NCBI RefSeq assembly: GCF_009730335.1
Contig: NZ_CP046315.1
Span: forward strand, 682,001-746,000
Origin: Schaalia odontolytica
Lineage (GTDB): Bacteria > Actinomycetota > Actinomycetes > Actinomycetales > Actinomycetaceae
DNA: 64,000 bases
Direction of reading: 5' to 3'
The notes under the pieces were generated by a model. That model did no database searches. It worked only from the letters and a program-made list of their open reading frames with translations, and was not told the origin of the DNA. Of the stretch, positions 1 through 64,000 are shown piece by piece. Positions within the stretch are counted from its first letter, which is position 1. The number at the start of each line of letters is the position of its first letter. Made by a program: the position numbers and the translations under genes.

Positions 1-1
1 A

Positions 2-2116
<2,115 letters not shown>

Positions 2117-2131
2117 TAGGGAGAGATAACT

Positions 2132-6034
<3,903 letters not shown>

Positions 6035-6054
6035 TCCGGTTCGTGACCGCTTGG

Positions 6055-6100
6055 GGCCCCGGCCTCGTCCGTGAGAACGTGACGAGGCCGGGGCCTTTTT
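6055..6100 (+). terminator. Rho-independent terminator of the rpoBC operon
   Basis: A perfect 15 bp stem, GGCCCCGGCCTCGTC at 6055-6069 with its complement at 6081-6095, is followed directly by TTTTT at 6096-6100. It begins 20 bases after the rpoC stop. The stem contains the GGCCTCGTC/GACGAGGCC arms that recur in other terminators of this window. Confidence 0.95.
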
Positions 6101-6537
6101 GCGTGCCCGGGAGTGGTTGGCACGTGAGGTGGGGGAGTGTGGCTGGTGCCTGGGGACGCTCGCTGCCAGTTGTGCCAACTGGGGAACCCCGGCCTCGAAC
6201 ATGTGCGACCTGAGCCGTGCGGCGAGGTACGGGCCTGATGGCGGGCAGGCTGTGCTCGTCGATGCGCACGTTAACCGCTAGATGTGCGCGTGGGCGACGT
6301 TGCCCACGTGCAAGTGATCGGGTTTGCGTGCGTATGAAGCGGTTAACGCGCAGGTTATCGGGCACAGTGCGATGGGGCCAGCGCGTCGTGCGGTAAACAT
6401 GCCGGGGTGTCATTCTGAAACTGGAGGTGTCTCTGCGCACAGATGAGTATGGAATGCTACGTACTGCCGTACAGGTGGACTTTCCTCCAATGATGACGAC
6501 GGTGGTGTGGGTAGAAGTGAATCTCCGCAGCGCTCTC
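6101..6537. other. 437-base non-coding stretch after rpoC with one copy of a 78 bp repeat
   Basis: No open frame here has a credible start, ribosome site or recognisable protein. The block holds an isolated CCCCGGCCTCG at 6187-6197 and, at 6285-6362, the left copy of the perfect repeat described separately. The endonuclease gene ends at 6538 on the other strand, so this is also its 3' flank; I do not see a convincing T-tract terminator for it. Confidence 0.6.
6285..6362. repeat. Left copy of a perfect 78 bp direct repeat
   Basis: These 78 bases are identical to 7801-7878 in the same orientation, with weaker similarity continuing about 25 bases upstream (CGCACGTTAACC... blocks). Inside is a hairpin, CGTGGGC-GACGTT-GCCCACG, and the outer parts carry GTTAAC palindromes in opposite orientation (GCACGTTAACCGCT upstream, AGCGGTTAACGCGC within). 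The two copies enclose the endonuclease gene at 6538-7584. The structure suggests a dispersed palindromic element, but its nature cannot be settled from this window. Confidence 0.9.
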
Positions 6538-7584
6538 CTACTTGTGAGTCCTTTGTTTGCGGGGTACATGCTGTTGTCGGGGCTCTGCCCACAGGCGGAG
6601 TGATTGCTGCGTCAGCGGCAGGTGCTCGATCTGTATCTGTGCTGCGATGTTCGTTCGGAAGGTAACGAGATCCTCCGTATCGTGCCAGCGGACGCGTATG
6701 ACCCTCCACCCCGTGTTGGTCAGATCGTGCTGACGGGCGAGCCACTTACCGGTGTTCTCGCGTACTTCCTGCTCGGTGTCTCCGAACTTCTTGCGGCCGT
6801 CGGGTTCGATGATGACCTTGAGATCAGGGAGAACGATATCCCCGAAATAGATGTGGTCTTCGACCGCGATCGGGAACTGGGTAACGACGCGACCCGAGTA
6901 CAGGCTTTTGATAATCCAAAGCACCGTGGCCTCGAAAATGTTGTCGCATCCGCCATCCGTTGCTTCGATGAGTGCCTTGGCGCGAGGGAAACCATGGTGG
7001 CTGGAGAAACGTGAGAGTTCTTCAAGCATCTCGCGCCGAGTCTGCTCGCATCGACGTCGTGACTCTTCTAGCTTGAATCTGTCGAAATGCGTGAGAGCAT
7101 GTGTCGCCATGCATAAGGCAACGAAAGCATCGCGAGGTTGCTCATTGAGGGCGAGACGGACGACGGCCTCAATGGGAGATTCTGCTTCAAGGCCGCCGAT
7201 TTGAACGATGGTGCGTGGCGGCCTGCTCCGACTGATAACCGGAGTACTGGGGACGACTGTTTGACGGTGGCGCACCGCAGGAAAAGGCCGAAGGTGGAGG
7301 ACCGTCTTGCTCGGCCATGCCTCGATCCATGAATTCGTTGACCAGGTCGGAATATCGTGAAGCAGTAGGGAGCTGTTCCCGGTGAAAACCACGCGTTGTG
7401 TGGACTGGTAGTCGAGTGCATGCAGACGTGCGATGTTGATGCTCCGCCATATTTCCCACGGTTGAGCATTGCGATCACCGTGCAGACGTACGCGGTAGCC
7501 ACGACGAATCACCAGGATGTCCGGGTTATCGACGATGCTGGGACGAGTGTGCCGGTGAGTTCTGAAGGTCTCGATAGTGATCAT
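6538..7584 (-). CDS. Restriction-like endonuclease protein (DUF559/AbiEi-like organisation)
   Basis: A 348-residue protein resembling the actinobacterial proteins that join an AbiEi-like N-terminal half to a very-short-patch-repair-like (DUF559) nuclease domain. The C-terminal block from about residue 236 has the expected pattern: FGD (Asp249), IIEPDGRKKFG (Glu260, Asp262), then a Trp-rich strand GWRVIRVRW. This suggests metal-dependent DNA cleavage; the biological role (defence, repair or orphan) is unknown. A longer frame reaches GTG at 7731, but its extra 49 residues are encoded by a repeated motif and look artificial. ATG 7584 has no ribosome site yet lies 8 bases after a TATACA box, fitting a leaderless transcript. 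The gene interrupts the usual rpoC-rpsL neighbourhood and is flanked by long direct repeats. Confidence 0.7.
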   Translation of the reverse strand: MITIETFRTHRHTRPSIVDNPDILVIRRGYRVRLHGDRNAQPWEIWRSINIARLHALDYQSTQRVVFTGNSSLLLHDIPTWSTNSWIEAWPSKTVLHLRPFPAVRHRQTVVPSTPVISRSRPPRTIVQIGGLEAESPIEAVVRLALNEQPRDAFVALCMATHALTHFDRFKLEESRRRCEQTRREMLEELSRFSSHHGFPRAKALIEATDGGCDNIFEATVLWIIKSLYSGRVVTQFPIAVEDHIYFGDIVLPDLKVIIEPDGRKKFGDTEQEVRENTGKWLARQHDLTNTGWRVIRVRWHDTEDLVTFRTNIAAQIQIEHLPLTQQSLRLWAEPRQQHVPRKQRTHK

Positions 7585-7592
7585 GTGCCCGG

Positions 7593-7620
7593 TGTATATC
7601 TCAGCAGAAGTAGAGTGCAA
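7593..7620 (-). promoter_or_regulatory. Probable promoter of the endonuclease gene
   Basis: Reading the reverse strand, TTGCAC (7615-7620) and TATACA (7593-7598) are separated by 16 bases. The start codon of the endonuclease gene begins 8 bases after the -10 box, where transcription should start, so the message would be leaderless or nearly so. This explains the missing Shine-Dalgarno sequence. Confidence 0.6.
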
Positions 7621-7630
7621 GCAGATTGTG

Positions 7631-7672
7631 GTTGCCTGTGGATAACCGTTGCGGTGCCACGTTGCCTGTGGA
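7631..7672. repeat. Two direct copies of GTTGCCTGTGGA
   Basis: The 12-base motif occurs at 7631-7642 and 7661-7672, 30 bases apart, just upstream of the endonuclease promoter. The first copy continues into TGTGGATAA, the complement of a consensus DnaA box. The role is unknown; autoregulation of the endonuclease gene is one possibility. Confidence 0.7.
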
Positions 7673-7740
7673 CAGACGGTTTCACTGAATGACTCGGTGA
7701 CCGTTGAAGATTCTATGTTCGCAATTGACACCCTGAGAAC

Positions 7741-7878
7741 CGCACGTTAACCCCTAGATATGCGCGTGGGCCTCTTAATCCGCACGCTAACCCCTGGATA
7801 TGCGCGTGGGCGACGTTGCCCACGTGCAAGTGATCGGGTTTGCGTGCGTATGAAGCGGTTAACGCGCAGGTTATCGGG
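7741..7878. repeat. Right copy of the 78 bp direct repeat with extra partial units
   Basis: Bases 7801-7878 are identical to 6285-6362. In front lie two related units beginning CGCACGTTAACCCC at 7741 and CGCACGCTAACCCC at 7781, each followed by GATATGCGCGTGGGC. Immediately after 7875 the inverted form GGGTTAACGTGCG appears. The right side is therefore a compound of at least three units, the left side only one. Confidence 0.9.
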
Positions 7879-8214
7879 TTAACGTGCGCATAGGGCTCAG
7901 ACGGGTAGTGCGAACTGGGAGGAGGTGTGCTTCCTCCGTGGCAGGTGGTAGCGCGATGAGGCCCATGCTGTCTTGCGTACTGGAGTGAACCCACATGGGG
8001 CATCCCCACCTCGCGACAGATTGTGCGCGCAATCCGACAGAACACACGAGGTCCCACCTCCAGGTGCCGACCGTGCGGTTGAATAGGTGGTGGCGGTTCC
8101 CATCTGCCCTCTGGTCTGCGGCGACCCACGTCTATGGAGACACATACGGGGATGGAAAGGGAGCTGATCTGGCTCTGGGATGCAGGGTTTCGGAACTGAA
8201 AGAGGACATCAACA

Positions 8215-11166
8215 ATGCTTTCCATCAACTGGTCTGATGTGTGGAAGATGGTTGAGTCGATCAAGGTCCCCTTGATCGTCATTGGCGTGGTGCTGGCGCT
8301 CGCCATCATCGTCTCCCTCGCTGTTTTCAAGATGGGCAAGCCTGCCCGTAAGCTCACGAGCTCGACGGCCTGGGTCGCGGCGCTCATCACCGTTGTCGTT
8401 GCGGTCGTGTCGATGATGTACGGCGGTTTCAAGACGGTGCTCGACCTGGCGGCCGGCACCGGCGCCCTCACGGACGCGTCGAAGGCCCAGGTTGAGGACC
8501 TGGGCAACGACATTTCTGACGAGGGCATGGTCCTCCTGAAGAACCAAGGAGGCGCCCTGCCTCTCGCTAAGGGCTCCGCGATCAACGTGTGGGGTTGGGG
8601 CTCGACGAACCCGATCTACGGCGGCACCGGCTCCGGCTCGCTGTCGAAGGATAACCCGACGACGTCGCTGCTCGACGGCCTGCACAACGCCGGCTTCACC
8701 ACGAACGATGAGCTGACGAACCTGTACACCTCCTACCGTGCTGAGCGCCCCGAGGTCGGCATGTTCAAGGCCGACTGGTCGCTGCCTGAGCCCACGCAGG
8801 ATAAGTACTCTGACGACCTGCTCTCCGACGCCACCGCCTTCGGTGACACCGCGGTCGTGACGATCGCCCGCTCGGGCGGAGAGGGCTTCGACCTGCCTCG
8901 CGACGTCAACCAGGAGATGGCTGACAACCCGTACTTCAGCTACACGAACAACTCCGAGGACTACACGGACTTCGAAGATGGCCAGGGCTACCTCGAGCTG
9001 ACGCGTCCCGAGAAGGACATGATCGAGCTGGCGAAGAAGACGTCGACGAAGACGATCGTCGTCATCAACGCTGCCAACGTCTTCCAGCTCGGCGACCTTC
9101 AGGACGACCCGGAGATCGACGCGATCGTGTGGGCAATCCCCGGCGGCCAGGTTGGATTCAACGCGCTGGGCCGCATCCTGGACGGTGAGGTCAACCCCTC
9201 GGCGAAGACCCCCGACACGTTCCCGCGTGTCATCAAGGCGGGCCCCGCGGCCAACAACTTCGGCGACTTCCAGTACACGAACATGACGGAGTTCGCCCAG
9301 GACGACCCCTTCAACAAGGGCACCCAGACACAGCCGTCCTTCGTCAACTACAACGACTCGATCTACGTCGGCTACCGCTGGTACGAGACGGCCGCCGTTG
9401 AGGGCGTCATCGACTACGGTAACGAGGTCGTCTATCCCTTCGGCTACGGCCTGTCCTACACGACGTTCTCCCAGTCGATGAGCGACATCTCGGTCGACGA
9501 GGCCACGGGAACCATGTCCGCGGACGTGACCGTCACGAACACCGGCCAGGTCGCCGGTAAGGACATCGTCCAGATCTACGACAACCCTCCCTACACGGAC
9601 GGCGGCATCGAAAAGGCTTCCGCGAACCTGCTGTCTTATGAGAAGACGAAGCTGCTGGAGCCCGGTGAGTCCCAGACACTGACGGTCACCTGGAACCGCG
9701 ATTCGCTCGCCTCCTACGACTCGGTGAATGCGAAGGCCTACGTGCTTGAGGCCGGCGACTACAAGATCTCCGCGCGCACCAACTCGCACGACGTCATCGA
9801 TGAGAAGACCTACACGGTGGATGCGACGCAGACCTTCAACGCCGCCGACAACACGCACGACGGTGACGAGGTCGTGGCCACCAACCAGTTCGACGACGCG
9901 AAGGGTGATGTCACCTACCTGTCGCGTGCGGGTCGCTTCGCCAACCTGGCTGAGGCTACCGCGGCTCCCACGAACTTCGAGATGAGCGAGGCCAACAAGG
10001 CGAAGTTCCTCGCGACGTCGAACTACGACGCAGCAGCCGCCGACGCTGACAGCAGCGCCACGATGCCCACCACGGGTGCGAAAAACGGCCTCGTCCTGGG
10101 TGATCTTGCGGGCCTCGATTACGACGACCCGGAGTGGGATCAGCTCCTCGACCAGCTCACCGTCGAGGAAATGAACACCCTCATCTCCAAGGGTGGCTAC
10201 GGCTCCCCGGCGATCTCCTCGATCGGCAAGCTGCGCGTCTCCGACGTGGACGGCCCCGCCTCGCTGAACAACAACTTCACGGGCGTCGGCTCGATCGGCC
10301 TGCCCTCCGCGGTGTCCGTTGCGGCCACCTTCAACAAGGAGCTCGCGCGTTCCTTCGGTGACGCGATCGGCACGATGGCGCACGATATGCAGGTCTCGGG
10401 CTGGTACGCGCCGGCCACGAACACGCACCGCTACGCCTACGCGGGCCGTAACTTCGAGTACTTCTCGGAGGACCCGGTCCTGGCCGGCTCGCAGGTCGCC
10501 GAGGAGATCAAGGGGGCCCAGGCGAAGGGCGTGTACGCCTTCCTCAAGCACTTCGCCCTCAACGACCAGGAAACCAACCGCACGCACATGCTGGCGACCT
10601 GGACGAACGAGCAGGCGATGCGCGAAATCTACCTGCGTTCCTTCGAGATCGGCGTCAAGGACGGCGGCGCGCACGCGATCATGAGCGCGTTCAACTACAT
10701 CGGCCCTGAGTATGCGGGTGCGAACTCGGCGCTGCTCAACAACGTCCTGCGCGACGAGTGGGGCTTCCGCGGTATGGTCCTCACCGACTACTTCGCGGGC
10801 TACGGATATCAGAATGCCGATCAGATCACGCGTAACGGCGGTGACCTGATGCTCGCGACGATTGACATGCCGATCTCCACGGTCAACGTGCAGGATGCCG
10901 CGGGCGTGACCGCGCTGCGCGGTGCCTCGCACAACATCCTCTACACGGTTGCGAACTCGTGGATGTACGAGAACGGCCAGCCCGAGGTCACCCGCAATAC
11001 GTGGGAGTACATCACGTGGGCCGTGGCAGGAATCCTGATCTTGTCGCTGCTCGGCCTTGAGGTGCGCTCGATCCGTCGGTACCGCAGCCGCAAGGCACAG
11101 GCAGTGATTACCGTTGAACCCAACGCGTCGATCGACGAGGCCGGGTCCGAGACGGTGGAAGAATGA
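8215..11166 (+). CDS. Membrane-anchored, domain-permuted family 3 glycoside hydrolase
   Basis: A 983-residue enzyme of glycosidase family 3 with the domains in circularly permuted order: the usual C-terminal sandwich comes first (about 70-410), then a fibronectin-III-like domain (about 430-520), and the barrel last (about 590-920). Lys778-His779 belong to the substrate-binding KHF..N..E motif, and Asp858 in GFRGMVLTDYF matches the family nucleophile. Two hydrophobic helices lie at about 18-38 and 50-68 with a basic loop between them, and a third at about 938-958 is followed by RSIRRYRSRK. The positive-inside rule puts the catalytic part outside the cell, anchored at both ends. The likely activity is beta-glucosidase or beta-xylosidase-like; the substrate cannot be read. 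It stands alone between rpoC and rpsL. Confidence 0.88.
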   Translation: MLSINWSDVWKMVESIKVPLIVIGVVLALAIIVSLAVFKMGKPARKLTSSTAWVAALITVVVAVVSMMYGGFKTVLDLAAGTGALTDASKAQVEDLGNDISDEGMVLLKNQGGALPLAKGSAINVWGWGSTNPIYGGTGSGSLSKDNPTTSLLDGLHNAGFTTNDELTNLYTSYRAERPEVGMFKADWSLPEPTQDKYSDDLLSDATAFGDTAVVTIARSGGEGFDLPRDVNQEMADNPYFSYTNNSEDYTDFEDGQGYLELTRPEKDMIELAKKTSTKTIVVINAANVFQLGDLQDDPEIDAIVWAIPGGQVGFNALGRILDGEVNPSAKTPDTFPRVIKAGPAANNFGDFQYTNMTEFAQDDPFNKGTQTQPSFVNYNDSIYVGYRWYETAAVEGVIDYGNEVVYPFGYGLSYTTFSQSMSDISVDEATGTMSADVTVTNTGQVAGKDIVQIYDNPPYTDGGIEKASANLLSYEKTKLLEPGESQTLTVTWNRDSLASYDSVNAKAYVLEAGDYKISARTNSHDVIDEKTYTVDATQTFNAADNTHDGDEVVATNQFDDAKGDVTYLSRAGRFANLAEATAAPTNFEMSEANKAKFLATSNYDAAAADADSSATMPTTGAKNGLVLGDLAGLDYDDPEWDQLLDQLTVEEMNTLISKGGYGSPAISSIGKLRVSDVDGPASLNNNFTGVGSIGLPSAVSVAATFNKELARSFGDAIGTMAHDMQVSGWYAPATNTHRYAYAGRNFEYFSEDPVLAGSQVAEEIKGAQAKGVYAFLKHFALNDQETNRTHMLATWTNEQAMREIYLRSFEIGVKDGGAHAIMSAFNYIGPEYAGANSALLNNVLRDEWGFRGMVLTDYFAGYGYQNADQITRNGGDLMLATIDMPISTVNVQDAAGVTALRGASHNILYTVANSWMYENGQPEVTRNTWEYITWAVAGILILSLLGLEVRSIRRYRSRKAQAVITVEPNASIDEAGSETVEE

Positions 11167-11232
11167 CCGATCCGGGAACAGACGGACGGAGCATGATCTC
11201 CGGGTGACATTGAGTGCCGTTCACCCGTGGGG

Positions 11233-11266
11233 GAGGGGTCCGCAGGCAAGCGCCTGCGGGCCCCTC
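11233..11266 (+). terminator. Hairpin terminator after the GH3 gene
   Basis: A 15 bp stem with one G-U pair (left arm 11233-11247, loop AAGC, right arm 11252-11266) begins 66 bases after the stop. It is followed by TGTGTG rather than a pure T run. Confidence 0.8.
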
Positions 11267-11672
11267 TGTGTGCCACTGAAATGACAGCCGGCGCGCCTGA
11301 AACGCAAAGGGGCTTGCCCTTCACGGCGCAAACGGGGGAGCGCGGAGGAAACGATCTGAGCGATCCTGTGCCCCGGCCTCGTCGATGAGGGGGGAACCAC
11401 AATGCACCCCCTTTGACGAACGGCGACGTTTCGCACTATCCTTGAGGGTGGTTCCCGCTTCTGTGGAACCTCTGTGCCCGGGAAACCGGGAGCGGGCTCC
11501 GTCCGTCGGAGCTCCGGGCGTCATTCTCTGACCATCGTGGTTATCATGGCGCGCCGGCCCCCAGGCGGACACGTGTGCCCACACGGGGGTGACAGCAGTC
11601 GCGGAAGACTGACAATCAGGGCCGCCCCTTAAAGCGAGGGGAGGCCGCCGACGGAAAGAAACTGGAGACCCA
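11267..11672. other. 406-base leader region of the str operon
   Basis: No gene is seen. The stretch contains a CCCCGGCCTCGTC copy at 11371-11383, the probable str promoter at 11413-11442 and a long GC-rich untranslated leader of about 220 bases. Several stems are visible in the leader, such as GGCCGCCCC facing GGGGAGGCC between about 11621 and 11648, just ahead of the rpsL ribosome site CTGGAG. Confidence 0.6.
11413..11442 (+). promoter_or_regulatory. Probable promoter of the str operon
   Basis: TTGACG at 11413-11418 and TATCCT at 11437-11442 are separated by 18 bases. This is the best sigma-A-type match between the GH3 terminator and rpsL, and leaves a leader of roughly 220 bases. Confidence 0.65.
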
Positions 11673-12047
11673 GTGCCTACCATTCAGCAGCTCGTCCGCA
11701 AGGGACGTGTCTCGAAGCGCGCGAAGGTGAAGACCCCCGCGCTGAAGGGCTCCCCCCAGCGTCGCGGCGTGTGCACCCGTGTGTACACCACCACGCCAAA
11801 GAAGCCGAACTCGGCTCTGCGAAAGGTCGCTCGTGTGCGCCTTTCGTCCGGCATCGAAGTCACCGCCTACATTCCCGGTGAGGGCCACAACCTGCAGGAG
11901 CACTCGATCGTGCTCGTGCGCGGTGGTCGTGTGAAGGACCTGCCCGGCGTGCGTTACCGCATCGTCCGCGGCTCGCTCGACACCCAGGGTGTCCGCGGCC
12001 GTCAGCAGGCTCGTTCCCGTTACGGCGCGAAGAAGGAGAAAAAGTAA
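11673..12047 (+). CDS. rpsL: 30S ribosomal protein S12
   Basis: Small-subunit protein at the decoding centre, 124 residues, usual length. The GTG at 11673 gives the conserved [12 protein letters not shown] start behind CTGGAG. Lys43 (TTPKKPNSA) and Lys88 ([12 protein letters not shown]), the two positions commonly changed in streptomycin-resistant strains, are both the wild-type lysine here. The stop TAA shares its last base with the ATG of rpsG, so the two are translationally coupled. First gene of the str operon. Confidence 0.98.
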
Positions 12048-12517
12048 TGCCTCGTAAGGGCCCCGCTCCCCGTCGCCCCCTCGTCGATGACCCGGTTTAC
12101 GGCTCCAAGGTCGTGACCCAGCTGGTCAACCGCGTTCTCCTCGACGGCAAGAAGACCGTCGCCGAGCGCATCGTCTACGGCGCACTTGAAACCGTTCGCG
12201 AGCGCACCGAGCAGGAGCCCGTCTCCGTGCTCAAGCGCGCTCTCGAGAACATTCGTCCGGCCCTCGAGGTCCGCTCCCGCCGCGTCGGTGGCGCGACCTA
12301 CCAGGTCCCCGTTGAGGTTCGCCCCGCGCGCGCCACGACGCTGGCCCTGCGCTGGCTGGTTGACTTCTCGCGTCAGCGTCGCGAGAAGACCATGACTGAG
12401 CGTCTCGCCAACGAGATCCTCGACGCCTCCAACGGCCTCGGTGCCGCTGTGAAGCGCCGTGAGGACATGCACAAGATGGCTGAGTCCAACCGCGCCTTCG
12501 CGCACTACCGCTGGTGA
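12047..12517 (+). CDS. rpsG: 30S ribosomal protein S7
   Basis: Primary 16S rRNA-binding protein of the small-subunit head, 156 residues. It begins [20 protein letters not shown], the typical actinobacterial form, and ends with the conserved [10 protein letters not shown]-like tail ([10 protein letters not shown]). The start overlaps the rpsL stop by one base. A hairpin 6 bases after the stop separates it from fusA and may allow independent levels of S12/S7 and EF-G. Confidence 0.98.
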
Positions 12518-12523
12518 TTTAAA

Positions 12524-12551
12524 GACGAGGCCTGGGCAACCGGGCCTCGTC
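12524..12551 (+). terminator. Hairpin between rpsG and fusA
   Basis: GACGAGGCC at 12524-12532 pairs with GGCCTCGTC at 12543-12551 around a 10-base loop. There is no T run after it, so it may be a partial terminator or an RNA-processing/stability stem rather than a full stop. Confidence 0.6.
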
Positions 12552-12597
12552 TCACGCAGCTTTCACACCCATTACTTCGAACGAAGGAACCACACTC

Positions 12598-14721
12598 GTG
12601 GCACTAGAGGTGCTGACGGATCTCAACAAGGTCCGCAACATTGGCATCATGGCTCACATCGATGCTGGCAAGACGACCGTGACCGAACGAATCCTGTTCT
12701 ACACGGGCATCAACTACAAGCTGGGCGAGACGCACGACGGCGCCTCGACCACCGACTGGATGGAACAGGAAAAGGAACGCGGCATCACGATTACGTCCGC
12801 CGCCGTTACCTCTTTCTGGAACGGGAACCAGATCAACGTTATCGACACCCCCGGTCACGTTGACTTCACCGTTGAGGTTGAGCGCTCCCTGCGCGTCCTC
12901 GACGGCGCTGTCGCCGTGTTCGACGGCAAGGAGGGCGTTGAGCCCCAGTCCGAGACCGTGTGGCGTCAGGCCGACAAGTACGACGTTCCGCGCATCTGCT
13001 TCATCAACAAGATGGACAAGATGGGCGCCGACTTCTACTTCTCGGTTGGTACCATCCGCGACCGCCTGCACGCGACCCCGATCGTCATGCAGATCCCGAT
13101 GGGCGCCGAGAACGACTTCGTCGGCAACATCGACCTGCTGACCATGGAGGCCCTGACCTACCCGGCCAAGGACGACAAGGGCAACGACACGTTCGGCTCC
13201 ATCGTCGAGCGCGGCCCGATCCCCGCCGAGTACCAGGAAAAGGCTGAAGAGTACCGCGAGGCGCTCGTTGAGGCCGCCGCCGAGGGCTCCGACGAGCTGA
13301 CCGAGGCCTACCTCGAGAACGGCGAGCTCTCGCTCGAGCAGATCAAGGAAGGCATCCGCCTCCTTACCATCTCCTCGCGCGCGTTCCCCGTCTACTGCGG
13401 TACCGCTCTGCGCAACATGGGCGTGCAGCCCGTCCTCGACGCCGTCGTGGACTTCCTGCCCTCCCCGCTCGACATCGGCGACGTTCGCGGCTTCCTCCCC
13501 GGCTCTGAGACCGAGGAAGAGACCGAGACCCGTAAGCCCGACGAGAACGAGCCCTTCTCCGCTCTGGCGTTCAAGATCGCCGCTCACCCCTTCTACGGCA
13601 AGCTCACCTTCATCCGCGTGTACTCCGGTAAGGTCGAGTCCGGCGCTCAGGTCCTCAACTCGACCAAGGGCAAGAAGGAGCGCATCGGTAAGATCTTCCA
13701 GATGCACTCGAACAAGGAGAACCCCGTCGACGTGGCGCACGCTGGCCACATCTACGCGGTGATCGGCCTCAAGGACACCACGACCGGCGACACCCTGTCC
13801 GCGATGGACAAGCCGATCGTCCTCGAGTCGATGACATTCCCCGCCCCCGTTATCCAGGTCGCCGTCGAGCCCAAGTCGAAGGCCGACCAGGAGAAGATGG
13901 GCGTCGCCATCCAGAAGCTGGCGGAAGAGGACCCGACGTTCACCGTCGAGCTCGACGCCGAGACCGGCCAGACCATCATCGGTGGTATGGGTGAGCTCCA
14001 CCTCGACATCATCGTCGACCGTATGCGTCGCGAGTTCAAGGTCGAGGCCAACGTGGGTAACCCGATGGTTGCTTACCGCGAGACCATCCGCAAGACGGTC
14101 GAGAAGTACGAATACACGCACAAGAAGCAGACCGGTGGTTCCGGTCAGTTCGCGCGTGTCATCATCGCCCTGGAGCCCCTCCCGGCCGACTCCGAGGAAG
14201 AGTACGTGTTCGAGGACAAGGTCACCGGTGGCCGCGTTCCTCGCGAGTACATCCCGTCGGTCGACGCGGGCATCAAGGACGCCATGCAGTCCGGCGTTCT
14301 CGCCGGCTACCCGATGGTCGACATCAAGGCCACGCTGCTCGACGGCGCCTACCACGAGGTTGACTCGTCCGAAATGGCGTTCAAGGTTGCTGGCTCGATG
14401 GCGCTGAAGGAAGCTGCTAAGAAGGCTAACCCCGTCCTCCTCGAGCCGATCATGGCCGTTGAGGTTCGTACTCCCGAGGAGTACATGGGCGATGTCATCG
14501 GCGACCTCAACTCTCGTCGTGGCCAGATCTCGTCGATGGACGAGCAGCACGGTGTGCGCGTCGTCAAGGCTCAGGTCCCGCTGTCCGAGATGTTCGGATA
14601 CGTTGGTGACCTGCGCTCCAAGACGCAGGGCCGCGCTGTCTACTCCATGGAGTTCGACAGCTACGCCGAGGTTCCGCGCGCCGTCGCGGACGAGATCGTC
14701 GGCAAGTCTCGGGGCAACTGA
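12598..14721 (+). CDS. fusA: Elongation factor G
   Basis: Translocation GTPase, 707 residues, usual length. The GTP-binding motifs are present in order: AHIDAGKTT (G1), RGITI (G2), DTPGHVDF (G3) and NKMDKMGA (G4), followed by domains II to V; the domain IV loop contains [21 protein letters not shown]. The GTG start at 12598 is preceded by GAAGGA. It follows rpsL-rpsG and precedes tuf in the classic str order. No duplicate or frameshift is seen. Confidence 0.98.
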
Positions 14722-14732
14722 GTCCCACCGGG

Positions 14733-14765
14733 GGCTCGCGGGGCAGGTCATCTGCCCTGCGAGCC
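14733..14765 (+). terminator. Hairpin between fusA and tuf
   Basis: A 14 bp stem with one G-U pair (14733-14746 with 14752-14765, loop GTCAT) starts 11 bases after the fusA stop. No T run follows, so it may only reduce readthrough into tuf or mark a processing site. Confidence 0.55.
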
Positions 14766-14867
14766 GCCTCACACACAAGTAAACCCAGTAGGTCTCAAGC
14801 CCCAGTGGTGTTAAAGTGGCACCTAGCCGTAGGCTGAGAGTATCTACCCGAGTCCAGGAGGACACAA

Positions 14868-16055
<1,188 letters not shown>

Positions 16056-16110
16056 ATCACCCTCTGAGGTTGACTCAGATTTGATTCGCTGCTGATCCAG
16101 CGGCATTGAA

Positions 16111-16141
16111 GGCCCCGCCTCTTTTCAGAGGCGGGGCCTTT
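16111..16141 (+). terminator. Rho-independent terminator after tuf
   Basis: A perfect 12 bp stem, GGCCCCGCCTCT at 16111-16122 with its complement at 16127-16138, loop TTTC, followed by TTT. Confidence 0.92.
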
Positions 16142-16326
16142 CGCTATTCGCCTCGTGAGTGAATGGTTCAGCTCATGGAGTCGCTGTGTGGAGGTGAATG
16201 CTCTGCGCTGCGCCTTCTGTGACATAGGTGACTCCAGAGGCGCATGGGCATACTGTGCTTCGGCGCTACGTGGCGTACTCGCATGGCTGCCCCGGCCTCG
16301 TTCATGGAGATGTGACTGATCCCCGG

Positions 16327-16355
16327 TTGCGACACGCCCGAGTGCGGGGTACGGT
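16327..16355 (+). promoter_or_regulatory. Probable promoter of the S10 operon
   Basis: TTGCGA at 16327-16332 and TACGGT at 16350-16355 lie 17 bases apart; the -10 fits the TANNNT form common in high-GC Gram-positives. The spacer is made of the first copy of a 22-base repeat that reappears, without a -10 box, just before rpsJ. Confidence 0.55.
16328..16349. repeat. 22-base repeat, first copy, in the S10 promoter spacer
   Basis: Identical to 16604-16625. The core ACACG-CCCG-AGTG-CGGG can fold into a small CCCG/CGGG hairpin. Here it fills the space between the promoter boxes. Confidence 0.85.
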
Positions 16356-16451
16356 AGTTCCTTGGTGACGGTCTGGGCTGTTATGTGCAGCTTTGGCCAC
16401 TATCCACGCCAATCTGTCGGTGGTTTCACATGCGAGAACCCCCTTTCGGGT

Positions 16452-16481
16452 TTGTACTCGCGGGTGGAACTCTGACAGAAT
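16452..16481 (+). promoter_or_regulatory. Possible second promoter of the S10 operon
   Basis: TTGTAC at 16452-16457 and CAGAAT at 16476-16481 are 18 bases apart. It is weaker than the upstream candidate and is listed as a possibility only. Confidence 0.35.
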
Positions 16482-16603
16482 GGCACGGTTGCCTCAGCAT
16501 CTCTGGGGTGGTCCATGCGTGCCATCACGTATGGATCGGGCAATATGCCCAAGATCTTTGGACAAGACGTCGGTCCAGCGCGAGCAATTGCGCGCACAAC
16601 GGC

Positions 16604-16625
16604 TGCGACACGCCCGAGTGCGGGG
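16604..16625. repeat. 22-base repeat, second copy, in the rpsJ leader
   Basis: Perfect copy of 16328-16349, located 38 bases before the rpsJ start codon and inside the predicted leader RNA. A CCCG/CGGG mini-hairpin is again possible. Confidence 0.85.
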
Positions 16626-16662
16626 ACCGGCGGCGAATCTGTACGAGAAGAGGTAAGACGGC

Positions 16663-16971
16663 ATGGCGGGACAGAAGATCCGCATCCGGCTCAAGTCGTA
16701 TGACCACGAGGTCATCGACAGCTCCGCGCGCAAGATCGTGGACACCGTACAGCGTGCTGGCGCCACGGTCGTGGGCCCGGTGCCGCTGCCGACCGAGAAG
16801 AACGTTTTCGTCGTTATTCGGTCGCCCCACAAGTACAAGGACAGCCGCGAGCACTTTGAAATGCGCACGCACAAGCGGCTCATCGACATCATCGATCCGA
16901 CCCCCAAGGCCGTCGACTCGCTCATGCGCCTCGACCTGCCTGCGGACGTCAACATCGAGATCAAGCTCTGA
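16663..16971 (+). CDS. rpsJ: 30S ribosomal protein S10
   Basis: Small-subunit head protein that also serves as NusE in transcription antitermination, 102 residues. It begins [19 protein letters not shown], the standard start, behind AGAAGAGG. The loop region [20 protein letters not shown] is fully conserved. First gene of a run of eleven ribosomal genes that extends to rpsQ without a visible terminator; rplC follows after 11 bases. Confidence 0.98.
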
Positions 16972-16982
16972 GGACATCTGCA

Positions 16983-17648
16983 ATGACTAACAAGAAGCAG
17001 CACGCTGGCGCGCCCATCAAGGCGCTGCTCGGCCGCAAGCTCGGCATGACCCAGGTGTGGGATGCCGACGGCCACCTCGTGCCCCTGACTGTCGTGCAGG
17101 TCGGCACCAACGTCGTGACCCAGGTTCGTACCGATGAGGTCGACGGCTACTCCGCTATTCAGCTTGGCTTCGGTGAGATTGACTCCCGTAAGGTCACCAA
17201 GCCCCTCCAGGGCCACTTCGAGAAGGCTGGGGTTGCCCCCCGTCGCCACCTCGTTGAGGTCCGTACGTCCGAGCAGGACTCTTTCGAGCTCGGCCAGGAA
17301 CTCGACGCCACCACCTTCGAGGCTGGCGAAGGCGTCGACGTCTCCGGCACCACCAAGGGCAAGGGTTTTGCCGGCGTTATGAAGCGTCACGGCTTCGCTG
17401 GCGTTTCCGCCTCCCACGGTGCGCACCGCAACCACCGCAAGCCCGGCTCGATCGGCGCCTGCGCAACCCCCGGTCGCATCTTCAAGGGCCTCCGCATGGC
17501 CGGCCGCATGGGTGGCAACCGTCGTACTGTTCAGAACCTGACGATCCAGGCCGTGGACGCCGAGAAGGGCCTGCTGCTCATCAGCGGCGCCATCCCGGGT
17601 CCGAAGAACGGCGTGGTCCTGGTTCGCTCCTCCGTGAAGGGTGCGTGA
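16983..17648 (+). CDS. rplC: 50S ribosomal protein L3
   Basis: Early-assembling large-subunit protein whose loop approaches the peptidyl-transferase centre, 221 residues. The diagnostic stretch [19 protein letters not shown] and the following [20 protein letters not shown] are present. The N-terminus begins with about ten extra residues ([11 protein letters not shown]) before the conserved [14 protein letters not shown], as in other actinobacteria. The stop overlaps the region upstream of rplD. Confidence 0.98.
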
Positions 17649-17650
17649 TC

Positions 17651-18295
17651 ATGGCTGACGATCGTAACGTTGACGTCATCGACATCAAGGGCAAGAAGGC
17701 GGGCTCTGTCGTCCTCCCCGGTTCGATCTTTGACGTTCCCACCAACATTCCGCTGATGCACCAGGTTGTCGTCGCTCAGCTTGCAGCCGCTCGTCAGGGC
17801 ACGCACGCGACGAAGACCCGTGGTGAGGTCGCTGGCGGCGGCAAGAAGCCGTTCCGTCAGAAGGGCACCGGTAACGCCCGTCAGGGTTCGATCCGTGCGC
17901 CTCACTTCACCGGCGGCGGCATCGTCCACGGCCCTCAGCCGCGTGACTACGACCAGCGCACCCCCAAGAAGATGAAGCAGGGCGCTCTGCGTTCCGCTCT
18001 CTCCGACCGTGCGCGCGCCGACCGCATCCACGTTGTCACCGCCCTGTTCGAAGGCGACAAGCCCTCGACCAAGGCTGCTCTCGCCGCTCTGAGCGCGATC
18101 GTTGAGGACCGTCAGGCTCTCGTCGTCCTTGAGCGTGGCAACGAACTGACCGCGCTGTCCCTGCGCAACGTTCCCGAGGTTCACGTCCTGTGGGCCGACC
18201 AGCTGAACACGTACGACGTCCTGGACGCCGATGACATCGTCTTCACGCAGGCCGCCCTTGAGTCCTTCCTCGGTACCAAGGAGGAGACCAAGTGA
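17651..18295 (+). CDS. rplD: 50S ribosomal protein L4
   Basis: Large-subunit protein lining the exit tunnel, 214 residues. ATG 17651 ([12 protein letters not shown]) is preferred over the GTG at 17645 because GAAGGG at 17636-17641 is correctly spaced only for the ATG. The tunnel-loop sequence [25 protein letters not shown] is present; changes in it give macrolide resistance in other bacteria, and none is obvious here. The last four bases overlap the rplW start. Confidence 0.97.
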
Positions 18296-18597
18296 GCACG
18301 ATTGAAGCGGGTAAGAACCCCCGCGACATCATCTTGAAGCCGGTCACCACCGAGAAGTCGCTCGCCCTCATGGACCTGGGCAAGTACACCTTCGAGGTTG
18401 ACCCCCGCGCGAACAAGACCGAGATCAAGATTGCCCTCGAGCGTATCTTCGGCGTCAAGATCGGTTCCATCGCCACCCAGAACCGCAAGGGCAAGACCTA
18501 CCGCACCCGCAACGGGATCGGTAAGCGCAAGGACGTCAAGCGTGCCATCGTCACCGTGCGTGAGGGCACCATCGACATCTTCGGCGATCAGGCCTGA
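18292..18597 (+). CDS. rplW: 50S ribosomal protein L23
   Basis: Protein at the tunnel exit that docks trigger factor and signal recognition particle, 101 residues. The GTG start lies in a GTGA overlap with the rplD stop, indicating translational coupling. The conserved core [13 protein letters not shown] and the C-terminal [22 protein letters not shown] loop are seen. rplB follows after 22 bases with its own ribosome site. Confidence 0.97.
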
Positions 18598-18619
18598 GGA
18601 CCGAAGGGACATTTGAACA

Positions 18620-19456
18620 ATGGGAATTCGCAAGTACAAGCCCACGACTCCGGGCCGTCGCTTCTCGTCTGTCTCTGACTTTGTCGAGATCACCCGCGAC
18701 ACCCCCGAGAAGTCGCTGCTGCGCCCGCTGCACAAGACCGGTGGCCGTAACAACAACGGCCGCGTGACCTCCCGCCACCGCGGCGGTGGCCACAAGCGTC
18801 AGTACCGCGTGATCGACTTCCGTCGTCACGACAAGGACGGCGTTCCGGCGACGGTCGCTCACATCGAGTACGACCCCAACCGCACCGCTCGAATCGCTCT
18901 CCTGCACTACGCAGATGGCGAGAAGCGCTACATCCTCGCTCCGACCGGCCTCAAGCAGGGCGATCAGATTGAGGCTGGTGTTGGCGCTGACATCAAGCCC
19001 GGCAACTCGCTGCAGCTGCGCAACATCCCCCTGGGTACCGTTGTGCACGCCGTTGAGCTCTACCCGGGTGGCGGCGCCAAGATCGCCCGCTCCGCTGGCA
19101 CCTCCGTGCAGCTCGTCGCTAAGGAAGGCCGCTTCGCCCAGCTGCGTATGCCCTCCGGCGAGATCCGCAACGTCGAGGCCACCTGCCGCGCCACCATCGG
19201 CGAGGTTGGCAACGCTGAGCAGTCGAACATCAACTGGGGCAAGGCCGGCCGTATGCGCTGGAAGGGCAAGCGCCCGCACGTCCGTGGTGTCGTTATGAAC
19301 CCGGTTGATCACCCGCACGGCGGTGGTGAAGGCCGCACGTCCGGTGGTCGTCACCCCGTGTCGCCTTGGGGCAAGCCCGAGGGCCGTACGCGTCGTCCGA
19401 AGAAGGCGTCCGATCGCATGATCGTCCGCCGTCGCAAGACCGGCAAGAACCGCTGA
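18620..19456 (+). CDS. rplB: 50S ribosomal protein L2
   Basis: Highly conserved 23S rRNA-binding protein near the peptidyl-transferase centre, 278 residues. The C-terminal motif [10 protein letters not shown], with His231 at the position equivalent to the functionally important E. coli histidine, is intact, as is the end GKNR. The N-terminus begins [14 protein letters not shown]. No insertion or deletion against the family is visible. Confidence 0.98.
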
Positions 19457-19472
19457 GTAGGAGTCGATTGAA

Positions 19473-19754
19473 ATGCCGCGTAGTTTGAAGAAGGGCCCGT
19501 TCGTCGACGACCACCTGCTCAAGAAGGTTGACGCCGCGAACGAATCCGGCTCTAAGAACGTCATCAAGACCTGGTCGCGTCGCTCGGTCATTACCCCGGA
19601 CTTCCTGGGTCTGACCATCGCCGTCCACGACGGCCGTAAGCATGTGCCCGTTTTCGTCACCGAGTCGATGGTGGGCCACAAGCTCGGCGAGTTCGCTCCC
19701 ACGCGTACTTTCCGCAGCCACGACAAGGACGATCGTAAGGGACGTCGGCGCTGA
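19473..19754 (+). CDS. rpsS: 30S ribosomal protein S19
   Basis: Small-subunit head protein forming the S13-S19 contact with the large subunit, 93 residues. It begins [19 protein letters not shown] and keeps the [20 protein letters not shown] core and the [12 protein letters not shown] motif. Position between rplB and rplV is standard. Confidence 0.98.
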
Positions 19755-19783
19755 GCCGGCCCCACGGAAGAAGAGGCAGATAC

Positions 19784-20155
19784 ATGGAAGCCAAGGCGCA
19801 GGCGCGATTCATCCGCGTCACGCCCCAGAAGTCCCGCCGTGTTGTGAACGAGGTTCGCGGCAAGCGTGTTCTGGAGGCCGCCGACATTCTGCGGTTCGCC
19901 CCGCAGGCCGTCGCCACCGATGTCCGCAAGGTGCTCCTGAGCGCCGTCGCCAACTCGAAGGTCAAGGCTGAGAATGCCGGAGAGACCTTCAACGAGGCCG
20001 ACCTGCTCGTCCTGGAGGCATACGTGGACGAGGGTCCGACCATGAAGCGCATTCGTCCCCGTGCACAGGGGCGCGCCGGTCGTATCCTGAAGCGCACCTC
20101 CCACATCACCATCGTGGTGGGGACCAAGGAAGATAAGAAGAAGGGAGACCGCTGA
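19784..20155 (+). CDS. rplV: 50S ribosomal protein L22
   Basis: Protein whose hairpin loop lines the exit tunnel opposite L4, 123 residues. The loop region [23 protein letters not shown], where insertions or deletions can confer macrolide resistance, shows no length change. The start ATG follows GAAGAGG. The stop is one base before the rpsC start, implying coupling. Confidence 0.97.
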
Positions 20156-20156
20156 T

Positions 20157-20966
20157 ATGGGTCAGAAGGTCAACCCCCGCGGGTTCCGTCTGGGAATCAC
20201 CACTGACCACCGGTCTCGCTGGTTCTCCGACTCCACCACCAAGGGACAGCGCTACGCGGATTACGTGGCCGAAGACGTCGCGATCCGCAAGTTCCTGACC
20301 GACAACCTCGAGCGCGCCGGCATCGCCGAGGTGAGCATCGAGCGCACGCGTGACCGCGTTCGCGTCGACCTGCACACCGCTCGCCCGGGCATCGTCATCG
20401 GTCGCCGTGGTGCAGAGGCTGACCGCCTGCGCGTTCAGCTCGAGAAGCTGACGGGCAAGCAGGTCCAGCTGAACATCCTTGAGGTCAAGAACCCCGACCT
20501 CGAAGCGCAGCTCGTTGCGCAGGGCATCGCTGAGCAGCTCGCCGCTCGCGTGTCCTTCCGTCGTGCGATGCGTAAGGGCATCCAGTCCGCGCAGCGCGCT
20601 GGCGCCAGGGGCATTCGTGTCCAGGTGTCCGGCCGTCTGGGTGGCGCTGAAATGTCCCGCTCCGAGTTCTACCGTGAGGGCCGCGTGCCGCTGCACACCC
20701 TCCGCGCGAACATCGACTACGGATTCCACGAGGCCCGTACGACCTTCGGTCGCATCGGCGTCAAGGTGTGGATCTACAAGGGCGACATCACCGAGCGCGA
20801 GTTCGCTCGCCAGCAGGCCGAGCAGGCCCAGCGTGGCGGCCGTCGCGATGGCCGCCGTGGCCCCCGCCGCGGTGGACGCCCCAACCAGGAGACCGCTGCG
20901 CAGCAGGCTCCCCGTGAGGCTTCGGCCTCCGAGGCCACTGCGCCCACGACCGGATCGGAGGCCTGA
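20157..20966 (+). CDS. rpsC: 30S ribosomal protein S3 with a long basic, low-complexity tail
   Basis: mRNA-entry protein of the small subunit, 269 residues. It begins [15 protein letters not shown]; the KH domain shows [15 protein letters not shown]; the C-terminal domain has [17 protein letters not shown] and [11 protein letters not shown]. From about residue 220 an extra tail rich in Arg, Gly and Ala ([20 protein letters not shown]) extends well past the E. coli length of 233. Tails of this kind are known in actinobacterial S3 proteins; whether this one contacts RNA is inference. Confidence 0.97.
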
Positions 20967-20971
20967 GCCCA

Positions 20972-21391
20972 ATGCTCATTCCCCGTCGGACTAAGTACCG
21001 CAAGCAGCACCGTCCTCACCGCACTGGCTTTGCCTCCGGTGGCACCGAACTCGCGTTCGGCGACTACGGCATCCAGGCTCTCGAGGCTGCGTACATCACC
21101 AACCGTCAGATTGAGGCGGCACGTATTGCCGTGACGCGTCACATCAAGCGTGGCGGTAAGGTCTGGATCAACATCTTCCCGGACCGTCCCCTGACGAAGA
21201 AGCCCGCCGAAACCCGAATGGGTTCCGGTAAGGGTGCTCCGGAATGGTGGGTTGCCCCCGTCAAGCCCGGACGTGTCATGTTCGAGCTGGCAGGCGTCCC
21301 CGAGGAGCTCGCTCGCGAGGCCCTCAGCCGTGCCCAGCACAAGCTTCCTATCAAGACCCGCTTCGTGGTCCGAGAGGGTGGTGACATCTGA
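20972..21391 (+). CDS. rplP: 50S ribosomal protein L16
   Basis: Large-subunit protein near the A-site tRNA and the target region of orthosomycins such as avilamycin, 139 residues. It begins [14 protein letters not shown] and contains [23 protein letters not shown]. The stop TGA overlaps the rpmC ATG by one base, so L16 and L29 are translationally coupled. Confidence 0.98.
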
Positions 21392-21624
21392 TGGCAGATA
21401 AGGGTCTGACCACCGAGCAGCTCGACGCCATGGACAACTCCCAGCTGTCCAAGGAGCTCGAGAAGGCTAAGGCCGAGCTGTTCAACCTGCGTTTTGCGCA
21501 GGCCGTTGGCAACCTCGAGGATCACGGTCGCATGAAGACCGTGCGCCGCGACATTGCCCGGATCTACACCATCGCGCGTGAGCGGGAGCTTGGCTACCGC
21601 ACCGCCCCGAGCACTGAGGAGTGA
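21391..21624 (+). CDS. rpmC: 50S ribosomal protein L29
   Basis: Small helical protein at the tunnel exit, 77 residues. The coiled pair [40 protein letters not shown] is the family signature. The protein is slightly longer than the usual 60-70 residues at the N-terminus. Its stop precedes the rpsQ start by only five bases. Confidence 0.96.
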
Positions 21625-21629
21625 GCCTG

Positions 21630-21896
21630 ATGGCAGAAACCACCGCTCGTAACGAGCGTAAGGTCCGTCGCGGCTACGTCGTCAGCGACAAGATGGACAA
21701 GACCGTTGTCGTCCAGATCGAGGACCGCGTCAAGCACGCCCTCTACGGCAAGGTCATGCGCAAGAACAAGAAGGTCAAGGTTCACGACGAGCACAACGAG
21801 TGCGGCGTCGGCGATCTCGTCCTCATCATGGAGACCCGCCCGCTGTCGGCCACCAAGCGCTGGCGCGTTGTGGAGATCCTCGAAAAGGCGAAGTGA
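21630..21896 (+). CDS. rpsQ: 30S ribosomal protein S17
   Basis: Primary 16S rRNA-binding OB-fold protein, 88 residues. ATG 21630 ([15 protein letters not shown]) is chosen over the GTG at 21621, which overlaps the ribosome site GAGGAG at 21616-21621. The core [18 protein letters not shown] and [31 protein letters not shown] are conserved. An 88-base gap follows before rplN. Confidence 0.96.
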
Positions 21897-21984
21897 CCTT
21901 CGCTCACAGACCGAAATCCGTTCGGCAAGGCTCGACCGGTACAATCCGGAAGAGAACCGGCACGACGACAGGAGTCAATAGAAA

Positions 21985-22353
21985 ATGATTCAGCAGGAGT
22001 CGCGACTGAAGGTCGCCGACAACACAGGGGCCAAGGAGATCCTGACCATCCGTGTTCTCGGTGGCTCGGGTCGGCGCTACGCGGGTATCGGCGACACGAT
22101 TGTCGCCACCGTGAAGGACGCCATTCCCGGCGGCAACGTCAAGAAGGGCGAAGTCGTCAAGGCAGTGATCGTTCGCACGCGTAAGGAAACCCGCCGCCCC
22201 GACGGTTCCTACATTCGTTTCGACGAGAATGCGGCCGTCATCATCAACAACAATGGCGAGCCGCGTGGCACGCGTATCTTCGGCCCCGTGGGCCGCGAGC
22301 TGCGTGACAAGAAGTTCATGCGTATCGTCTCCCTCGCTCCGGAGGTGATCTGA
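21985..22353 (+). CDS. rplN: 50S ribosomal protein L14
   Basis: Large-subunit interface protein, 122 residues, exactly the family length. It begins [19 protein letters not shown] and contains [17 protein letters not shown] and [13 protein letters not shown]. The preceding 88 bases contain a TACAAT box at 21940-21945 without a good -35, so an internal promoter here is possible but unproven. A good GACAGGAG ribosome site is present. First gene of the spc section. Confidence 0.98.
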
Positions 22354-22356
22354 TCC

Positions 22357-22788
22357 ATGGCAGCCAAGATTCGTAAGAATGACCTCGTTGAGGTCGTTCG
22401 CGGACGCACGTCCGACGAGAAGGCGCTGGCTGAGCGCAACGCCCGCCGTGCGGAAGAGGGCCTTGAGCCCCTGACCCCCGGCGACAAGGGCAAGCAGGGC
22501 CGCGTCATCCAGGTGTTCCCGGCTGAGGGTAAGGTCCTCGTCGAGGGCATCAACCTGAAGACGCGCCACGTGCGTCAGGGCCAGCAGGGCAGCGCCGGCG
22601 GTATTGAGACCATCGAGGCCCCCATCTCGCTGTCCAAGGTCGCACTGGTCGACCCCGAGACCAAGAAGCGCGTTCGAGCCGGTTTCCGCGAGGACACCGT
22701 CGAGCGCGGCGGCCGCACCCGCACCGTTCGAGTCCGCGTGGCTCGTGGTGGTGCGAAGCGCGGCGTTGAGCAGGGCAAGGAGATCTGA
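22357..22788 (+). CDS. rplX: 50S ribosomal protein L24 with an insertion in the KOW region
   Basis: Assembly-initiating large-subunit protein, here 143 residues against roughly 103-110 in most bacteria. The N-terminal strand ([13 protein letters not shown]) is separated from the rest of the KOW motif ([14 protein letters not shown]) by a charged insert of about 25 residues ([20 protein letters not shown]). Downstream the conserved [19 protein letters not shown] and [16 protein letters not shown] follow. The frame is intact on both sides, so this is a real insertion and not a frameshift. It overlaps none of its neighbours. Confidence 0.95.
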
Positions 22789-22790
22789 GC

Positions 22791-23336
22791 ATGGCCCCGC
22801 GTCTGAAGGAAAAGTACGTCTCCGAGATCCGCGAGGCGCTCCGTGCTGAGTTCAAGCACGAGAACGTCATGCAGGTCGGCGGACTGACGAAGATCGTTGT
22901 CAACATGGGTGTCGGCGAGGCCGCTCGCGACTCGAAGGCACTCGAGGGCGCGCTCCGCGACCTCACCGCGATCACCGGCCAGAAGCCCGTGACCACCCGC
23001 GCCAAGAAGTCCATCGCGCAGTTCAAGCTGCGTGAGGGCCAGGCGATCGGTGCGCACGTCACGCTTCGCGGCGACCGCATGTGGGAGTTCCTGGATCGCC
23101 TCCTCTCGACGGCGCTTCCCCGTATCCGTGACTTCCGCGGACTGTCTCCTAAGCAGTTCGACGGTCACGGCAACTACACCTTCGGTCTCACGGAACAGTC
23201 GATGTTCCACGAGATCGATCAGGACTCGATCGACCGAGTGCGCGGCATGGACATCACGGTTGTCACCTCGGCCACCACCGACGAAGAGGGTCGCGCCCTT
23301 CTCCGTCACCTCGGCTTCCCGTTCAAGGAGGACTGA
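22791..23336 (+). CDS. rplE: 50S ribosomal protein L5
   Basis: 5S rRNA-binding protein of the central protuberance, 181 residues. Conserved elements include [44 protein letters not shown] and the C-terminal LLRHLGFPF. It starts two bases after rplX and ends three bases before rpsN, so the three are tightly packed. Confidence 0.98.
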
Positions 23337-23339
23337 CCC

Positions 23340-23525
23340 ATGGCCAAGACATCCCTGAAGGTCAAGGCTGCCCGCAAGCCGAAGTTCGGCGTGCGTGCCT
23401 ACACCCGGTGCAACCGTTGCGGTCGTCCGCACTCGGTGTACCGCAAGTTCGGACTGTGCCGCGTGTGCCTGCGCGAGCTCGCCCACCGTGGCGAACTCCC
23501 CGGTGTCACCAAGAGCAGCTGGTAA
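23340..23525 (+). CDS. rpsN: 30S ribosomal protein S14, zinc-binding type
   Basis: Short (61-residue) S14 of the zinc-ribbon type, shown by [26 protein letters not shown] with two CxxC pairs. Many actinobacteria also carry a zinc-independent paralogue elsewhere for zinc starvation; none is visible here. It lies in the standard place between rplE and rpsH. Confidence 0.97.
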
Positions 23526-23587
23526 AACGAACGTCGCAGGTCCCGGGTAACCGGAGAAACCGCGACGAGGAAGGGGAATAAACCCCC

Positions 23588-23986
23588 ATGACAATGACAG
23601 ACCCGATTGCAGATATGCTGACGCGTCTGCGCAACGCGACTCGTGCGCACCACGAGACGGTTTCCATGCCGTACTCGAAGCTCAAGAACGCGATTGCGAA
23701 CATCCTGGTCGAGGAAGGCTACATTGCCTCGACCTCCGTCGAGGATGCCCGCGTGGGCAAGACCCTGACGATCAACCTGAAGTACGGCGCGCACCGCGAG
23801 GCCGCGATCCAGGGGCTCAAGCGCGTGTCCAAGCCTGGTCTGCGCGTGTACGCCAAGTCCACCAACCTGCCCAAGGTCCGCGGCGGCCTCGGCGTGGCTA
23901 TCCTGTCCACGTCCTCCGGCCTGCTCACGGACCGTCAGGCAGCCGAGAAGGGTGTGGGTGGGGAAGTCCTCGCCTACATCTGGTGA
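23588..23986 (+). CDS. rpsH: 30S ribosomal protein S8
   Basis: Primary 16S rRNA-binding protein, 132 residues; in E. coli it represses the spc operon. The start could be ATG 23588 ([11 protein letters not shown]) or ATG 23594 (MTDPIADML); the first is better spaced from GAGGAAGGGG. Conserved parts are [10 protein letters not shown] and the C-terminal [12 protein letters not shown]...GGEVLAYIW. Confidence 0.97.
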
Positions 23987-24001
23987 TGAGGAGGCTGAAC
24001 A

Positions 24002-24544
24002 ATGTCGCGAATTGGTAAGAACCCCATCGCAATTCCCGCCGGTGTTGACGTCACGATCGACGGCCAGAACGTGTCGGTGAAGGGCCCCAAGGGCACCCTC
24101 TCCCACGTTGTTGCCGAGCCGATCACCGCCAAGATCGAAGACGGTCAGGTTGTCGTCGAGCGTCCGAACGACGAGCGCACCTCGCGTTCGCTCCACGGAC
24201 TGTCGCGCACCCTGATCGCCAACATGATCGTCGGCGTGACCGAGGGCTACAAGAAGGATCTCGAAATCACGGGTACCGGTTACCGCGTGGTCGCCAAGGG
24301 CAAGGACCTCGAGTTCTCCCTGGGCTTCTCCCACACGATCACCATCACCCCGCCCGAGGGCATCGAGTTCACAATTGCGCCGAAGTCCCAGACGCTGTTC
24401 ACGGTCTCCGGAATCGACAAGCAGCTCGTCGGTGAGACTGCTGCTCGCATCCGCAAGCTGAAGAAGCCGGAGCCCTACAAGGGCAAGGGCATCCACTACG
24501 TGGGCGAGACCATCCGTCGCAAGGTCGGAAAGGCTGGTAAGTGA
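24002..24544 (+). CDS. rplF: 50S ribosomal protein L6
   Basis: Two-domain protein beside the GTPase-associated centre, 180 residues. It begins [19 protein letters not shown]; the second domain has [19 protein letters not shown] and ends [24 protein letters not shown]. The stop TGA shares one base with the rplR ATG. Confidence 0.98.
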
Positions 24545-24915
24545 TGGCTTACTCGATCAAGGGCAAGGGCAAGTTCGTCGCTCGCAAGCGCCGTCACCTC
24601 CGCCTCCGCAAGAAGATCAACGGCACGCCCGAGCGTCCCCGTCTGGTCGTCACCCGTTCGAACCGCCACATGGTGGCTCAGGTCATCGACGATACGGTTG
24701 GTCACACCCTGGTGTCGGCCTCCGACATCGAGACCGAGGTCGCTGGTTCCGAGGGCACGAAGACCGACAAGGCTCGTAAGGTCGGCGCACTGATCGCCGA
24801 GCGTGCGAAGGCTGCCGGTATCTCTGCTGTCGTCTTCGACCGCGGTGGTAACAAGTACACAGGTCGCGTTGCGGCCGTTGCCGAGGCCGCCCGTGAGGGC
24901 GGACTCGAGCTGTGA
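24544..24915 (+). CDS. rplR: 50S ribosomal protein L18
   Basis: 5S rRNA-binding protein, 123 residues. ATG 24544 overlaps the rplF stop by one base and gives [23 protein letters not shown]; a GTG three bases earlier is in frame but less likely. The core [20 protein letters not shown] and the C-terminal [26 protein letters not shown] are typical. Confidence 0.97.
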
Positions 24916-24943
24916 ACGAGCCGAAAGAAAGAGAGATCATCTG

Positions 24944-25633
24944 ATGGCTGCACAGCAGCGAGACAGGAACGGTTCGGGCGCGGGCGAGAACAACGATCGC
25001 CGTGAGCGCCGCTCCGGCCGCGGCAACGATCGCGATAACCGCCGGAACAACGAAAACAAGAACGAGTACATCGAGCGCGTCGTGACGATCAACCGCGTCT
25101 CCAAGGTTGTGAAGGGTGGACGTCGTTTCTCCTTCACAGCCCTGGTTGTCGTGGGTGACGGCGAAGGCACGGTGGGCGTCGGCTACGGAAAGGCCAAGGA
25201 AGTTCCTCAGGCCATTTCCAAGGGCGTCGAGGAGGCGAAGAAGAACTTCTTCCGCGTCCCGATGATCCGCCGCACGATTACGCACGTGGTGCAGGGCCGC
25301 GACACCGCCGGTGTCGTCCTCCTGCGTCCGGCTGCCCCCGGTACCGGCGTTATCGCCGGCGGCCCGGTGCGCGCCGTCCTGGAGGCCGCAGGCGTCCACG
25401 ACGTGCTCACGAAGTCGCTGGGCTCGTCCAACGCGATCAACATCGTCCATGCGACGGTTGACGCACTCAAGCAGCTCGAGCAGCCCGAGGCTGTCGCCGC
25501 ACGTCGCGGCCTGCCCCTCGAGCGCGTTGCTCCCGCGTCCATGCTGCGCGCTCGCGCAGAGGGCGAGGCCGAGAAGCGCGCGGCTGCCGAGGCCGCCGAG
25601 GCCGACAAGGCCGCTGCAGGGGAGGCTAAGTGA
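24944..25633 (+). CDS. rpsE: 30S ribosomal protein S5 with charged N-terminal and Ala/Glu-rich C-terminal extensions
   Basis: Accuracy-related protein of the small subunit, 229 residues against 167 in E. coli. The core starts near residue 40 ([21 protein letters not shown]) and continues with [20 protein letters not shown] and [19 protein letters not shown]. About 38 highly charged residues rich in Arg, Asn and Asp precede it, and an Ala/Glu/Lys-rich tail follows. An in-frame GTG/ATG exists upstream inside rplR, but ATG 24944 has the AGAGAGA site and is favoured. Confidence 0.96.
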
Positions 25634-25818
25634 TGGCGAAGAACATCAAGATCACGCTGGTCAAGTCCTCTGCTCACGCGAAGCAGAACATGAAGGACAC
25701 GCTGCGCACCCTCGGGCTGCGCAAGATCGGCCAGAGTGTCGTGCGTGAGCAGACGGACGTCGTTCTGGGCGCCGTTCGCACCGTGCGTCACCTGGTGACC
25801 GCTGAGGAGGTCGACTGA
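25633..25818 (+). CDS. rpmD: 50S ribosomal protein L30
   Basis: Small large-subunit protein, 61 residues, present in actinobacteria though absent from some bacterial groups. ATG 25633 overlaps the rpsE stop by one base, giving [13 protein letters not shown]. The core [19 protein letters not shown] is the family signature. It ends two bases before rplO. Confidence 0.96.
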
Positions 25819-25820
25819 CA

Positions 25821-26285
25821 ATGGCTGACTCCACGAACAAGACGCAGATCGTTAAGCTGCACCACCTGCGTCCTGCCCCGGGAGCCAAGACCGCGAAGAC
25901 CCGCGTGGGTCGCGGTGAAGGTTCGAAGGGTAAGACCGCTGGCCGTGGTACCAAGGGCACCAAGGCTCGTTACCAGGTTGCTGCCGGCTTCGAGGGTGGT
26001 CAGATGCCGATTCACATGCGTCTGCCGAAGCTTCGCGGCTTCAAGAACCCCTTCCGCGTTGAGTACCAGGTCGTGAACGTAGGCAAGCTCGGGGAGCTCT
26101 TCCCCGAGGGTGGCAAGGTCACGGTTGAGGATCTCATCGCCAAGCACGCCGTTCGCGACTCCGCGCCCGTCAAGGTGCTCGGTACCGGCGAACTGAGTGT
26201 CAAGCTCGAGGTTGAGGTCGACTCCTGGTCGTCCTCCGCCGAGGCGAAGATCACGGCTGCTGGCGGGTCCATCTCGGCCCGCTGA
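25821..26285 (+). CDS. rplO: 50S ribosomal protein L15
   Basis: Late-assembly large-subunit protein, 154 residues. The N-terminal [34 protein letters not shown] stretch and the [16 protein letters not shown] motif identify it. It is the last gene of the spc section; a strong terminator 5 bases after the stop cuts it off from secY, in contrast to species where secY is cotranscribed. Confidence 0.97.
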
Positions 26286-26290
26286 CGCTG

Positions 26291-26324
26291 AACGGGGGTG
26301 GTCCCGCGAGGGGCCACCCCCGTT
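26291..26324 (+). terminator. Terminator between rplO and secY
   Basis: A 15 bp stem with one G-U pair (26291-26305 with 26310-26324) around a GCGA tetraloop directly follows rplO. No long T run follows. The next 200 bases up to secY include an AT-rich block at about 26421-26460 that may hold the secY promoter, although I could not pick a convincing pair of boxes. Confidence 0.8.
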
Positions 26325-26542
26325 ACGTGTCTGTCTTGTCGCGGGTGAGGAGCTGTCAAGCGGCGCCTCAACCGCGAAAGCAACTCACCCCATGAGATGG
26401 GGATTTCGCGCGTCGCGTCTCGTTAATTACGCGGCAATGCGCTTTTTTAATGATTGGATATCGCCAACCACTACCCGTGTCGGGTAAGCTGGATCAGTCT
26501 AGGGGCTTTGCCCCGCATGCCCATCACCCGTAGGAGGAAGCC

Positions 26543-27835
26543 TTGCTCGGTGCATTCGCCCAGGCGTTCCGTACCCCCGACCTGCGTCGGAAGCTGCTCT
26601 TTACCCTTTTCATCATGGCCGCGTTCCGGCTGGGTTCGTTCATTCCGACGCCCGGTGTCGACTCGCAGGCCGTGCAGCGCTGTATGGCGCAGGAGTCGGA
26701 GGCGTCGCTGCTCGACCTCGTCAACCTGTTCTCGGGTGGAGCGCTTCTGCAGCTGTCGATCTTCGCCCTGGGCATCATGCCCTACATCACCGCGTCGATC
26801 ATCATTCAGCTGCTGAGGGTAGTTATTCCTCGCTTCGATGACCTCCATAAGGAAGGTCAGACGGGCCAGGCGAAGCTGACGCAGTACACGCGTTACCTCA
26901 CGATCTTCCTGGGCATCCTGCAGGCGACCACGACGATCTCGCTGGCCCGCAGCGGTCAGCTCTTCCAGTCGTGCAACCACGACATCATCAAGGACCGTTC
27001 GGTCATGACCTTCATCATGATGATCATCGTCATGATGGCCGGTACCGGCGTGATCATGTGGCTGGGCGAGCTCATCACGGAGCGCGGCATCGGTAACGGC
27101 ATGTCGCTGCTGATCTTCACGTCTATCGCGGCCCGTCTGCCCGAGCAGCTCCTATCTATCGGCCAGGCCGGCAAGTGGGGTTCGGTCGCCGCTATCGTCG
27201 CTCTGCTTCTCCTCGTCGCGATTGCCGTCGTCTACGTTGAGCAGGCCCAGCGCCGCATCCCGGTCCAGTACGCCAAGCGCATGATTGGGCGTCGCCAGTA
27301 CGGCGGCACCACCACCTACATTCCGCTGAAGATCAACATGTCGGGCGTTATTCCCGTCATCTTCGCCTCCTCGATCCTCGCCCTGCCTCCGATGGCGGCG
27401 CAGTTCGGCAGCCCGGACGACAAGTGGGTTCAGTGGATTTCTGCGCACTTCACGCAGGGCAGCTCGTTCTACCTGACGATCTACGCCCTGATGACTCTGT
27501 TCTTCACCTTCTTCTACACCGCTATTACGTTCAACCCGGACGAGGTTGCGGACAACATGAAGAAGTATGGAGGCTTTATCCCCGGTTACCGTGCGGGTCG
27601 TCCCACGGCCGAGTACCTGCGCTACGTGATTAACCGAATCACCACTGCTGGTGCCCTCTACCTGGTGATCATTGCCCTCCTGCCGTCTCTCGCGATCATT
27701 CCGCTGCAGCTGTCGAGCTCGCAGATGCCCTTCGGTGGCACCACGCTGCTCATCATCATTGGCGTTGGTCTGCAGACGGTGAAGGAAATCAACACGCAGC
27801 TGCAGCAGCATCACTATGAAGGATTCCTGAAATGA
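26543..27835 (+). CDS. secY: Protein translocase subunit SecY
   Basis: Central channel of the Sec translocon, 430 residues with the expected ten membrane helices. TTG 26543 is the start: it follows an excellent GTAGGAGGAAG site and yields [23 protein letters not shown]. Landmarks are FIPTPGVD after helix 1, [10 protein letters not shown] (helix 2), [11 protein letters not shown] and the cytoplasmic loop [14 protein letters not shown]. The stop overlaps the adk start (ATGA), coupling the two genes. Confidence 0.98.
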
Positions 27836-28410
27836 CAGTCGTCATCCTCCTCGGCCCTCCCGGAGCTGGCAAGGGCACCCAGGCCTCGCGTATCGCTGAG
27901 CGCCTCGGTATTCCGGCTATTTCGACGGGCGACATCTTCCGCGCCAACATGGCGGAAGGTACGGAGATCGGCAAGCAAGCGCAGGCCTACATGGACCGCG
28001 GCGAGTTCGTTCCTGACTCGGTCACGAACGCCATGGTAAAGGCGCGCCTTGCAGCCCCCGACGCTGCCGACGGTTTCCTCCTTGACGGCTACCCGCGTAC
28101 CGTGGAGCAGGCGCACGTCCTGCGCGACATGCTCCTCGATCTGGGCAAGTCCATTGACGTTGTCCTGGAGATCCAGGTGGACGAGGACGAGGTCGTGGAG
28201 CGCATGCTCAAGCGCGCTCAGGAGCAGCACCGCACGGATGACACTGAGCCCGTCATCCGTCACCGCCTGGAGGTCTACCACCAGCAGACGCTGCCCGTCG
28301 CCACCTACTACGTCGACCAGGACCTCCTGGAGGTTGTCGATGGCAGTGGCACGATTGACGAGGTCACGGCTCGCATCTTCGCGATCCTTGACTCGGTGGC
28401 AAAGAACTGA
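27832..28410 (+). CDS. adk: Adenylate kinase
   Basis: Interconverts ATP and AMP with two ADP in the cytoplasm; 192 residues, the short form without the large zinc LID domain. The P-loop GPPGAGKGTQ is near the N-terminus, followed by STGDIFRAN and DGYPRT; the reduced LID is around TDDTEPVIRHRL. It starts inside the secY stop and is followed after 3 bases by map, the usual secY-adk-map order. Confidence 0.98.
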   Translation: MTVVILLGPPGAGKGTQASRIAERLGIPAISTGDIFRANMAEGTEIGKQAQAYMDRGEFVPDSVTNAMVKARLAAPDAADGFLLDGYPRTVEQAHVLRDMLLDLGKSIDVVLEIQVDEDEVVERMLKRAQEQHRTDDTEPVIRHRLEVYHQQTLPVATYYVDQDLLEVVDGSGTIDEVTARIFAILDSVAKN

Positions 28411-28413
28411 GCG

Positions 28414-29322
28414 ATGCCTCGCATTGAACTGAAGTCCGCGCAGGAGCTTCGTTGGATGCGCGAGGCCGGTCTGGTCGTCGCGTCCATCCACGAGGCCCTG
28501 CGCGGCGCTATCCGCCCCGGCATTACAACGCGTGAGCTGGACGAGGTCAGCGCCCAGGCGATCGCCGACGAGGGAGCGACCTCTAACTTTAAGGGCTACT
28601 ACGGCTATCCGGCGACGGTGTGTATCTCGGTCAACGATGTGATCGTTCACGGCATCCCGGGCGACTATGAGCTGGCTCCCGGAGACATCGTGTCTTTCGA
28701 CTGCGGTGCGTACGTGGAGCGCGGCGGCCGTCAGTGGCACGGAGACGCTGCCTTCAGCGTCATCGTAGGTGAAACTTTCGTGTCGGACGCTGACTTCGCG
28801 GCGGGGGAGCGGGCTACCGGCGCTATCGCCGGAGTGGACGAGAACCTGCTTCGTGAGCGTCGCCAGCTGGATGCCGTGACGCGTGAGTCCCTGTGGGCTG
28901 CCCTCGCGGGGCTCGCGACCGGTAAGCGTATTAGCGCGGTCGGCAATGCGGTCGAGACCGTTGTTGCAGAGAACGCTCTGATCAATGGCTGGGAAGCTGG
29001 CATTATCGAGGAGTTCGTTGGCCATGGCATCGGTACGAAGATGCACATGCCTCCGGATGTTCTCAACTACAACGTTCGCGGCATTCAGGCTCGCCTCAAG
29101 CCGGGCATGGTCCTGGCGGTCGAGCCGATGCTGACGCGTGGTGACATTGCCTGGCAGACGGACGACGACGAGTGGACGGTGCGCACGGTCGACGGTCGCG
29201 ACGCCGCCCACTGGGAGCACTCGATCGCGATCACCGAGGACGGTGTCTCCGTTCTGACGGCGCGCGACGGGGGAGTGGCCGGCCTGGCGCCCTACGGTGT
29301 TACTCCGGTGTCGCTTGACTGA
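28414..29322 (+). CDS. map: Methionine aminopeptidase, type I
   Basis: Removes N-terminal methionine from nascent proteins. It is 302 residues, somewhat longer than the 264 of E. coli because of an extended C-terminus (DGGVAGLAPYGVTPVSLD). The dinuclear metal site is recognisable: DCGAYVERGGRQWHGDAA supplies the Asp ligands, GHGIGTKMHMPP the His, and VEPML and EHSIAITEDG the Glu residues. It ends the secY operon; a GC-rich hairpin follows. Confidence 0.96.
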   Translation: MPRIELKSAQELRWMREAGLVVASIHEALRGAIRPGITTRELDEVSAQAIADEGATSNFKGYYGYPATVCISVNDVIVHGIPGDYELAPGDIVSFDCGAYVERGGRQWHGDAAFSVIVGETFVSDADFAAGERATGAIAGVDENLLRERRQLDAVTRESLWAALAGLATGKRISAVGNAVETVVAENALINGWEAGIIEEFVGHGIGTKMHMPPDVLNYNVRGIQARLKPGMVLAVEPMLTRGDIAWQTDDDEWTVRTVDGRDAAHWEHSIAITEDGVSVLTARDGGVAGLAPYGVTPVSLD

Positions 29323-29338
29323 CACGATGGATGGCTGC

Positions 29339-29369
29339 GGGCCCGGTGCCTCACGGAGGTGCCGGGCCC
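29339..29369 (+). terminator. Hairpin terminator after map
   Basis: A 14 bp stem with two G-U pairs (29339-29352 with 29356-29369) and a 3-base loop starts 16 bases after the map stop. No T run follows. Confidence 0.75.
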
Positions 29370-29779
29370 GACTCGTTCGTCGACGAGGTCGCGGCCGGAT
29401 CCCAGGTGTTTCTGCTGGCTGCGCCACCGGTGTTCCGAGCGCCGTCGGCCCGCCCGTCCACTCGCCGTCCGCGCCGCGAGCTTCGCTCGGCACGTTGGTT
29501 CGAACCCCGGCCAGGCCCTGCGGCCCCACCGGCGCTCTCCGCACTGGTGGCCCGTGGCGAACCCCGGCCTCGTCGATATGAGACAGACTGTGGCGGCGTT
29601 TCGCTGAAATGTGACGCATTAAACGTGAGCGAACCGACAGGGGTCCTGACTACCGCCGATGGGCGTGAATGCCGTAGAGTAGTTCCTTGGGCGTATCTGC
29701 ATCCGGCATTCGTTGGTGCACTATGCCTAGCGGCATCCGCCGCAACCTATCCGAGACATGTAGAGGATAAACGGAGGAT
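29370..29779. other. 410-base non-coding stretch between map and infA
   Basis: Very GC-rich in its first half and free of any recognisable gene. The frames that stay open have arginine/proline-rich shadow-type translations. It includes another CCCCGGCCTCGTC at 29562-29574. The more AT-rich end (29600-29779) should hold the infA promoter; TAGAGT at 29675-29680 is a possible -10 box without a clear -35. Confidence 0.55.
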
Positions 29780-30001
29780 ATGGCGAAGAAAGACGGCGTC
29801 ATTGAGATGGAAGGCACGGTCGTTGAGGCCCTGCCTAACGCGATGTTCCGTGTGGAACTGAAGAATGGCCACGTGGTTCTCGGCCACATTGCGGGAAAGA
29901 TGCGTCAGCACTACATCCGCATCCTGCCCGAGGATCGAGTTGTCGTCGAGCTGAGCCCCTACGACCTCTCCCGAGGCCGTATCGTCTACCGCTACAAGTG
30001 A
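29780..30001 (+). CDS. infA: Translation initiation factor IF-1
   Basis: OB-fold initiation factor that occupies the ribosomal A site, 73 residues, canonical length. The sequence [48 protein letters not shown] is almost invariant across actinobacteria. It heads infA-rpmJ-rpsM-rpsK-rpoA-rplQ. Confidence 0.98.
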
Positions 30002-30011
30002 CCCGACACAA

Positions 30012-30028
30012 ACTGCCCAACGGGCAGT
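30012..30028 (+). other. Small hairpin just upstream of the rpmJ ribosome site
   Basis: ACTGCCC (30012-30018) and GGGCAGT (30022-30028) form a 7 bp stem with a 3-base loop, immediately before GGAGG at 30029-30033. It leaves the ribosome site free and may protect or position the rpmJ start. Confidence 0.5.
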
Positions 30029-30041
30029 GGAGGTAACAACC

Positions 30042-30155
30042 ATGAAGGTCAAGCCGAGTGTCAAGAAGATCTGTGACAAGTGCAAGGTGATTCGTCGCCA
30101 CGGCAACGTCATGGTCATCTGCGACAACCCCAGGCACAAGCAGCGCCAGGGCTGA
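30042..30155 (+). CDS. rpmJ: 50S ribosomal protein L36
   Basis: Tiny zinc-ribbon ribosomal protein, 37 residues, starting [19 protein letters not shown]. The zinc ligands of the C+ form are all present: Cys11, Cys14, Cys27 and His32. GTGGAGGT lies directly upstream. It sits between infA and rpsM as in most bacteria. Confidence 0.97.
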
Positions 30156-30303
30156 GACCCGCTGCGACCCGCGGGGCACAAAGCCCCACAGCATCACTCT
30201 AAGCGCCCACTCGTGGGTGACCCTCGGTTCGGAGGCCGAGGCCGGGCTGCTCGCCCGGACTGAGCGATGACGACCTCCGATGAACAACTGGAGCAACATC
30301 ACC

Positions 30304-30678
30304 ATGGCACGTATTGCCGGCGTCGACCTCCCCCGCGAGAAGCGGCTCGAGATCGCGCTCACATACATCTACGGAGTCGGCCGCACCCGCGCGGCAGAGA
30401 CCCTCGCCGCCACCGGCGTCAGCCCGGACACTCGCGTGAAGGACGCGACGGAAGAGGAACTCGTCAAGCTTCGTGACTACATTGAGGCAAACTTCAAGGT
30501 TGAGGGTGACCTCCGCCGTGAGGTTCAGGCCGACATTCGTCGCAAGATCGAAATCGGTTCGTACCAGGGCCTTCGCCACCGTCGTGGCCTGCCGGTCCAC
30601 GGTCAGCGTACCAAGACCAACGCGCGTACCCGCAAGGGCCCCAAGCGCACCGTTGCAGGCAAGAAGAAGGCCAAGTAA
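30304..30678 (+). CDS. rpsM: 30S ribosomal protein S13
   Basis: Small-subunit head protein contacting P-site tRNA and the large subunit, 124 residues. ATG 30304 gives the standard [24 protein letters not shown]; an in-frame ATG at 30280 would add eight unconserved residues and is rejected. Core motifs [16 protein letters not shown] and [25 protein letters not shown] are present. Confidence 0.97.
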
Positions 30679-30739
30679 GGCCTAGGAGAGCGAATCCCCT
30701 CGGGATAGCTTTCCGCGACAAGAAGGAACTGAACCAGAA

Positions 30740-31150
30740 ATGGCAGCAGCAAAGACCTCGCGCTCGGGCGGTGCCCGCAAGCCGCGTCGCAAGATTTCGA
30801 AGAACGTCACCAACGGCCACGCCTACATCAAGTCGACGTTCAACAACACCATCGTTTCCCTCACGGACCCCACGGGCGCGGTTGTCGCCTGGGCGTCCTC
30901 CGGCCAGGTTGGCTTCAAGGGTTCGCGTAAGTCGACCCCCTTCGCCGCGCAGCTCGCGGCCGAGGCTGCGGCTCGTCGCGCCCAGGAGCACGGCATGAAG
31001 AAGGTTGACGTTTTCGTGAAGGGTCCCGGCTCCGGCCGTGAGACCGCGATCCGTTCCCTCCAGGCCGCAGGCCTCGAGATCGGTTCGATCCAGGACGTCA
31101 CGCCTCAGGCCTTCAACGGCACCCGCCCGCCGAAGCGCCGCCGCGGCTGA
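30740..31150 (+). CDS. rpsK: 30S ribosomal protein S11
   Basis: Platform protein of the small subunit near the E site, 136 residues. Conserved blocks include [40 protein letters not shown] and the C-terminal [18 protein letters not shown]. In many bacteria rpsD follows; here the next gene is rpoA. Confidence 0.97.
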
Positions 31151-31159
31151 CTTGTGGAC

Positions 31160-31258
31160 GGGAGGGCATTGCCCTCCCCACGTCTGAACCTTCGGGTTCT
31201 TACTCCCTTAGCCTGCTTCAGCAGGTTCCCATATCCGGTGTCATATAGCGGGCACCGG
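31160..31258 (+). other. Cluster of four small hairpins in the rpsK-rpoA gap
   Basis: Four successive stems are readable: GGGAGGGC/GCCCTCCC (31160-31178), GAACC/GGTTC (31186-31199), CCTGC/GCAGG (31212-31225) and CCGGTG/CACCGG (31235-31258). They fill the place where rpsD usually lies. The first could act as a weak terminator or processing site; together they form a structured leader for rpoA. Confidence 0.55.
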
Positions 31259-31274
31259 CCAGAAAGGAATAGAC

Positions 31275-32270
31275 GTGCTCATTGCAGAGCGACCCATCCT
31301 GACCGAAGAAAAGGTCAGCGACCTGCGCTCCCGTTTCACCCTGGAGCCCCTCGAGCCTGGGTTCGGCTACACGCTGGGTAACTCCCTGCGTCGTACCCTC
31401 CTGTCCTCGATCCCGGGTGCAGCGGTGACGTCCATCCGTATTGATGGCGTCCCCCACGAGTTCCGCACGATCGAAGGCGTGAAGGAAGATGTCGCTGAGA
31501 TCATCCTGAACATCAAGCAGATCGTTCTGTCCAGCGAGAACGACGAGCCTGTCGTCATGTACCTGCGGAAGGCTGGCCCCGGCGAGGTTCTCGCCGGCGA
31601 CATCACGCCTCCCGCCGGCGTGGAGATCCACAACCCCGATCTGCACCTTGCCACCCTCAATGAGAAGGGCAAGCTGGAGATCGAGCTGACCGTCGAGCGT
31701 GGCCGCGGCTACGTGTCGGCTGCTCAGAACAAGGATCCGCAGGCCGAGATCTCTCGCATTCCGATTGATTCGATCTACTCGCCCGTCGTCAAGGTGACCT
31801 ACAAGGTCGAGGCGACGCGTGTTCAGCAGCGCACCGACTTCGATCGCCTCGTCATCGACGTGGAGACCAAGCCGGCGATCACCCCGCGCGATGCCCTGGC
31901 CTCGGCCGGCAAGACGCTGGTGGAGCTGTTCGGCCTCATGCGTGAACTGAACGAGGAAGCGGAAGGCATCGAGGTGGGTCCGTCCACCACCGACGCCACC
32001 CTCGCAGCCGATCTGGCTCTCCCGATCGAGAACCTGAACCTGCAGTCGCGTTCCTACAACGCGCTGCGTCGCCGCGGCATTCTGACCGTCGGCGAGCTGG
32101 TTGCTCACTCGGAGGCCGACCTGCTCGACATCCGCAACTTCGGCACCAAGTCGATCGAAGAGATCAAGGAGTCCCTGGCGGCCCTTGGTATGACGCTGAA
32201 GGACTCGGTCATGCCGAGCTTCGGTGACTCGGAGTCCGCCGCGATCTTTTCGGACGACCAGTCCATCTGA
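31275..32270 (+). CDS. rpoA: RNA polymerase alpha subunit
   Basis: Assembly platform of RNA polymerase, 331 residues. The N-terminal domain contains [23 protein letters not shown]; the C-terminal domain, which binds UP elements and activators, contains [29 protein letters not shown]. The GTG at 31275 follows AAAGGAA. It is cotranscribed with rplQ, which begins 43 bases downstream. Confidence 0.98.
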
Positions 32271-32313
32271 CCCCGTGCGTCCGATGGACGCATTGAATCC
32301 GTAGGAGAAACTC

Positions 32314-32883
32314 ATGCCCACCCCCAAGAAGGGTGCTCGTCTGGGCGGTAGCCCGGCACACCAGAAGCTGATCCTGTCGAACCTGGCAGCTCAGCTCATC
32401 GAACACCGTGCGATCACGACGACCGAGGCCAAGGCTAAGGCCCTGCGCCCCTACGTCGAGAAGCTCATCACCAAGGCCAAGCGTGGCGACCAGCACGCCC
32501 GCCGCACGGTCATGAAGAAGATCCCCAACAAGGGCATCGTCGCGATCCTCTTCGAGGAGCTCGTTCCCGCGATGGATTCCGAGCGCGCCGGCGGCTACAC
32601 CCGCCTCATCCGCGTCGGCAACCGCAAGGGCGACAACGCTCCCCTGATGCGCATTGAGCTCGTCATGGAGAAGGTCGAGAAGAAAGCCGTCGTGAAGGCT
32701 GCCGAGAAGACCGCCGCCAAGGCCGTTGCCGACGAGGCTGAGAAGGCCGCCGAGGCTGCCGCCGAGCGCGCCGAAGAGGCTCGCGAGGAAGGCGATCTCG
32801 CCAAGGCCAACGAGGCCGAGGAAGTCGCCGCCGAGGCCGGCAAGGCTGCTGACGCCGCCGAGCAGGTCGCCGACGAGAAGTGA
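32314..32883 (+). CDS. rplQ: 50S ribosomal protein L17 with an acidic helical tail
   Basis: Tunnel-exit protein, 189 residues. The conserved part ([25 protein letters not shown] ... [15 protein letters not shown]) ends near residue 115. The remaining 70 or so residues consist of Ala, Glu and Lys in a pattern predicted to form one long charged helix or coiled coil. Such tails occur in actinobacterial L17 proteins, but their role is unknown. A terminator follows. Confidence 0.96.
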
Positions 32884-32913
32884 CCGTGAGTCACTGATCA
32901 ACTCGAGCATTAG

Positions 32914-32941
32914 GCCGGACATTCCGCAAGGAGTGTCCGGC
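32914..32941 (+). terminator. Terminator after rplQ
   Basis: A 12 bp stem with one G-U pair (32914-32925 with 32930-32941) and GCAA loop begins 31 bases after the rplQ stop and is followed by TCTTG. It ends only 28 bases before the next start codon. Confidence 0.75.
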
Positions 32942-32968
32942 TCTTGCCGTATCCGGTAGCCTGAAGCC

Positions 32969-33718
32969 ATGACTCGTGAGATGACGTTGGCGATTGACTG
33001 CGGCGGCGGCGGTATTAAGGGCTCCGTCGTGGATGAGCGTGGCACGATGATGGCCCCGCCTCGCAGGGTGCCCACTCCCTACCCGCTGCCTCCTGAGCTC
33101 CTCGTGGAAACCGCTATTGGCCTCGCGCGTGAGCTTCCCACTGCGACGCGAGTGACGATGGGTATGCCGGGAATGATCCGCCACGGCGTCGTCATCGCAA
33201 CGCCGCACTACATCACCCGCGATGGGCCGCGCTCGCGCGTGCTGCCCGAGCTGGTCGAGCGGTGGGACCACTTTGACATGGGCCGGGCGATTGAGCAGGC
33301 CCTCGCACTGCCCACCAAGGTCTTGAACGACGCAGAGGTCGCTGGCGCTGGCGCTATCACGGGCCGCGGTCTCGAAATGATCATCACCCTGGGAACCGGC
33401 CTCGGTAACGCGGTGTTTGACGGCGGCCAGCTGGCGCCTCACGTGGAGGTCTCTCAGGGACCCGTTCGCTGGGGTCTGACCTACGACGACTACATCGGCG
33501 AGCATGAGCGCCTGCGCTTGGGCGACGTGCACTGGTCGCGCCGGGTCCGTCGCGTCGTGGATGGCCTACGCCCCATGTACATGTGGGATCGCCTCTACTT
33601 GGGTGGCGGCAACTCCAAGCGCATCACGGCCTCGAACCTGCGCCTCATGGGCGATGACGTGATGGTCGTGCCCAACGACGCGGGCATCATCGGCGGCGTT
33701 CGGGCGTGGGAGCTGTGA
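32969..33718 (+). CDS. ppgK: ROK-family sugar kinase, probably polyphosphate/ATP glucokinase
   Basis: A 249-residue kinase of the ROK family. The phosphate-binding start LAIDCGGGGIKGSVVD, the LNDAEVAGAGA segment with the catalytic Asp, and ITLGTGLGNAVFDGG are visible; the zinc motif of the larger ROK kinases is absent. Size and motif set match actinobacterial polyphosphate glucokinases, which phosphorylate glucose using polyphosphate or ATP. Substrate assignment is by family resemblance only. Its stop overlaps the truA start, so the pair is coupled. Confidence 0.75.
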   Translation: MTREMTLAIDCGGGGIKGSVVDERGTMMAPPRRVPTPYPLPPELLVETAIGLARELPTATRVTMGMPGMIRHGVVIATPHYITRDGPRSRVLPELVERWDHFDMGRAIEQALALPTKVLNDAEVAGAGAITGRGLEMIITLGTGLGNAVFDGGQLAPHVEVSQGPVRWGLTYDDYIGEHERLRLGDVHWSRRVRRVVDGLRPMYMWDRLYLGGGNSKRITASNLRLMGDDVMVVPNDAGIIGGVRAWEL

Positions 33719-34623
33719 GCACGCGGCGCCTGCGCCTCGACCTGGGCTACGACGGCACCGACTTTCGGGGTTGGGCCGCACAGCCCGGACTGCGCACCGT
33801 CCAGGGTGAGGTCGAGGCGGCGCTGGCCATGGCCTCGCGCGAAGACGTCGTGACGACGGTCGCCGGTCGTACCGACGCGGGTGTTCATGCGCGTCACCAG
33901 GTCTGTCACGCGGACATCTCCGAGGCCGCCTGGGCACGCCTGTCGCCCAGGGGAGGGGAGTCCGACGAGCAGGCCGTGGCCTCGGCGATTGTCCGCCGAC
34001 TCAACAAGATCCTCTCCGGCCGCTACGGCGAGCGCGCTCGCGGGCGTGACCTGGCTGTTGCACGCGGCACCTGCGACGTGCGCATCTACTCGGCCGCCGT
34101 CGTTGACCCCAGTTTCGACGCGCGCTTCTCCGCTCTCGGTCGTTCGTATGCCTACCGGGTGTCCGACCGTCCCGAGCCCCTCGGGCGCTGGGATCGCCTG
34201 TGGGTCGAAGAACCCCTCGACGAGGCTGCCATGAACGAGGCCGGGGCCGCGCTCCTCGGGGAACACGACTTCCTCGGGTTCTGTCGTCCGCGCGAGGGAG
34301 CCACGACGATCCGAACCCTGCGTACCCTGCTCGCCGAGCGTGACGCCGAGGGGACCCTCGTCTTCCGAGTCGAGGCGGATGCGTTCTGCCACTCGATGGT
34401 CCGCTCCCTGGTGGGGGCGCTGCTGCTGGTGGGCTCGGGCGCGCGCGACGTCGCCTACCCCGTGCAGATCCTGCGGGCCCGGTCCCGCTCCGAGGCCGCG
34501 CCGATCGCCCCCGCACACGGGCTCACCCTTGAGGGCGTGGAGTATCCCGATCCCTCGCAGTGGCGCGCGCGGGCCGAGCAGGCCCGGGCCAGGCGCGACA
34601 CGTGCTGCGGCGACGATGGCTGA
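33715..34623 (+). CDS. truA: tRNA pseudouridine synthase A
   Basis: Modifies uridines 38-40 in the anticodon arm of tRNAs; 302 residues. The catalytic Asp is Asp54 in GRTDAGVHA, and the N-terminal LDLGYDGTDFRGWAAQPG is typical. GTG 33715, overlapping the preceding stop in GTGA, is preferred; another in-frame GTG at 33706 exists and neither has a well-spaced ribosome site. The position between rplQ and rplM is common in bacteria. Confidence 0.95.
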   Translation: MSTRRLRLDLGYDGTDFRGWAAQPGLRTVQGEVEAALAMASREDVVTTVAGRTDAGVHARHQVCHADISEAAWARLSPRGGESDEQAVASAIVRRLNKILSGRYGERARGRDLAVARGTCDVRIYSAAVVDPSFDARFSALGRSYAYRVSDRPEPLGRWDRLWVEEPLDEAAMNEAGAALLGEHDFLGFCRPREGATTIRTLRTLLAERDAEGTLVFRVEADAFCHSMVRSLVGALLLVGSGARDVAYPVQILRARSRSEAAPIAPAHGLTLEGVEYPDPSQWRARAEQARARRDTCCGDDG

Positions 34624-34650
34624 GGAATGTGACACAGTATTCGCCGCGCT

Positions 34651-34679
34651 TTGACCGCCGGGCTGAGCACAGATACTAT
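34651..34679 (+). promoter_or_regulatory. Promoter of the rplM-rpsI operon
   Basis: TTGACC at 34651-34656 and TACTAT at 34674-34679 are exactly 17 bases apart, the best promoter match among the ribosomal operons here. It leaves a leader of about 140 bases that contains the hairpin arms CCTAG/CTAGG near 34706-34728. Confidence 0.78.
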
Positions 34680-34826
34680 GGCTAGTGCTGTGCGTCAGCA
34701 GAGTACCTAGTGTCTCCCACTCGCTAGGAGCGCTCGCCGACGCCTCGCGCGAACCGTTTCATCGCGGATGCCCCCGGAAAAACCGGCGCGGCGTCCCATG
34801 ACCAACAAGAATTGAAGGTTACGCCC

Positions 34827-35270
34827 GTGCGCACCTATTCACCCAAGCCTGGGGACGCGGACAAGAAGTGGTACGTCATTGACGCCACCGACGTCGTCCT
34901 CGGTCGCCTGGCAGCCCAGACCGCTGCCCTCCTCCGTGGGAAGCACAAGCCGACGTTCGCCCCTCACATGGACATGGGCGACTACGTCATCATCATCAAC
35001 GCGGACAAGGTCGCTCTGACCGGCAAGAAGCTCGACCAGAAGATGGCCTACCGTCACTCCGGTCGTCCCGGTGGCCTGACCGCGACCGCTTACCGCGACC
35101 TCCTCGCCGCGACGCCTGAGCGCGCCGTCGAGAAGGCCGTTAAGGGCATGCTTCCTCACAACTCCCTCGGCCGCGCGCAGTTCAAGAAGCTGCACGTTTA
35201 CGCTGGCCCGGAGCACCCCCACGCCGGCCAGTCGCCGGTTCCCTACGAACTGACCCAGGTGGCTCAGTGA
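34827..35270 (+). CDS. rplM: 50S ribosomal protein L13
   Basis: Early-assembly large-subunit protein, 147 residues. GTG 34827 ([20 protein letters not shown]) is chosen because GAAGGT at 34815-34820 is properly spaced and the product has the family length; the TTG at 34812 overlaps that site. The core [28 protein letters not shown] is typical. rpsI follows. Confidence 0.97.
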
Positions 35271-35308
35271 CCTTTGGTCGCTGAACGCCTTTGACCCTGA
35301 GGAGAACC

Positions 35309-35800
35309 GTGGCTGAGACCATCGTTTCCGCTGAGCTGGACGAGGAAGTCGTCCCCAGCTCCTACACGTCCGAGACCGAGTCGGCTCCCGCCGGCGCCGG
35401 TCAGTCCATCACCGCGCCCGGCGCGGGCCTGGGCCGCCGCAAGGAGGCCGTCGCCCGCGTTCGCCTGGTCCCCGGCTCCGGCAAGTGGACCATCAACGGT
35501 CGCACCCTTGAGGACTACTTCCCCAACAAGCTGCACCAGCAGCTGGTGAAGTCCCCCTTCGTGCTGCTCGACATTGACGGCCGCTTCGACGTCATCGCCC
35601 GCATCAACGGCGGCGGCGTCTCCGGCCAGGCCGGCGCCCTGCGCCTCGGCGTGTCGCGCGCCCTCAACGAGATCGACCGCGACGCGAACCGTCCGGCCCT
35701 CAAGAAGGCTGGCTTCCTGACCCGCGATGCCCGCGCCACCGAGCGTAAGAAGGCAGGCCTCAAGAAGGCCCGCAAGGCTTCGCAGTTCTCGAAGCGCTGA
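35309..35800 (+). CDS. rpsI: 30S ribosomal protein S9
   Basis: Protein whose C-terminal tail reaches the P-site tRNA, 163 residues. GTG 35309 follows GAGGAG; an upstream TTG at 35291 would add six residues and is less likely. An acidic N-terminal extension of about 45 residues precedes the conserved [15 protein letters not shown]. The invariant tail ends KASQFSKR, with the terminal Arg expected for contact with tRNA. Confidence 0.96.
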
Positions 35801-35823
35801 TTTCACTCAGCACTTTTTCTGTT

Positions 35824-35860
35824 GGCCGCGCCCCGCTCCTGCGGGGCGCGGCCTTCGTTT
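35824..35860 (+). terminator. Rho-independent terminator after rpsI
   Basis: A perfect 13 bp stem, GGCCGCGCCCCGC at 35824-35836 with its complement at 35841-35853, loop TCCT, followed by TTCGTTT. Confidence 0.92.
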
Positions 35861-35981
35861 CCCCATCAGCATGTGCCGGGATGTGAGCGTCTCCGCTGTC
35901 CGTGCCCCGGCCTCGTACCGAGGACAAGGCGTTCGCGCGGTACGCTTAGTGCAGTCGTATGACCCACTGAACGGAGAGACT

Positions 35982-37334
35982 ATGCCCAGGATGTTCGGCA
36001 CGGACGGCGTGCGAGGACTGGCGAACGTTGACATCACTGCGGACCTCGCGCTGCAGCTCGGCGAGGCGGCTGCCCGCCAGTTCGGCGGCTCCCTGCGTGC
36101 GGACCGCTCCAAGCCCCGCGCGATCATCGGGCGCGACACCCGTATCTCGGGTGAGTTCCTCGACCACGCCCTTGCGGCGGGCCTGGCGAGCGCCGGTATG
36201 GACGTCACCCGGATTGGCGTTGTCACCACGCCGACGGTTGCGCACCTGACGGCTACGGAGGACACCGTGGACCTGGGCGTCATGATCTCCGCCTCGCACA
36301 ACCCCATGCCCGACAATGGCATCAAGTTCTTTGCCCACGGAGGCTATAAGCTGGCCGACTCCGTGGAGGACCAGATCGAGGCGCTCGTGAACACCGAGTG
36401 GGATCGTCCCACCGGTGACGCCGTCGGTGAGATCAACGCCGATCACGCGTGGGCGAAAGACTCCTACATCGCGCACCTTGTCGAGGCGATCGGCACCGAT
36501 CTGCGCGGCATGAAGATCGCGATCGATTGCGCGAATGGTGCGGCTTCCGAGCTGGGGCCGGCCGTGTTCCGCGAGCTCGGCGCGGATATCACCGTCATCA
36601 ACGCGTCCCCCGATGGGCGCAACATCAACCTCAACGCGGGTTCCACGCACCCCGAGTCCCTGCAGGCTGCCGTCGTCGAGGCCGGCTGCGACTTCGGTGT
36701 TGCCTACGACGGCGACGCGGATCGCTGCCTGGCTGTCGACCACGAGGGCAATCTCATCGATGGCGACAAGATCATGGGTTCTCTGGCCGTGAACGCTCTT
36801 GAGCGCGGCACTCTCGCCAAGGACACCCTCGTCGTGACCGTCATGAGCAACCTGGGCCTGCTCATCGCTATGCGCGAGGCCGGCATCAAGACCGTGCAGA
36901 CCGGCGTGGGCGACCGCTACGTGCTTGAGGAGATGCTGGCGTCCGGCTACTCGCTCGGTGGCGAGCAGTCTGGACACATCATCGCCCGCGACCATGCGAC
37001 CACCGGCGACGGCATCCTGTCCTCGCTGCTCATCTCCCGCATGGTGAAGGAGTCGGGCCGCTCCCTGGCGGACCTGACCTCCTTCATCCAGCGCCTGCCG
37101 CAGACACTGATTAACGTGGGCGGCGTGGATCGCGCTGGTGCCTCGACGAACGAGGCTGTTGCTGAGGCCGTGGCGGCCGCAGAGGCCCGTCTGGGAGAGA
37201 CCGGCCGCGTGCTTCTGCGTCCCTCGGGCACGGAGCCGCTCGTGCGCGTCATGGTCGAGGCTGCCACGCAGGAAGAGGCCGACTCAGTCGCCGCTTCGCT
37301 GGCGGACGTCGTCAAGGAGAACCTGGCGCTGTGA
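35982..37334 (+). CDS. glmM: Phosphoglucosamine mutase
   Basis: Converts glucosamine-6-phosphate to glucosamine-1-phosphate for cell-wall precursor synthesis; 450 residues. The phosphoserine is Ser105 in ISASHNPMPDNGIKFF; the metal loop is DGDADRC and the sugar loop GGEQSGH; RPSGTEPLVRVM binds phosphate near the end. ATG 35982 gives the conserved MPRMFGTDGVRGLAN; an open frame extends further upstream without conservation. It is monocistronic, between two terminators, and commonly follows rpsI in actinobacteria. Confidence 0.97.
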   Translation: MPRMFGTDGVRGLANVDITADLALQLGEAAARQFGGSLRADRSKPRAIIGRDTRISGEFLDHALAAGLASAGMDVTRIGVVTTPTVAHLTATEDTVDLGVMISASHNPMPDNGIKFFAHGGYKLADSVEDQIEALVNTEWDRPTGDAVGEINADHAWAKDSYIAHLVEAIGTDLRGMKIAIDCANGAASELGPAVFRELGADITVINASPDGRNINLNAGSTHPESLQAAVVEAGCDFGVAYDGDADRCLAVDHEGNLIDGDKIMGSLAVNALERGTLAKDTLVVTVMSNLGLLIAMREAGIKTVQTGVGDRYVLEEMLASGYSLGGEQSGHIIARDHATTGDGILSSLLISRMVKESGRSLADLTSFIQRLPQTLINVGGVDRAGASTNEAVAEAVAAAEARLGETGRVLLRPSGTEPLVRVMVEAATQEEADSVAASLADVVKENLAL

Positions 37335-37355
37335 GCGTCTGAGAGATGTACGCGT

Positions 37356-37385
37356 GAGGGCGGGCACCAGCCGGTGCCCGCCCTC
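37356..37385 (+). terminator. Terminator after glmM
   Basis: A perfect 13 bp stem, GAGGGCGGGCACC at 37356-37368 with its complement at 37373-37385, loop AGCC, followed by TGTGT. Confidence 0.88.
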
Positions 37386-37405
37386 TGTGTATGTGTTGTT
37401 GGCGT

Positions 37406-37456
37406 ACGAGGCCGCCTGTCGCCCTCCTGTGTGGAGTGTGCAGCAGGCGGCCTCGT
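37406..37456 (-). terminator. Large hairpin downstream of the sialidase gene
   Basis: ACGAGGCCGCCTG (37406-37418) pairs with CAGGCGGCCTCGT (37444-37456), a perfect 13 bp stem. The 25-base loop contains a small CTCC/GGAG stem. It lies 20 bases beyond the sialidase stop on the reverse strand and faces the glmM terminator. Confidence 0.75.
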
Positions 37457-37475
37457 GCTGGTGTACGACGAGTCG

Positions 37476-39713
37476 TCAGATCTTGGCGGCCTCGATCCAC
37501 TCCAGCGGGATGCGGCTGAAGTACAGGCCCTGCATCTCACGCTCCCACAGCAAGCCCAGAGCCCCGTCGGGGAGGATCGTCATGCACTGGTAGACGTAGT
37601 GGGCCGGGTTGAATGTGCGAGATGCGATCCACGTCCGCCCGCCGTCTTCGGACAGGCGCAGAACGCCGCGGCCGCGGTAGGGACGCATCTGCGAGGCATT
37701 CGCGAACACCACGCGCTCGGGGCAGTCCTCCGTCGGCCAGGGAACCGCGTTCGGCTGGCAGAAGATTTCGGTGATCTCCTCGGCGAAGAACACGTCGCTC
37801 CAGGTTTCGCCTCCGTCGGTGCTGACGGTCGCCGCGACCTTTCCGCTGGGGTGCTGGTTGCGCATGAGCATCAGGAGCGAACCGTCGGCGCGCTCGATGA
37901 GCGTGGCCTCGTGCGTCGCGGCCGCTTCGGTGTCGAGCGTGCGTGAGTCGATCTCGCGGCCCTCGAAGATGCGCCCGTCGTTGGGAGACTTGCCGCGCTT
38001 CCATGTCGTACCGCCGTCATCGGAGTAAACGACGGATGCGGAGAAGTGACGCTTGTGGTCCCCGTTGTAGTAGATCGGGATGACGAGGCGCCCGCTGCGC
38101 AGCTGCACGCCCGTGCCCGGGGAGGTCCCGCAGAAGGACATCCATTCTTCCTTCACGTCTTGGTTGAGGTTGAAGGGGCCGGACCAAGTCTCGCCGTCGT
38201 CGTCGGAGTAGATCATTTGAAGGAAGCAGGTCCGGGCCGTCAACAGTGTCTGGTGGGGATCGACGCCATCGGCGAGGAATACGTTGCCACCGGAGGATTC
38301 CTGTCCGCCTTCCGTGACGGTGACGTCGCCGCGCTCGGAGACCGTGAATGCAGTGGTGTTGCCGTCGGCGTCCGTGACGCTTCCATCCTGGTTCCACGTG
38401 TAGGTGGCACCGTTGGCGTCGTGCAGGATGTACCGGCCCCGTTCGTCGACGCCGAGGCCGGCCTCGGCGTTTGGCTGGCCGATGCCGCCTGGGAAGTGGT
38501 CGATGAGGATAACGAGGCGTCCGTTGCGGCGGTCCTGCACGACGCATGAGTCGATGACGGATGCACCCTTGGCGCCGTGACCGGGGTAGGTGAGGACTGT
38601 CTGGAGGTCGCCCCACGTGTGTCCTCCGTCGAACGAGCGGCGAACCGTGAAGTTGATCGAGTTGGGTGAGTCGTTCGCGATGGTCTCACGCTGGTCGGCG
38701 CCTGCGACAACGACTCCGGATTCCAGGGTGATCAGTGAGGGGATGCGGTAGCTGATCGAGTCGTGAAACCCGGCATCGAACAGGCATTGCGTGTCGACCG
38801 GAGCGATCGAGGAGAGCTTCTTGATCTGCGAATCGTTGAGGACCGACGAGTAGAGCGCCGCGTTACGGACCTCGCCGAAGAGGCGAGACCCGGAGGTGTC
38901 CTGACCGATGACGACCTCGTCGAGGGAATCGACGGCTGCGAAGAATGCCTGTCCGGGCAGGTGAGCCTCGAGATAGCCGTCCACGTAGATCTGTACTGCG
39001 CCGTGTCCAACGCGAACGACGACGTCGTGCCAGTGTCCCTGGTCCCAGTGTCCGTGGGCCGTAAATGTACGCCACTCGCCCCGTCGCCCGAGGACCTTGT
39101 ACTCGATGCCTTCTTCCGTCACGGACAGGTTGAGCTGCTCGGTGCCGCCACCACCCGCCGCGAGGATCGTGCCGTGCTGGCCCGGTCCGCGCACGCGGTA
39201 GCGGGCGAAGATCGTGCCCGCAGTGAGCTCAGAGAGTTCGGCGACGTCGTAATCCGACAGGCGAGCGGCGGCAAACTCGATGAGCGGAGTGGGGGCGGGC
39301 GAGAGTGCGAGGATCTCTGCGGGGGAGAGAACGCCGTCATGCTCTGTGAAGGATCGAATGTCGATGCCGGCTCCCGGCGTGAGTTCCAGAGTAGCCTCGG
39401 GGCCGCTTGCAGCGGGGGATAGGTCTGCGGTCGTAGAGAAGCACTGGTAGCCGTCGAGGAAGATCTTGGAGCCCGCGCTGGTGGCCGTGATCGCGAGAGA
39501 ATGCCAGGTTCCATCCGTGACGGAAGCGGTGTCTTCCATGTCCAGGGCGAAGGACATCGCGTTTGTTGATCCCTCCAGGAAGAGGGCGCTGGAGCGGATG
39601 AACAGGTGCCACCCTGTGTCGGCCGTGCTGTGGAGCTCGATCAATGCTCCATCGATGCGTGCTCGGAACTGTAAAGTCCAGGAGATTCCCGGGTGACCCG
39701 CGTCGATGCTCAT
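37476..39713 (-). CDS. Sialidase (GH33) with two N-terminal laminin-G-like domains and no signal peptide
   Basis: A 745-residue exo-sialidase that should release terminal sialic acid. Two concanavalin/laminin-G-like domains (about 1-145 and 150-290) precede the six-bladed propeller. The propeller opens with SYRIPSL (Arg-triad RIP motif), has the probable acid/base Asp348 in NDSPNSINFTVRRS, and shows five Asp boxes (SFDGGHTW, SDDDGETW, SDDGGTTW, STDGGETW, SEDGGRTW). ATG 39713 is 8 bases after AAAGG; GTG 39722 overlaps that site region. No signal peptide or anchor is visible from either start, so the enzyme looks cytoplasmic. It is transcribed divergently from nanT. Confidence 0.93.
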   Translation of the reverse strand: MSIDAGHPGISWTLQFRARIDGALIELHSTADTGWHLFIRSSALFLEGSTNAMSFALDMEDTASVTDGTWHSLAITATSAGSKIFLDGYQCFSTTADLSPAASGPEATLELTPGAGIDIRSFTEHDGVLSPAEILALSPAPTPLIEFAAARLSDYDVAELSELTAGTIFARYRVRGPGQHGTILAAGGGGTEQLNLSVTEEGIEYKVLGRRGEWRTFTAHGHWDQGHWHDVVVRVGHGAVQIYVDGYLEAHLPGQAFFAAVDSLDEVVIGQDTSGSRLFGEVRNAALYSSVLNDSQIKKLSSIAPVDTQCLFDAGFHDSISYRIPSLITLESGVVVAGADQRETIANDSPNSINFTVRRSFDGGHTWGDLQTVLTYPGHGAKGASVIDSCVVQDRRNGRLVILIDHFPGGIGQPNAEAGLGVDERGRYILHDANGATYTWNQDGSVTDADGNTTAFTVSERGDVTVTEGGQESSGGNVFLADGVDPHQTLLTARTCFLQMIYSDDDGETWSGPFNLNQDVKEEWMSFCGTSPGTGVQLRSGRLVIPIYYNGDHKRHFSASVVYSDDGGTTWKRGKSPNDGRIFEGREIDSRTLDTEAAATHEATLIERADGSLLMLMRNQHPSGKVAATVSTDGGETWSDVFFAEEITEIFCQPNAVPWPTEDCPERVVFANASQMRPYRGRGVLRLSEDGGRTWIASRTFNPAHYVYQCMTILPDGALGLLWEREMQGLYFSRIPLEWIEAAKI

Positions 39714-39793
39714 GCTTGACACCTTTCTGTTAGTTGCTGATTTCGCCTCGCATCATTGCGAAGCTGAGCGTGCGATCAGTCACAATGCGGAAG

Positions 39794-39804
39794 TTGTCAG
39801 ACAG
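39794..39804. promoter_or_regulatory. Predicted GntR/FadR-type operator at the sialidase promoter
   Basis: TTGTCAGACAG matches the TNGTNNNACNA pattern bound by FadR-subfamily GntR regulators except for its final base. It overlaps the -10 box and start site of the sialidase promoter and resembles the nanT operator 100 bases away. Confidence 0.55.
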
Positions 39805-39831
39805 ATTAGCACTGTGGTGTTTCGTTGGCAA
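39803..39831 (-). promoter_or_regulatory. Promoter of the sialidase gene
   Basis: On the reverse strand TTGCCA (39826-39831) and TAATCT (39803-39808) are 17 bases apart. The expected start site lies near 39796, inside the predicted operator, leaving a leader of about 80 bases. Confidence 0.65.
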
Positions 39832-39857
39832 TATAGAGATTTTGCCAATATTTCGTA

Positions 39858-39886
39858 TTGACTCCAGAATGAGAGAGAGCTAACAT
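39858..39886 (+). promoter_or_regulatory. Promoter of nanT
   Basis: TTGACT at 39858-39863 and TAACAT at 39881-39886 are exactly 17 bases apart, a strong match. Transcription should start near 39893, at the left edge of the palindrome 39891-39911. Confidence 0.75.
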
Positions 39887-39890
39887 TGCT

Positions 39891-39911
39891 GCAAGTTGTC
39901 TGACAACTTGC
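39891..39911. promoter_or_regulatory. Predicted GntR/FadR-type operator at the nanT start site
   Basis: A perfect 21-base palindrome with core TTGTCTGACAA (39896-39906), fully matching TNGTNNNACNA. It sits at the predicted nanT start site, where a bound repressor would block transcription. Confidence 0.7.
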
Positions 39912-39976
39912 TAGTTAGACATCTGGACTCACAGCCCCTCGTTATTCGACGATGAAATTTCAGGAAGGCACTCATC

Positions 39977-41452
39977 ATGAGTACGTCCCCCGCACAGGCG
40001 CTTACGAAAAAGCCCTGGTATCAATACCTGACCAAAGAAGATCGCAAGGCCTTCTTCGCCGCATGGATCGGCGTGCTGCTGGACGGCTACGACTTCGTTC
40101 TGATCTCCTTTGCGCTCCCCGCGATCAAGGAAGCGTTCAGTCTGACGCTGGTCCAGAGCGCATCCCTGATTTCGGCCGCCTTCATCAGCCGCTGGATCGG
40201 TGGCCTCGTGCTCGGAGCTATTGGCGATCGCTACGGACGTAAGCCTGCGATGGTCCTGTCGATCTTCATGTTCGCCTTCGGCTCTATCGCCTGCGCTCTC
40301 GCTCCTAACTTCTGGATTCTCTTCATCCTGCGCCTCGTCATCGGCTTTGCAATGGCCGGCGAATACTCGGCATCTGCTGCCTATGTCATCGAGTCGTGGC
40401 CCAAGCACATGCGCAACAAGGCGTCGGGTTTCCTGCTCTCCGGCTACGCCTTTGGTGTTATCGCCGCTGCTCAGGTCGACAAGTACTTCGTGACCTGGGT
40501 CGATTCGGTTCACCCCGGTTGGGGCTGGCGAGCCCTCTTCCTCACGGGCATCGTCCCGATCGTCGTCGCCATCTACATGCGGCGCACCCTGCCCGAGGCT
40601 GCGGACTGGAGTGAGGCCAAAGAGAAGGGTGATGGTGAGAAGAACGATATGCTCGCCGTGCTCTTCGGTGGGCAGCGCAAGATCCTCAACTATGCCGTCG
40701 TTGTGATTGCCTTCGTCGGTCTAATGGTGATCTTCACTCAGCAGGTGGGTGGCATTGTTGCGGTCAGCCTGATCGGTGTCGTGTGCGCGATCGTCTTCAT
40801 CTACCTGATCATCCAGTTCGACTCGAATCGCTGGATCATCGGCATCGCGATCATGCTGACGATCTTCGCTTCCTTCATGTACACCTGGCCGATCCAGGGC
40901 CTTCTGCCGACCTACCTGCACGGTGTTGGTATGGACCAGAAGGTCGTCGCGAACGTCGTGTCCTTCGCCGGCCTCGGCAACGCTGTGGGCTACATCATCG
41001 CCGGATTCGCGGGCGACAAGTTCGGCATGCGTCGCTGGTACGCCATTTCCCTGCTGCTGTCGCAGATCATCGTCTTCCCGCTGTTCACGCAGGATGGGAA
41101 GTACGTTGCTCTCGTTGCCGGTCTGCTCTTCTTCCAGCAGATGTTCGGCCAGGGTGTTTCGGGCCTGCTGCCCAAGTGGGTGTCCTCCTACTTCCCGGTC
41201 GACAAGCGCGCTGCCGGCCTCGGCTTCTGCTACAACGTCGGTGCCCTCGGCGGCGCGGTCGGCCCCGTCCTGGGGGCTGCGATCGCCGATCAGCTCGGCC
41301 TCGGTATGGCCCTCGCGATTCTGTCCTTCGGATTCGCTGCGGTCGTTATGGTCTCCATCGGCGCGAACATTCCGCGTCTGCTGCAGAGGATGGTGGGACC
41401 GGAGTATGTTCGTCCTGAAGATGGAAACGACGAAATCATCGCAGAAGGATGA
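39977..41452 (+). CDS. nanT: Sialic acid transporter NanT (MFS)
   Basis: A 491-residue major facilitator protein closely resembling E. coli NanT, the proton symporter for N-acetylneuraminate. Shared stretches include LLDGYDFVLI near helix 1, SLISAAFISRWIGGLVLGAIGDRYGRK (the MFS loop 2-3 motif), AGEYSASAAYVIESWPKHMRNKASGFL and LPKWVSSYFPVDKRAAGLGF. Two extra helices in the middle (about 235-280) match the 14-helix layout of NanT. Regulation through the upstream palindrome is likely. The stop is followed within a few bases by the next gene, so they form an operon opposite the sialidase. Confidence 0.93.
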   Translation: MSTSPAQALTKKPWYQYLTKEDRKAFFAAWIGVLLDGYDFVLISFALPAIKEAFSLTLVQSASLISAAFISRWIGGLVLGAIGDRYGRKPAMVLSIFMFAFGSIACALAPNFWILFILRLVIGFAMAGEYSASAAYVIESWPKHMRNKASGFLLSGYAFGVIAAAQVDKYFVTWVDSVHPGWGWRALFLTGIVPIVVAIYMRRTLPEAADWSEAKEKGDGEKNDMLAVLFGGQRKILNYAVVVIAFVGLMVIFTQQVGGIVAVSLIGVVCAIVFIYLIIQFDSNRWIIGIAIMLTIFASFMYTWPIQGLLPTYLHGVGMDQKVVANVVSFAGLGNAVGYIIAGFAGDKFGMRRWYAISLLLSQIIVFPLFTQDGKYVALVAGLLFFQQMFGQGVSGLLPKWVSSYFPVDKRAAGLGFCYNVGALGGAVGPVLGAAIADQLGLGMALAILSFGFAAVVMVSIGANIPRLLQRMVGPEYVRPEDGNDEIIAEG

Positions 41453-41457
41453 CCACC

Positions 41458-42360
41458 ATGACACTTCCTTTCGTTATCGGCGCGTACGCGTCGCATCCGG
41501 CACCGGAGCTGGAGGCAGACTACTACCGACTCCTCGCGGATCAGCCGTGGGTGAGTGGCGTCGAGATCCCCTACCCGGGGCAGCTCGCCACCCAGGGCGA
41601 CGTGCTGGCTGGCCACCTGGCCGCCCACTGGGACTTCAACACGATCACCGCGATTCCCGGCACCATGCAGAACGTGTGGAAGAACGAGAACTTCGGCCTG
41701 GCCTCGCCCGACGAGGCCGGACGCGCCGCCGCTCTTGACTTCACCCGCGCGCTGCGCGATGACCTCGCCGCCCTGTGCGAGCGGGCAGGTCGCCAGCTGG
41801 TTGCCCGCGTGCAGCTGCACTCGGCGCCCACGCGCCTGGCGCAGGTGGACGCCTTCAAGCGTTCGCTCGCCGAGGTGGCCACCTGGGACTGGTGCGGGGC
41901 CACGCTCGTCATTGAGCACTGCGACAAGTACATCCCCGAGCAGAACCCCGAAAAGGGCTTCCTCTCCCTCGAATCCGAGATCGACATCGTCTCCGAGGCG
42001 GGCATCGGCATCCACCTCAACTGGGGCCGCTCCGCCGTGGAGGGCCGCAGTGCGGACACCGCCTACGAGCACGTGCTCGAGGCTGGCAAGCGCGGCGTCC
42101 TGGACGGCATCATCTTCTCGGGCGCAGGCCCGGAGGAAACCCAGTACGGCTACTCCTGGATCGACGGCCACCTGCCCGCGCAGGCCGACGAGCCGACCTC
42201 GCTCATGGACGAGGCCGAGATCGCTCGCTGTGCACGGGCCGCCGTCGAGGGCGGAGCCAACTACCTCGGCGCGAAGGTCTGCGTCCCCAAGGATGCGTCC
42301 CTCGAGCAGCGCCTGGCCATGCTGACCAACATCTACCGGGCCTGCGGCATCGGCGAGTAA
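41458..42360 (+). CDS. TIM-barrel protein of unknown function in the nan operon (DUF4862-like)
   Basis: A 300-residue protein that I cannot assign to a reaction. It resembles proteins labelled DUF4862 and the xylose-isomerase-like barrels used by sugar isomerases and epimerases. Possible metal or acid residues occur in VIEHCDKYIPEQNP (Glu) and IGIHLNWGRSAVEGR (His, Asn). ATG 41458 is favoured because AGAAGG at 41443-41448 is well spaced for it; ATG 41449 overlaps the nanT stop but has no spacing. No signal peptide or membrane helix is seen. Coupling to nanT implies a role in using imported sialic acid or a related sugar. Confidence 0.75.
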   Translation: MTLPFVIGAYASHPAPELEADYYRLLADQPWVSGVEIPYPGQLATQGDVLAGHLAAHWDFNTITAIPGTMQNVWKNENFGLASPDEAGRAAALDFTRALRDDLAALCERAGRQLVARVQLHSAPTRLAQVDAFKRSLAEVATWDWCGATLVIEHCDKYIPEQNPEKGFLSLESEIDIVSEAGIGIHLNWGRSAVEGRSADTAYEHVLEAGKRGVLDGIIFSGAGPEETQYGYSWIDGHLPAQADEPTSLMDEAEIARCARAAVEGGANYLGAKVCVPKDASLEQRLAMLTNIYRACGIGE

Positions 42361-42425
42361 CGGCATCGTCGCCAGGCGCGGCATCCGCATCGTGCGGGAG
42401 GCGCTCGGCGCGAAGCAACAATAGA

Positions 42426-42463
42426 CGGGAGGGGCGGATGCCATGGGGCATCCGCCCCTCCCG
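42426..42463. terminator. Bidirectional terminator between the nan operon and the LacI-type gene
   Basis: A perfect 17 bp stem, CGGGAGGGGCGGATGCC at 42426-42442 with its complement at 42447-42463, loop ATGG. It lies between two convergent genes and serves both; the LacI-type stop codon is 9 bases beyond it. Confidence 0.92.
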
Positions 42464-42471
42464 CTGCGCTG

Positions 42472-43557
42472 TCACGGTGTGCGCCTGGCGACCGATGAAC
42501 GCCACACCGGGCGCGTCGGGATCGTCGCGATCGGGGTGCCGTCCGGGGCCTCCTCGTCGATGGAGGCCTGCGGGTGAATGTCGGTCATGGGGGAGCGCCC
42601 CTCGATCACGTTGATGATCGAGGAGACGGCGGCCTCGGTCATGTCCTTGAGGGGCCACTCGACCGTCGTGAGGCCGAGAGCGGAGGCGCTGCGGTGGTCC
42701 TGGTTGCCGAAGCCGAGGATCGACAGGTCGCCGGGCACGGACAGATCCAGGTCTGCGGTGGCCTGGAAGACGCCGGGGGCCTGCGAGTCGTCGGCCAGGG
42801 CGATGAGCGAGATTGACGGGTCTTCGTCGAGGAGGCGCAGCGCGGCCTGGTAGGCCGTGGTGGGTTCCCAGTCGGGCAGCGAGTACATCGTGAACCTCGT
42901 GCCAAACATCCGCGCGATCGGGTTCTGGCGCGCGTGATTCGTGTTCGGGCCAGCCAAGAACACCGCCCGCCCGCTGCCCGTACCGGTCGACGGATCCACG
43001 AGTGCGCAGTCAGAGAGAACGTCGCGCACGCCGGCACCCTCGTCGATGCGAATGAGGGAGGATTCCGATCCGGTCGGGTTGGCCTCGATCATCGACATGG
43101 CGACGACGGGGATGCCGAGGTTGGCGAGCAGGCGCGAGGTGAAGGCCTCAGCCGACGTGGTCTCGCGGATGATGCCGGCCAGCTGGGTGTCGCCCAGGAC
43201 CCCGCGGATCACCTCCGCGTCGGAGGCGCCGTCGCCGGACTGGAAGAGGGGGAGGAGGAGGTAGCCTCGTCGCTGGATATCGATCATCGCGGTCGTGAGG
43301 ACCGTGTGGACGACGGGCACGAAGGGGTCGTCCGGAAGCTCGGCCATCAGAAGGGCGATGAGGTGGGACTTGCCGCGTCGCAGTGAGCGGGCGGCCGCGT
43401 TGGGGATGTAGTTGAGTTCGCGTGCGGCCTGCTTGACGCGATCGATGGTGGCGGGCGCGATCTTGACGTCTCGGCCTCGTCCGTTGAGGACGAGCGAGAC
43501 GGTCGACGGTGCGACGCCTGCCGCGCGGGCGACGTCGGCCCGGGTTGCGCGCTCCAT
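42472..43557 (-). CDS. LacI-family transcriptional regulator
   Basis: A 361-residue repressor-type regulator. The N-terminal helix-turn-helix ATRADVARAAGVAPSTVSLVLNGRG and hinge region NAAARSLRRGKSHLIALL are typical of LacI/GalR proteins, followed by a periplasmic-binding-protein-like effector domain. ATG 43557 is preceded by GGGAG on the reverse strand. It diverges from the beta-galactosidase gene, and the intergenic region carries the predicted operator, so it probably controls that gene, itself and the transporter. The effector is presumably a galactose-containing saccharide, by inference from context. Confidence 0.92.
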   Translation of the reverse strand: MERATRADVARAAGVAPSTVSLVLNGRGRDVKIAPATIDRVKQAARELNYIPNAAARSLRRGKSHLIALLMAELPDDPFVPVVHTVLTTAMIDIQRRGYLLLPLFQSGDGASDAEVIRGVLGDTQLAGIIRETTSAEAFTSRLLANLGIPVVAMSMIEANPTGSESSLIRIDEGAGVRDVLSDCALVDPSTGTGSGRAVFLAGPNTNHARQNPIARMFGTRFTMYSLPDWEPTTAYQAALRLLDEDPSISLIALADDSQAPGVFQATADLDLSVPGDLSILGFGNQDHRSASALGLTTVEWPLKDMTEAAVSSIINVIEGRSPMTDIHPQASIDEEAPDGTPIATIPTRPVWRSSVARRTP

Positions 43558-43577
43558 GCTAGGCTCCCAATCCTCGG

Positions 43578-43608
43578 TTGCGTTTCGTTAAAACACAAGA
43601 ACTATAAC
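43578..43608 (+). promoter_or_regulatory. Probable promoter of the beta-galactosidase gene
   Basis: TTGCGT at 43578-43583 is followed after 17 bases by ACTATA (43601-43606) or after 19 by TATAAC (43603-43608). The -10 region overlaps the predicted operator, the arrangement expected for repression. Confidence 0.5.
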
Positions 43609-43615
43609 GTGTTAG
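43602..43615. promoter_or_regulatory. Predicted LacI-type operator in front of the beta-galactosidase gene
   Basis: CTATAACGTGTTAG matches 12 of 14 bases of the palindrome CTAACACGTGTTAG found complete at 50089. The central CG is characteristic of LacI-family sites. It overlaps the promoter -10 box. Confidence 0.65.
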
Positions 43616-43668
43616 TCTTATCTCTGACGATCGGAGTTTCGACGACGACATCCGAAAGGCACACAGAC

Positions 43669-46494
43669 GTGATATCGATACTACCTTCCTATGCTCCCGG
43701 CGCGGGCACGCTTGTGCCTCCGCGTGCGCACCTCGCTGACGACTGCGGGGTTCTCACCCTCGATGGCATGTGGAGCTTCGCCTATCACAGCACCGACCCC
43801 GCGCCCTTCGTCAACGTCGAGCAGCCCTGGGACGAGCCCGCTCCCGTCGGCGACGCGTCCGAGATTGACGTGCCCAGCCACTGGGTCCTGCGCGGTGAGG
43901 GTGCCTGGGGCCACCCCGCCTATACCAACGTCGACTTCCCCTTCCCGGTCGACCCTCCGTTCCCGCCCGACGACAACCCCGTCGGCGACTACCGCCGCAC
44001 CTTCGAACTCCCCGCCGACTGGCAGGGCGGCCACATTCGCCTGCGTTTTGACGGCGTTGAAAGTCAGGCCACCGTGTGGGTGAACGGCACGTGGATCGGC
44101 ATGGCTCGCGGTTCGCGCCTCGCCCACGAGTTCGACGTGACCGAGGCCGTGCACTCCGGCGTCAATACGATCACCGTGCGCGTGCACCAGTTCAGCCCCG
44201 GTTCCTACCTCGAGGATCAGGATCAGTGGTGGCTGCCCGGTATCTTCCGCTCGGTGAGTCTGCGTCGCCTCGCTCCCGGAGCGATCGAAGACCTGTGGGT
44301 CGACACTGACTACGAGGCCGGGGTGGGTTATGTGACCATCGAAGCCCGGGTGCTCGGTGCCCAGGAGGCACATCTGTCCGGGCATCTCAGCATCGATGGC
44401 CTCTGGTCGTTCGCCTGCTCGCTCGAACGCGGCGAGGATGGCCGCTACCGCAGCGGACGCATCGAAGTGGGCAGCGTGCGCCCGTGGAGCGCGCAGGACC
44501 CTGCCCTCTACGAGGCGCGCGTCAGCGTCCAGGGCTCGGAACGCCTCGACGCGGGTGAGCGGTGCCTGCGCATCGGCTTCCGTCGCGTGTACATCGAGGG
44601 CGGCGTGCTCAAGGCCAACGGTGAGCCCCTGACCCTCAACGGCGTCAACCGCCACGAGGTGCGCGCCGCCGAGGGGCGCGTGTTTGACGAGGCCTGGGCG
44701 CGCGAGGATCTCGCCCTCATGAAGTCCATGGGAATCAACGCGATCCGTACCTCCCACTACCCGCCCCACCCCCGCGTGCTCGACCTGGCGGATGAGATCG
44801 GCCTGTGGGTGATGCTCGAAGGCGACATTGAAACGCATGGTTTCGAGGGCGTGGGGGAGTGGATCGATAATCCCTCCGACGACCCGTGCTGGGCCGATGC
44901 CTACATGGATCGCACGGTCCGCGCGTTCGAGCGCGACAAGAACCATCCCTCGATCATGAGCTGGAGCCTCGGCAACGAGTCTGGCACCGGCGCGAACCTG
45001 GTCGCCTGCGCGCGCTGGGTCCATGAGCGCACGGGTTCCCGGGCGATCGTTCACTACGAGGGCGACCATGCCCTCGAATACACGGACATCTACTCGCGCA
45101 TGTACCCGACCCTGGAGGAGGTTGCCGCCGTCCTCGACGAGAGCGATCCCCACGCCGAGGTTGCCGTGCCCACGCACGTCGCTGCGCGGGTTGACGATGC
45201 GGCGCGCGAGCGCATCCGCCGCGCTCCCTACATCATGTGCGAATACCTGCACGCGATGGGGACAGGCCCCGGAAACGCCGCCGCCTACGCCGCGCAGATG
45301 GGCCACCGCCGCCATGCCGGCGGCTTCGTGTGGGAATGGCGCGATCACGCGCTCTGGCGCACCCTGCCCGACGGGCGACGAGCCCTGTCCTACGGCGGCG
45401 ACTTCGGTGAAGAGGTCCACGACGGCAGCTTCGTGTGCGACGGCCTGATCGATGCCCTCTCGCGCCCCTACGCCGGCACCTGGTCGTGGGTTCAGGCGAT
45501 GGCTCCGGATGCTCCGGCACTCGCGAAGGCTATTGAGTCCTCGCGCGGACACGGCCCGGATGAGGCCCGACTGCGCGCGCTCCTCGGCGCCCCCGTCGCG
45601 GTCGTCCGCACGGACGATGACGTGGCAGCCCCCTACGCGCTCGATGCGCGTGGGCGCCTCGCGCGGATCGGCACCATGCCCGTGAGCGTCGACCTCAGCG
45701 TCTTTAGGGCCCCCACCGACAACGACCGCGGGCGCGGCCCGGTCGACTACTGGGGGATTGACGAGGACGACCTCGGCCCCCTCGGGGTCGGGCGCGGCGA
45801 GCATGGAACCTCGCACGCAGCCCGCTGGGAGCAGGCTCGCCTGCACCTGCTGCGCCGACGTCTCGTCTCCATCGAGGAGGAAGGCACCTGCCAGCGCGTC
45901 ACTGAACGCTGGGCCCCGCCTGTCGCGCAGTTTGGCGTCACCCTCACCTGGGAATATCGTCCTGTGCTGCTGGGGGAGACCCCGGCCCTGTCGGTGTCTG
46001 TCCGCGTCGCGCCCTACGGGGCCTGGCCCGAGCGCGTCCCGCGCCTCGGCGTGCGCATCGAAATGCCCGGATCTCAGTGGGAAGCCTCGTGGCTCGGCGA
46101 TACTCTCATCGGATACTCCGACATGCGGGTGAGTGGCGCTCGCGGATATGGGCACGCTCCCGTGCGCGAGCTCTGGGACGTGAGCGTGTGCCCTCAGGAA
46201 GGCGGGCAGCGCCTCGACCTCGAAGCCCTCCGTCTGCACGGTGAGGCGGGCGACGTCCTCGTCGTGCCGACATCGTCCCTGGGCTGGAGTGCCTCGCCGT
46301 GGAGCGAGCGTGAATTGGCCGAGGCCTCGCACTGGGAGGACCTGCCGGACAGTGAGCGGACGTTCCTGTGGCTGGACGCCTTCCAGGATGGGATTGGCAC
46401 ACGTTCGTGCGGGCCTGACTCTCGGCCCGAGTTCGCCGGTTGTATGCGCGATGCTGACCTGACATTCGTAATTGCCCAGGTTGGGGGTGATTAA
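43669..46494 (+). CDS. lacZ: Beta-galactosidase, LacZ-type (GH2)
   Basis: Cytoplasmic family 2 glycosidase of 941 residues. The acid/base is Glu437 in SLGNESGTG and the nucleophile Glu525 in IMCEYLHAMGTGPG, both as in LacZ. Domain order is jelly roll, immunoglobulin-like, barrel, then a C-terminal galactose-mutarotase-like domain. GTG 43669 (MISILPSYAPGAG) is 9 bases after GAAAGG; an in-frame TTG at 43609 lies inside the predicted operator and is rejected. No signal peptide. It probably splits imported galactosides taken up by the ABC system downstream. Confidence 0.94.
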   Translation: MISILPSYAPGAGTLVPPRAHLADDCGVLTLDGMWSFAYHSTDPAPFVNVEQPWDEPAPVGDASEIDVPSHWVLRGEGAWGHPAYTNVDFPFPVDPPFPPDDNPVGDYRRTFELPADWQGGHIRLRFDGVESQATVWVNGTWIGMARGSRLAHEFDVTEAVHSGVNTITVRVHQFSPGSYLEDQDQWWLPGIFRSVSLRRLAPGAIEDLWVDTDYEAGVGYVTIEARVLGAQEAHLSGHLSIDGLWSFACSLERGEDGRYRSGRIEVGSVRPWSAQDPALYEARVSVQGSERLDAGERCLRIGFRRVYIEGGVLKANGEPLTLNGVNRHEVRAAEGRVFDEAWAREDLALMKSMGINAIRTSHYPPHPRVLDLADEIGLWVMLEGDIETHGFEGVGEWIDNPSDDPCWADAYMDRTVRAFERDKNHPSIMSWSLGNESGTGANLVACARWVHERTGSRAIVHYEGDHALEYTDIYSRMYPTLEEVAAVLDESDPHAEVAVPTHVAARVDDAARERIRRAPYIMCEYLHAMGTGPGNAAAYAAQMGHRRHAGGFVWEWRDHALWRTLPDGRRALSYGGDFGEEVHDGSFVCDGLIDALSRPYAGTWSWVQAMAPDAPALAKAIESSRGHGPDEARLRALLGAPVAVVRTDDDVAAPYALDARGRLARIGTMPVSVDLSVFRAPTDNDRGRGPVDYWGIDEDDLGPLGVGRGEHGTSHAARWEQARLHLLRRRLVSIEEEGTCQRVTERWAPPVAQFGVTLTWEYRPVLLGETPALSVSVRVAPYGAWPERVPRLGVRIEMPGSQWEASWLGDTLIGYSDMRVSGARGYGHAPVRELWDVSVCPQEGGQRLDLEALRLHGEAGDVLVVPTSSLGWSASPWSERELAEASHWEDLPDSERTFLWLDAFQDGIGTRSCGPDSRPEFAGCMRDADLTFVIAQVGGD

Positions 46495-46504
46495 GCCCCA
46501 ACCT
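46478..46504 (+). terminator. Weak hairpin at the end of the beta-galactosidase gene
   Basis: AGGTTGGGG (46478-46486) pairs with CCCCAACCT (46496-46504), a 9 bp stem spanning the stop codon. No T run follows, so termination may be partial. Confidence 0.45.
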
Positions 46505-46572
46505 GTTATGTTGCGGCTTGATAACGATGCGCAAAGTTGTTGGCAAATGATGCGAGCTTCGCAACAGGTCGC

Positions 46573-46603
46573 TATGATTCATGTATCAACTAACACGAGA
46601 TAG
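46573..46603 (+). promoter_or_regulatory. Promoter -10 box and LacI-type operator of the ABC transporter operon
   Basis: TATGAT at 46573-46578 is a good -10 box, though the -35 position reads only ATGCGA. At 46590-46603 CTAACACGAGATAG matches 12 of 14 bases of the CTAACACGTGTTAG palindrome, just after the expected start site. The binding-protein start codon is 56 bases further on. Confidence 0.6.
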
Positions 46604-46658
46604 TTAGTGACTCGATCCCATCGATCGACCAGCAAAAACGGACCAATGGAGGTTTCGC

Positions 46659-48071
46659 ATGTTGAAGAAGAAGATGGCCGCAGGCGTTGTCGCCCTCGCC
46701 ATGTTCAGCACCCTCGGCCTGGCCGCCTGTAACCCTGGTGGCTCCAGCTCCGACAGCTCGAGCGGCGGTTCGGCCGCCGCCGGTTCCATCCCTCAGCCCG
46801 ACGTCGCCTGCGACATCCCCGAGGGCAACCTTGACGACTCGAAGATCGACACCTCGAAGGTCGAAGGCGAGATCACGTTCCAGACCCAGGGTCTGCAGAA
46901 CGACTTCGGCGACTTCTTCAAGGCCAAGATCAAGGAATTCGAGGACGCCAACCCCGGCGTGAAGATCAACTGGACCGACCAGGGCGGCGGCGCCGAGTTC
47001 GACCAGACCGTGACCGCTCAGGCCTCGAACTGCAAGATGGCGGACGTCATCAACGTTCCCTCCTCCACCATCCTCGCCCTGTCCAAGTCCAACCTCCTCA
47101 TGGACTACGACGTCAAGGCTCCCGGCATCGGCGACAAGTTCGTGAAGTCCATTTGGGACTCCACCGCCCTGGGCGCCAACGACCACCACACGGCTCTGCC
47201 CTGGTACTTCGGCCCCTACATCACCACCTACAACAAGGAGGTCTTCAAGCGCGCTGGTCTCGATGAGAACATGCCGCCCAAGACCATGGATGAGCTGTTC
47301 GAGGATGCCGCCAAGGTCGGTGCCGACGGGCAGGGTGACTACGGCATCTATGGCTCGCCCGAGTGGTACATGATCGCTCAGCTGCACGGCATGGGCGTCA
47401 ACCTGCTCAACGCCGACAAGACCGCCTTCAACTTCGCCGACAACGAGGCCGCGATCAACTACGTCACCAAGCTCTCCGAGCTCTACGCCTCCGGCGCCAT
47501 CCCGAAGGACTCCCTGACCGGCGAGCCCGACCCGGGCAAGGCCTACACCGACGGCAACCTCGCCTTCGGTACGCCCAACGCCTCGTTCCTCAAGTCCGTC
47601 AAGAAGAACAATGAGACGGTCTACCAGAACACCGGCGTCGGCCCGTTCCCGACCAACCCCGGCATCAAGCCCGTCTTCGAGGGTCAGTACATCGGTGTCT
47701 CCGTCACCACGCAGAACGCCCCGCTGGCGATGAAGTTCGCCGAGTGGATCACCAACGCTGAGAACGAGTACGCCTGGACGCACGACGGCGGCGCCATCAT
47801 CTTCCCGGCTGCCACCGACGCCCTCGACAAGCTCGTTGCCAACCCGCCGGAGATCGCCGACGACCCGGTCTTCAAGGCCGCCTACGAGGAAGCCGCTAAG
47901 GCCGCCAAGGACGCCGAGGCCTACACCGACGTCTTCTACGCGACCGGCGCCGTGAAGGACGCCCTCATCGAGAACGTCAACAAGGCCATCCGCGGCGAGG
48001 TCGATCCCAAGACCGCCCTCAAGACCGCTCAGGATCAGATGAACGAGAAGCTCAAGGCTCTCGGAGACTGA
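46659..48071 (+). CDS. Carbohydrate ABC transporter solute-binding lipoprotein
   Basis: A 470-residue extracellular binding protein of the CUT1 type. The signal sequence ends in the lipobox LGLAAC (Cys24 lipidation site), followed by a Ser/Gly-rich linker. The mature part has the family features ITFQTQGLQNDFGDFFKAKIKEFE near its start and TALPWYFGPYITTYNKEVFKRAGL. The ligand is not evident from sequence; regulation with the beta-galactosidase and the secreted protein suggests an oligosaccharide from host glycans. A strong intergenic stem after the stop probably raises its level over the permeases. Confidence 0.93.
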   Translation: MLKKKMAAGVVALAMFSTLGLAACNPGGSSSDSSSGGSAAAGSIPQPDVACDIPEGNLDDSKIDTSKVEGEITFQTQGLQNDFGDFFKAKIKEFEDANPGVKINWTDQGGGAEFDQTVTAQASNCKMADVINVPSSTILALSKSNLLMDYDVKAPGIGDKFVKSIWDSTALGANDHHTALPWYFGPYITTYNKEVFKRAGLDENMPPKTMDELFEDAAKVGADGQGDYGIYGSPEWYMIAQLHGMGVNLLNADKTAFNFADNEAAINYVTKLSELYASGAIPKDSLTGEPDPGKAYTDGNLAFGTPNASFLKSVKKNNETVYQNTGVGPFPTNPGIKPVFEGQYIGVSVTTQNAPLAMKFAEWITNAENEYAWTHDGGAIIFPAATDALDKLVANPPEIADDPVFKAAYEEAAKAAKDAEAYTDVFYATGAVKDALIENVNKAIRGEVDPKTALKTAQDQMNEKLKALGD

Positions 48072-48079
48072 TTGATCGC

Positions 48080-48110
48080 TCGGGGGCCGAGGCATGGCCT
48101 CGGCCCCCGA
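48080..48110 (+). other. Intergenic stem-loop between binding protein and permease genes
   Basis: A perfect 14 bp stem, TCGGGGGCCGAGGC at 48080-48093 with its complement at 48097-48110, and a 3-base loop. No T run follows, and both permease genes have no promoter of their own, so it is read as a stability element or partial terminator that favours binding-protein mRNA. Confidence 0.7.
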
Positions 48111-48177
48111 TGCATTCCTCGCCCAGCGTCGGGCCGCCGGCTCACGACCCCGCGCATCCCTGAAAAAGGACTTTGGT

Positions 48178-49089
48178 ATGCCGATACGTAAGAGTGCGCA
48201 GACGCGCTCCCTCAATGGCGCCGCCCGATTCCGCCCGGGCTGGGTTCCCTGGCTGTGGGTGACCCTCCCGGTCCTCGCGGTCATCTCCTTCTACATCTAC
48301 CCCTTCATCACGACCGTCTACGTGTCGTTCACGAAGACGAAGCCGATGGGACGCATCGGTCGCTTCGTTGGTATTGACAACTTCACCGCGGTACTGTCAG
48401 ATCCCGAGTTCTGGCAGTCGCTGACAAACTCCCTCATCTACGCGGTCTGCGTCGTCCCGCTGATGGTGCTCCTGCCCCTGCTGCTGGCCCTCCTCGTCAA
48501 GTCGCACGTGCCCGGCATCGGCTTCTTCCGCGCCCTCTACTACCTGCCGGCCATCTCCTCGTTGGTCGTCATTTCGCTCGCGTGGCGCTACCTCCTGGAC
48601 CAGCGCGGACCCATCAACAACATGTTGGCCTCCTGGGGCCTGGACCCCGTGCCATTCCTGTCGAATCAGTGGATGATTCTCTTCTGCGCCATGATCATCA
48701 CCCTGTGGCAGGGCCTGCCCTACTACATGATCCTCTACTTGTCGGCCCTCGCGAACGTCGACAAGTCGCTGTACGAAGCCGCCGAACTCGACGGCGCCGG
48801 ACCGATCCGACGCTTCCTGACGGTCACTGTTCCGGGTGTCAAGGTCATGATGTTCCTCGTCGCCACCCTGACGACGATCGGCTGCCTGAAGATCTTCACC
48901 GAGGTCTACCTGCTGGGTGGCTCCGCCTCGCCCACGAAGACCCTCACGATGTACATCCGAGACCGAATCGTCGACCCGACCTTCGGATCTCTGGGACAGG
49001 GCGACGCCGCCTCGGTGTGCCTGTTCCTCATCACCTTCGGCTTCATCATTGCTTCGCAGAGCCTGCAGAGGAAGGCTGAAGACTCATGA
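48178..49089 (+). CDS. Carbohydrate ABC transporter permease, first subunit
   Basis: A 303-residue inner-membrane permease (MalF-like) with six helices. The conserved cytoplasmic loop for ATPase contact is YEAAELDGAGPIRRFLTVTVPG. ATG 48178 follows AAAAGGA with 7-base spacing; the frame is open back to an ATG at 48094, but that codon lies in the loop of the intergenic hairpin and its extension is not conserved. It overlaps the second permease by ATGA. Confidence 0.93.
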   Translation: MPIRKSAQTRSLNGAARFRPGWVPWLWVTLPVLAVISFYIYPFITTVYVSFTKTKPMGRIGRFVGIDNFTAVLSDPEFWQSLTNSLIYAVCVVPLMVLLPLLLALLVKSHVPGIGFFRALYYLPAISSLVVISLAWRYLLDQRGPINNMLASWGLDPVPFLSNQWMILFCAMIITLWQGLPYYMILYLSALANVDKSLYEAAELDGAGPIRRFLTVTVPGVKVMMFLVATLTTIGCLKIFTEVYLLGGSASPTKTLTMYIRDRIVDPTFGSLGQGDAASVCLFLITFGFIIASQSLQRKAEDS

Positions 49090-50015
49090 GTACCGCAACT
49101 TCGAGCGCCGCGACCTTCGGTGAGCGCTTCGCCCAGTGGCGCAAGGAACGCCGACTCGAGCGCCAGGGGCGCAACGTTGCCTCGCGTCAGATGCGCGGCG
49201 GCGCCCTCATCGCCCGCTACGCCCTCCTCGTCGTCGTCGCCCTCATCCTGGTCGGCCCCCTCGTCCTACCCCTCATGGCCGCCTTCAAGGCCCCCGGCGA
49301 ATCCGTCTTCGGTCAGGGCGCGACCATGCTGCCACAGCAGTGGTCGCTGGACTCCTTCTACGTCCTCTTCGAGCGTACCAACATCCTGCTGTCCATCAAG
49401 AACTCCGCGATCCTGGCGACCCTGACGGTCTCCTCGAACGTCATCCTCTCGTGCATCGGCGGCTACATGCTCTCGAGGCGCGGGTGGACCGGCCGCAACG
49501 TCATGTACTTCGTCGTCCTGTCCGCCATGATCTTCCCCTTCGAGTCGATCATGCTGTCGCTGTTCAAGATGATGGTGCAGCTGGACCTGTACAACACGCT
49601 TCCCGGCGTGTGGATGGTTGCCATGATCGGCCCCTTCCAGATCCTCATGATGCGCGCCGCCTTTATGGGCATCCCCGACGAGATCGAGGATGCGGCTCTC
49701 ATCGACGGAGCGGGGGAGCTGCGTCGCTTCTGGTCCATCTTCCTGCCCCAGGTGCGTGGCACGCTGACGGTCGTTGGTCTGACATCCTTCATCGGCGCGT
49801 GGTCCGACTTCATCTTCCCGCTGCTCATGCTGCCCGATCCGAACAAGCAGACCCTGATGTTGACGCTGACGGCCATCCAGAACTCGCCCCAGGGTGTCAC
49901 CTACCAGCTCGTGCTGGCGGGCGCCGTCGTGGCGATGATCCCCGTCGTGCTGGTCTTCGCCTTCAGCCAGAAGTTCTTCTTCCGCGGCATCGAAGATGGC
50001 GGTCTGAAGTTCTGA
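49086..50015 (+). CDS. Carbohydrate ABC transporter permease, second subunit
   Basis: A 309-residue MalG-like permease with six helices and a basic cytoplasmic N-terminus of about 40 residues. The ATPase-contact loop is EIEDAALIDGAGELRRFWSIFLPQ. It starts inside the stop of the first permease. No ATPase gene follows, so the system must share an MsiK-type ATPase encoded elsewhere, as CUT1 systems of actinobacteria usually do. A strong terminator ends the operon. Confidence 0.93.
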   Translation: MSTATSSAATFGERFAQWRKERRLERQGRNVASRQMRGGALIARYALLVVVALILVGPLVLPLMAAFKAPGESVFGQGATMLPQQWSLDSFYVLFERTNILLSIKNSAILATLTVSSNVILSCIGGYMLSRRGWTGRNVMYFVVLSAMIFPFESIMLSLFKMMVQLDLYNTLPGVWMVAMIGPFQILMMRAAFMGIPDEIEDAALIDGAGELRRFWSIFLPQVRGTLTVVGLTSFIGAWSDFIFPLLMLPDPNKQTLMLTLTAIQNSPQGVTYQLVLAGAVVAMIPVVLVFAFSQKFFFRGIEDGGLKF

Positions 50016-50021
50016 TCCTCA

Positions 50022-50061
50022 TCCCCGCGGGTGCCCCTCGCACCCGCGGGGATCTTCTCTA
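50022..50061 (+). terminator. Rho-independent terminator of the ABC transporter operon
   Basis: A perfect 14 bp stem, ATCCCCGCGGGTGC at 50022-50035 with its complement at 50041-50054, loop CCCTC, followed by CTTCTCT. Confidence 0.88.
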
Positions 50062-50088
50062 CCTAAAAGGAGGTTATTTCACAAATAA

Positions 50089-50102
50089 CTAACACGTGTT
50101 AG
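50089..50102. promoter_or_regulatory. Perfect LacI-type palindrome upstream of the secreted glycosidase-like gene
   Basis: CTAACACGTGTTAG is fully symmetric with a central CG. It lies 72 bases before the ATG, between a weak TTCACA (50078-50083) and TAGGTA (50100-50105) that could be promoter boxes. Confidence 0.7.
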
Positions 50103-50174
50103 GTATTGTGGATCTGTGGCCATCTAACGGCCGATCCCAGCCACCACCCCCATACTGACGAAGGAGTTAAACTC

Positions 50175-53100
50175 ATGGGGACTAGACCCATCATCGGTGC
50201 ACTCGGAGCCCCGATTCTTGCGGCCACCATGCTTGGCCTCGCACCCGCCGCGGCCGTCGCCGCCACCGAAACCCCGTATCACCCGACCGTCCTGTGGGCG
50301 ACCTCCGAAGAGAAGGTCGGCGAAAGCGCACCCAACGGTACGATCGCAGCCCTCGTCGACGACGACACGACCCGTACCGACGCGACCAAGACCTTCTGGA
50401 CCACCAAGTGGAAGGGAGGGCTCGATACCTACCCCCACGCCCTCGCCGTCCAGAACCCCACGCCCGGCACCCAGGTGTGCGGCCTCGGCCTGACCCCGCG
50501 CCCCACCTACGATTCGACCCTGGGCAACGACCAGTTCCCCGGCGAATACCGCGTCTTCGCCTTCGACGAGGACCCCGGTAACCCGGCCGCCGAAGCCTCC
50601 TTCGCCGACTGGAAGACCAACGTCGCTGCGGGCACGTGGGAAGGCGGCACCGAGGTCAAGCACGGAAGTGACCTTCAGTTCGGGAACAAGGAACAGTACG
50701 TCACCTTCCCAGCGACCACGAAGCGAGTCTTCGCTCTGACCGGCCTGCGCTCGCTAGCCCCCGGCAAGAAGGACATGGCGCTGTCGGACATCAAGCTCCT
50801 GCCCTGCGACGCCGACGGTAACGCCATCACCTCCTACGGCAACGAGGACACCGGCGGTAACCACGAAGCAGCACGACCCGTCGTACCTCACCCCGATGCC
50901 CCCGAGCAGGGATCGGGCGCATCCGACCTCGTCGTTGACTTCGTCATCGACCAGCTGCCGTACGGCGAGCCCGGTAAACCCGTTGACTTTGCCCCCGGCA
51001 CCCACACCTACACGGCCACCGGCTACTACCACGCGAAGACCGTCTCGGCCCGTATCCGTGCGGTCGACGGTGCCACCGTCACCATCAACGGCGTGACCCC
51101 TGACGCCGATGGACGCGTGTCCAACCTTGACCTCACCACGGGCCTGAACGTCATCACCGCCACCGTGGCCAAGGACGGCAAGGAAGCCACCTACGTCGTT
51201 AACATCACCAAGGTTGACACCGACTTCCGCGGCAACGTGATGATCCCCGCGACCGCTCAGGCGAATGGCGGAACCGAGGCCGACAACGCGGCCCTCACCG
51301 ACCTCGACCCGACAACGACGTGGACCTCCGATCCGCTCGTTCGTGCGCATGAATGGTCGAGCAGCGTCACCGGCATCGAGCTGCACCTGGGCGAGGCCCG
51401 CTACGTGCACCGCATCAACGGATGGGGCACCCCGATCCTGCCCGCGGGCGTCCAGGGATGGCACGGCGGCAACTCCGTGGCCATCGCGGTCCAGGAGGCC
51501 GACGGCGGCGAATGGAAGACCATCGTCACCCACGGCTCGCTCACGCGCGACGCGCGCGGCCTGTGGTACTGGGACTTCAACAGCTATCACCTCGCCAAGA
51601 ACATCCGCATCTGGATGAACGACGAGACCGAGCCCCAGACCCCGCAGAACATCGCCACCGCGGTGACCTTCAACGACGTCGAGGTGTGGGGCCTGCCCGC
51701 CGGCAAGACCCCCGTGGCTCCCGTTGTCGACAACTCCATGTACGAGCGCTACTCCGGCTTCAATCCCGGTGACGGCAAGTGGGGCGTCAACCGTGCCCAG
51801 GCCCTCGCGCTGCAGTACGGCGTCATGATGCCCGCGTGGGTTCCCTCCGAGGGCTACGGCCGTGGCGGCTTCGACGCCAACGAGCGCGACCTCACGGGTG
51901 GCGCGTTCCCGATGTTCTACGACCTGCCCATGTTCAACACCGCCATGATGGAGTCCCTGGGTAAGGGTGCGCCGTGGGCCCTCGCCAAGGCCCCCACCGG
52001 CAAGAACAGCATGTGCAACGCTGGCGAGCCGCGCGACTTCATGAACGAATACATGAAGCCCTACGCCTCCACGCTCGTCGACATCCAGTACGGCGATGAG
52101 GGCGGCTTCAACCGCGGCGAGTCCGAGTGCTTCAAGAACTGGTTCTCCTGGTCCAAGGAGAACATCCCCGGCGCCGTCGTTCATGCGAACTCTTGGGACG
52201 ACCCCTCCTGGTACCGCGACGCCAATCTGAGCTACTACGTCGAGAATGCCAAGCCCGACCTGCTCAGCTGGGACAAGTACTACTGGGGCGCCAACGGCGG
52301 CCCGGCCCCGAGCAACGTCGTCATGAACCTGCTGGGCACCAACACCTGGAAGAAGCAGCGCGAATACGGCCTCAAGGGCCTCACCGGTGACGGCTCCAGC
52401 CCGATCCTGTACGGCCAGTACCTGGACTACAACTGGGATGCGAACGTGTCCGCCTCTGAGAAGTCGATCGTTCCCTCCCTGGGCCTGGCGACCGGCCAGA
52501 AGTGGTTCGGTCTGTTCCGCATGGAGTACAACGGCTACGACCGCTCCTCGATCATCGACCACGACGGCGCGCCCACGCGTTCGTTCTACGAGTTCTCCAA
52601 CATCTTCGGCAATGTCACCTACATCGGTAACTACACGAAGGCCATGAACTCCACGTTCGTCGCCTACAAGCCCGGCCAGTACGCGGCTCGTGGCGCGATC
52701 CCCTCGCTGAGCGGCTACAAGTACGGTGACTTCGCCTCCGGCGACGAGGCCAAGGCCGCCAACGAGTCCGTCGGCCTGGTTGACATGTCGGTGACCAACG
52801 TCGGCTCCGTCAACGACGGCCTGCCCGGCGACGTCGTCGTCGGCTACTTCGAGCAGCTGAAGGGCCTGGAGACCGCCAAGTCCGCCGAGATCTTCGGCGA
52901 CTCCACGACGGCCCCCAAGGGCTTCATGGTCGTCAACGCCCTGACGGGCCAGACCCGCTACCCGTCCTACCTCCTCGACCCGCGAACCGACAACGGTTCG
53001 CTGGCCGAGACCGCTCAGGACATCACCCTGACCGTCAAGAAGCCGGCTGCGAACGCACACCTGATGCTCGTCAACCCGGCCGACAAGACGACGCAGGAAG

Positions 53101-53873
53101 TCGAACTCGGCGAGGGCGAGACCTCGCAGGTCGTGCTCCATGCTGTTGGTGGCGGCGACTCGCGCTTCCTGTACTGGGTGACGATCGAGGATCCGACCCC
53201 CACCCCGGATCCGACCCCCACCCCGGACCCGCAGCCCACCCCGGACCCGACACCGGCTCCTGAGCCGACCGTGGACCCGACACCGGCTCCGACCCCGGAT
53301 CCTGCGCCCCAGCCTCGCACGGGCCAGTGGAAGTCCGGCTACTTCGGCTGGTGGTACAGCTACTCTGACGGCACCTACGCGGCCAACGAGACCCTCGTCA
53401 TCGATGGGCAGACCTACCGCTTCGATGCGCGTGGCTACATGAAGACGGGCTGGGTCTACGACGGTGGACACTGGTACTACCACGGTTCCAGTGGCGCCCA
53501 GCAGACCGGCTGGATCATGGACCGCGGTAACTGGTACTACCTCGACCCGTCGAACGGTGTGATGGCGACCGGCTGGGCCCAGATCGATGGATCATGGTTC
53601 TATATGTCGCCCTCCGGAGCGATGCGAACCGGATGGGTGAAGGACGGCGGTGCCTGGTACTACCTGTCGCCCTCCGGCTCGATGGCCACGGGCTGGCAGC
53701 ACCTGGATGGCTCCTGGTACCACCTGGGCGCCAACGGTGCGATGACCACTGGCTGGCTCAAGGATGGACCCTCGTGGTTCTACCTGCACGGCAATGGCTC
53801 GATGGCCACCGGTTGGGAACTGATCGGATGGACCTGGTACCACTTCGCGCCCTCGGGCGCGTGGATTGAGTAG
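50175..53873 (+). CDS. Secreted cell-surface protein: discoidin-like domain, unassigned barrel hydrolase, choline-binding-type repeats
   Basis: A 1232-residue exported protein. A signal peptide (1-28, ending AAAVAA) is followed by an N-terminal beta domain (30-235), a cadherin-like beta sandwich (about 252-345), a discoidin/F5-8C-like carbohydrate-binding domain (about 354-505), a probable TIM-barrel hydrolase (about 521-828), a beta domain to about 1005, a Pro-Thr linker, and about seven 20-residue Trp/Tyr/Gly repeats of choline/cell-wall-binding type. Within the barrel IQYGDEGGF (Asp641, Glu642) and LLSWDKYYWG (Asp700) are candidate catalytic segments. I do not recognise the glycosidase family. 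ATG 50175 has GAAGGAG upstream. The upstream palindrome links it to the LacI-type regulator, transporter and beta-galactosidase. Confidence 0.8.
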   Translation: MGTRPIIGALGAPILAATMLGLAPAAAVAATETPYHPTVLWATSEEKVGESAPNGTIAALVDDDTTRTDATKTFWTTKWKGGLDTYPHALAVQNPTPGTQVCGLGLTPRPTYDSTLGNDQFPGEYRVFAFDEDPGNPAAEASFADWKTNVAAGTWEGGTEVKHGSDLQFGNKEQYVTFPATTKRVFALTGLRSLAPGKKDMALSDIKLLPCDADGNAITSYGNEDTGGNHEAARPVVPHPDAPEQGSGASDLVVDFVIDQLPYGEPGKPVDFAPGTHTYTATGYYHAKTVSARIRAVDGATVTINGVTPDADGRVSNLDLTTGLNVITATVAKDGKEATYVVNITKVDTDFRGNVMIPATAQANGGTEADNAALTDLDPTTTWTSDPLVRAHEWSSSVTGIELHLGEARYVHRINGWGTPILPAGVQGWHGGNSVAIAVQEADGGEWKTIVTHGSLTRDARGLWYWDFNSYHLAKNIRIWMNDETEPQTPQNIATAVTFNDVEVWGLPAGKTPVAPVVDNSMYERYSGFNPGDGKWGVNRAQALALQYGVMMPAWVPSEGYGRGGFDANERDLTGGAFPMFYDLPMFNTAMMESLGKGAPWALAKAPTGKNSMCNAGEPRDFMNEYMKPYASTLVDIQYGDEGGFNRGESECFKNWFSWSKENIPGAVVHANSWDDPSWYRDANLSYYVENAKPDLLSWDKYYWGANGGPAPSNVVMNLLGTNTWKKQREYGLKGLTGDGSSPILYGQYLDYNWDANVSASEKSIVPSLGLATGQKWFGLFRMEYNGYDRSSIIDHDGAPTRSFYEFSNIFGNVTYIGNYTKAMNSTFVAYKPGQYAARGAIPSLSGYKYGDFASGDEAKAANESVGLVDMSVTNVGSVNDGLPGDVVVGYFEQLKGLETAKSAEIFGDSTTAPKGFMVVNALTGQTRYPSYLLDPRTDNGSLAETAQDITLTVKKPAANAHLMLVNPADKTTQEVELGEGETSQVVLHAVGGGDSRFLYWVTIEDPTPTPDPTPTPDPQPTPDPTPAPEPTVDPTPAPTPDPAPQPRTGQWKSGYFGWWYSYSDGTYAANETLVIDGQTYRFDARGYMKTGWVYDGGHWYYHGSSGAQQTGWIMDRGNWYYLDPSNGVMATGWAQIDGSWFYMSPSGAMRTGWVKDGGAWYYLSPSGSMATGWQHLDGSWYHLGANGAMTTGWLKDGPSWFYLHGNGSMATGWELIGWTWYHFAPSGAWIE
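53190..53315. repeat. 18-base tandem repeats encoding the Pro-Thr linker
   Basis: Imperfect copies of GATCCGACCCCCACCCCG encode a DPTPTP-type linker of about 42 residues. They are in frame and separate the catalytic half from the binding repeats. Copy number could vary between strains. Confidence 0.85.
53317..53870. repeat. Tandem coding repeats of the cell-wall/choline-binding type
   Basis: A first longer unit is followed by about seven units of 20-21 codons, each with the pattern W-Y/F-Y ... G-M-TGW (for example WYYLSPSGSMATGW). These resemble the repeats of choline-binding proteins of streptococci. What they bind in this organism is unknown. Confidence 0.85.
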
Positions 53874-53888
53874 TTAGCTCCACACAGG

Positions 53889-53925
53889 ACGAGGCCGTGG
53901 CCGGGTTATCCGGCTGCGGCCTCGT
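53889..53925. terminator. Bidirectional hairpin between the secreted-protein gene and coaA
   Basis: ACGAGGCCGTGGCCGG (53889-53904) pairs with 53910-53925, with two internal mispairs. It lies between convergent genes and again uses ACGAGGCC/GGCCTCGT outer arms. Confidence 0.7.
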
Positions 53926-53941
53926 TCGCGTGCGAAAAGGT

Positions 53942-54964
53942 TCATTCCTTGCGGATCGACAGTGATTCGACGCGGTGGTCGTGGCCCTTCGTGAAGATGA
54001 GGGTCGCGCGCTCGCGGGTGGGGCGGATATTCTCGCGAAGGTTCGGCAGGTTGATCGCGTTCCACACGACGTGCGCGGTCGATGCGGCCTCGGCGTCGGT
54101 CAGGGAGGCGTAGGTCTTGAAATAGGAATCCTCGCGAGAAAACGCGGTCGCCCGCAGCTTGAGGAAACGGTCCACGTACCACTGCTCAATCTGTTTCTCG
54201 TCGGCGTCGACGTAGATCGAGAAGTCGAAGTAGTCCGAAACGGCCACCGACACAGAACCGGGGGCGGAGCGCGGCGGCTGGAGCACGTTGAGGCCCTCGA
54301 CGATGAGGATGTCGGGGCGGTCCACGTCGACGTAGGCGTCGGGCACGATGTCGTAGGTGACGTGGGAGTACACCGGCGCCTTCGCGTGCGGGTTGCCCGC
54401 CTTGACCGAAGCCAGGAACGAGATGAGGGCCGAGCGGTCGTAGGACTCGGGGAAACCCTTGCGGGCGATGAGGGAACGTTCCTGCAGGATCCGGTTCGGA
54501 TAGAGGAAGCCGTCGGTCGTCACCAGGTCCACGCGCGGGGTGGAATCCCAGCGGGAGAGCAGCAGCTGGAGGAGGCGCGCGACCGTCGACTTGCCGACGG
54601 CGACAGAGCCGGCGATGCCGATGACGAAGGGGGTCGAGTGGCCTTCGGGCTCGCCGAGGAAGGCGTGCCGCTCGGCGGCTGTGCGGCGTCGCCCGTCGAT
54701 GTAGAGCTGCAGCAGTGCGCTCAGGGGACGGTAAATCGTGTCGACCTCGGTCATGTCGATGGGGTCGCCCAGGGATGCGATGCGGTCAATGTCCTCCTGC
54801 GTGAGCGGCAGGGGAGTGCGATCGGCGAGGCGGTCCCACTCGCGGCGGTCGAAGCGTGCGTAGGGGTTGGGTGCGTTGCGCGCGGGGGCCGGGTTTTGCT
54901 CGTCAGACGAGACGCTTGACGAGGCCGGGAATGGGATGGGCGAGGGGCTCTCGGTGATGCTCAC
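53942..54964 (-). CDS. coaA: Pantothenate kinase, type I
   Basis: First enzyme of coenzyme A synthesis, 340 residues. The P-loop [12 protein letters not shown], the [10 protein letters not shown] and [10 protein letters not shown] segments and EGLNVLQ are typical of the bacterial CoaA (PanK-I) type. GTG 54964 ([12 protein letters not shown]) is chosen; the longer frame to 55063 would run into the glmS leader. The first 50 residues are poorly conserved. It is divergent from glmS. Confidence 0.95.
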
Positions 54965-55071
54965 GATCCCATTGTGCCCCACATGTTTGTGGTCGTGCGC
55001 ACTTAGTTCACCACGTGAAGCCACACACGTTACTGACCGGTGGAGGGGTTTGGTGTGTTGCAATGGGTGCT

Positions 55072-56985
55072 ATGTGCGGAATTGTTGGACATATTGCATG
55101 CAAGGCGTCCCAGCGTAGTCGCGAGGTTGTCCTCGGCGGCCTGGCGCGCCTCGAATATCGCGGGTACGACTCGGCGGGTATCGCCCTGGCGTCCCCGGAT
55201 CGCCTCGACGTTCGCCGCGCGCTCGGCAAGCTCATCAACCTCTCCGAGGACCTCGACGCGCAGCCTCCGGCCGATGCCTTTGCGGGCATTGGACACACCC
55301 GCTGGGCGACCCACGGTCGCCCCACGGTCGCGAACGCCCACCCCCATTCCAGCCCGGATGGACGTTTCTCTCTCGTTCACAACGGCATCATCGAGAACGC
55401 GGACGCCCTGCGCGCCGCCCTCATCGCCGACGGCGAGACTTTCGCCTCGGAGACCGACACCGAGGTGGTCGTCCACCTGCTGGCCCGCGCCTACGACCGG
55501 GCTGATCCGGCCTCGTTCCAAGGGGCGGTCGCCGGACTGACCGGAGCGGACGAGGAGGTGGCGCGCCGCCTGGTCGTCGCCTTGCGCGCTGTCACCGAGC
55601 AGCTGCACGGCACCTTCACCCTGCTGGTGCTGAGCACGCAGTCCCCGAACGTCATCGTGGCGGCACGCCGCTCCTCCCCGCTGGTCATTGGCCTGGGGGA
55701 GGGGGAGAACTTCCTGGGCTCCGACGTCCTGGCCTTCGTCGAGCACACGAACCGCGCCGTCGAGGTCGACCAGGATGAGGTCGTGGTTGTCTCCGCGACC
55801 GGCGTGACCGTCATCGACCCCGCGGGTAACCCCGTCGAGCGTGAGGCGTACGAGGTCGACTTCTCCTCCGACCGCGCCACCAAGAACGGGTGGCCGACTT
55901 TCATGGAGAAGGAGATCCACGAGCAGCCCGACGCCGTCGGCGCCACTCTGGCCGACCGCATCGACTCCCACGGCCACCTGGCCCTGGACGAGGTGCGCAT
56001 CCCCCAGCACGTCCTGCGCTCCGTCAACAAGGTCATCATGATCGGCTGCGGCACCGCGTCCTACGCCGGACAGGTCGCCCGCTACGCGATCGAGCACTGG
56101 TGCCGTATCCCCGTCGAGGTCGAGCTCTCCAGCGAGTTCCGATACCGCGACCCGGTCGTCGACGAGAAGACCCTGGTCGTCGCCATCTCCCAGAGCGGCG
56201 AGACCATGGACACGATCCAGGCGATCCGCCACGCCCGCGAGCAGGGCGCGAAGGTCGTCGCCATCGTCAACACGCCCGGCTCAACGATCTCGCGCGAGTC
56301 CGACGCGGTGATCCTCACGCACGCGGGCCCCGAGATCGCGGTCGCCTCCACCAAGGCGTTCACCGCGCAGGTCACCGCCTGCTACATCCTGGGCCTGTAC
56401 CTGGCGCAGGTGCGCGGCAACAAGTACGCCGATGAGATCGCCGACTACATGGACAAGCTCGGCGCCATCCCCGACGCGATCTCACGTGTCCTCGACAGCG
56501 GCGAGAGCGTGCGTCAGTTCGCTCGTACTATGCAGGACGCGACGTCGGTGATCTACCTGGGACGCCACGTGGGGTTCCCCGTCGCCCTCGAAGGGGCGCT
56601 CAAGCTCAAGGAAATCTGCTACATCCACGCGGAGGGCTTCGCCGCCGGTGAGCTCAAGCACGGTCCCATCGCGCTCGTAGACGAGGGCCAGCCGGTCATC
56701 GTCATCGTGCCGACCCCTCGCCGCCCAGAGCTGCACGGCAAAGTCCTGGCCAACATCGCCGAGGTCCGCGCCCGCGGTGCCCGCACGATCATCATCGCCG
56801 AGGAGGGGGATTCCTCCGTCGACGAGTTCGCCGAGGTCGTCTTCCGCGTGCCCGCCGTGCCGACCCTGTACGCGCCGCTCCTGACCGTCGTGCCGCTGCA
56901 GATCTTCGCCTGCGAGCTTGCCGCTGTGAAGGGTCTCGACGTCGACCAGCCGCGTAACCTCGCCAAGTCCGTGACGGTGGAGTGA
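55072..56985 (+). CDS. glmS: Glucosamine-fructose-6-phosphate aminotransferase
   Basis: Makes glucosamine-6-phosphate from fructose-6-phosphate and glutamine; 637 residues. The N-terminal glutaminase domain must begin with Cys after Met removal, which fixes the start at ATG 55072 (MCGIVGHIAC). The isomerase half has two SIS domains (GCGTASYAGQVARY, SQSGETMDT) and the terminal DQPRNLAKSVTVE. The strong GGAGGGG at 55042-55048 is better spaced for an ATG at 55063, which would give MGAMCG; this conflict is noted as a finding. Confidence 0.95.
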   Translation: MCGIVGHIACKASQRSREVVLGGLARLEYRGYDSAGIALASPDRLDVRRALGKLINLSEDLDAQPPADAFAGIGHTRWATHGRPTVANAHPHSSPDGRFSLVHNGIIENADALRAALIADGETFASETDTEVVVHLLARAYDRADPASFQGAVAGLTGADEEVARRLVVALRAVTEQLHGTFTLLVLSTQSPNVIVAARRSSPLVIGLGEGENFLGSDVLAFVEHTNRAVEVDQDEVVVVSATGVTVIDPAGNPVEREAYEVDFSSDRATKNGWPTFMEKEIHEQPDAVGATLADRIDSHGHLALDEVRIPQHVLRSVNKVIMIGCGTASYAGQVARYAIEHWCRIPVEVELSSEFRYRDPVVDEKTLVVAISQSGETMDTIQAIRHAREQGAKVVAIVNTPGSTISRESDAVILTHAGPEIAVASTKAFTAQVTACYILGLYLAQVRGNKYADEIADYMDKLGAIPDAISRVLDSGESVRQFARTMQDATSVIYLGRHVGFPVALEGALKLKEICYIHAEGFAAGELKHGPIALVDEGQPVIVIVPTPRRPELHGKVLANIAEVRARGARTIIIAEEGDSSVDEFAEVVFRVPAVPTLYAPLLTVVPLQIFACELAAVKGLDVDQPRNLAKSVTVE

Positions 56986-57020
56986 TCCTCCGGCGCGGGG
57001 CTGGTGCCTCGTGAACGCTC

Positions 57021-57063
57021 ACGGGCCTCGTTCCTCATCAGGGACGAGGCCCGTGCTGTCTTT
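57021..57063 (+). terminator. Terminator after glmS
   Basis: A 14 bp stem with one G-U pair (57021-57034 with 57041-57054), loop TCATCA, followed by GCTGTCTTT. The arms again contain GGGCCTCGT/ACGAGGCCC. Confidence 0.85.
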
Positions 57064-57129
57064 GCGCGACTGCTTCGTCGTCGCTCAAGCGGCCACCCCA
57101 GGCGCGCACGGTGTGAAACAATATGGCGC

Positions 57130-58911
57130 ATGTTCACGATTGATCGAGCCGCCCTGTCCTTCGCCGACGCGCGGGAACTGGAGACAAAGTGCGTTGACCA
57201 GGCGGTTTCCGAGGGCGATCCGGACCGCTACATGCTCGACGTCGCGGGCGAGGTCGCGGCCGCGGTCGTGCGCCATGCGGACCTGCCCGTGAGCTGGAAT
57301 GGCGAGGACAGTGAACCGGGCGTGGATGCGGAGGAACGCGGCGACGCTGAAGGGGTCGACTGGATCGCTAGCCGTGTTACAGCCTTCGTTGGAGGCGGAG
57401 ACAACGGCGGGGATGCCCTCTACGCCTGCGCGATCCTCGCGCGCGGAGGAATCGGAGCGACCGCCTACCTCCTCAAGAAGCGCTGCCACCGCCGCGCCCT
57501 CGCCGCCGCCCAGGAAGCGGGCGTGCGCATCATCGACCTCGGCGGCCAGTCGCTGCGCTCCATCGAAAACACCCCCGCATGGTCCGATGTCTTTCTCGCG
57601 CACGCCTGGATCGACGGCATCGTGGGCACCGGTTCCCACGGCCCGCTCACGGGCGCGCTCGCGGAATCCGTGGAGCTCCTCAACAGGCTTTCCGCCATCA
57701 AGCCTCGCCCCGTTATTGCGATCGATGTCCCCTCTGGTCTGACCGACGACGACGGCACGATCACGGGCCCGATCCTGCGTGCTACCCACACCCTCGCGGT
57801 CGGCACCTACAAGCGCGCGCAGGTCCTGCCTCCCGCCGTCGAGTTCACCGGGGACATCAGCCTCGTGACGATGGACCGGGATAGCAACGGGACGGGTCGC
57901 ACACAAGGCGATGACGGAATGATTGGCGCGGATGACCTCTACGTCGTCGACGAGGCCTTCTCCGCCCGCGAGGTCGTCCCCGTCCCCGCTTTCTCCGACG
58001 ACAAGTACGTGCGCGGCGTCGTCGGCCTTGTCGCCGGATCCGACACCTACCCGGGAGCTGGTCTCCTCGCGACGCGCGGTGCACTGGCCGCGGGTGTGGG
58101 CATGGTGCGCCTGAACTCGACCCGGCGCGTCCAGGACCTCGTGCTCGCAGACCAGCCCGGCGTCGTCACCGTCGGCGGGCGCATCCAGTCCGCCCTCATC
58201 GGCCCCGGCCTCGACGAGGATCGCCGCGAGGACGCGCTCGAACTCGCGCAATTCTGCGGTCAATCGGGCATGCCCCTCGTCATCGACGCGTGGGCCCTCG
58301 ACCTTGTCCCCGAGCTGGCGACTTCCATCAAGCTCGACGCCACCGTCCTCACCCCGCACTACGGCGAGGCCGCGCGCCTCCTGGGACGCCTCGGGACTCC
58401 GGTGACGCGGGCCGAGATTGCTGCTTCTCCTCTGCGCTATGCCCGTGCGCTCCACGAGGCGACCGGCTGCCACGTGATCCTCAAGGGGCCCGTCACGATC
58501 GTGTACTCCTTCGAATACGTCGATACGGAGGTGCAGGAGGCCTTCCAGCGTGCGCTCAACGCCGCGGAGGCATGGCCCGACGTGGACGCGCTGCCGCAGG
58601 GCCGCCTCGTGCGCTCCTACACCCCGACTGTCGGCCAGGTGACGACCTCCTGGGCGGGTGTCGCAGGCAACGGGGATGTGCTCGCCGGATTCCTCGCCGG
58701 CGTCCTCGCCCGACCGGTCGATGAAGGGGACGCCGTGGCGGGCCCCGATGGGCAGCCCCAGCGCGTCACCCCGGGACGCCTGACGGCGGCGGTGAGCGTT
58801 CACGGGCGAGCCGCCCAGGTGGCCGCCGAGGCTGCCGGTGGAGTTGCTCCCATTCAGGCCTCCGACATCGCGGCCGCGATCGGGCAGGTCCTGTCGCAGC
58901 CCACGCGGTGA
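57130..58911 (+). CDS. nnr: Bifunctional NAD(P)H-hydrate epimerase/dehydratase
   Basis: Repairs damaged NADH and NADPH hydrates; 593 residues. The N-terminal YjeF_N epimerase domain has VGGGDNGGDALYACAILARGG; the C-terminal ribokinase-like dehydratase domain has LTPHYGEAARLLG, HVILKGPVTIVYS and AGNGDVLAGFLAG with the catalytic Asp. ATG 57130 (MFTIDRAALSF) is selected; the frame is open upstream through the glmS terminator without conservation. An insert of about 15 acidic residues near 55-75 is not usual. It precedes alr, a common actinobacterial arrangement. Confidence 0.93.
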   Translation: MFTIDRAALSFADARELETKCVDQAVSEGDPDRYMLDVAGEVAAAVVRHADLPVSWNGEDSEPGVDAEERGDAEGVDWIASRVTAFVGGGDNGGDALYACAILARGGIGATAYLLKKRCHRRALAAAQEAGVRIIDLGGQSLRSIENTPAWSDVFLAHAWIDGIVGTGSHGPLTGALAESVELLNRLSAIKPRPVIAIDVPSGLTDDDGTITGPILRATHTLAVGTYKRAQVLPPAVEFTGDISLVTMDRDSNGTGRTQGDDGMIGADDLYVVDEAFSAREVVPVPAFSDDKYVRGVVGLVAGSDTYPGAGLLATRGALAAGVGMVRLNSTRRVQDLVLADQPGVVTVGGRIQSALIGPGLDEDRREDALELAQFCGQSGMPLVIDAWALDLVPELATSIKLDATVLTPHYGEAARLLGRLGTPVTRAEIAASPLRYARALHEATGCHVILKGPVTIVYSFEYVDTEVQEAFQRALNAAEAWPDVDALPQGRLVRSYTPTVGQVTTSWAGVAGNGDVLAGFLAGVLARPVDEGDAVAGPDGQPQRVTPGRLTAAVSVHGRAAQVAAEAAGGVAPIQASDIAAAIGQVLSQPTR

Positions 58912-58982
58912 CACTCTGGTCGCCATGCTCGCGACGGCAACGAACGCGGGGCGGGCGGCGCGCGCCGTGAGATACTGGAGGT

Positions 58983-60251
58983 GTGATTTCCACAGACGAA
59001 CGAGTCGAAGGACGGGACTACCCGTCATCCGCGGCCGTTGACCTGGCCGCGATCCGTCACAACCTGGGCGTCCTGCGCGCAGCCGCCCCCGGCGCGCTCC
59101 AGCTCGCGACCGTCAAGGCGAACGCCTACGGGCACGGCCTCCTCCCAGTCGCCCGCGCTGCACTGGACGGTGGCGCCGACTGGCTGGGTGTCGCCCAGCT
59201 GGCCGAGGCCTTCACGCTGCGCCGTGGCCTCGACGAGGCCGGGGTCGCCCGAGCCGACGCGCCCATCCTCGCGTGGATCTCCACCTCGTCCTCGGATTTC
59301 GCGGCCGCGATCGAGGCCGACATCGACCTGTCCGTCTCGTGGACGTGGGTCCTTGCCGACATCTGCGCCGCAGCCCGAGAGGCCGGCCGCCCGGCCCGCG
59401 TCCACGTCAAGATCGACACCGGCATGTCCCGCGCGGGCTCCACGCTCGCCGACCTGCCCGCCCTGGCCTCGGCCCTGCGCATGGCCGCCGACGACGGCCT
59501 CGTCGATGTCGTTGGCGCCTGGAGCCACATGTCCCGCGCCGACGACCCCAGCGAGGCAGGAAACGCCTCGACCGCGAGCCACGTGCGTATCTTCGAGGAG
59601 GGGCTCGCGATCCTCGCCGACGCGGGCGTCACTCCGCGCATCCGACACCTGTCCGCCACGTCGGGCATCCTGTGGCACCGCGAAGCTCACTACGACATGG
59701 TTCGCGCCGGCATCGGCCTGTACGGGCTGAGCCCCGACCCGGAGGTGGCCACGTCCGAGCAACTCGGCCTCACCCCCGCCCTCGAGCTGCGCGCGCCCCT
59801 GACCTCCGTCAAGGTCATCGAAGAGGGGACCCCGGCCTCGTACGGTGGAACCTGGGTCGCGCCCACGCGCCGCTGGATCGGCCTCGTCCCCCTTGGCTAC
59901 GGCGACGGCATCCTGCGCGCCGCCTCCAACCAAGCGCGCGTCGTCGTCCACACCGCCTCGGGCCCCTTTAACGCGCCCCTCATCGGACGCGTGTGCATGG
60001 ACCAGTTCATGGTCGACCTCGGGCCAGCCGAGGGAAGCCCCGGAACGCCGACCGCGCGCTCCGGGCAGGCCCCCGCCATCCCCGGCGACATCGCCACCCT
60101 CTTCGGCTCCGGGATCAGCGGCGAGGCCTTGGCCGACGACTGGGCGCAGGCAGCCGGTACCATCAACTACGAAATCGTCACCCACCTGGGCGCACACATC
60201 CCCCGCATCTACCGGGATGGCGCCGACGCGACCTTCGGGAGCAACTCATGA
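58983..60251 (+). CDS. alr: Alanine racemase
   Basis: PLP enzyme making D-alanine for peptidoglycan; 422 residues, with about 20 extra residues near 350 (GSPGTPTARSGQAPAIPGD). The PLP lysine is Lys45 in TVKANAYGHG, and the C-terminal domain contains RVCMDQFMVDLG. GTG 58983 is the only start in frame after the upstream stop at 58968-58970. GGAGG at 58977-58981 is too close to serve it, and GATACT at 58971-58976 could be a -10 box of a leaderless message. Its stop overlaps tsaE by ATGA. Confidence 0.94.
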   Translation: MISTDERVEGRDYPSSAAVDLAAIRHNLGVLRAAAPGALQLATVKANAYGHGLLPVARAALDGGADWLGVAQLAEAFTLRRGLDEAGVARADAPILAWISTSSSDFAAAIEADIDLSVSWTWVLADICAAAREAGRPARVHVKIDTGMSRAGSTLADLPALASALRMAADDGLVDVVGAWSHMSRADDPSEAGNASTASHVRIFEEGLAILADAGVTPRIRHLSATSGILWHREAHYDMVRAGIGLYGLSPDPEVATSEQLGLTPALELRAPLTSVKVIEEGTPASYGGTWVAPTRRWIGLVPLGYGDGILRAASNQARVVVHTASGPFNAPLIGRVCMDQFMVDLGPAEGSPGTPTARSGQAPAIPGDIATLFGSGISGEALADDWAQAAGTINYEIVTHLGAHIPRIYRDGADATFGSNS

Positions 60252-60820
60252 CCCAGCCCATCGCCTCCTACGAGGTGTCGACGCGCGACGCCGACCAGAC
60301 GCGCGCGTTCGGCGAAGACCTTGGTCGCATCCTCGCCGCCGGAGACCTTCTCATGCTCTCCGGGGGCCTCGGTGCGGGCAAGACCACCCTCACCCAGGGC
60401 ATCGGCGTCGGCATGGGCGTGCGCGGGCGCGTCGCATCTCCGACGTTCATCGTCGCTCGCGTACACCCCTCACTGAGCGGCGGCCCCGACCTTATCCACG
60501 CGGACGCCTACCGCATCACCGACCTGAACGACCTCGAGACCCTCGACCTCGACTCCTCCCTCGACGAGGCCGTCACCGTCGTCGAATGGGGCGAAGGCAA
60601 GACCGAGGCCATGAGCGACGAACGCCTCTCCATCGAGGTGCGCCGGGCCTCGGGCGGCGAGGCCGCCCACGACGGGGACGTCATCGACCTGGAGAACATG
60701 GATGACGGCACACGCGTCATCGTCCTGCACGCCCACGGGCACCGCTGGGACGGCGTCCTTGACGGCGTCGTCGCCGCCCACGGCGGAACCCGCATCGACG
60801 AGGCAGACACCGACGAGTAG
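60248..60820 (+). CDS. tsaE: tRNA threonylcarbamoyladenosine biosynthesis ATPase TsaE
   Basis: ATPase of the TsaBDE complex that makes t6A37 in tRNA; 190 residues. The Walker A is GGLGAGKTTLTQG, followed by VASPTFIV and LIHADAYRI, and a Walker-B-like VVEWGEG. It starts inside the alr stop. A poorly conserved tail of about 45 residues (HDGDVIDLENMDDG...) extends beyond the usual end. tsaB follows after 9 bases. Confidence 0.95.
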   Translation: MTQPIASYEVSTRDADQTRAFGEDLGRILAAGDLLMLSGGLGAGKTTLTQGIGVGMGVRGRVASPTFIVARVHPSLSGGPDLIHADAYRITDLNDLETLDLDSSLDEAVTVVEWGEGKTEAMSDERLSIEVRRASGGEAAHDGDVIDLENMDDGTRVIVLHAHGHRWDGVLDGVVAAHGGTRIDEADTDE

Positions 60821-60829
60821 GATCACACC

Positions 60830-61525
60830 GTGCGAGAGATAGCCCTAGACACCCAAGCAGCCACCACCGTCGCCATCATCGACGACGGCTGCGTTCTCGG
60901 CCGCGCCCAGAACGACTCTGGACGTCACCACGCCGAATCCATCACCCCGCTCGTGCGCGAGGCGCTCGCGGCAGCAGGCCTCCCCGCGCAGCTCGCGGAC
61001 GCCGGCATTGATCGAGTCCTCGTGGGCACCGGCCCCGCCCCCTTCACCGGTCTGCGCGCCGGTCTCGTCTCCGCGCGCGTCCTCGCCTCGGTCGCCGGCG
61101 TGCCCGCTTACGGCGTGTCCGCCCTCGACGTCATCGCCCGTCAGGGCCTCGACCGCCTGCCTCCCGACACCCGTGTCTACGCGATCGCCGACGCACGCCG
61201 CCGCGAACTCTACTGGGGCTCGTACGTGGCCGCCGGGCCCGACGACGTCACCCTCGAGGGACGCCTCGAGGTGGGGGACGTTTCTGCACTGCTGGGCGCC
61301 ATGCGGACCGCCCCCGGCCTCGTCGTCGCGGGAGCGCCGATCCCCGCGCACAGCGCCGATGCGCTCGCGCGCGTGGACCTCGGACCCCAGGTGAGCCTCG
61401 ATCCCGCCGTCATGAGCCGCATCGTCGCCACGCGCCTGTCGCGCGGCGAAGACGATCGCCTGCGCACCGACCCCCTGTACCTGCGCCGCCCCGATATTCA
61501 GGGCCAGCCCACTGCGCGCCTGTGA
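60830..61525 (+). CDS. tsaB: tRNA threonylcarbamoyladenosine biosynthesis protein TsaB
   Basis: Scaffold protein of the TsaBDE complex, actin-like ATPase fold, 231 residues. The N-terminal IALDTQAATTVAIID and the block VLVGTGPAPFTGLRAGLVSARVLA identify it. The GTG start follows tsaE closely and the stop overlaps rimI in GTGA. Its partner tsaD, often next in the cluster, is not in this window. Confidence 0.94.
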   Translation: MREIALDTQAATTVAIIDDGCVLGRAQNDSGRHHAESITPLVREALAAAGLPAQLADAGIDRVLVGTGPAPFTGLRAGLVSARVLASVAGVPAYGVSALDVIARQGLDRLPPDTRVYAIADARRRELYWGSYVAAGPDDVTLEGRLEVGDVSALLGAMRTAPGLVVAGAPIPAHSADALARVDLGPQVSLDPAVMSRIVATRLSRGEDDRLRTDPLYLRRPDIQGQPTARL

Positions 61526-61971
61526 ACGCCACGCTGCGCGTCGCGGGCCCGGGCGACCTCGAACTCTTCGCCGCCCTCGAGGCCGAGGTGTTCGCCGAGG
61601 ACCCCTGGACCCCCTACATGATCGCCGAGGAACTCTCGTCCCCGGCTTCGCGCTATTGGATCGCCACGGATGAGTCAGGCGATGTCGCCGGATACGGCGG
61701 AGTCAAGGTCGGTGGAGACCAGGCCGACGTCATGACCATCGGCGTGCGCGCTCACGCGCGGGGGCGAGGCATCGGCTCGACCATCCTGGATGCCCTCCTG
61801 GAGTGGTCGCGTGAGGCTGGAGTGCGCGAGGTCTTCCTCGACGTGCGCCCCTCCAATAAGGGGGCCATCGGCCTGTACGAGTCCCGAGGTTTCGTTGAAA
61901 TCGGGCGTCGTCCGCGCTACTTCCGTAACCCCGTCGAAGAGGCCGTCGAGATGAGGGCGCCCCTGATCTGA
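61522..61971 (+). CDS. rimI: Ribosomal-protein-alanine N-acetyltransferase RimI (GNAT)
   Basis: GNAT-fold acetyltransferase of 149 residues, family of the enzyme that acetylates S18. The acetyl-CoA loop is VRAHARGRGIGSTIL (Q/RxxGxG/A form), followed by EVFLDVRPSNKGAIGLYESRGFVEIGRRPRYF, the RimI signature. It overlaps tsaB by four bases. In many actinobacteria tsaD follows, but here succinate dehydrogenase genes do. Confidence 0.92.
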   Translation: MNATLRVAGPGDLELFAALEAEVFAEDPWTPYMIAEELSSPASRYWIATDESGDVAGYGGVKVGGDQADVMTIGVRAHARGRGIGSTILDALLEWSREAGVREVFLDVRPSNKGAIGLYESRGFVEIGRRPRYFRNPVEEAVEMRAPLI

Positions 61972-62202
61972 GGCGATGCGACGACCGCCACTAAATAGGT
62001 ATGGTCGGTGTATCAAAATTCGTATCTGTTTACCCCCGTTTGCGGGGCCGATGGTCCTAGGTGTCTTCCTCGCGATAGCCGCTCAAGCTGCCCCAGATAA
62101 CCGCGGAAAATGGCCGAAAACGACACCGTGTTGAGATCCTTGGCGGGCGGCCTCGTGCCATGGTCCTACGAAGCGGAGGAAAAGCGTCGATATGCTCATG
62201 GC

Positions 62203-62916
62203 ATGGCCACTCAAAATGTCGCAACGAAGAAGCGCCGCGCGTGGACCACCAGCGTCTTTATTAAGCAGCTGATGGCTGTCTCGGGCTTCGTTTTCGTTTT
62301 CTTCTTGCTGTTCCACTCCTATGGCAACCTCAAGATGTTCCTGGGCGCGGAGGTCTACAACGACTACGCGCACTGGCTGCATGAAGAGGCTTTCGTGCCG
62401 ATCTTCCCGCACGGCGGATTCATCTGGGTATTCCGCGCCGCCATGGTGCTGATGCTCATCATCCACCTGTGGGCCGCCGCCTACACCTGGAAGCGTTCGC
62501 GTCGCGCTCGCTCCACCCGCTACGTCGTCAAGAAGTCCGTCTCGGACTCCTACGCGGCTCGCACCATGCGTATGAGCGGTGTTCTCATTCTGCTGATCCT
62601 GATCTTCCACATCGCTCACTTCACCACCGTGAGCCTGCCCGCGAAGGTCGCGAACTTCGGCGCTGACGTCACCACGCCCTACGCCCGTATGGTTGCTTCC
62701 TTCCAGTCGCCGGTCCTGGTGATCCTCTACGCCGTGTTCGTCGGCTGCGCCTGCATCCACGTCTCCCACGGCTTCTGGTCCATGTTCCAGTCGCTCGGGT
62801 GGGTGCGCAACGCGACCCGCAAGCCGCTGGTTCTCCTCTCGGGCCTGGTCGGTCTGGTCATCTTCGTGATGTTCATGGCCCCGCCCGTCGCCATCGTCAC
62901 CGGCTTGATCCACTGA
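62203..62916 (+). CDS. sdhC: Succinate dehydrogenase cytochrome b subunit
   Basis: Membrane anchor of the b558-type succinate dehydrogenase, 237 residues with about five membrane helices. Helix 1 ([25 protein letters not shown]) carries a heme-ligand type His and the family motif HxxGNL; further His residues appear in [18 protein letters not shown] and [14 protein letters not shown] 62203 gives a product of family length; an in-frame ATG at 62110 would add 31 residues. The good GGAGGA at 62175-62180 is poorly spaced for either. It is followed 16 bases later by sdhA. Confidence 0.88.
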
Positions 62917-62932
62917 GGAAGGGCACGCAATC

Positions 62933-64000
62933 ATGACCGATACACTCATCCACGGCCTCTACCGTGAAGGCGAGAAGATCGCCGACACGAAGGCCCCCCA
63001 CGACGTCCCGATCGCGCAGCGCTGGGAACAGCGTAAGTTCAGCGCCGCGCTGGTCAACCCCGCCAACCGCCGTAAGCTGCGCGTCATCATCGTCGGCTCC
63101 GGCCTCGCGGGAGGTGCTGCCGCCGCCTCGCTCGGCGAAATGGGCTACAACGTCGACTGCTTCTTCTACCAGGACTCCGCCCGCCGCGCGCACTCCATCG
63201 CCGCGCAGGGTGGTATCAACGCCGCGAAGAACTACCGCAACGATAACGACTCCGTCTATCGTCTCTTCTACGACACGGTCAAGGGCGGCGACTACCGCGC
63301 TCGTGAGGACAACGTCTACCGCCTCGCCGAGGTCAGCGCCAACATCATCGACCAGTGCGTCGCGCAGGGCGTCCCCTTCGCCCGCGAGTACGGCGGCCTC
63401 CTCGACAACCGCTCCTTCGGTGGCGTGCAGGTGTCCCGTACGTTCTACGCGCGCGGCCAGACGGGTCAGCAGCTGCTGATCGGCGCCTACCAGGCGCTCG
63501 AGCGTCAGGTCGCGGCCGGCACCGTCAAGGAATACGCCCGCCACGAGATGGTCGAGCTCATCGTCGACGAAGGCAAGGCGCGCGGCATCATCGCCCGCGA
63601 CATGTCCACCGGCAAGCTCGAGACCTTCGTCGCCGACGCGGTCGTCCTGGCTACCGGCGGCTATGGCAACGTGTTCTTCCTGTCCACCAACGCGATGGGC
63701 TGCAACGCGACCGCTATCTGGCGTGCGTACCGCAAGGGCGCCTACTTCGGCAACCCCTGCTTCACGCAGATCCACCCCACGTGCATCCCCCAGCACGGCG
63801 ACCAGCAGTCGAAGCTGACCCTCATGTCGGAGTCGCTGCGTAACGACGGCCGTATCTGGGTTCCCAAGCGCGCTGAGGACTGCGAGAAGGACCCGCGTCA
63901 GATCCCCGAAGAGGATCGCGACTACTACCTGGAGCGCATCTACCCCTCCTTCGGTAACCTCGTGCCCCGCGACATCGCGTCGCGTCAGGCCAAGAACATG
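62933..64000 (+). CDS. sdhA: Succinate dehydrogenase flavoprotein subunit (partial, runs off the right edge)
   Basis: First 356 residues of the FAD subunit of succinate dehydrogenase, open to the last base of the window. The FAD-binding start is [18 protein letters not shown]; the His for covalent flavin attachment is in [17 protein letters not shown]; substrate-site segments include [14 protein letters not shown] and [14 protein letters not shown] 62933 follows GAGGAAGGG. The sequence type (with the [14 protein letters not shown] start) belongs to the actinobacterial sdhCAB form with a single cytochrome subunit; sdhB should follow. Confidence 0.97.

Follow-up and report, generated by a model that had tools for sequence, protein, structure and literature searches.

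Gut bacteria release fucosylated blocks from host glycans by means of GH98, GH20 and GH136 enzymes. RgGH98 joins a galactose-binding-like module to a barrel and a beta-sandwich, and its operon, which is induced by mucin, also encodes a GH95 fucosidase (PMC8730463); RiGH98 releases blood-group oligomers with co-induction of the fucose pathway (PMC7335108). The catalytic domain of GH136 is a beta-helix (PMC7335108), and the O-glycanases (POGases) of Actinomycetota belong to GH101 (PMC11861894). Our literature search found no paper on the protein considered here or on its relatives.

This protein, from the mouth bacterium Schaalia, is encoded at 50175-53873 (+) of the window (the whole stretch of DNA analysed, 64 kb), in a single open frame of 1,232 aa whose ATG is preceded by a GGAG ribosome-binding-like motif. 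The frame is intact in 12 of 98 relative genomes, and the dN/dS of the barrel and C-terminal domain, 0.11-0.37 against six orthologues, reveals purifying selection; we therefore take it to be a real gene. Its locus resembles those of the GH98 enzymes (RgGH98, RiGH98, Sp3/Sp4GH98) in associating a secreted modular barrel enzyme with a fucosidase, a fucose pathway and oligosaccharide uptake, but the protein itself has no sequence or profile match to GH98. The pathway logic is also that of RiLea/b136, the Lewis a/b-releasing GH136 enzyme of Roseburia inulinivorans, which works with an ABC transporter and GH29/GH95: a cut outside the cell, ABC uptake of the fucosylated block and defucosylation inside would be common to both systems, whereas the catalytic folds differ, a predicted TIM barrel here and a beta-helix there. 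Like the GH101 POGases, the protein comes from Actinomycetota and is built of many modules, galactose-binding-like ones among them, but its family does not match the GH101 Pfam profile at E<=10.

The signal peptide, discoidin-like module, wall-binding repeats and surface anchoring that the sequence-only reading had recognised are all borne out. A signal-peptide-like segment, seen from sequence and hydropathy (aa 1-30, 50175..50264, +; MGTRPIIGALGAPILAATMLGLAPAAAVAA), leads into a galactose-binding-like module (50262..50850, +) matched by phmmer to a chitobiase module (2kd7, 6.6e-6) and to a sialidase module (2v72, E 3.8e-3). There follow a cadherin-like domain (aa 271-346, 50985..51212, +; PF12733, E 3.9e-9) and a discoidin-like module (aa 348-507, 51216..51695, +), kept in relatives, for which the sequence databases gave no significant match. 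The TIM-barrel candidate catalytic domain (aa ~527-826, 51753..52652, +) and the C-terminal beta domain packed with it (aa 827-~1002, 52653..53180, +) come next, then a linker with a proline/threonine-rich sequence (53181..53330, +), and finally the cell-wall-binding repeats by which choline-binding proteins are recognised (53331..53861, +; PF19127 and PF01473, E 4e-33). In four relatives (L047, L048, L049 and L050) the C-termini instead carry sortase-like LPxTG-type motifs and hydrophobic tails. Surface attachment is thus predicted to be kept across relatives, though by differing means.

Upstream of this gene, a LacI-family regulator (42472..43557, −; PF00356, E 4.8e-14) is divergent from a LacZ-type GH2 beta-galactosidase (43609..46494, +; PF02836, E 3.3e-72), which is followed by the genes of an ABC transporter: a solute-binding protein (SBP; 46659..48071, +; PF01547, E 1.9e-32), permease A (48094..49089, +; orthologue of the L023 permease matching PF00528) and permease B (49086..50015, +; orthologues in the same position). 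Comparison of the SBP with solved SBPs yielded no ligand. A perfect 14-bp hairpin 3′ of permease B (50021..50053, +) is a probable terminator. Three operator-like palindromes precede lacZ (43601..43616, +; ACTATAACGTGTTAGT, two mismatches to ACTAACACGTGTTAGT), the SBP gene (46589..46604, +; ACTAACACGAGATAGT, kept in relatives) and the gene under study (50084..50107, +; 24 bp, near-perfect, with a CG centre, and found at the same place in other Schaalia-type loci). The window holds no others; three in 64 kb compare with an expectation of 0.04, a count of three was not attained in any of 100 shuffles, and copies stand at matching places in relatives. As the listed lacZ start, 43609, falls within the first operator, the true start is probably the GTG near 43669. 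The sugar regulon noticed earlier is now tied to the gene through these shared putative operators, and the gene, lacZ and the ABC genes appear to form one LacI-type regulon. Directly upstream, the window carries a sialidase-like gene and a gene for a sialate transporter, a host-glycan context.

The operon is conserved in relatives, most of which have a GH29 gene as a further member. The order lacZ-SBP-permease-permease-GH29-barrel gene is found in S. georgiae (L052) and in the relative from genome G016 (L026), and a GH29 gene, encoding a cytoplasmic alpha-L-fucosidase, lies within or adjoins the operon in five other loci (L006, L023, L047, L049 and L050). Fucose isomerase, kinase and aldolase genes accompany it in L023 and L050, a kinase and an aldolase in L047, and a galactokinase in L006. 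Fucose isomerase occurs in 15 of the 18 Actinomycetaceae genomes with an intact barrel gene, an association confounded by phylogeny. No relatives were found in plasmid and viral collections.

From this setting we infer, and consider rather probable, that the protein is a hydrolase tethered to the wall and frees an oligosaccharide containing fucose and galactose, the source probably being a mucin-type host glycan. The TIM barrel would cut a fucosylated galactoside outside the cell while the galactose-binding-like modules hold this substrate, most likely a host glycan of mucin type or of blood-group/Lewis type. The product, with alpha-fucose and beta-galactose, would enter the cell through the ABC transporter encoded in that LacI-type regulon and there be split by the GH29 alpha-L-fucosidase and LacZ, and the freed sugars would feed fucose and galactose catabolism. 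Against this reading, Actinobaculum (G1031) and two other genomes (G1087 and G1149) have no fucose isomerase match, the window's own clade has lost GH29 from the operon (in the window's genome it sits elsewhere), and L048 and L024 have no operon genes nearby. A role on host or neighbouring-cell surfaces had been proposed earlier: the neighbourhood points to fucosylated galactosides, and nothing in this analysis points to neighbouring bacterial surfaces. A plant fucosylated glycan, such as xyloglucan side chains, would also offer Fuc-Gal side chains to GH29 and LacZ, but is scarcely credible given that no alpha-xylosidase or glucanase was recognised among the annotated part of the neighbouring ORFs in the operons and that the upstream sialidase-like and sialate transporter genes speak for the host.

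That the region aa 521-828 is a barrel hydrolase, as first proposed, agrees with structure prediction. An earlier AlphaFold model from 12 close sequences was poor (pLDDT 48); distant relatives were then added, and the alignment of the barrel region with 15 relatives (16 sequences) gave an eight-stranded TIM barrel with a pLDDT of 85.7 and a pTM of 0.90. Nearly all the fold matches listed are glycoside hydrolases. The absence of a family match, also suspected earlier, holds for Pfam (no match at E<=10), NCBIfam and PDB sequences, CAZy families without counterparts there falling outside the comparison. On this footing a new glycoside hydrolase family is likely, short of proven. One of the 16 members matched PF00728 (GH20) at 19.3 bits, below the cut-off of 22.3 (E 8e-4); we rejected a GH20 identity, as the remaining 15 members lack this match. 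Profile comparisons with GH2, GH20, GH29 and GH98 stayed at noise level.

The motifs YGDEGGF (aa 639-645) and LLSWDKYYWG (aa 696-705), and with them Glu642 and Asp700, are placed correctly in the sequence-only reading, which proposed these two acids as the catalytic pair. Four strand ends of the barrel carry residues that are invariant in 16 sequences, with identity down to 39%: Asp641-Glu642 (YGDE; 52095..52100, +), the proposed acid/base, on strand 4; Asp700 (SWD; 52272..52274, +) on strand 6; Gln748 and Asp751 of Gln748-Tyr-Leu-Asp751 (52416..52427, +) on strand 7; and Glu784 (FRME; 52524..52526, +) on strand 8. In clan GH-A the acid/base Glu lies on strand 4 and the nucleophile Glu on strand 7. 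In the predicted model Glu642 does end strand 4, and its role as catalytic acid is well supported by conservation and model. The proposed pair is only half supported, since Asp700 ends strand 6 and Asp751 and Glu784 are equally invariant; which of the three candidates is the partner of Glu642 is uncertain. Strand 7 carries Gln748 and Asp751 and no Glu, and in a hand alignment the GH42 nucleophile position corresponds to Gln748, so that this invariant Gln seems to occupy the usual GH-A nucleophile position.

Several of these acids (Asp751, Glu784) could serve as the base of an inverting endo-beta-galactosidase that works as GH98 does and frees blood-group-type oligosaccharides with a Fuc-Gal core. 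RgGH98 does the same job from the same kind of locus (PMC8730463), and RiGH98 frees blood-group oligomers with the fucose pathway co-induced (PMC7335108). Such a working is possible, on balance unlikely: the family does not match PF08306, GH98 was found in none of ten genomes bearing the gene, profile comparison with two actinobacterial GH98-like proteins (L094 and L095) stayed at noise, and the LacZ of the regulon suggests that the product retains a beta-galactosyl bond. GH98, GH20 and GH101 are not among the 50 fold matches listed, an absence that excludes none of these families.

The Asp-Glu pair ending strand 4 is shared with the GH20 hexosaminidases and lacto-N-biosidase, but the barrel has no profile similarity to GH20 sequences. 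A GH-A-like barrel that had lost its strand-7 nucleophile (Glu to Gln748) might use Asp641-Glu642 with assistance from an N-acetyl group of the substrate; its cut would then fall after GlcNAc or GalNAc and release intact H- or Lewis-type fucosylated trisaccharides. We consider this rather unlikely.

The top fold match among those listed is to a GH42 beta-galactosidase (clan GH-A; Z 19.0, rmsd 3.7 over 344 residues), a remote one at 11% identity. Both proteins have a TIM barrel and a C-terminal beta domain, through which the VIA alignments to GH42 and GH164 run, and a global profile alignment with 14 GH42 sequences scored 22.9, against at most 12.8 for 60 column shuffles and 9.6 for seven other families. 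Local motifs of the SWDxY and HDGxPxRxFxE type are common to both second halves. A divergent, retaining GH42-type exo-beta-galactosidase clipping terminal galactose outside the cell is nevertheless quite unlikely: none of the 16 members matches PF02449 at E<=10, the first half of the barrel aligns no better than shuffles, and in a hand alignment the strand-7 Glu was not found at its expected place. Release of a monosaccharide would also make an oligosaccharide-type importer, cytosolic LacZ and GH29 needless. The protein differs from the GH42 enzymes in its modules and surface anchoring.

The several binding modules, the apparent replacement of the canonical nucleophile by Gln748 and the fact that Actinomycetota O-glycanases double as adhesins (PMC11861894) would suit a lectin-like adhesin whose barrel is a dead hydrolase holding glycans. 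We find this very unlikely in view of the acids invariant at the strand ends, the purifying selection and the operator-like sites shared with uptake and breakdown genes.

If the wall-tethered hydrolase reading is correct, a separate barrel family would extend, by convergence, the strategy of releasing fucosylated blocks to the poorly studied Actinomycetaceae, with a defined substrate prediction, fucose plus galactose in an importable form, and would provide glycan analysis with a further enzyme tool. The apparent Gln in the usual nucleophile position makes the mechanism a directly testable question, and, were the substrate-assisted use of Asp641-Glu642 true, the new family would come with a mechanism unusual for a GH-A-like fold.

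The open reading frame at 50175-53873 (plus strand) encodes a protein of 1,232 residues, which begins with a signal-peptide-like segment followed by a galactose-binding-like module (phmmer E of 6.6e-6 against a chitobiase module), a cadherin-like domain (PF12733) and a second, discoidin-like module that is kept in the relatives and has no database match. Next is the barrel, which is followed by a C-terminal beta domain; a proline-rich linker then leads to terminal choline-binding repeats (PF19127, PF01473). The motifs YGDEGGF (residues 639-645) and LLSWDKYYWG (696-705), with Glu642 and Asp700, lie exactly where the sequence-only reading had placed them. Purifying selection acts on this gene: in comparisons with six orthologues, its barrel plus C domain shows dN/dS of 0.11-0.37.

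The barrel region had no match in Pfam at E<=10, in NCBIfam or, by sequence, in the PDB. A PDB profile search gave only two chance-level matches (E above 1) with the first alignment and zero with a deeper one. AlphaFold, given 16 sequences with identity down to 39%, returned a model with pLDDT 85.7 and pTM 0.90, whose eight barrel strands lie at model positions 46-48, 71-75, 94-98, 127-132, 161-167, 189-193, 238-243 and 270-273 (protein numbering is 507 higher). The earlier proposal of an unclassified surface hydrolase was borne out on every test available (Pfam, NCBIfam, PDB sequences and predicted barrel fold). In the 16-sequence alignment and the model, the invariant acids are Asp641-Glu642 after strand 4, Asp700 after strand 6, Asp751 after strand 7 and Glu784 after strand 8; Gln748, in strand 7, is likewise invariant. 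In the catalytic pair suggested previously Glu642 stands, and Asp700 becomes one of three candidates for its partner.

Among the VIA-align matches listed, GH42 beta-galactosidases came first (Z 19.0, rmsd 3.7, 344 residues, 11% identity), followed by GH164, then GH2 beta-glucuronidases, GH29 and others; those listed by Foldseek were GH35, GH66, GH51 and GH5. Global profile alignment with 14 GH42 sequences scored 22.9, against maxima of 12.8 in 60 shuffles and 9.6 across seven other families, this signal being confined to the second half of the barrel, with the first half no better than shuffles and one local second-half comparison equalled by a shuffle. From profiles and model together, we read the barrel as a distant clan GH-A-like one, nearest to GH42 and not a member of it. 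Hand alignment would place Asp641-Glu642 opposite the GH42 NE motif and Gln748 opposite the nucleophile Glu of GH42. GH98 membership was rejected by profile comparison, and that of GH136 because this family is a beta-helix and a TIM-type barrel is predicted here.

Relatives occur in 12 of 98 relative genomes, in 19 of the 213 genomes of the family, including one decayed remnant (L045/L051), and in two more genomes of another family of the same class; in a sample of 396 further genomes from the phylum, only the window's own genome matched. All are actinobacterial, in a scan of other phyla sensitive to close relatives only, and named hosts include Schaalia georgiae, Pauljensenia hongkongensis and Actinobaculum massiliense. 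The remnant (L051 9254-9748, genome G1109; 165 residues) lacks the strand-4 GDE, the strand-7 Asp and intact flanking domains. The galactose-binding-like module is C-terminal in L048 and L049, versus N-terminal in the window protein, and present at both ends in L050; all three carry sortase-like anchors in place of choline-binding repeats. The L026 relative (7496-11041) ends without these repeats, and its final ~70 residues resemble a frame-shifted reading. Loci L001 (titled Xylanimonas cellulosilytica 352_XCEL) and L002 (Sanguibacter keddieii 250_SKED) are 96-97% identical and syntenic to the Schaalia window, and their assemblies look misnamed.

Upstream of the gene, and preceded by a terminator-like hairpin, lies a near-perfect palindrome of 24 bp centred on CG (50084-50107). 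Its core, ACTAACACGTGTTAGT, searched with up to 3 mismatches, has three sites in the 64 kb (43601, 46589 and 50088), preceding lacZ, the solute-binding protein (SBP) gene and the putative hydrolase gene respectively; 0.04 were expected and 0/100 shuffles gave three, a count somewhat favourable to itself because the consensus derives from these same sites. A better check is the presence of the palindrome at matching places in orthologous loci: before the SBP and hydrolase genes in L001, L002, L003 and L007, before SBP with a weaker copy at the hydrolase gene in L004, before SBP only in L005 and L026, before the hydrolase, SBP and LacI genes in L025, at all three places in L052, and as weaker copies in L050. 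We infer that the LacI-family protein encoded beside lacZ, and divergently from it, binds these sites.

In S. georgiae (L052, and L004, another record of this locus) the order is lacZ, SBP, two permeases, GH29 and hydrolase, with which L026 agrees, and in L005 a single long open frame holds both GH29 and hydrolase. The Actinobaculum locus L006 reads SBP, permeases, GH29, hydrolase and galactokinase; L023 reads LacI, SBP, permeases, GH29, hydrolase and aldolase, adjoined by fucose permease, kinase and isomerase. L047, L049 and L050 show similar arrangements, and genes for isomerase, kinase, aldolase and permease lie upstream in L050. The operon GH29 is absent in the window's clade; the window's genome has GH29 genes elsewhere, plus a fucose isomerase. 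Several operon GH29 proteins clearly begin without a signal peptide, so defucosylation is probably intracellular. The presence of LacZ and GH29 together points to an imported oligosaccharide bearing both alpha-fucose and beta-galactose, and the predicted substrate narrows to a fucosylated galactoside.

The bond cut may lie after galactose, as in GH98, or after GlcNAc/GalNAc, in a biosidase-like manner, the latter cut possibly substrate-assisted through Asp641-Glu642. That LacZ has been kept speaks slightly for a product whose beta-galactosyl bond is intact. In the R. inulinivorans locus, an outside enzyme frees Lewis a/b blocks, which are imported by an ABC transporter and met inside by GH29/GH95 (PMC7335108); by analogy, our locus would follow the same pathway logic, and would be alike in this to the R. 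gnavus GH98 operon (PMC8730463).

Elsewhere in the window, a GH3-type glycoside hydrolase with its C-terminal domain ahead of the N-terminal one lies between the RNA polymerase beta-prime and elongation factor G genes (8215-11166). Directly upstream of the LacI/lacZ operon, a sialidase-like protein with BNR repeats (37479-39722, minus strand), a sialate:H+ symporter exceeding the curated NCBIfam cut-off (39977-41452) and a DUF4862 protein occupy 37479-42360, forming a host-glycan foraging block. The sialidase-like protein and symporter fit a locus that serves foraging on host mucin-type glycans.
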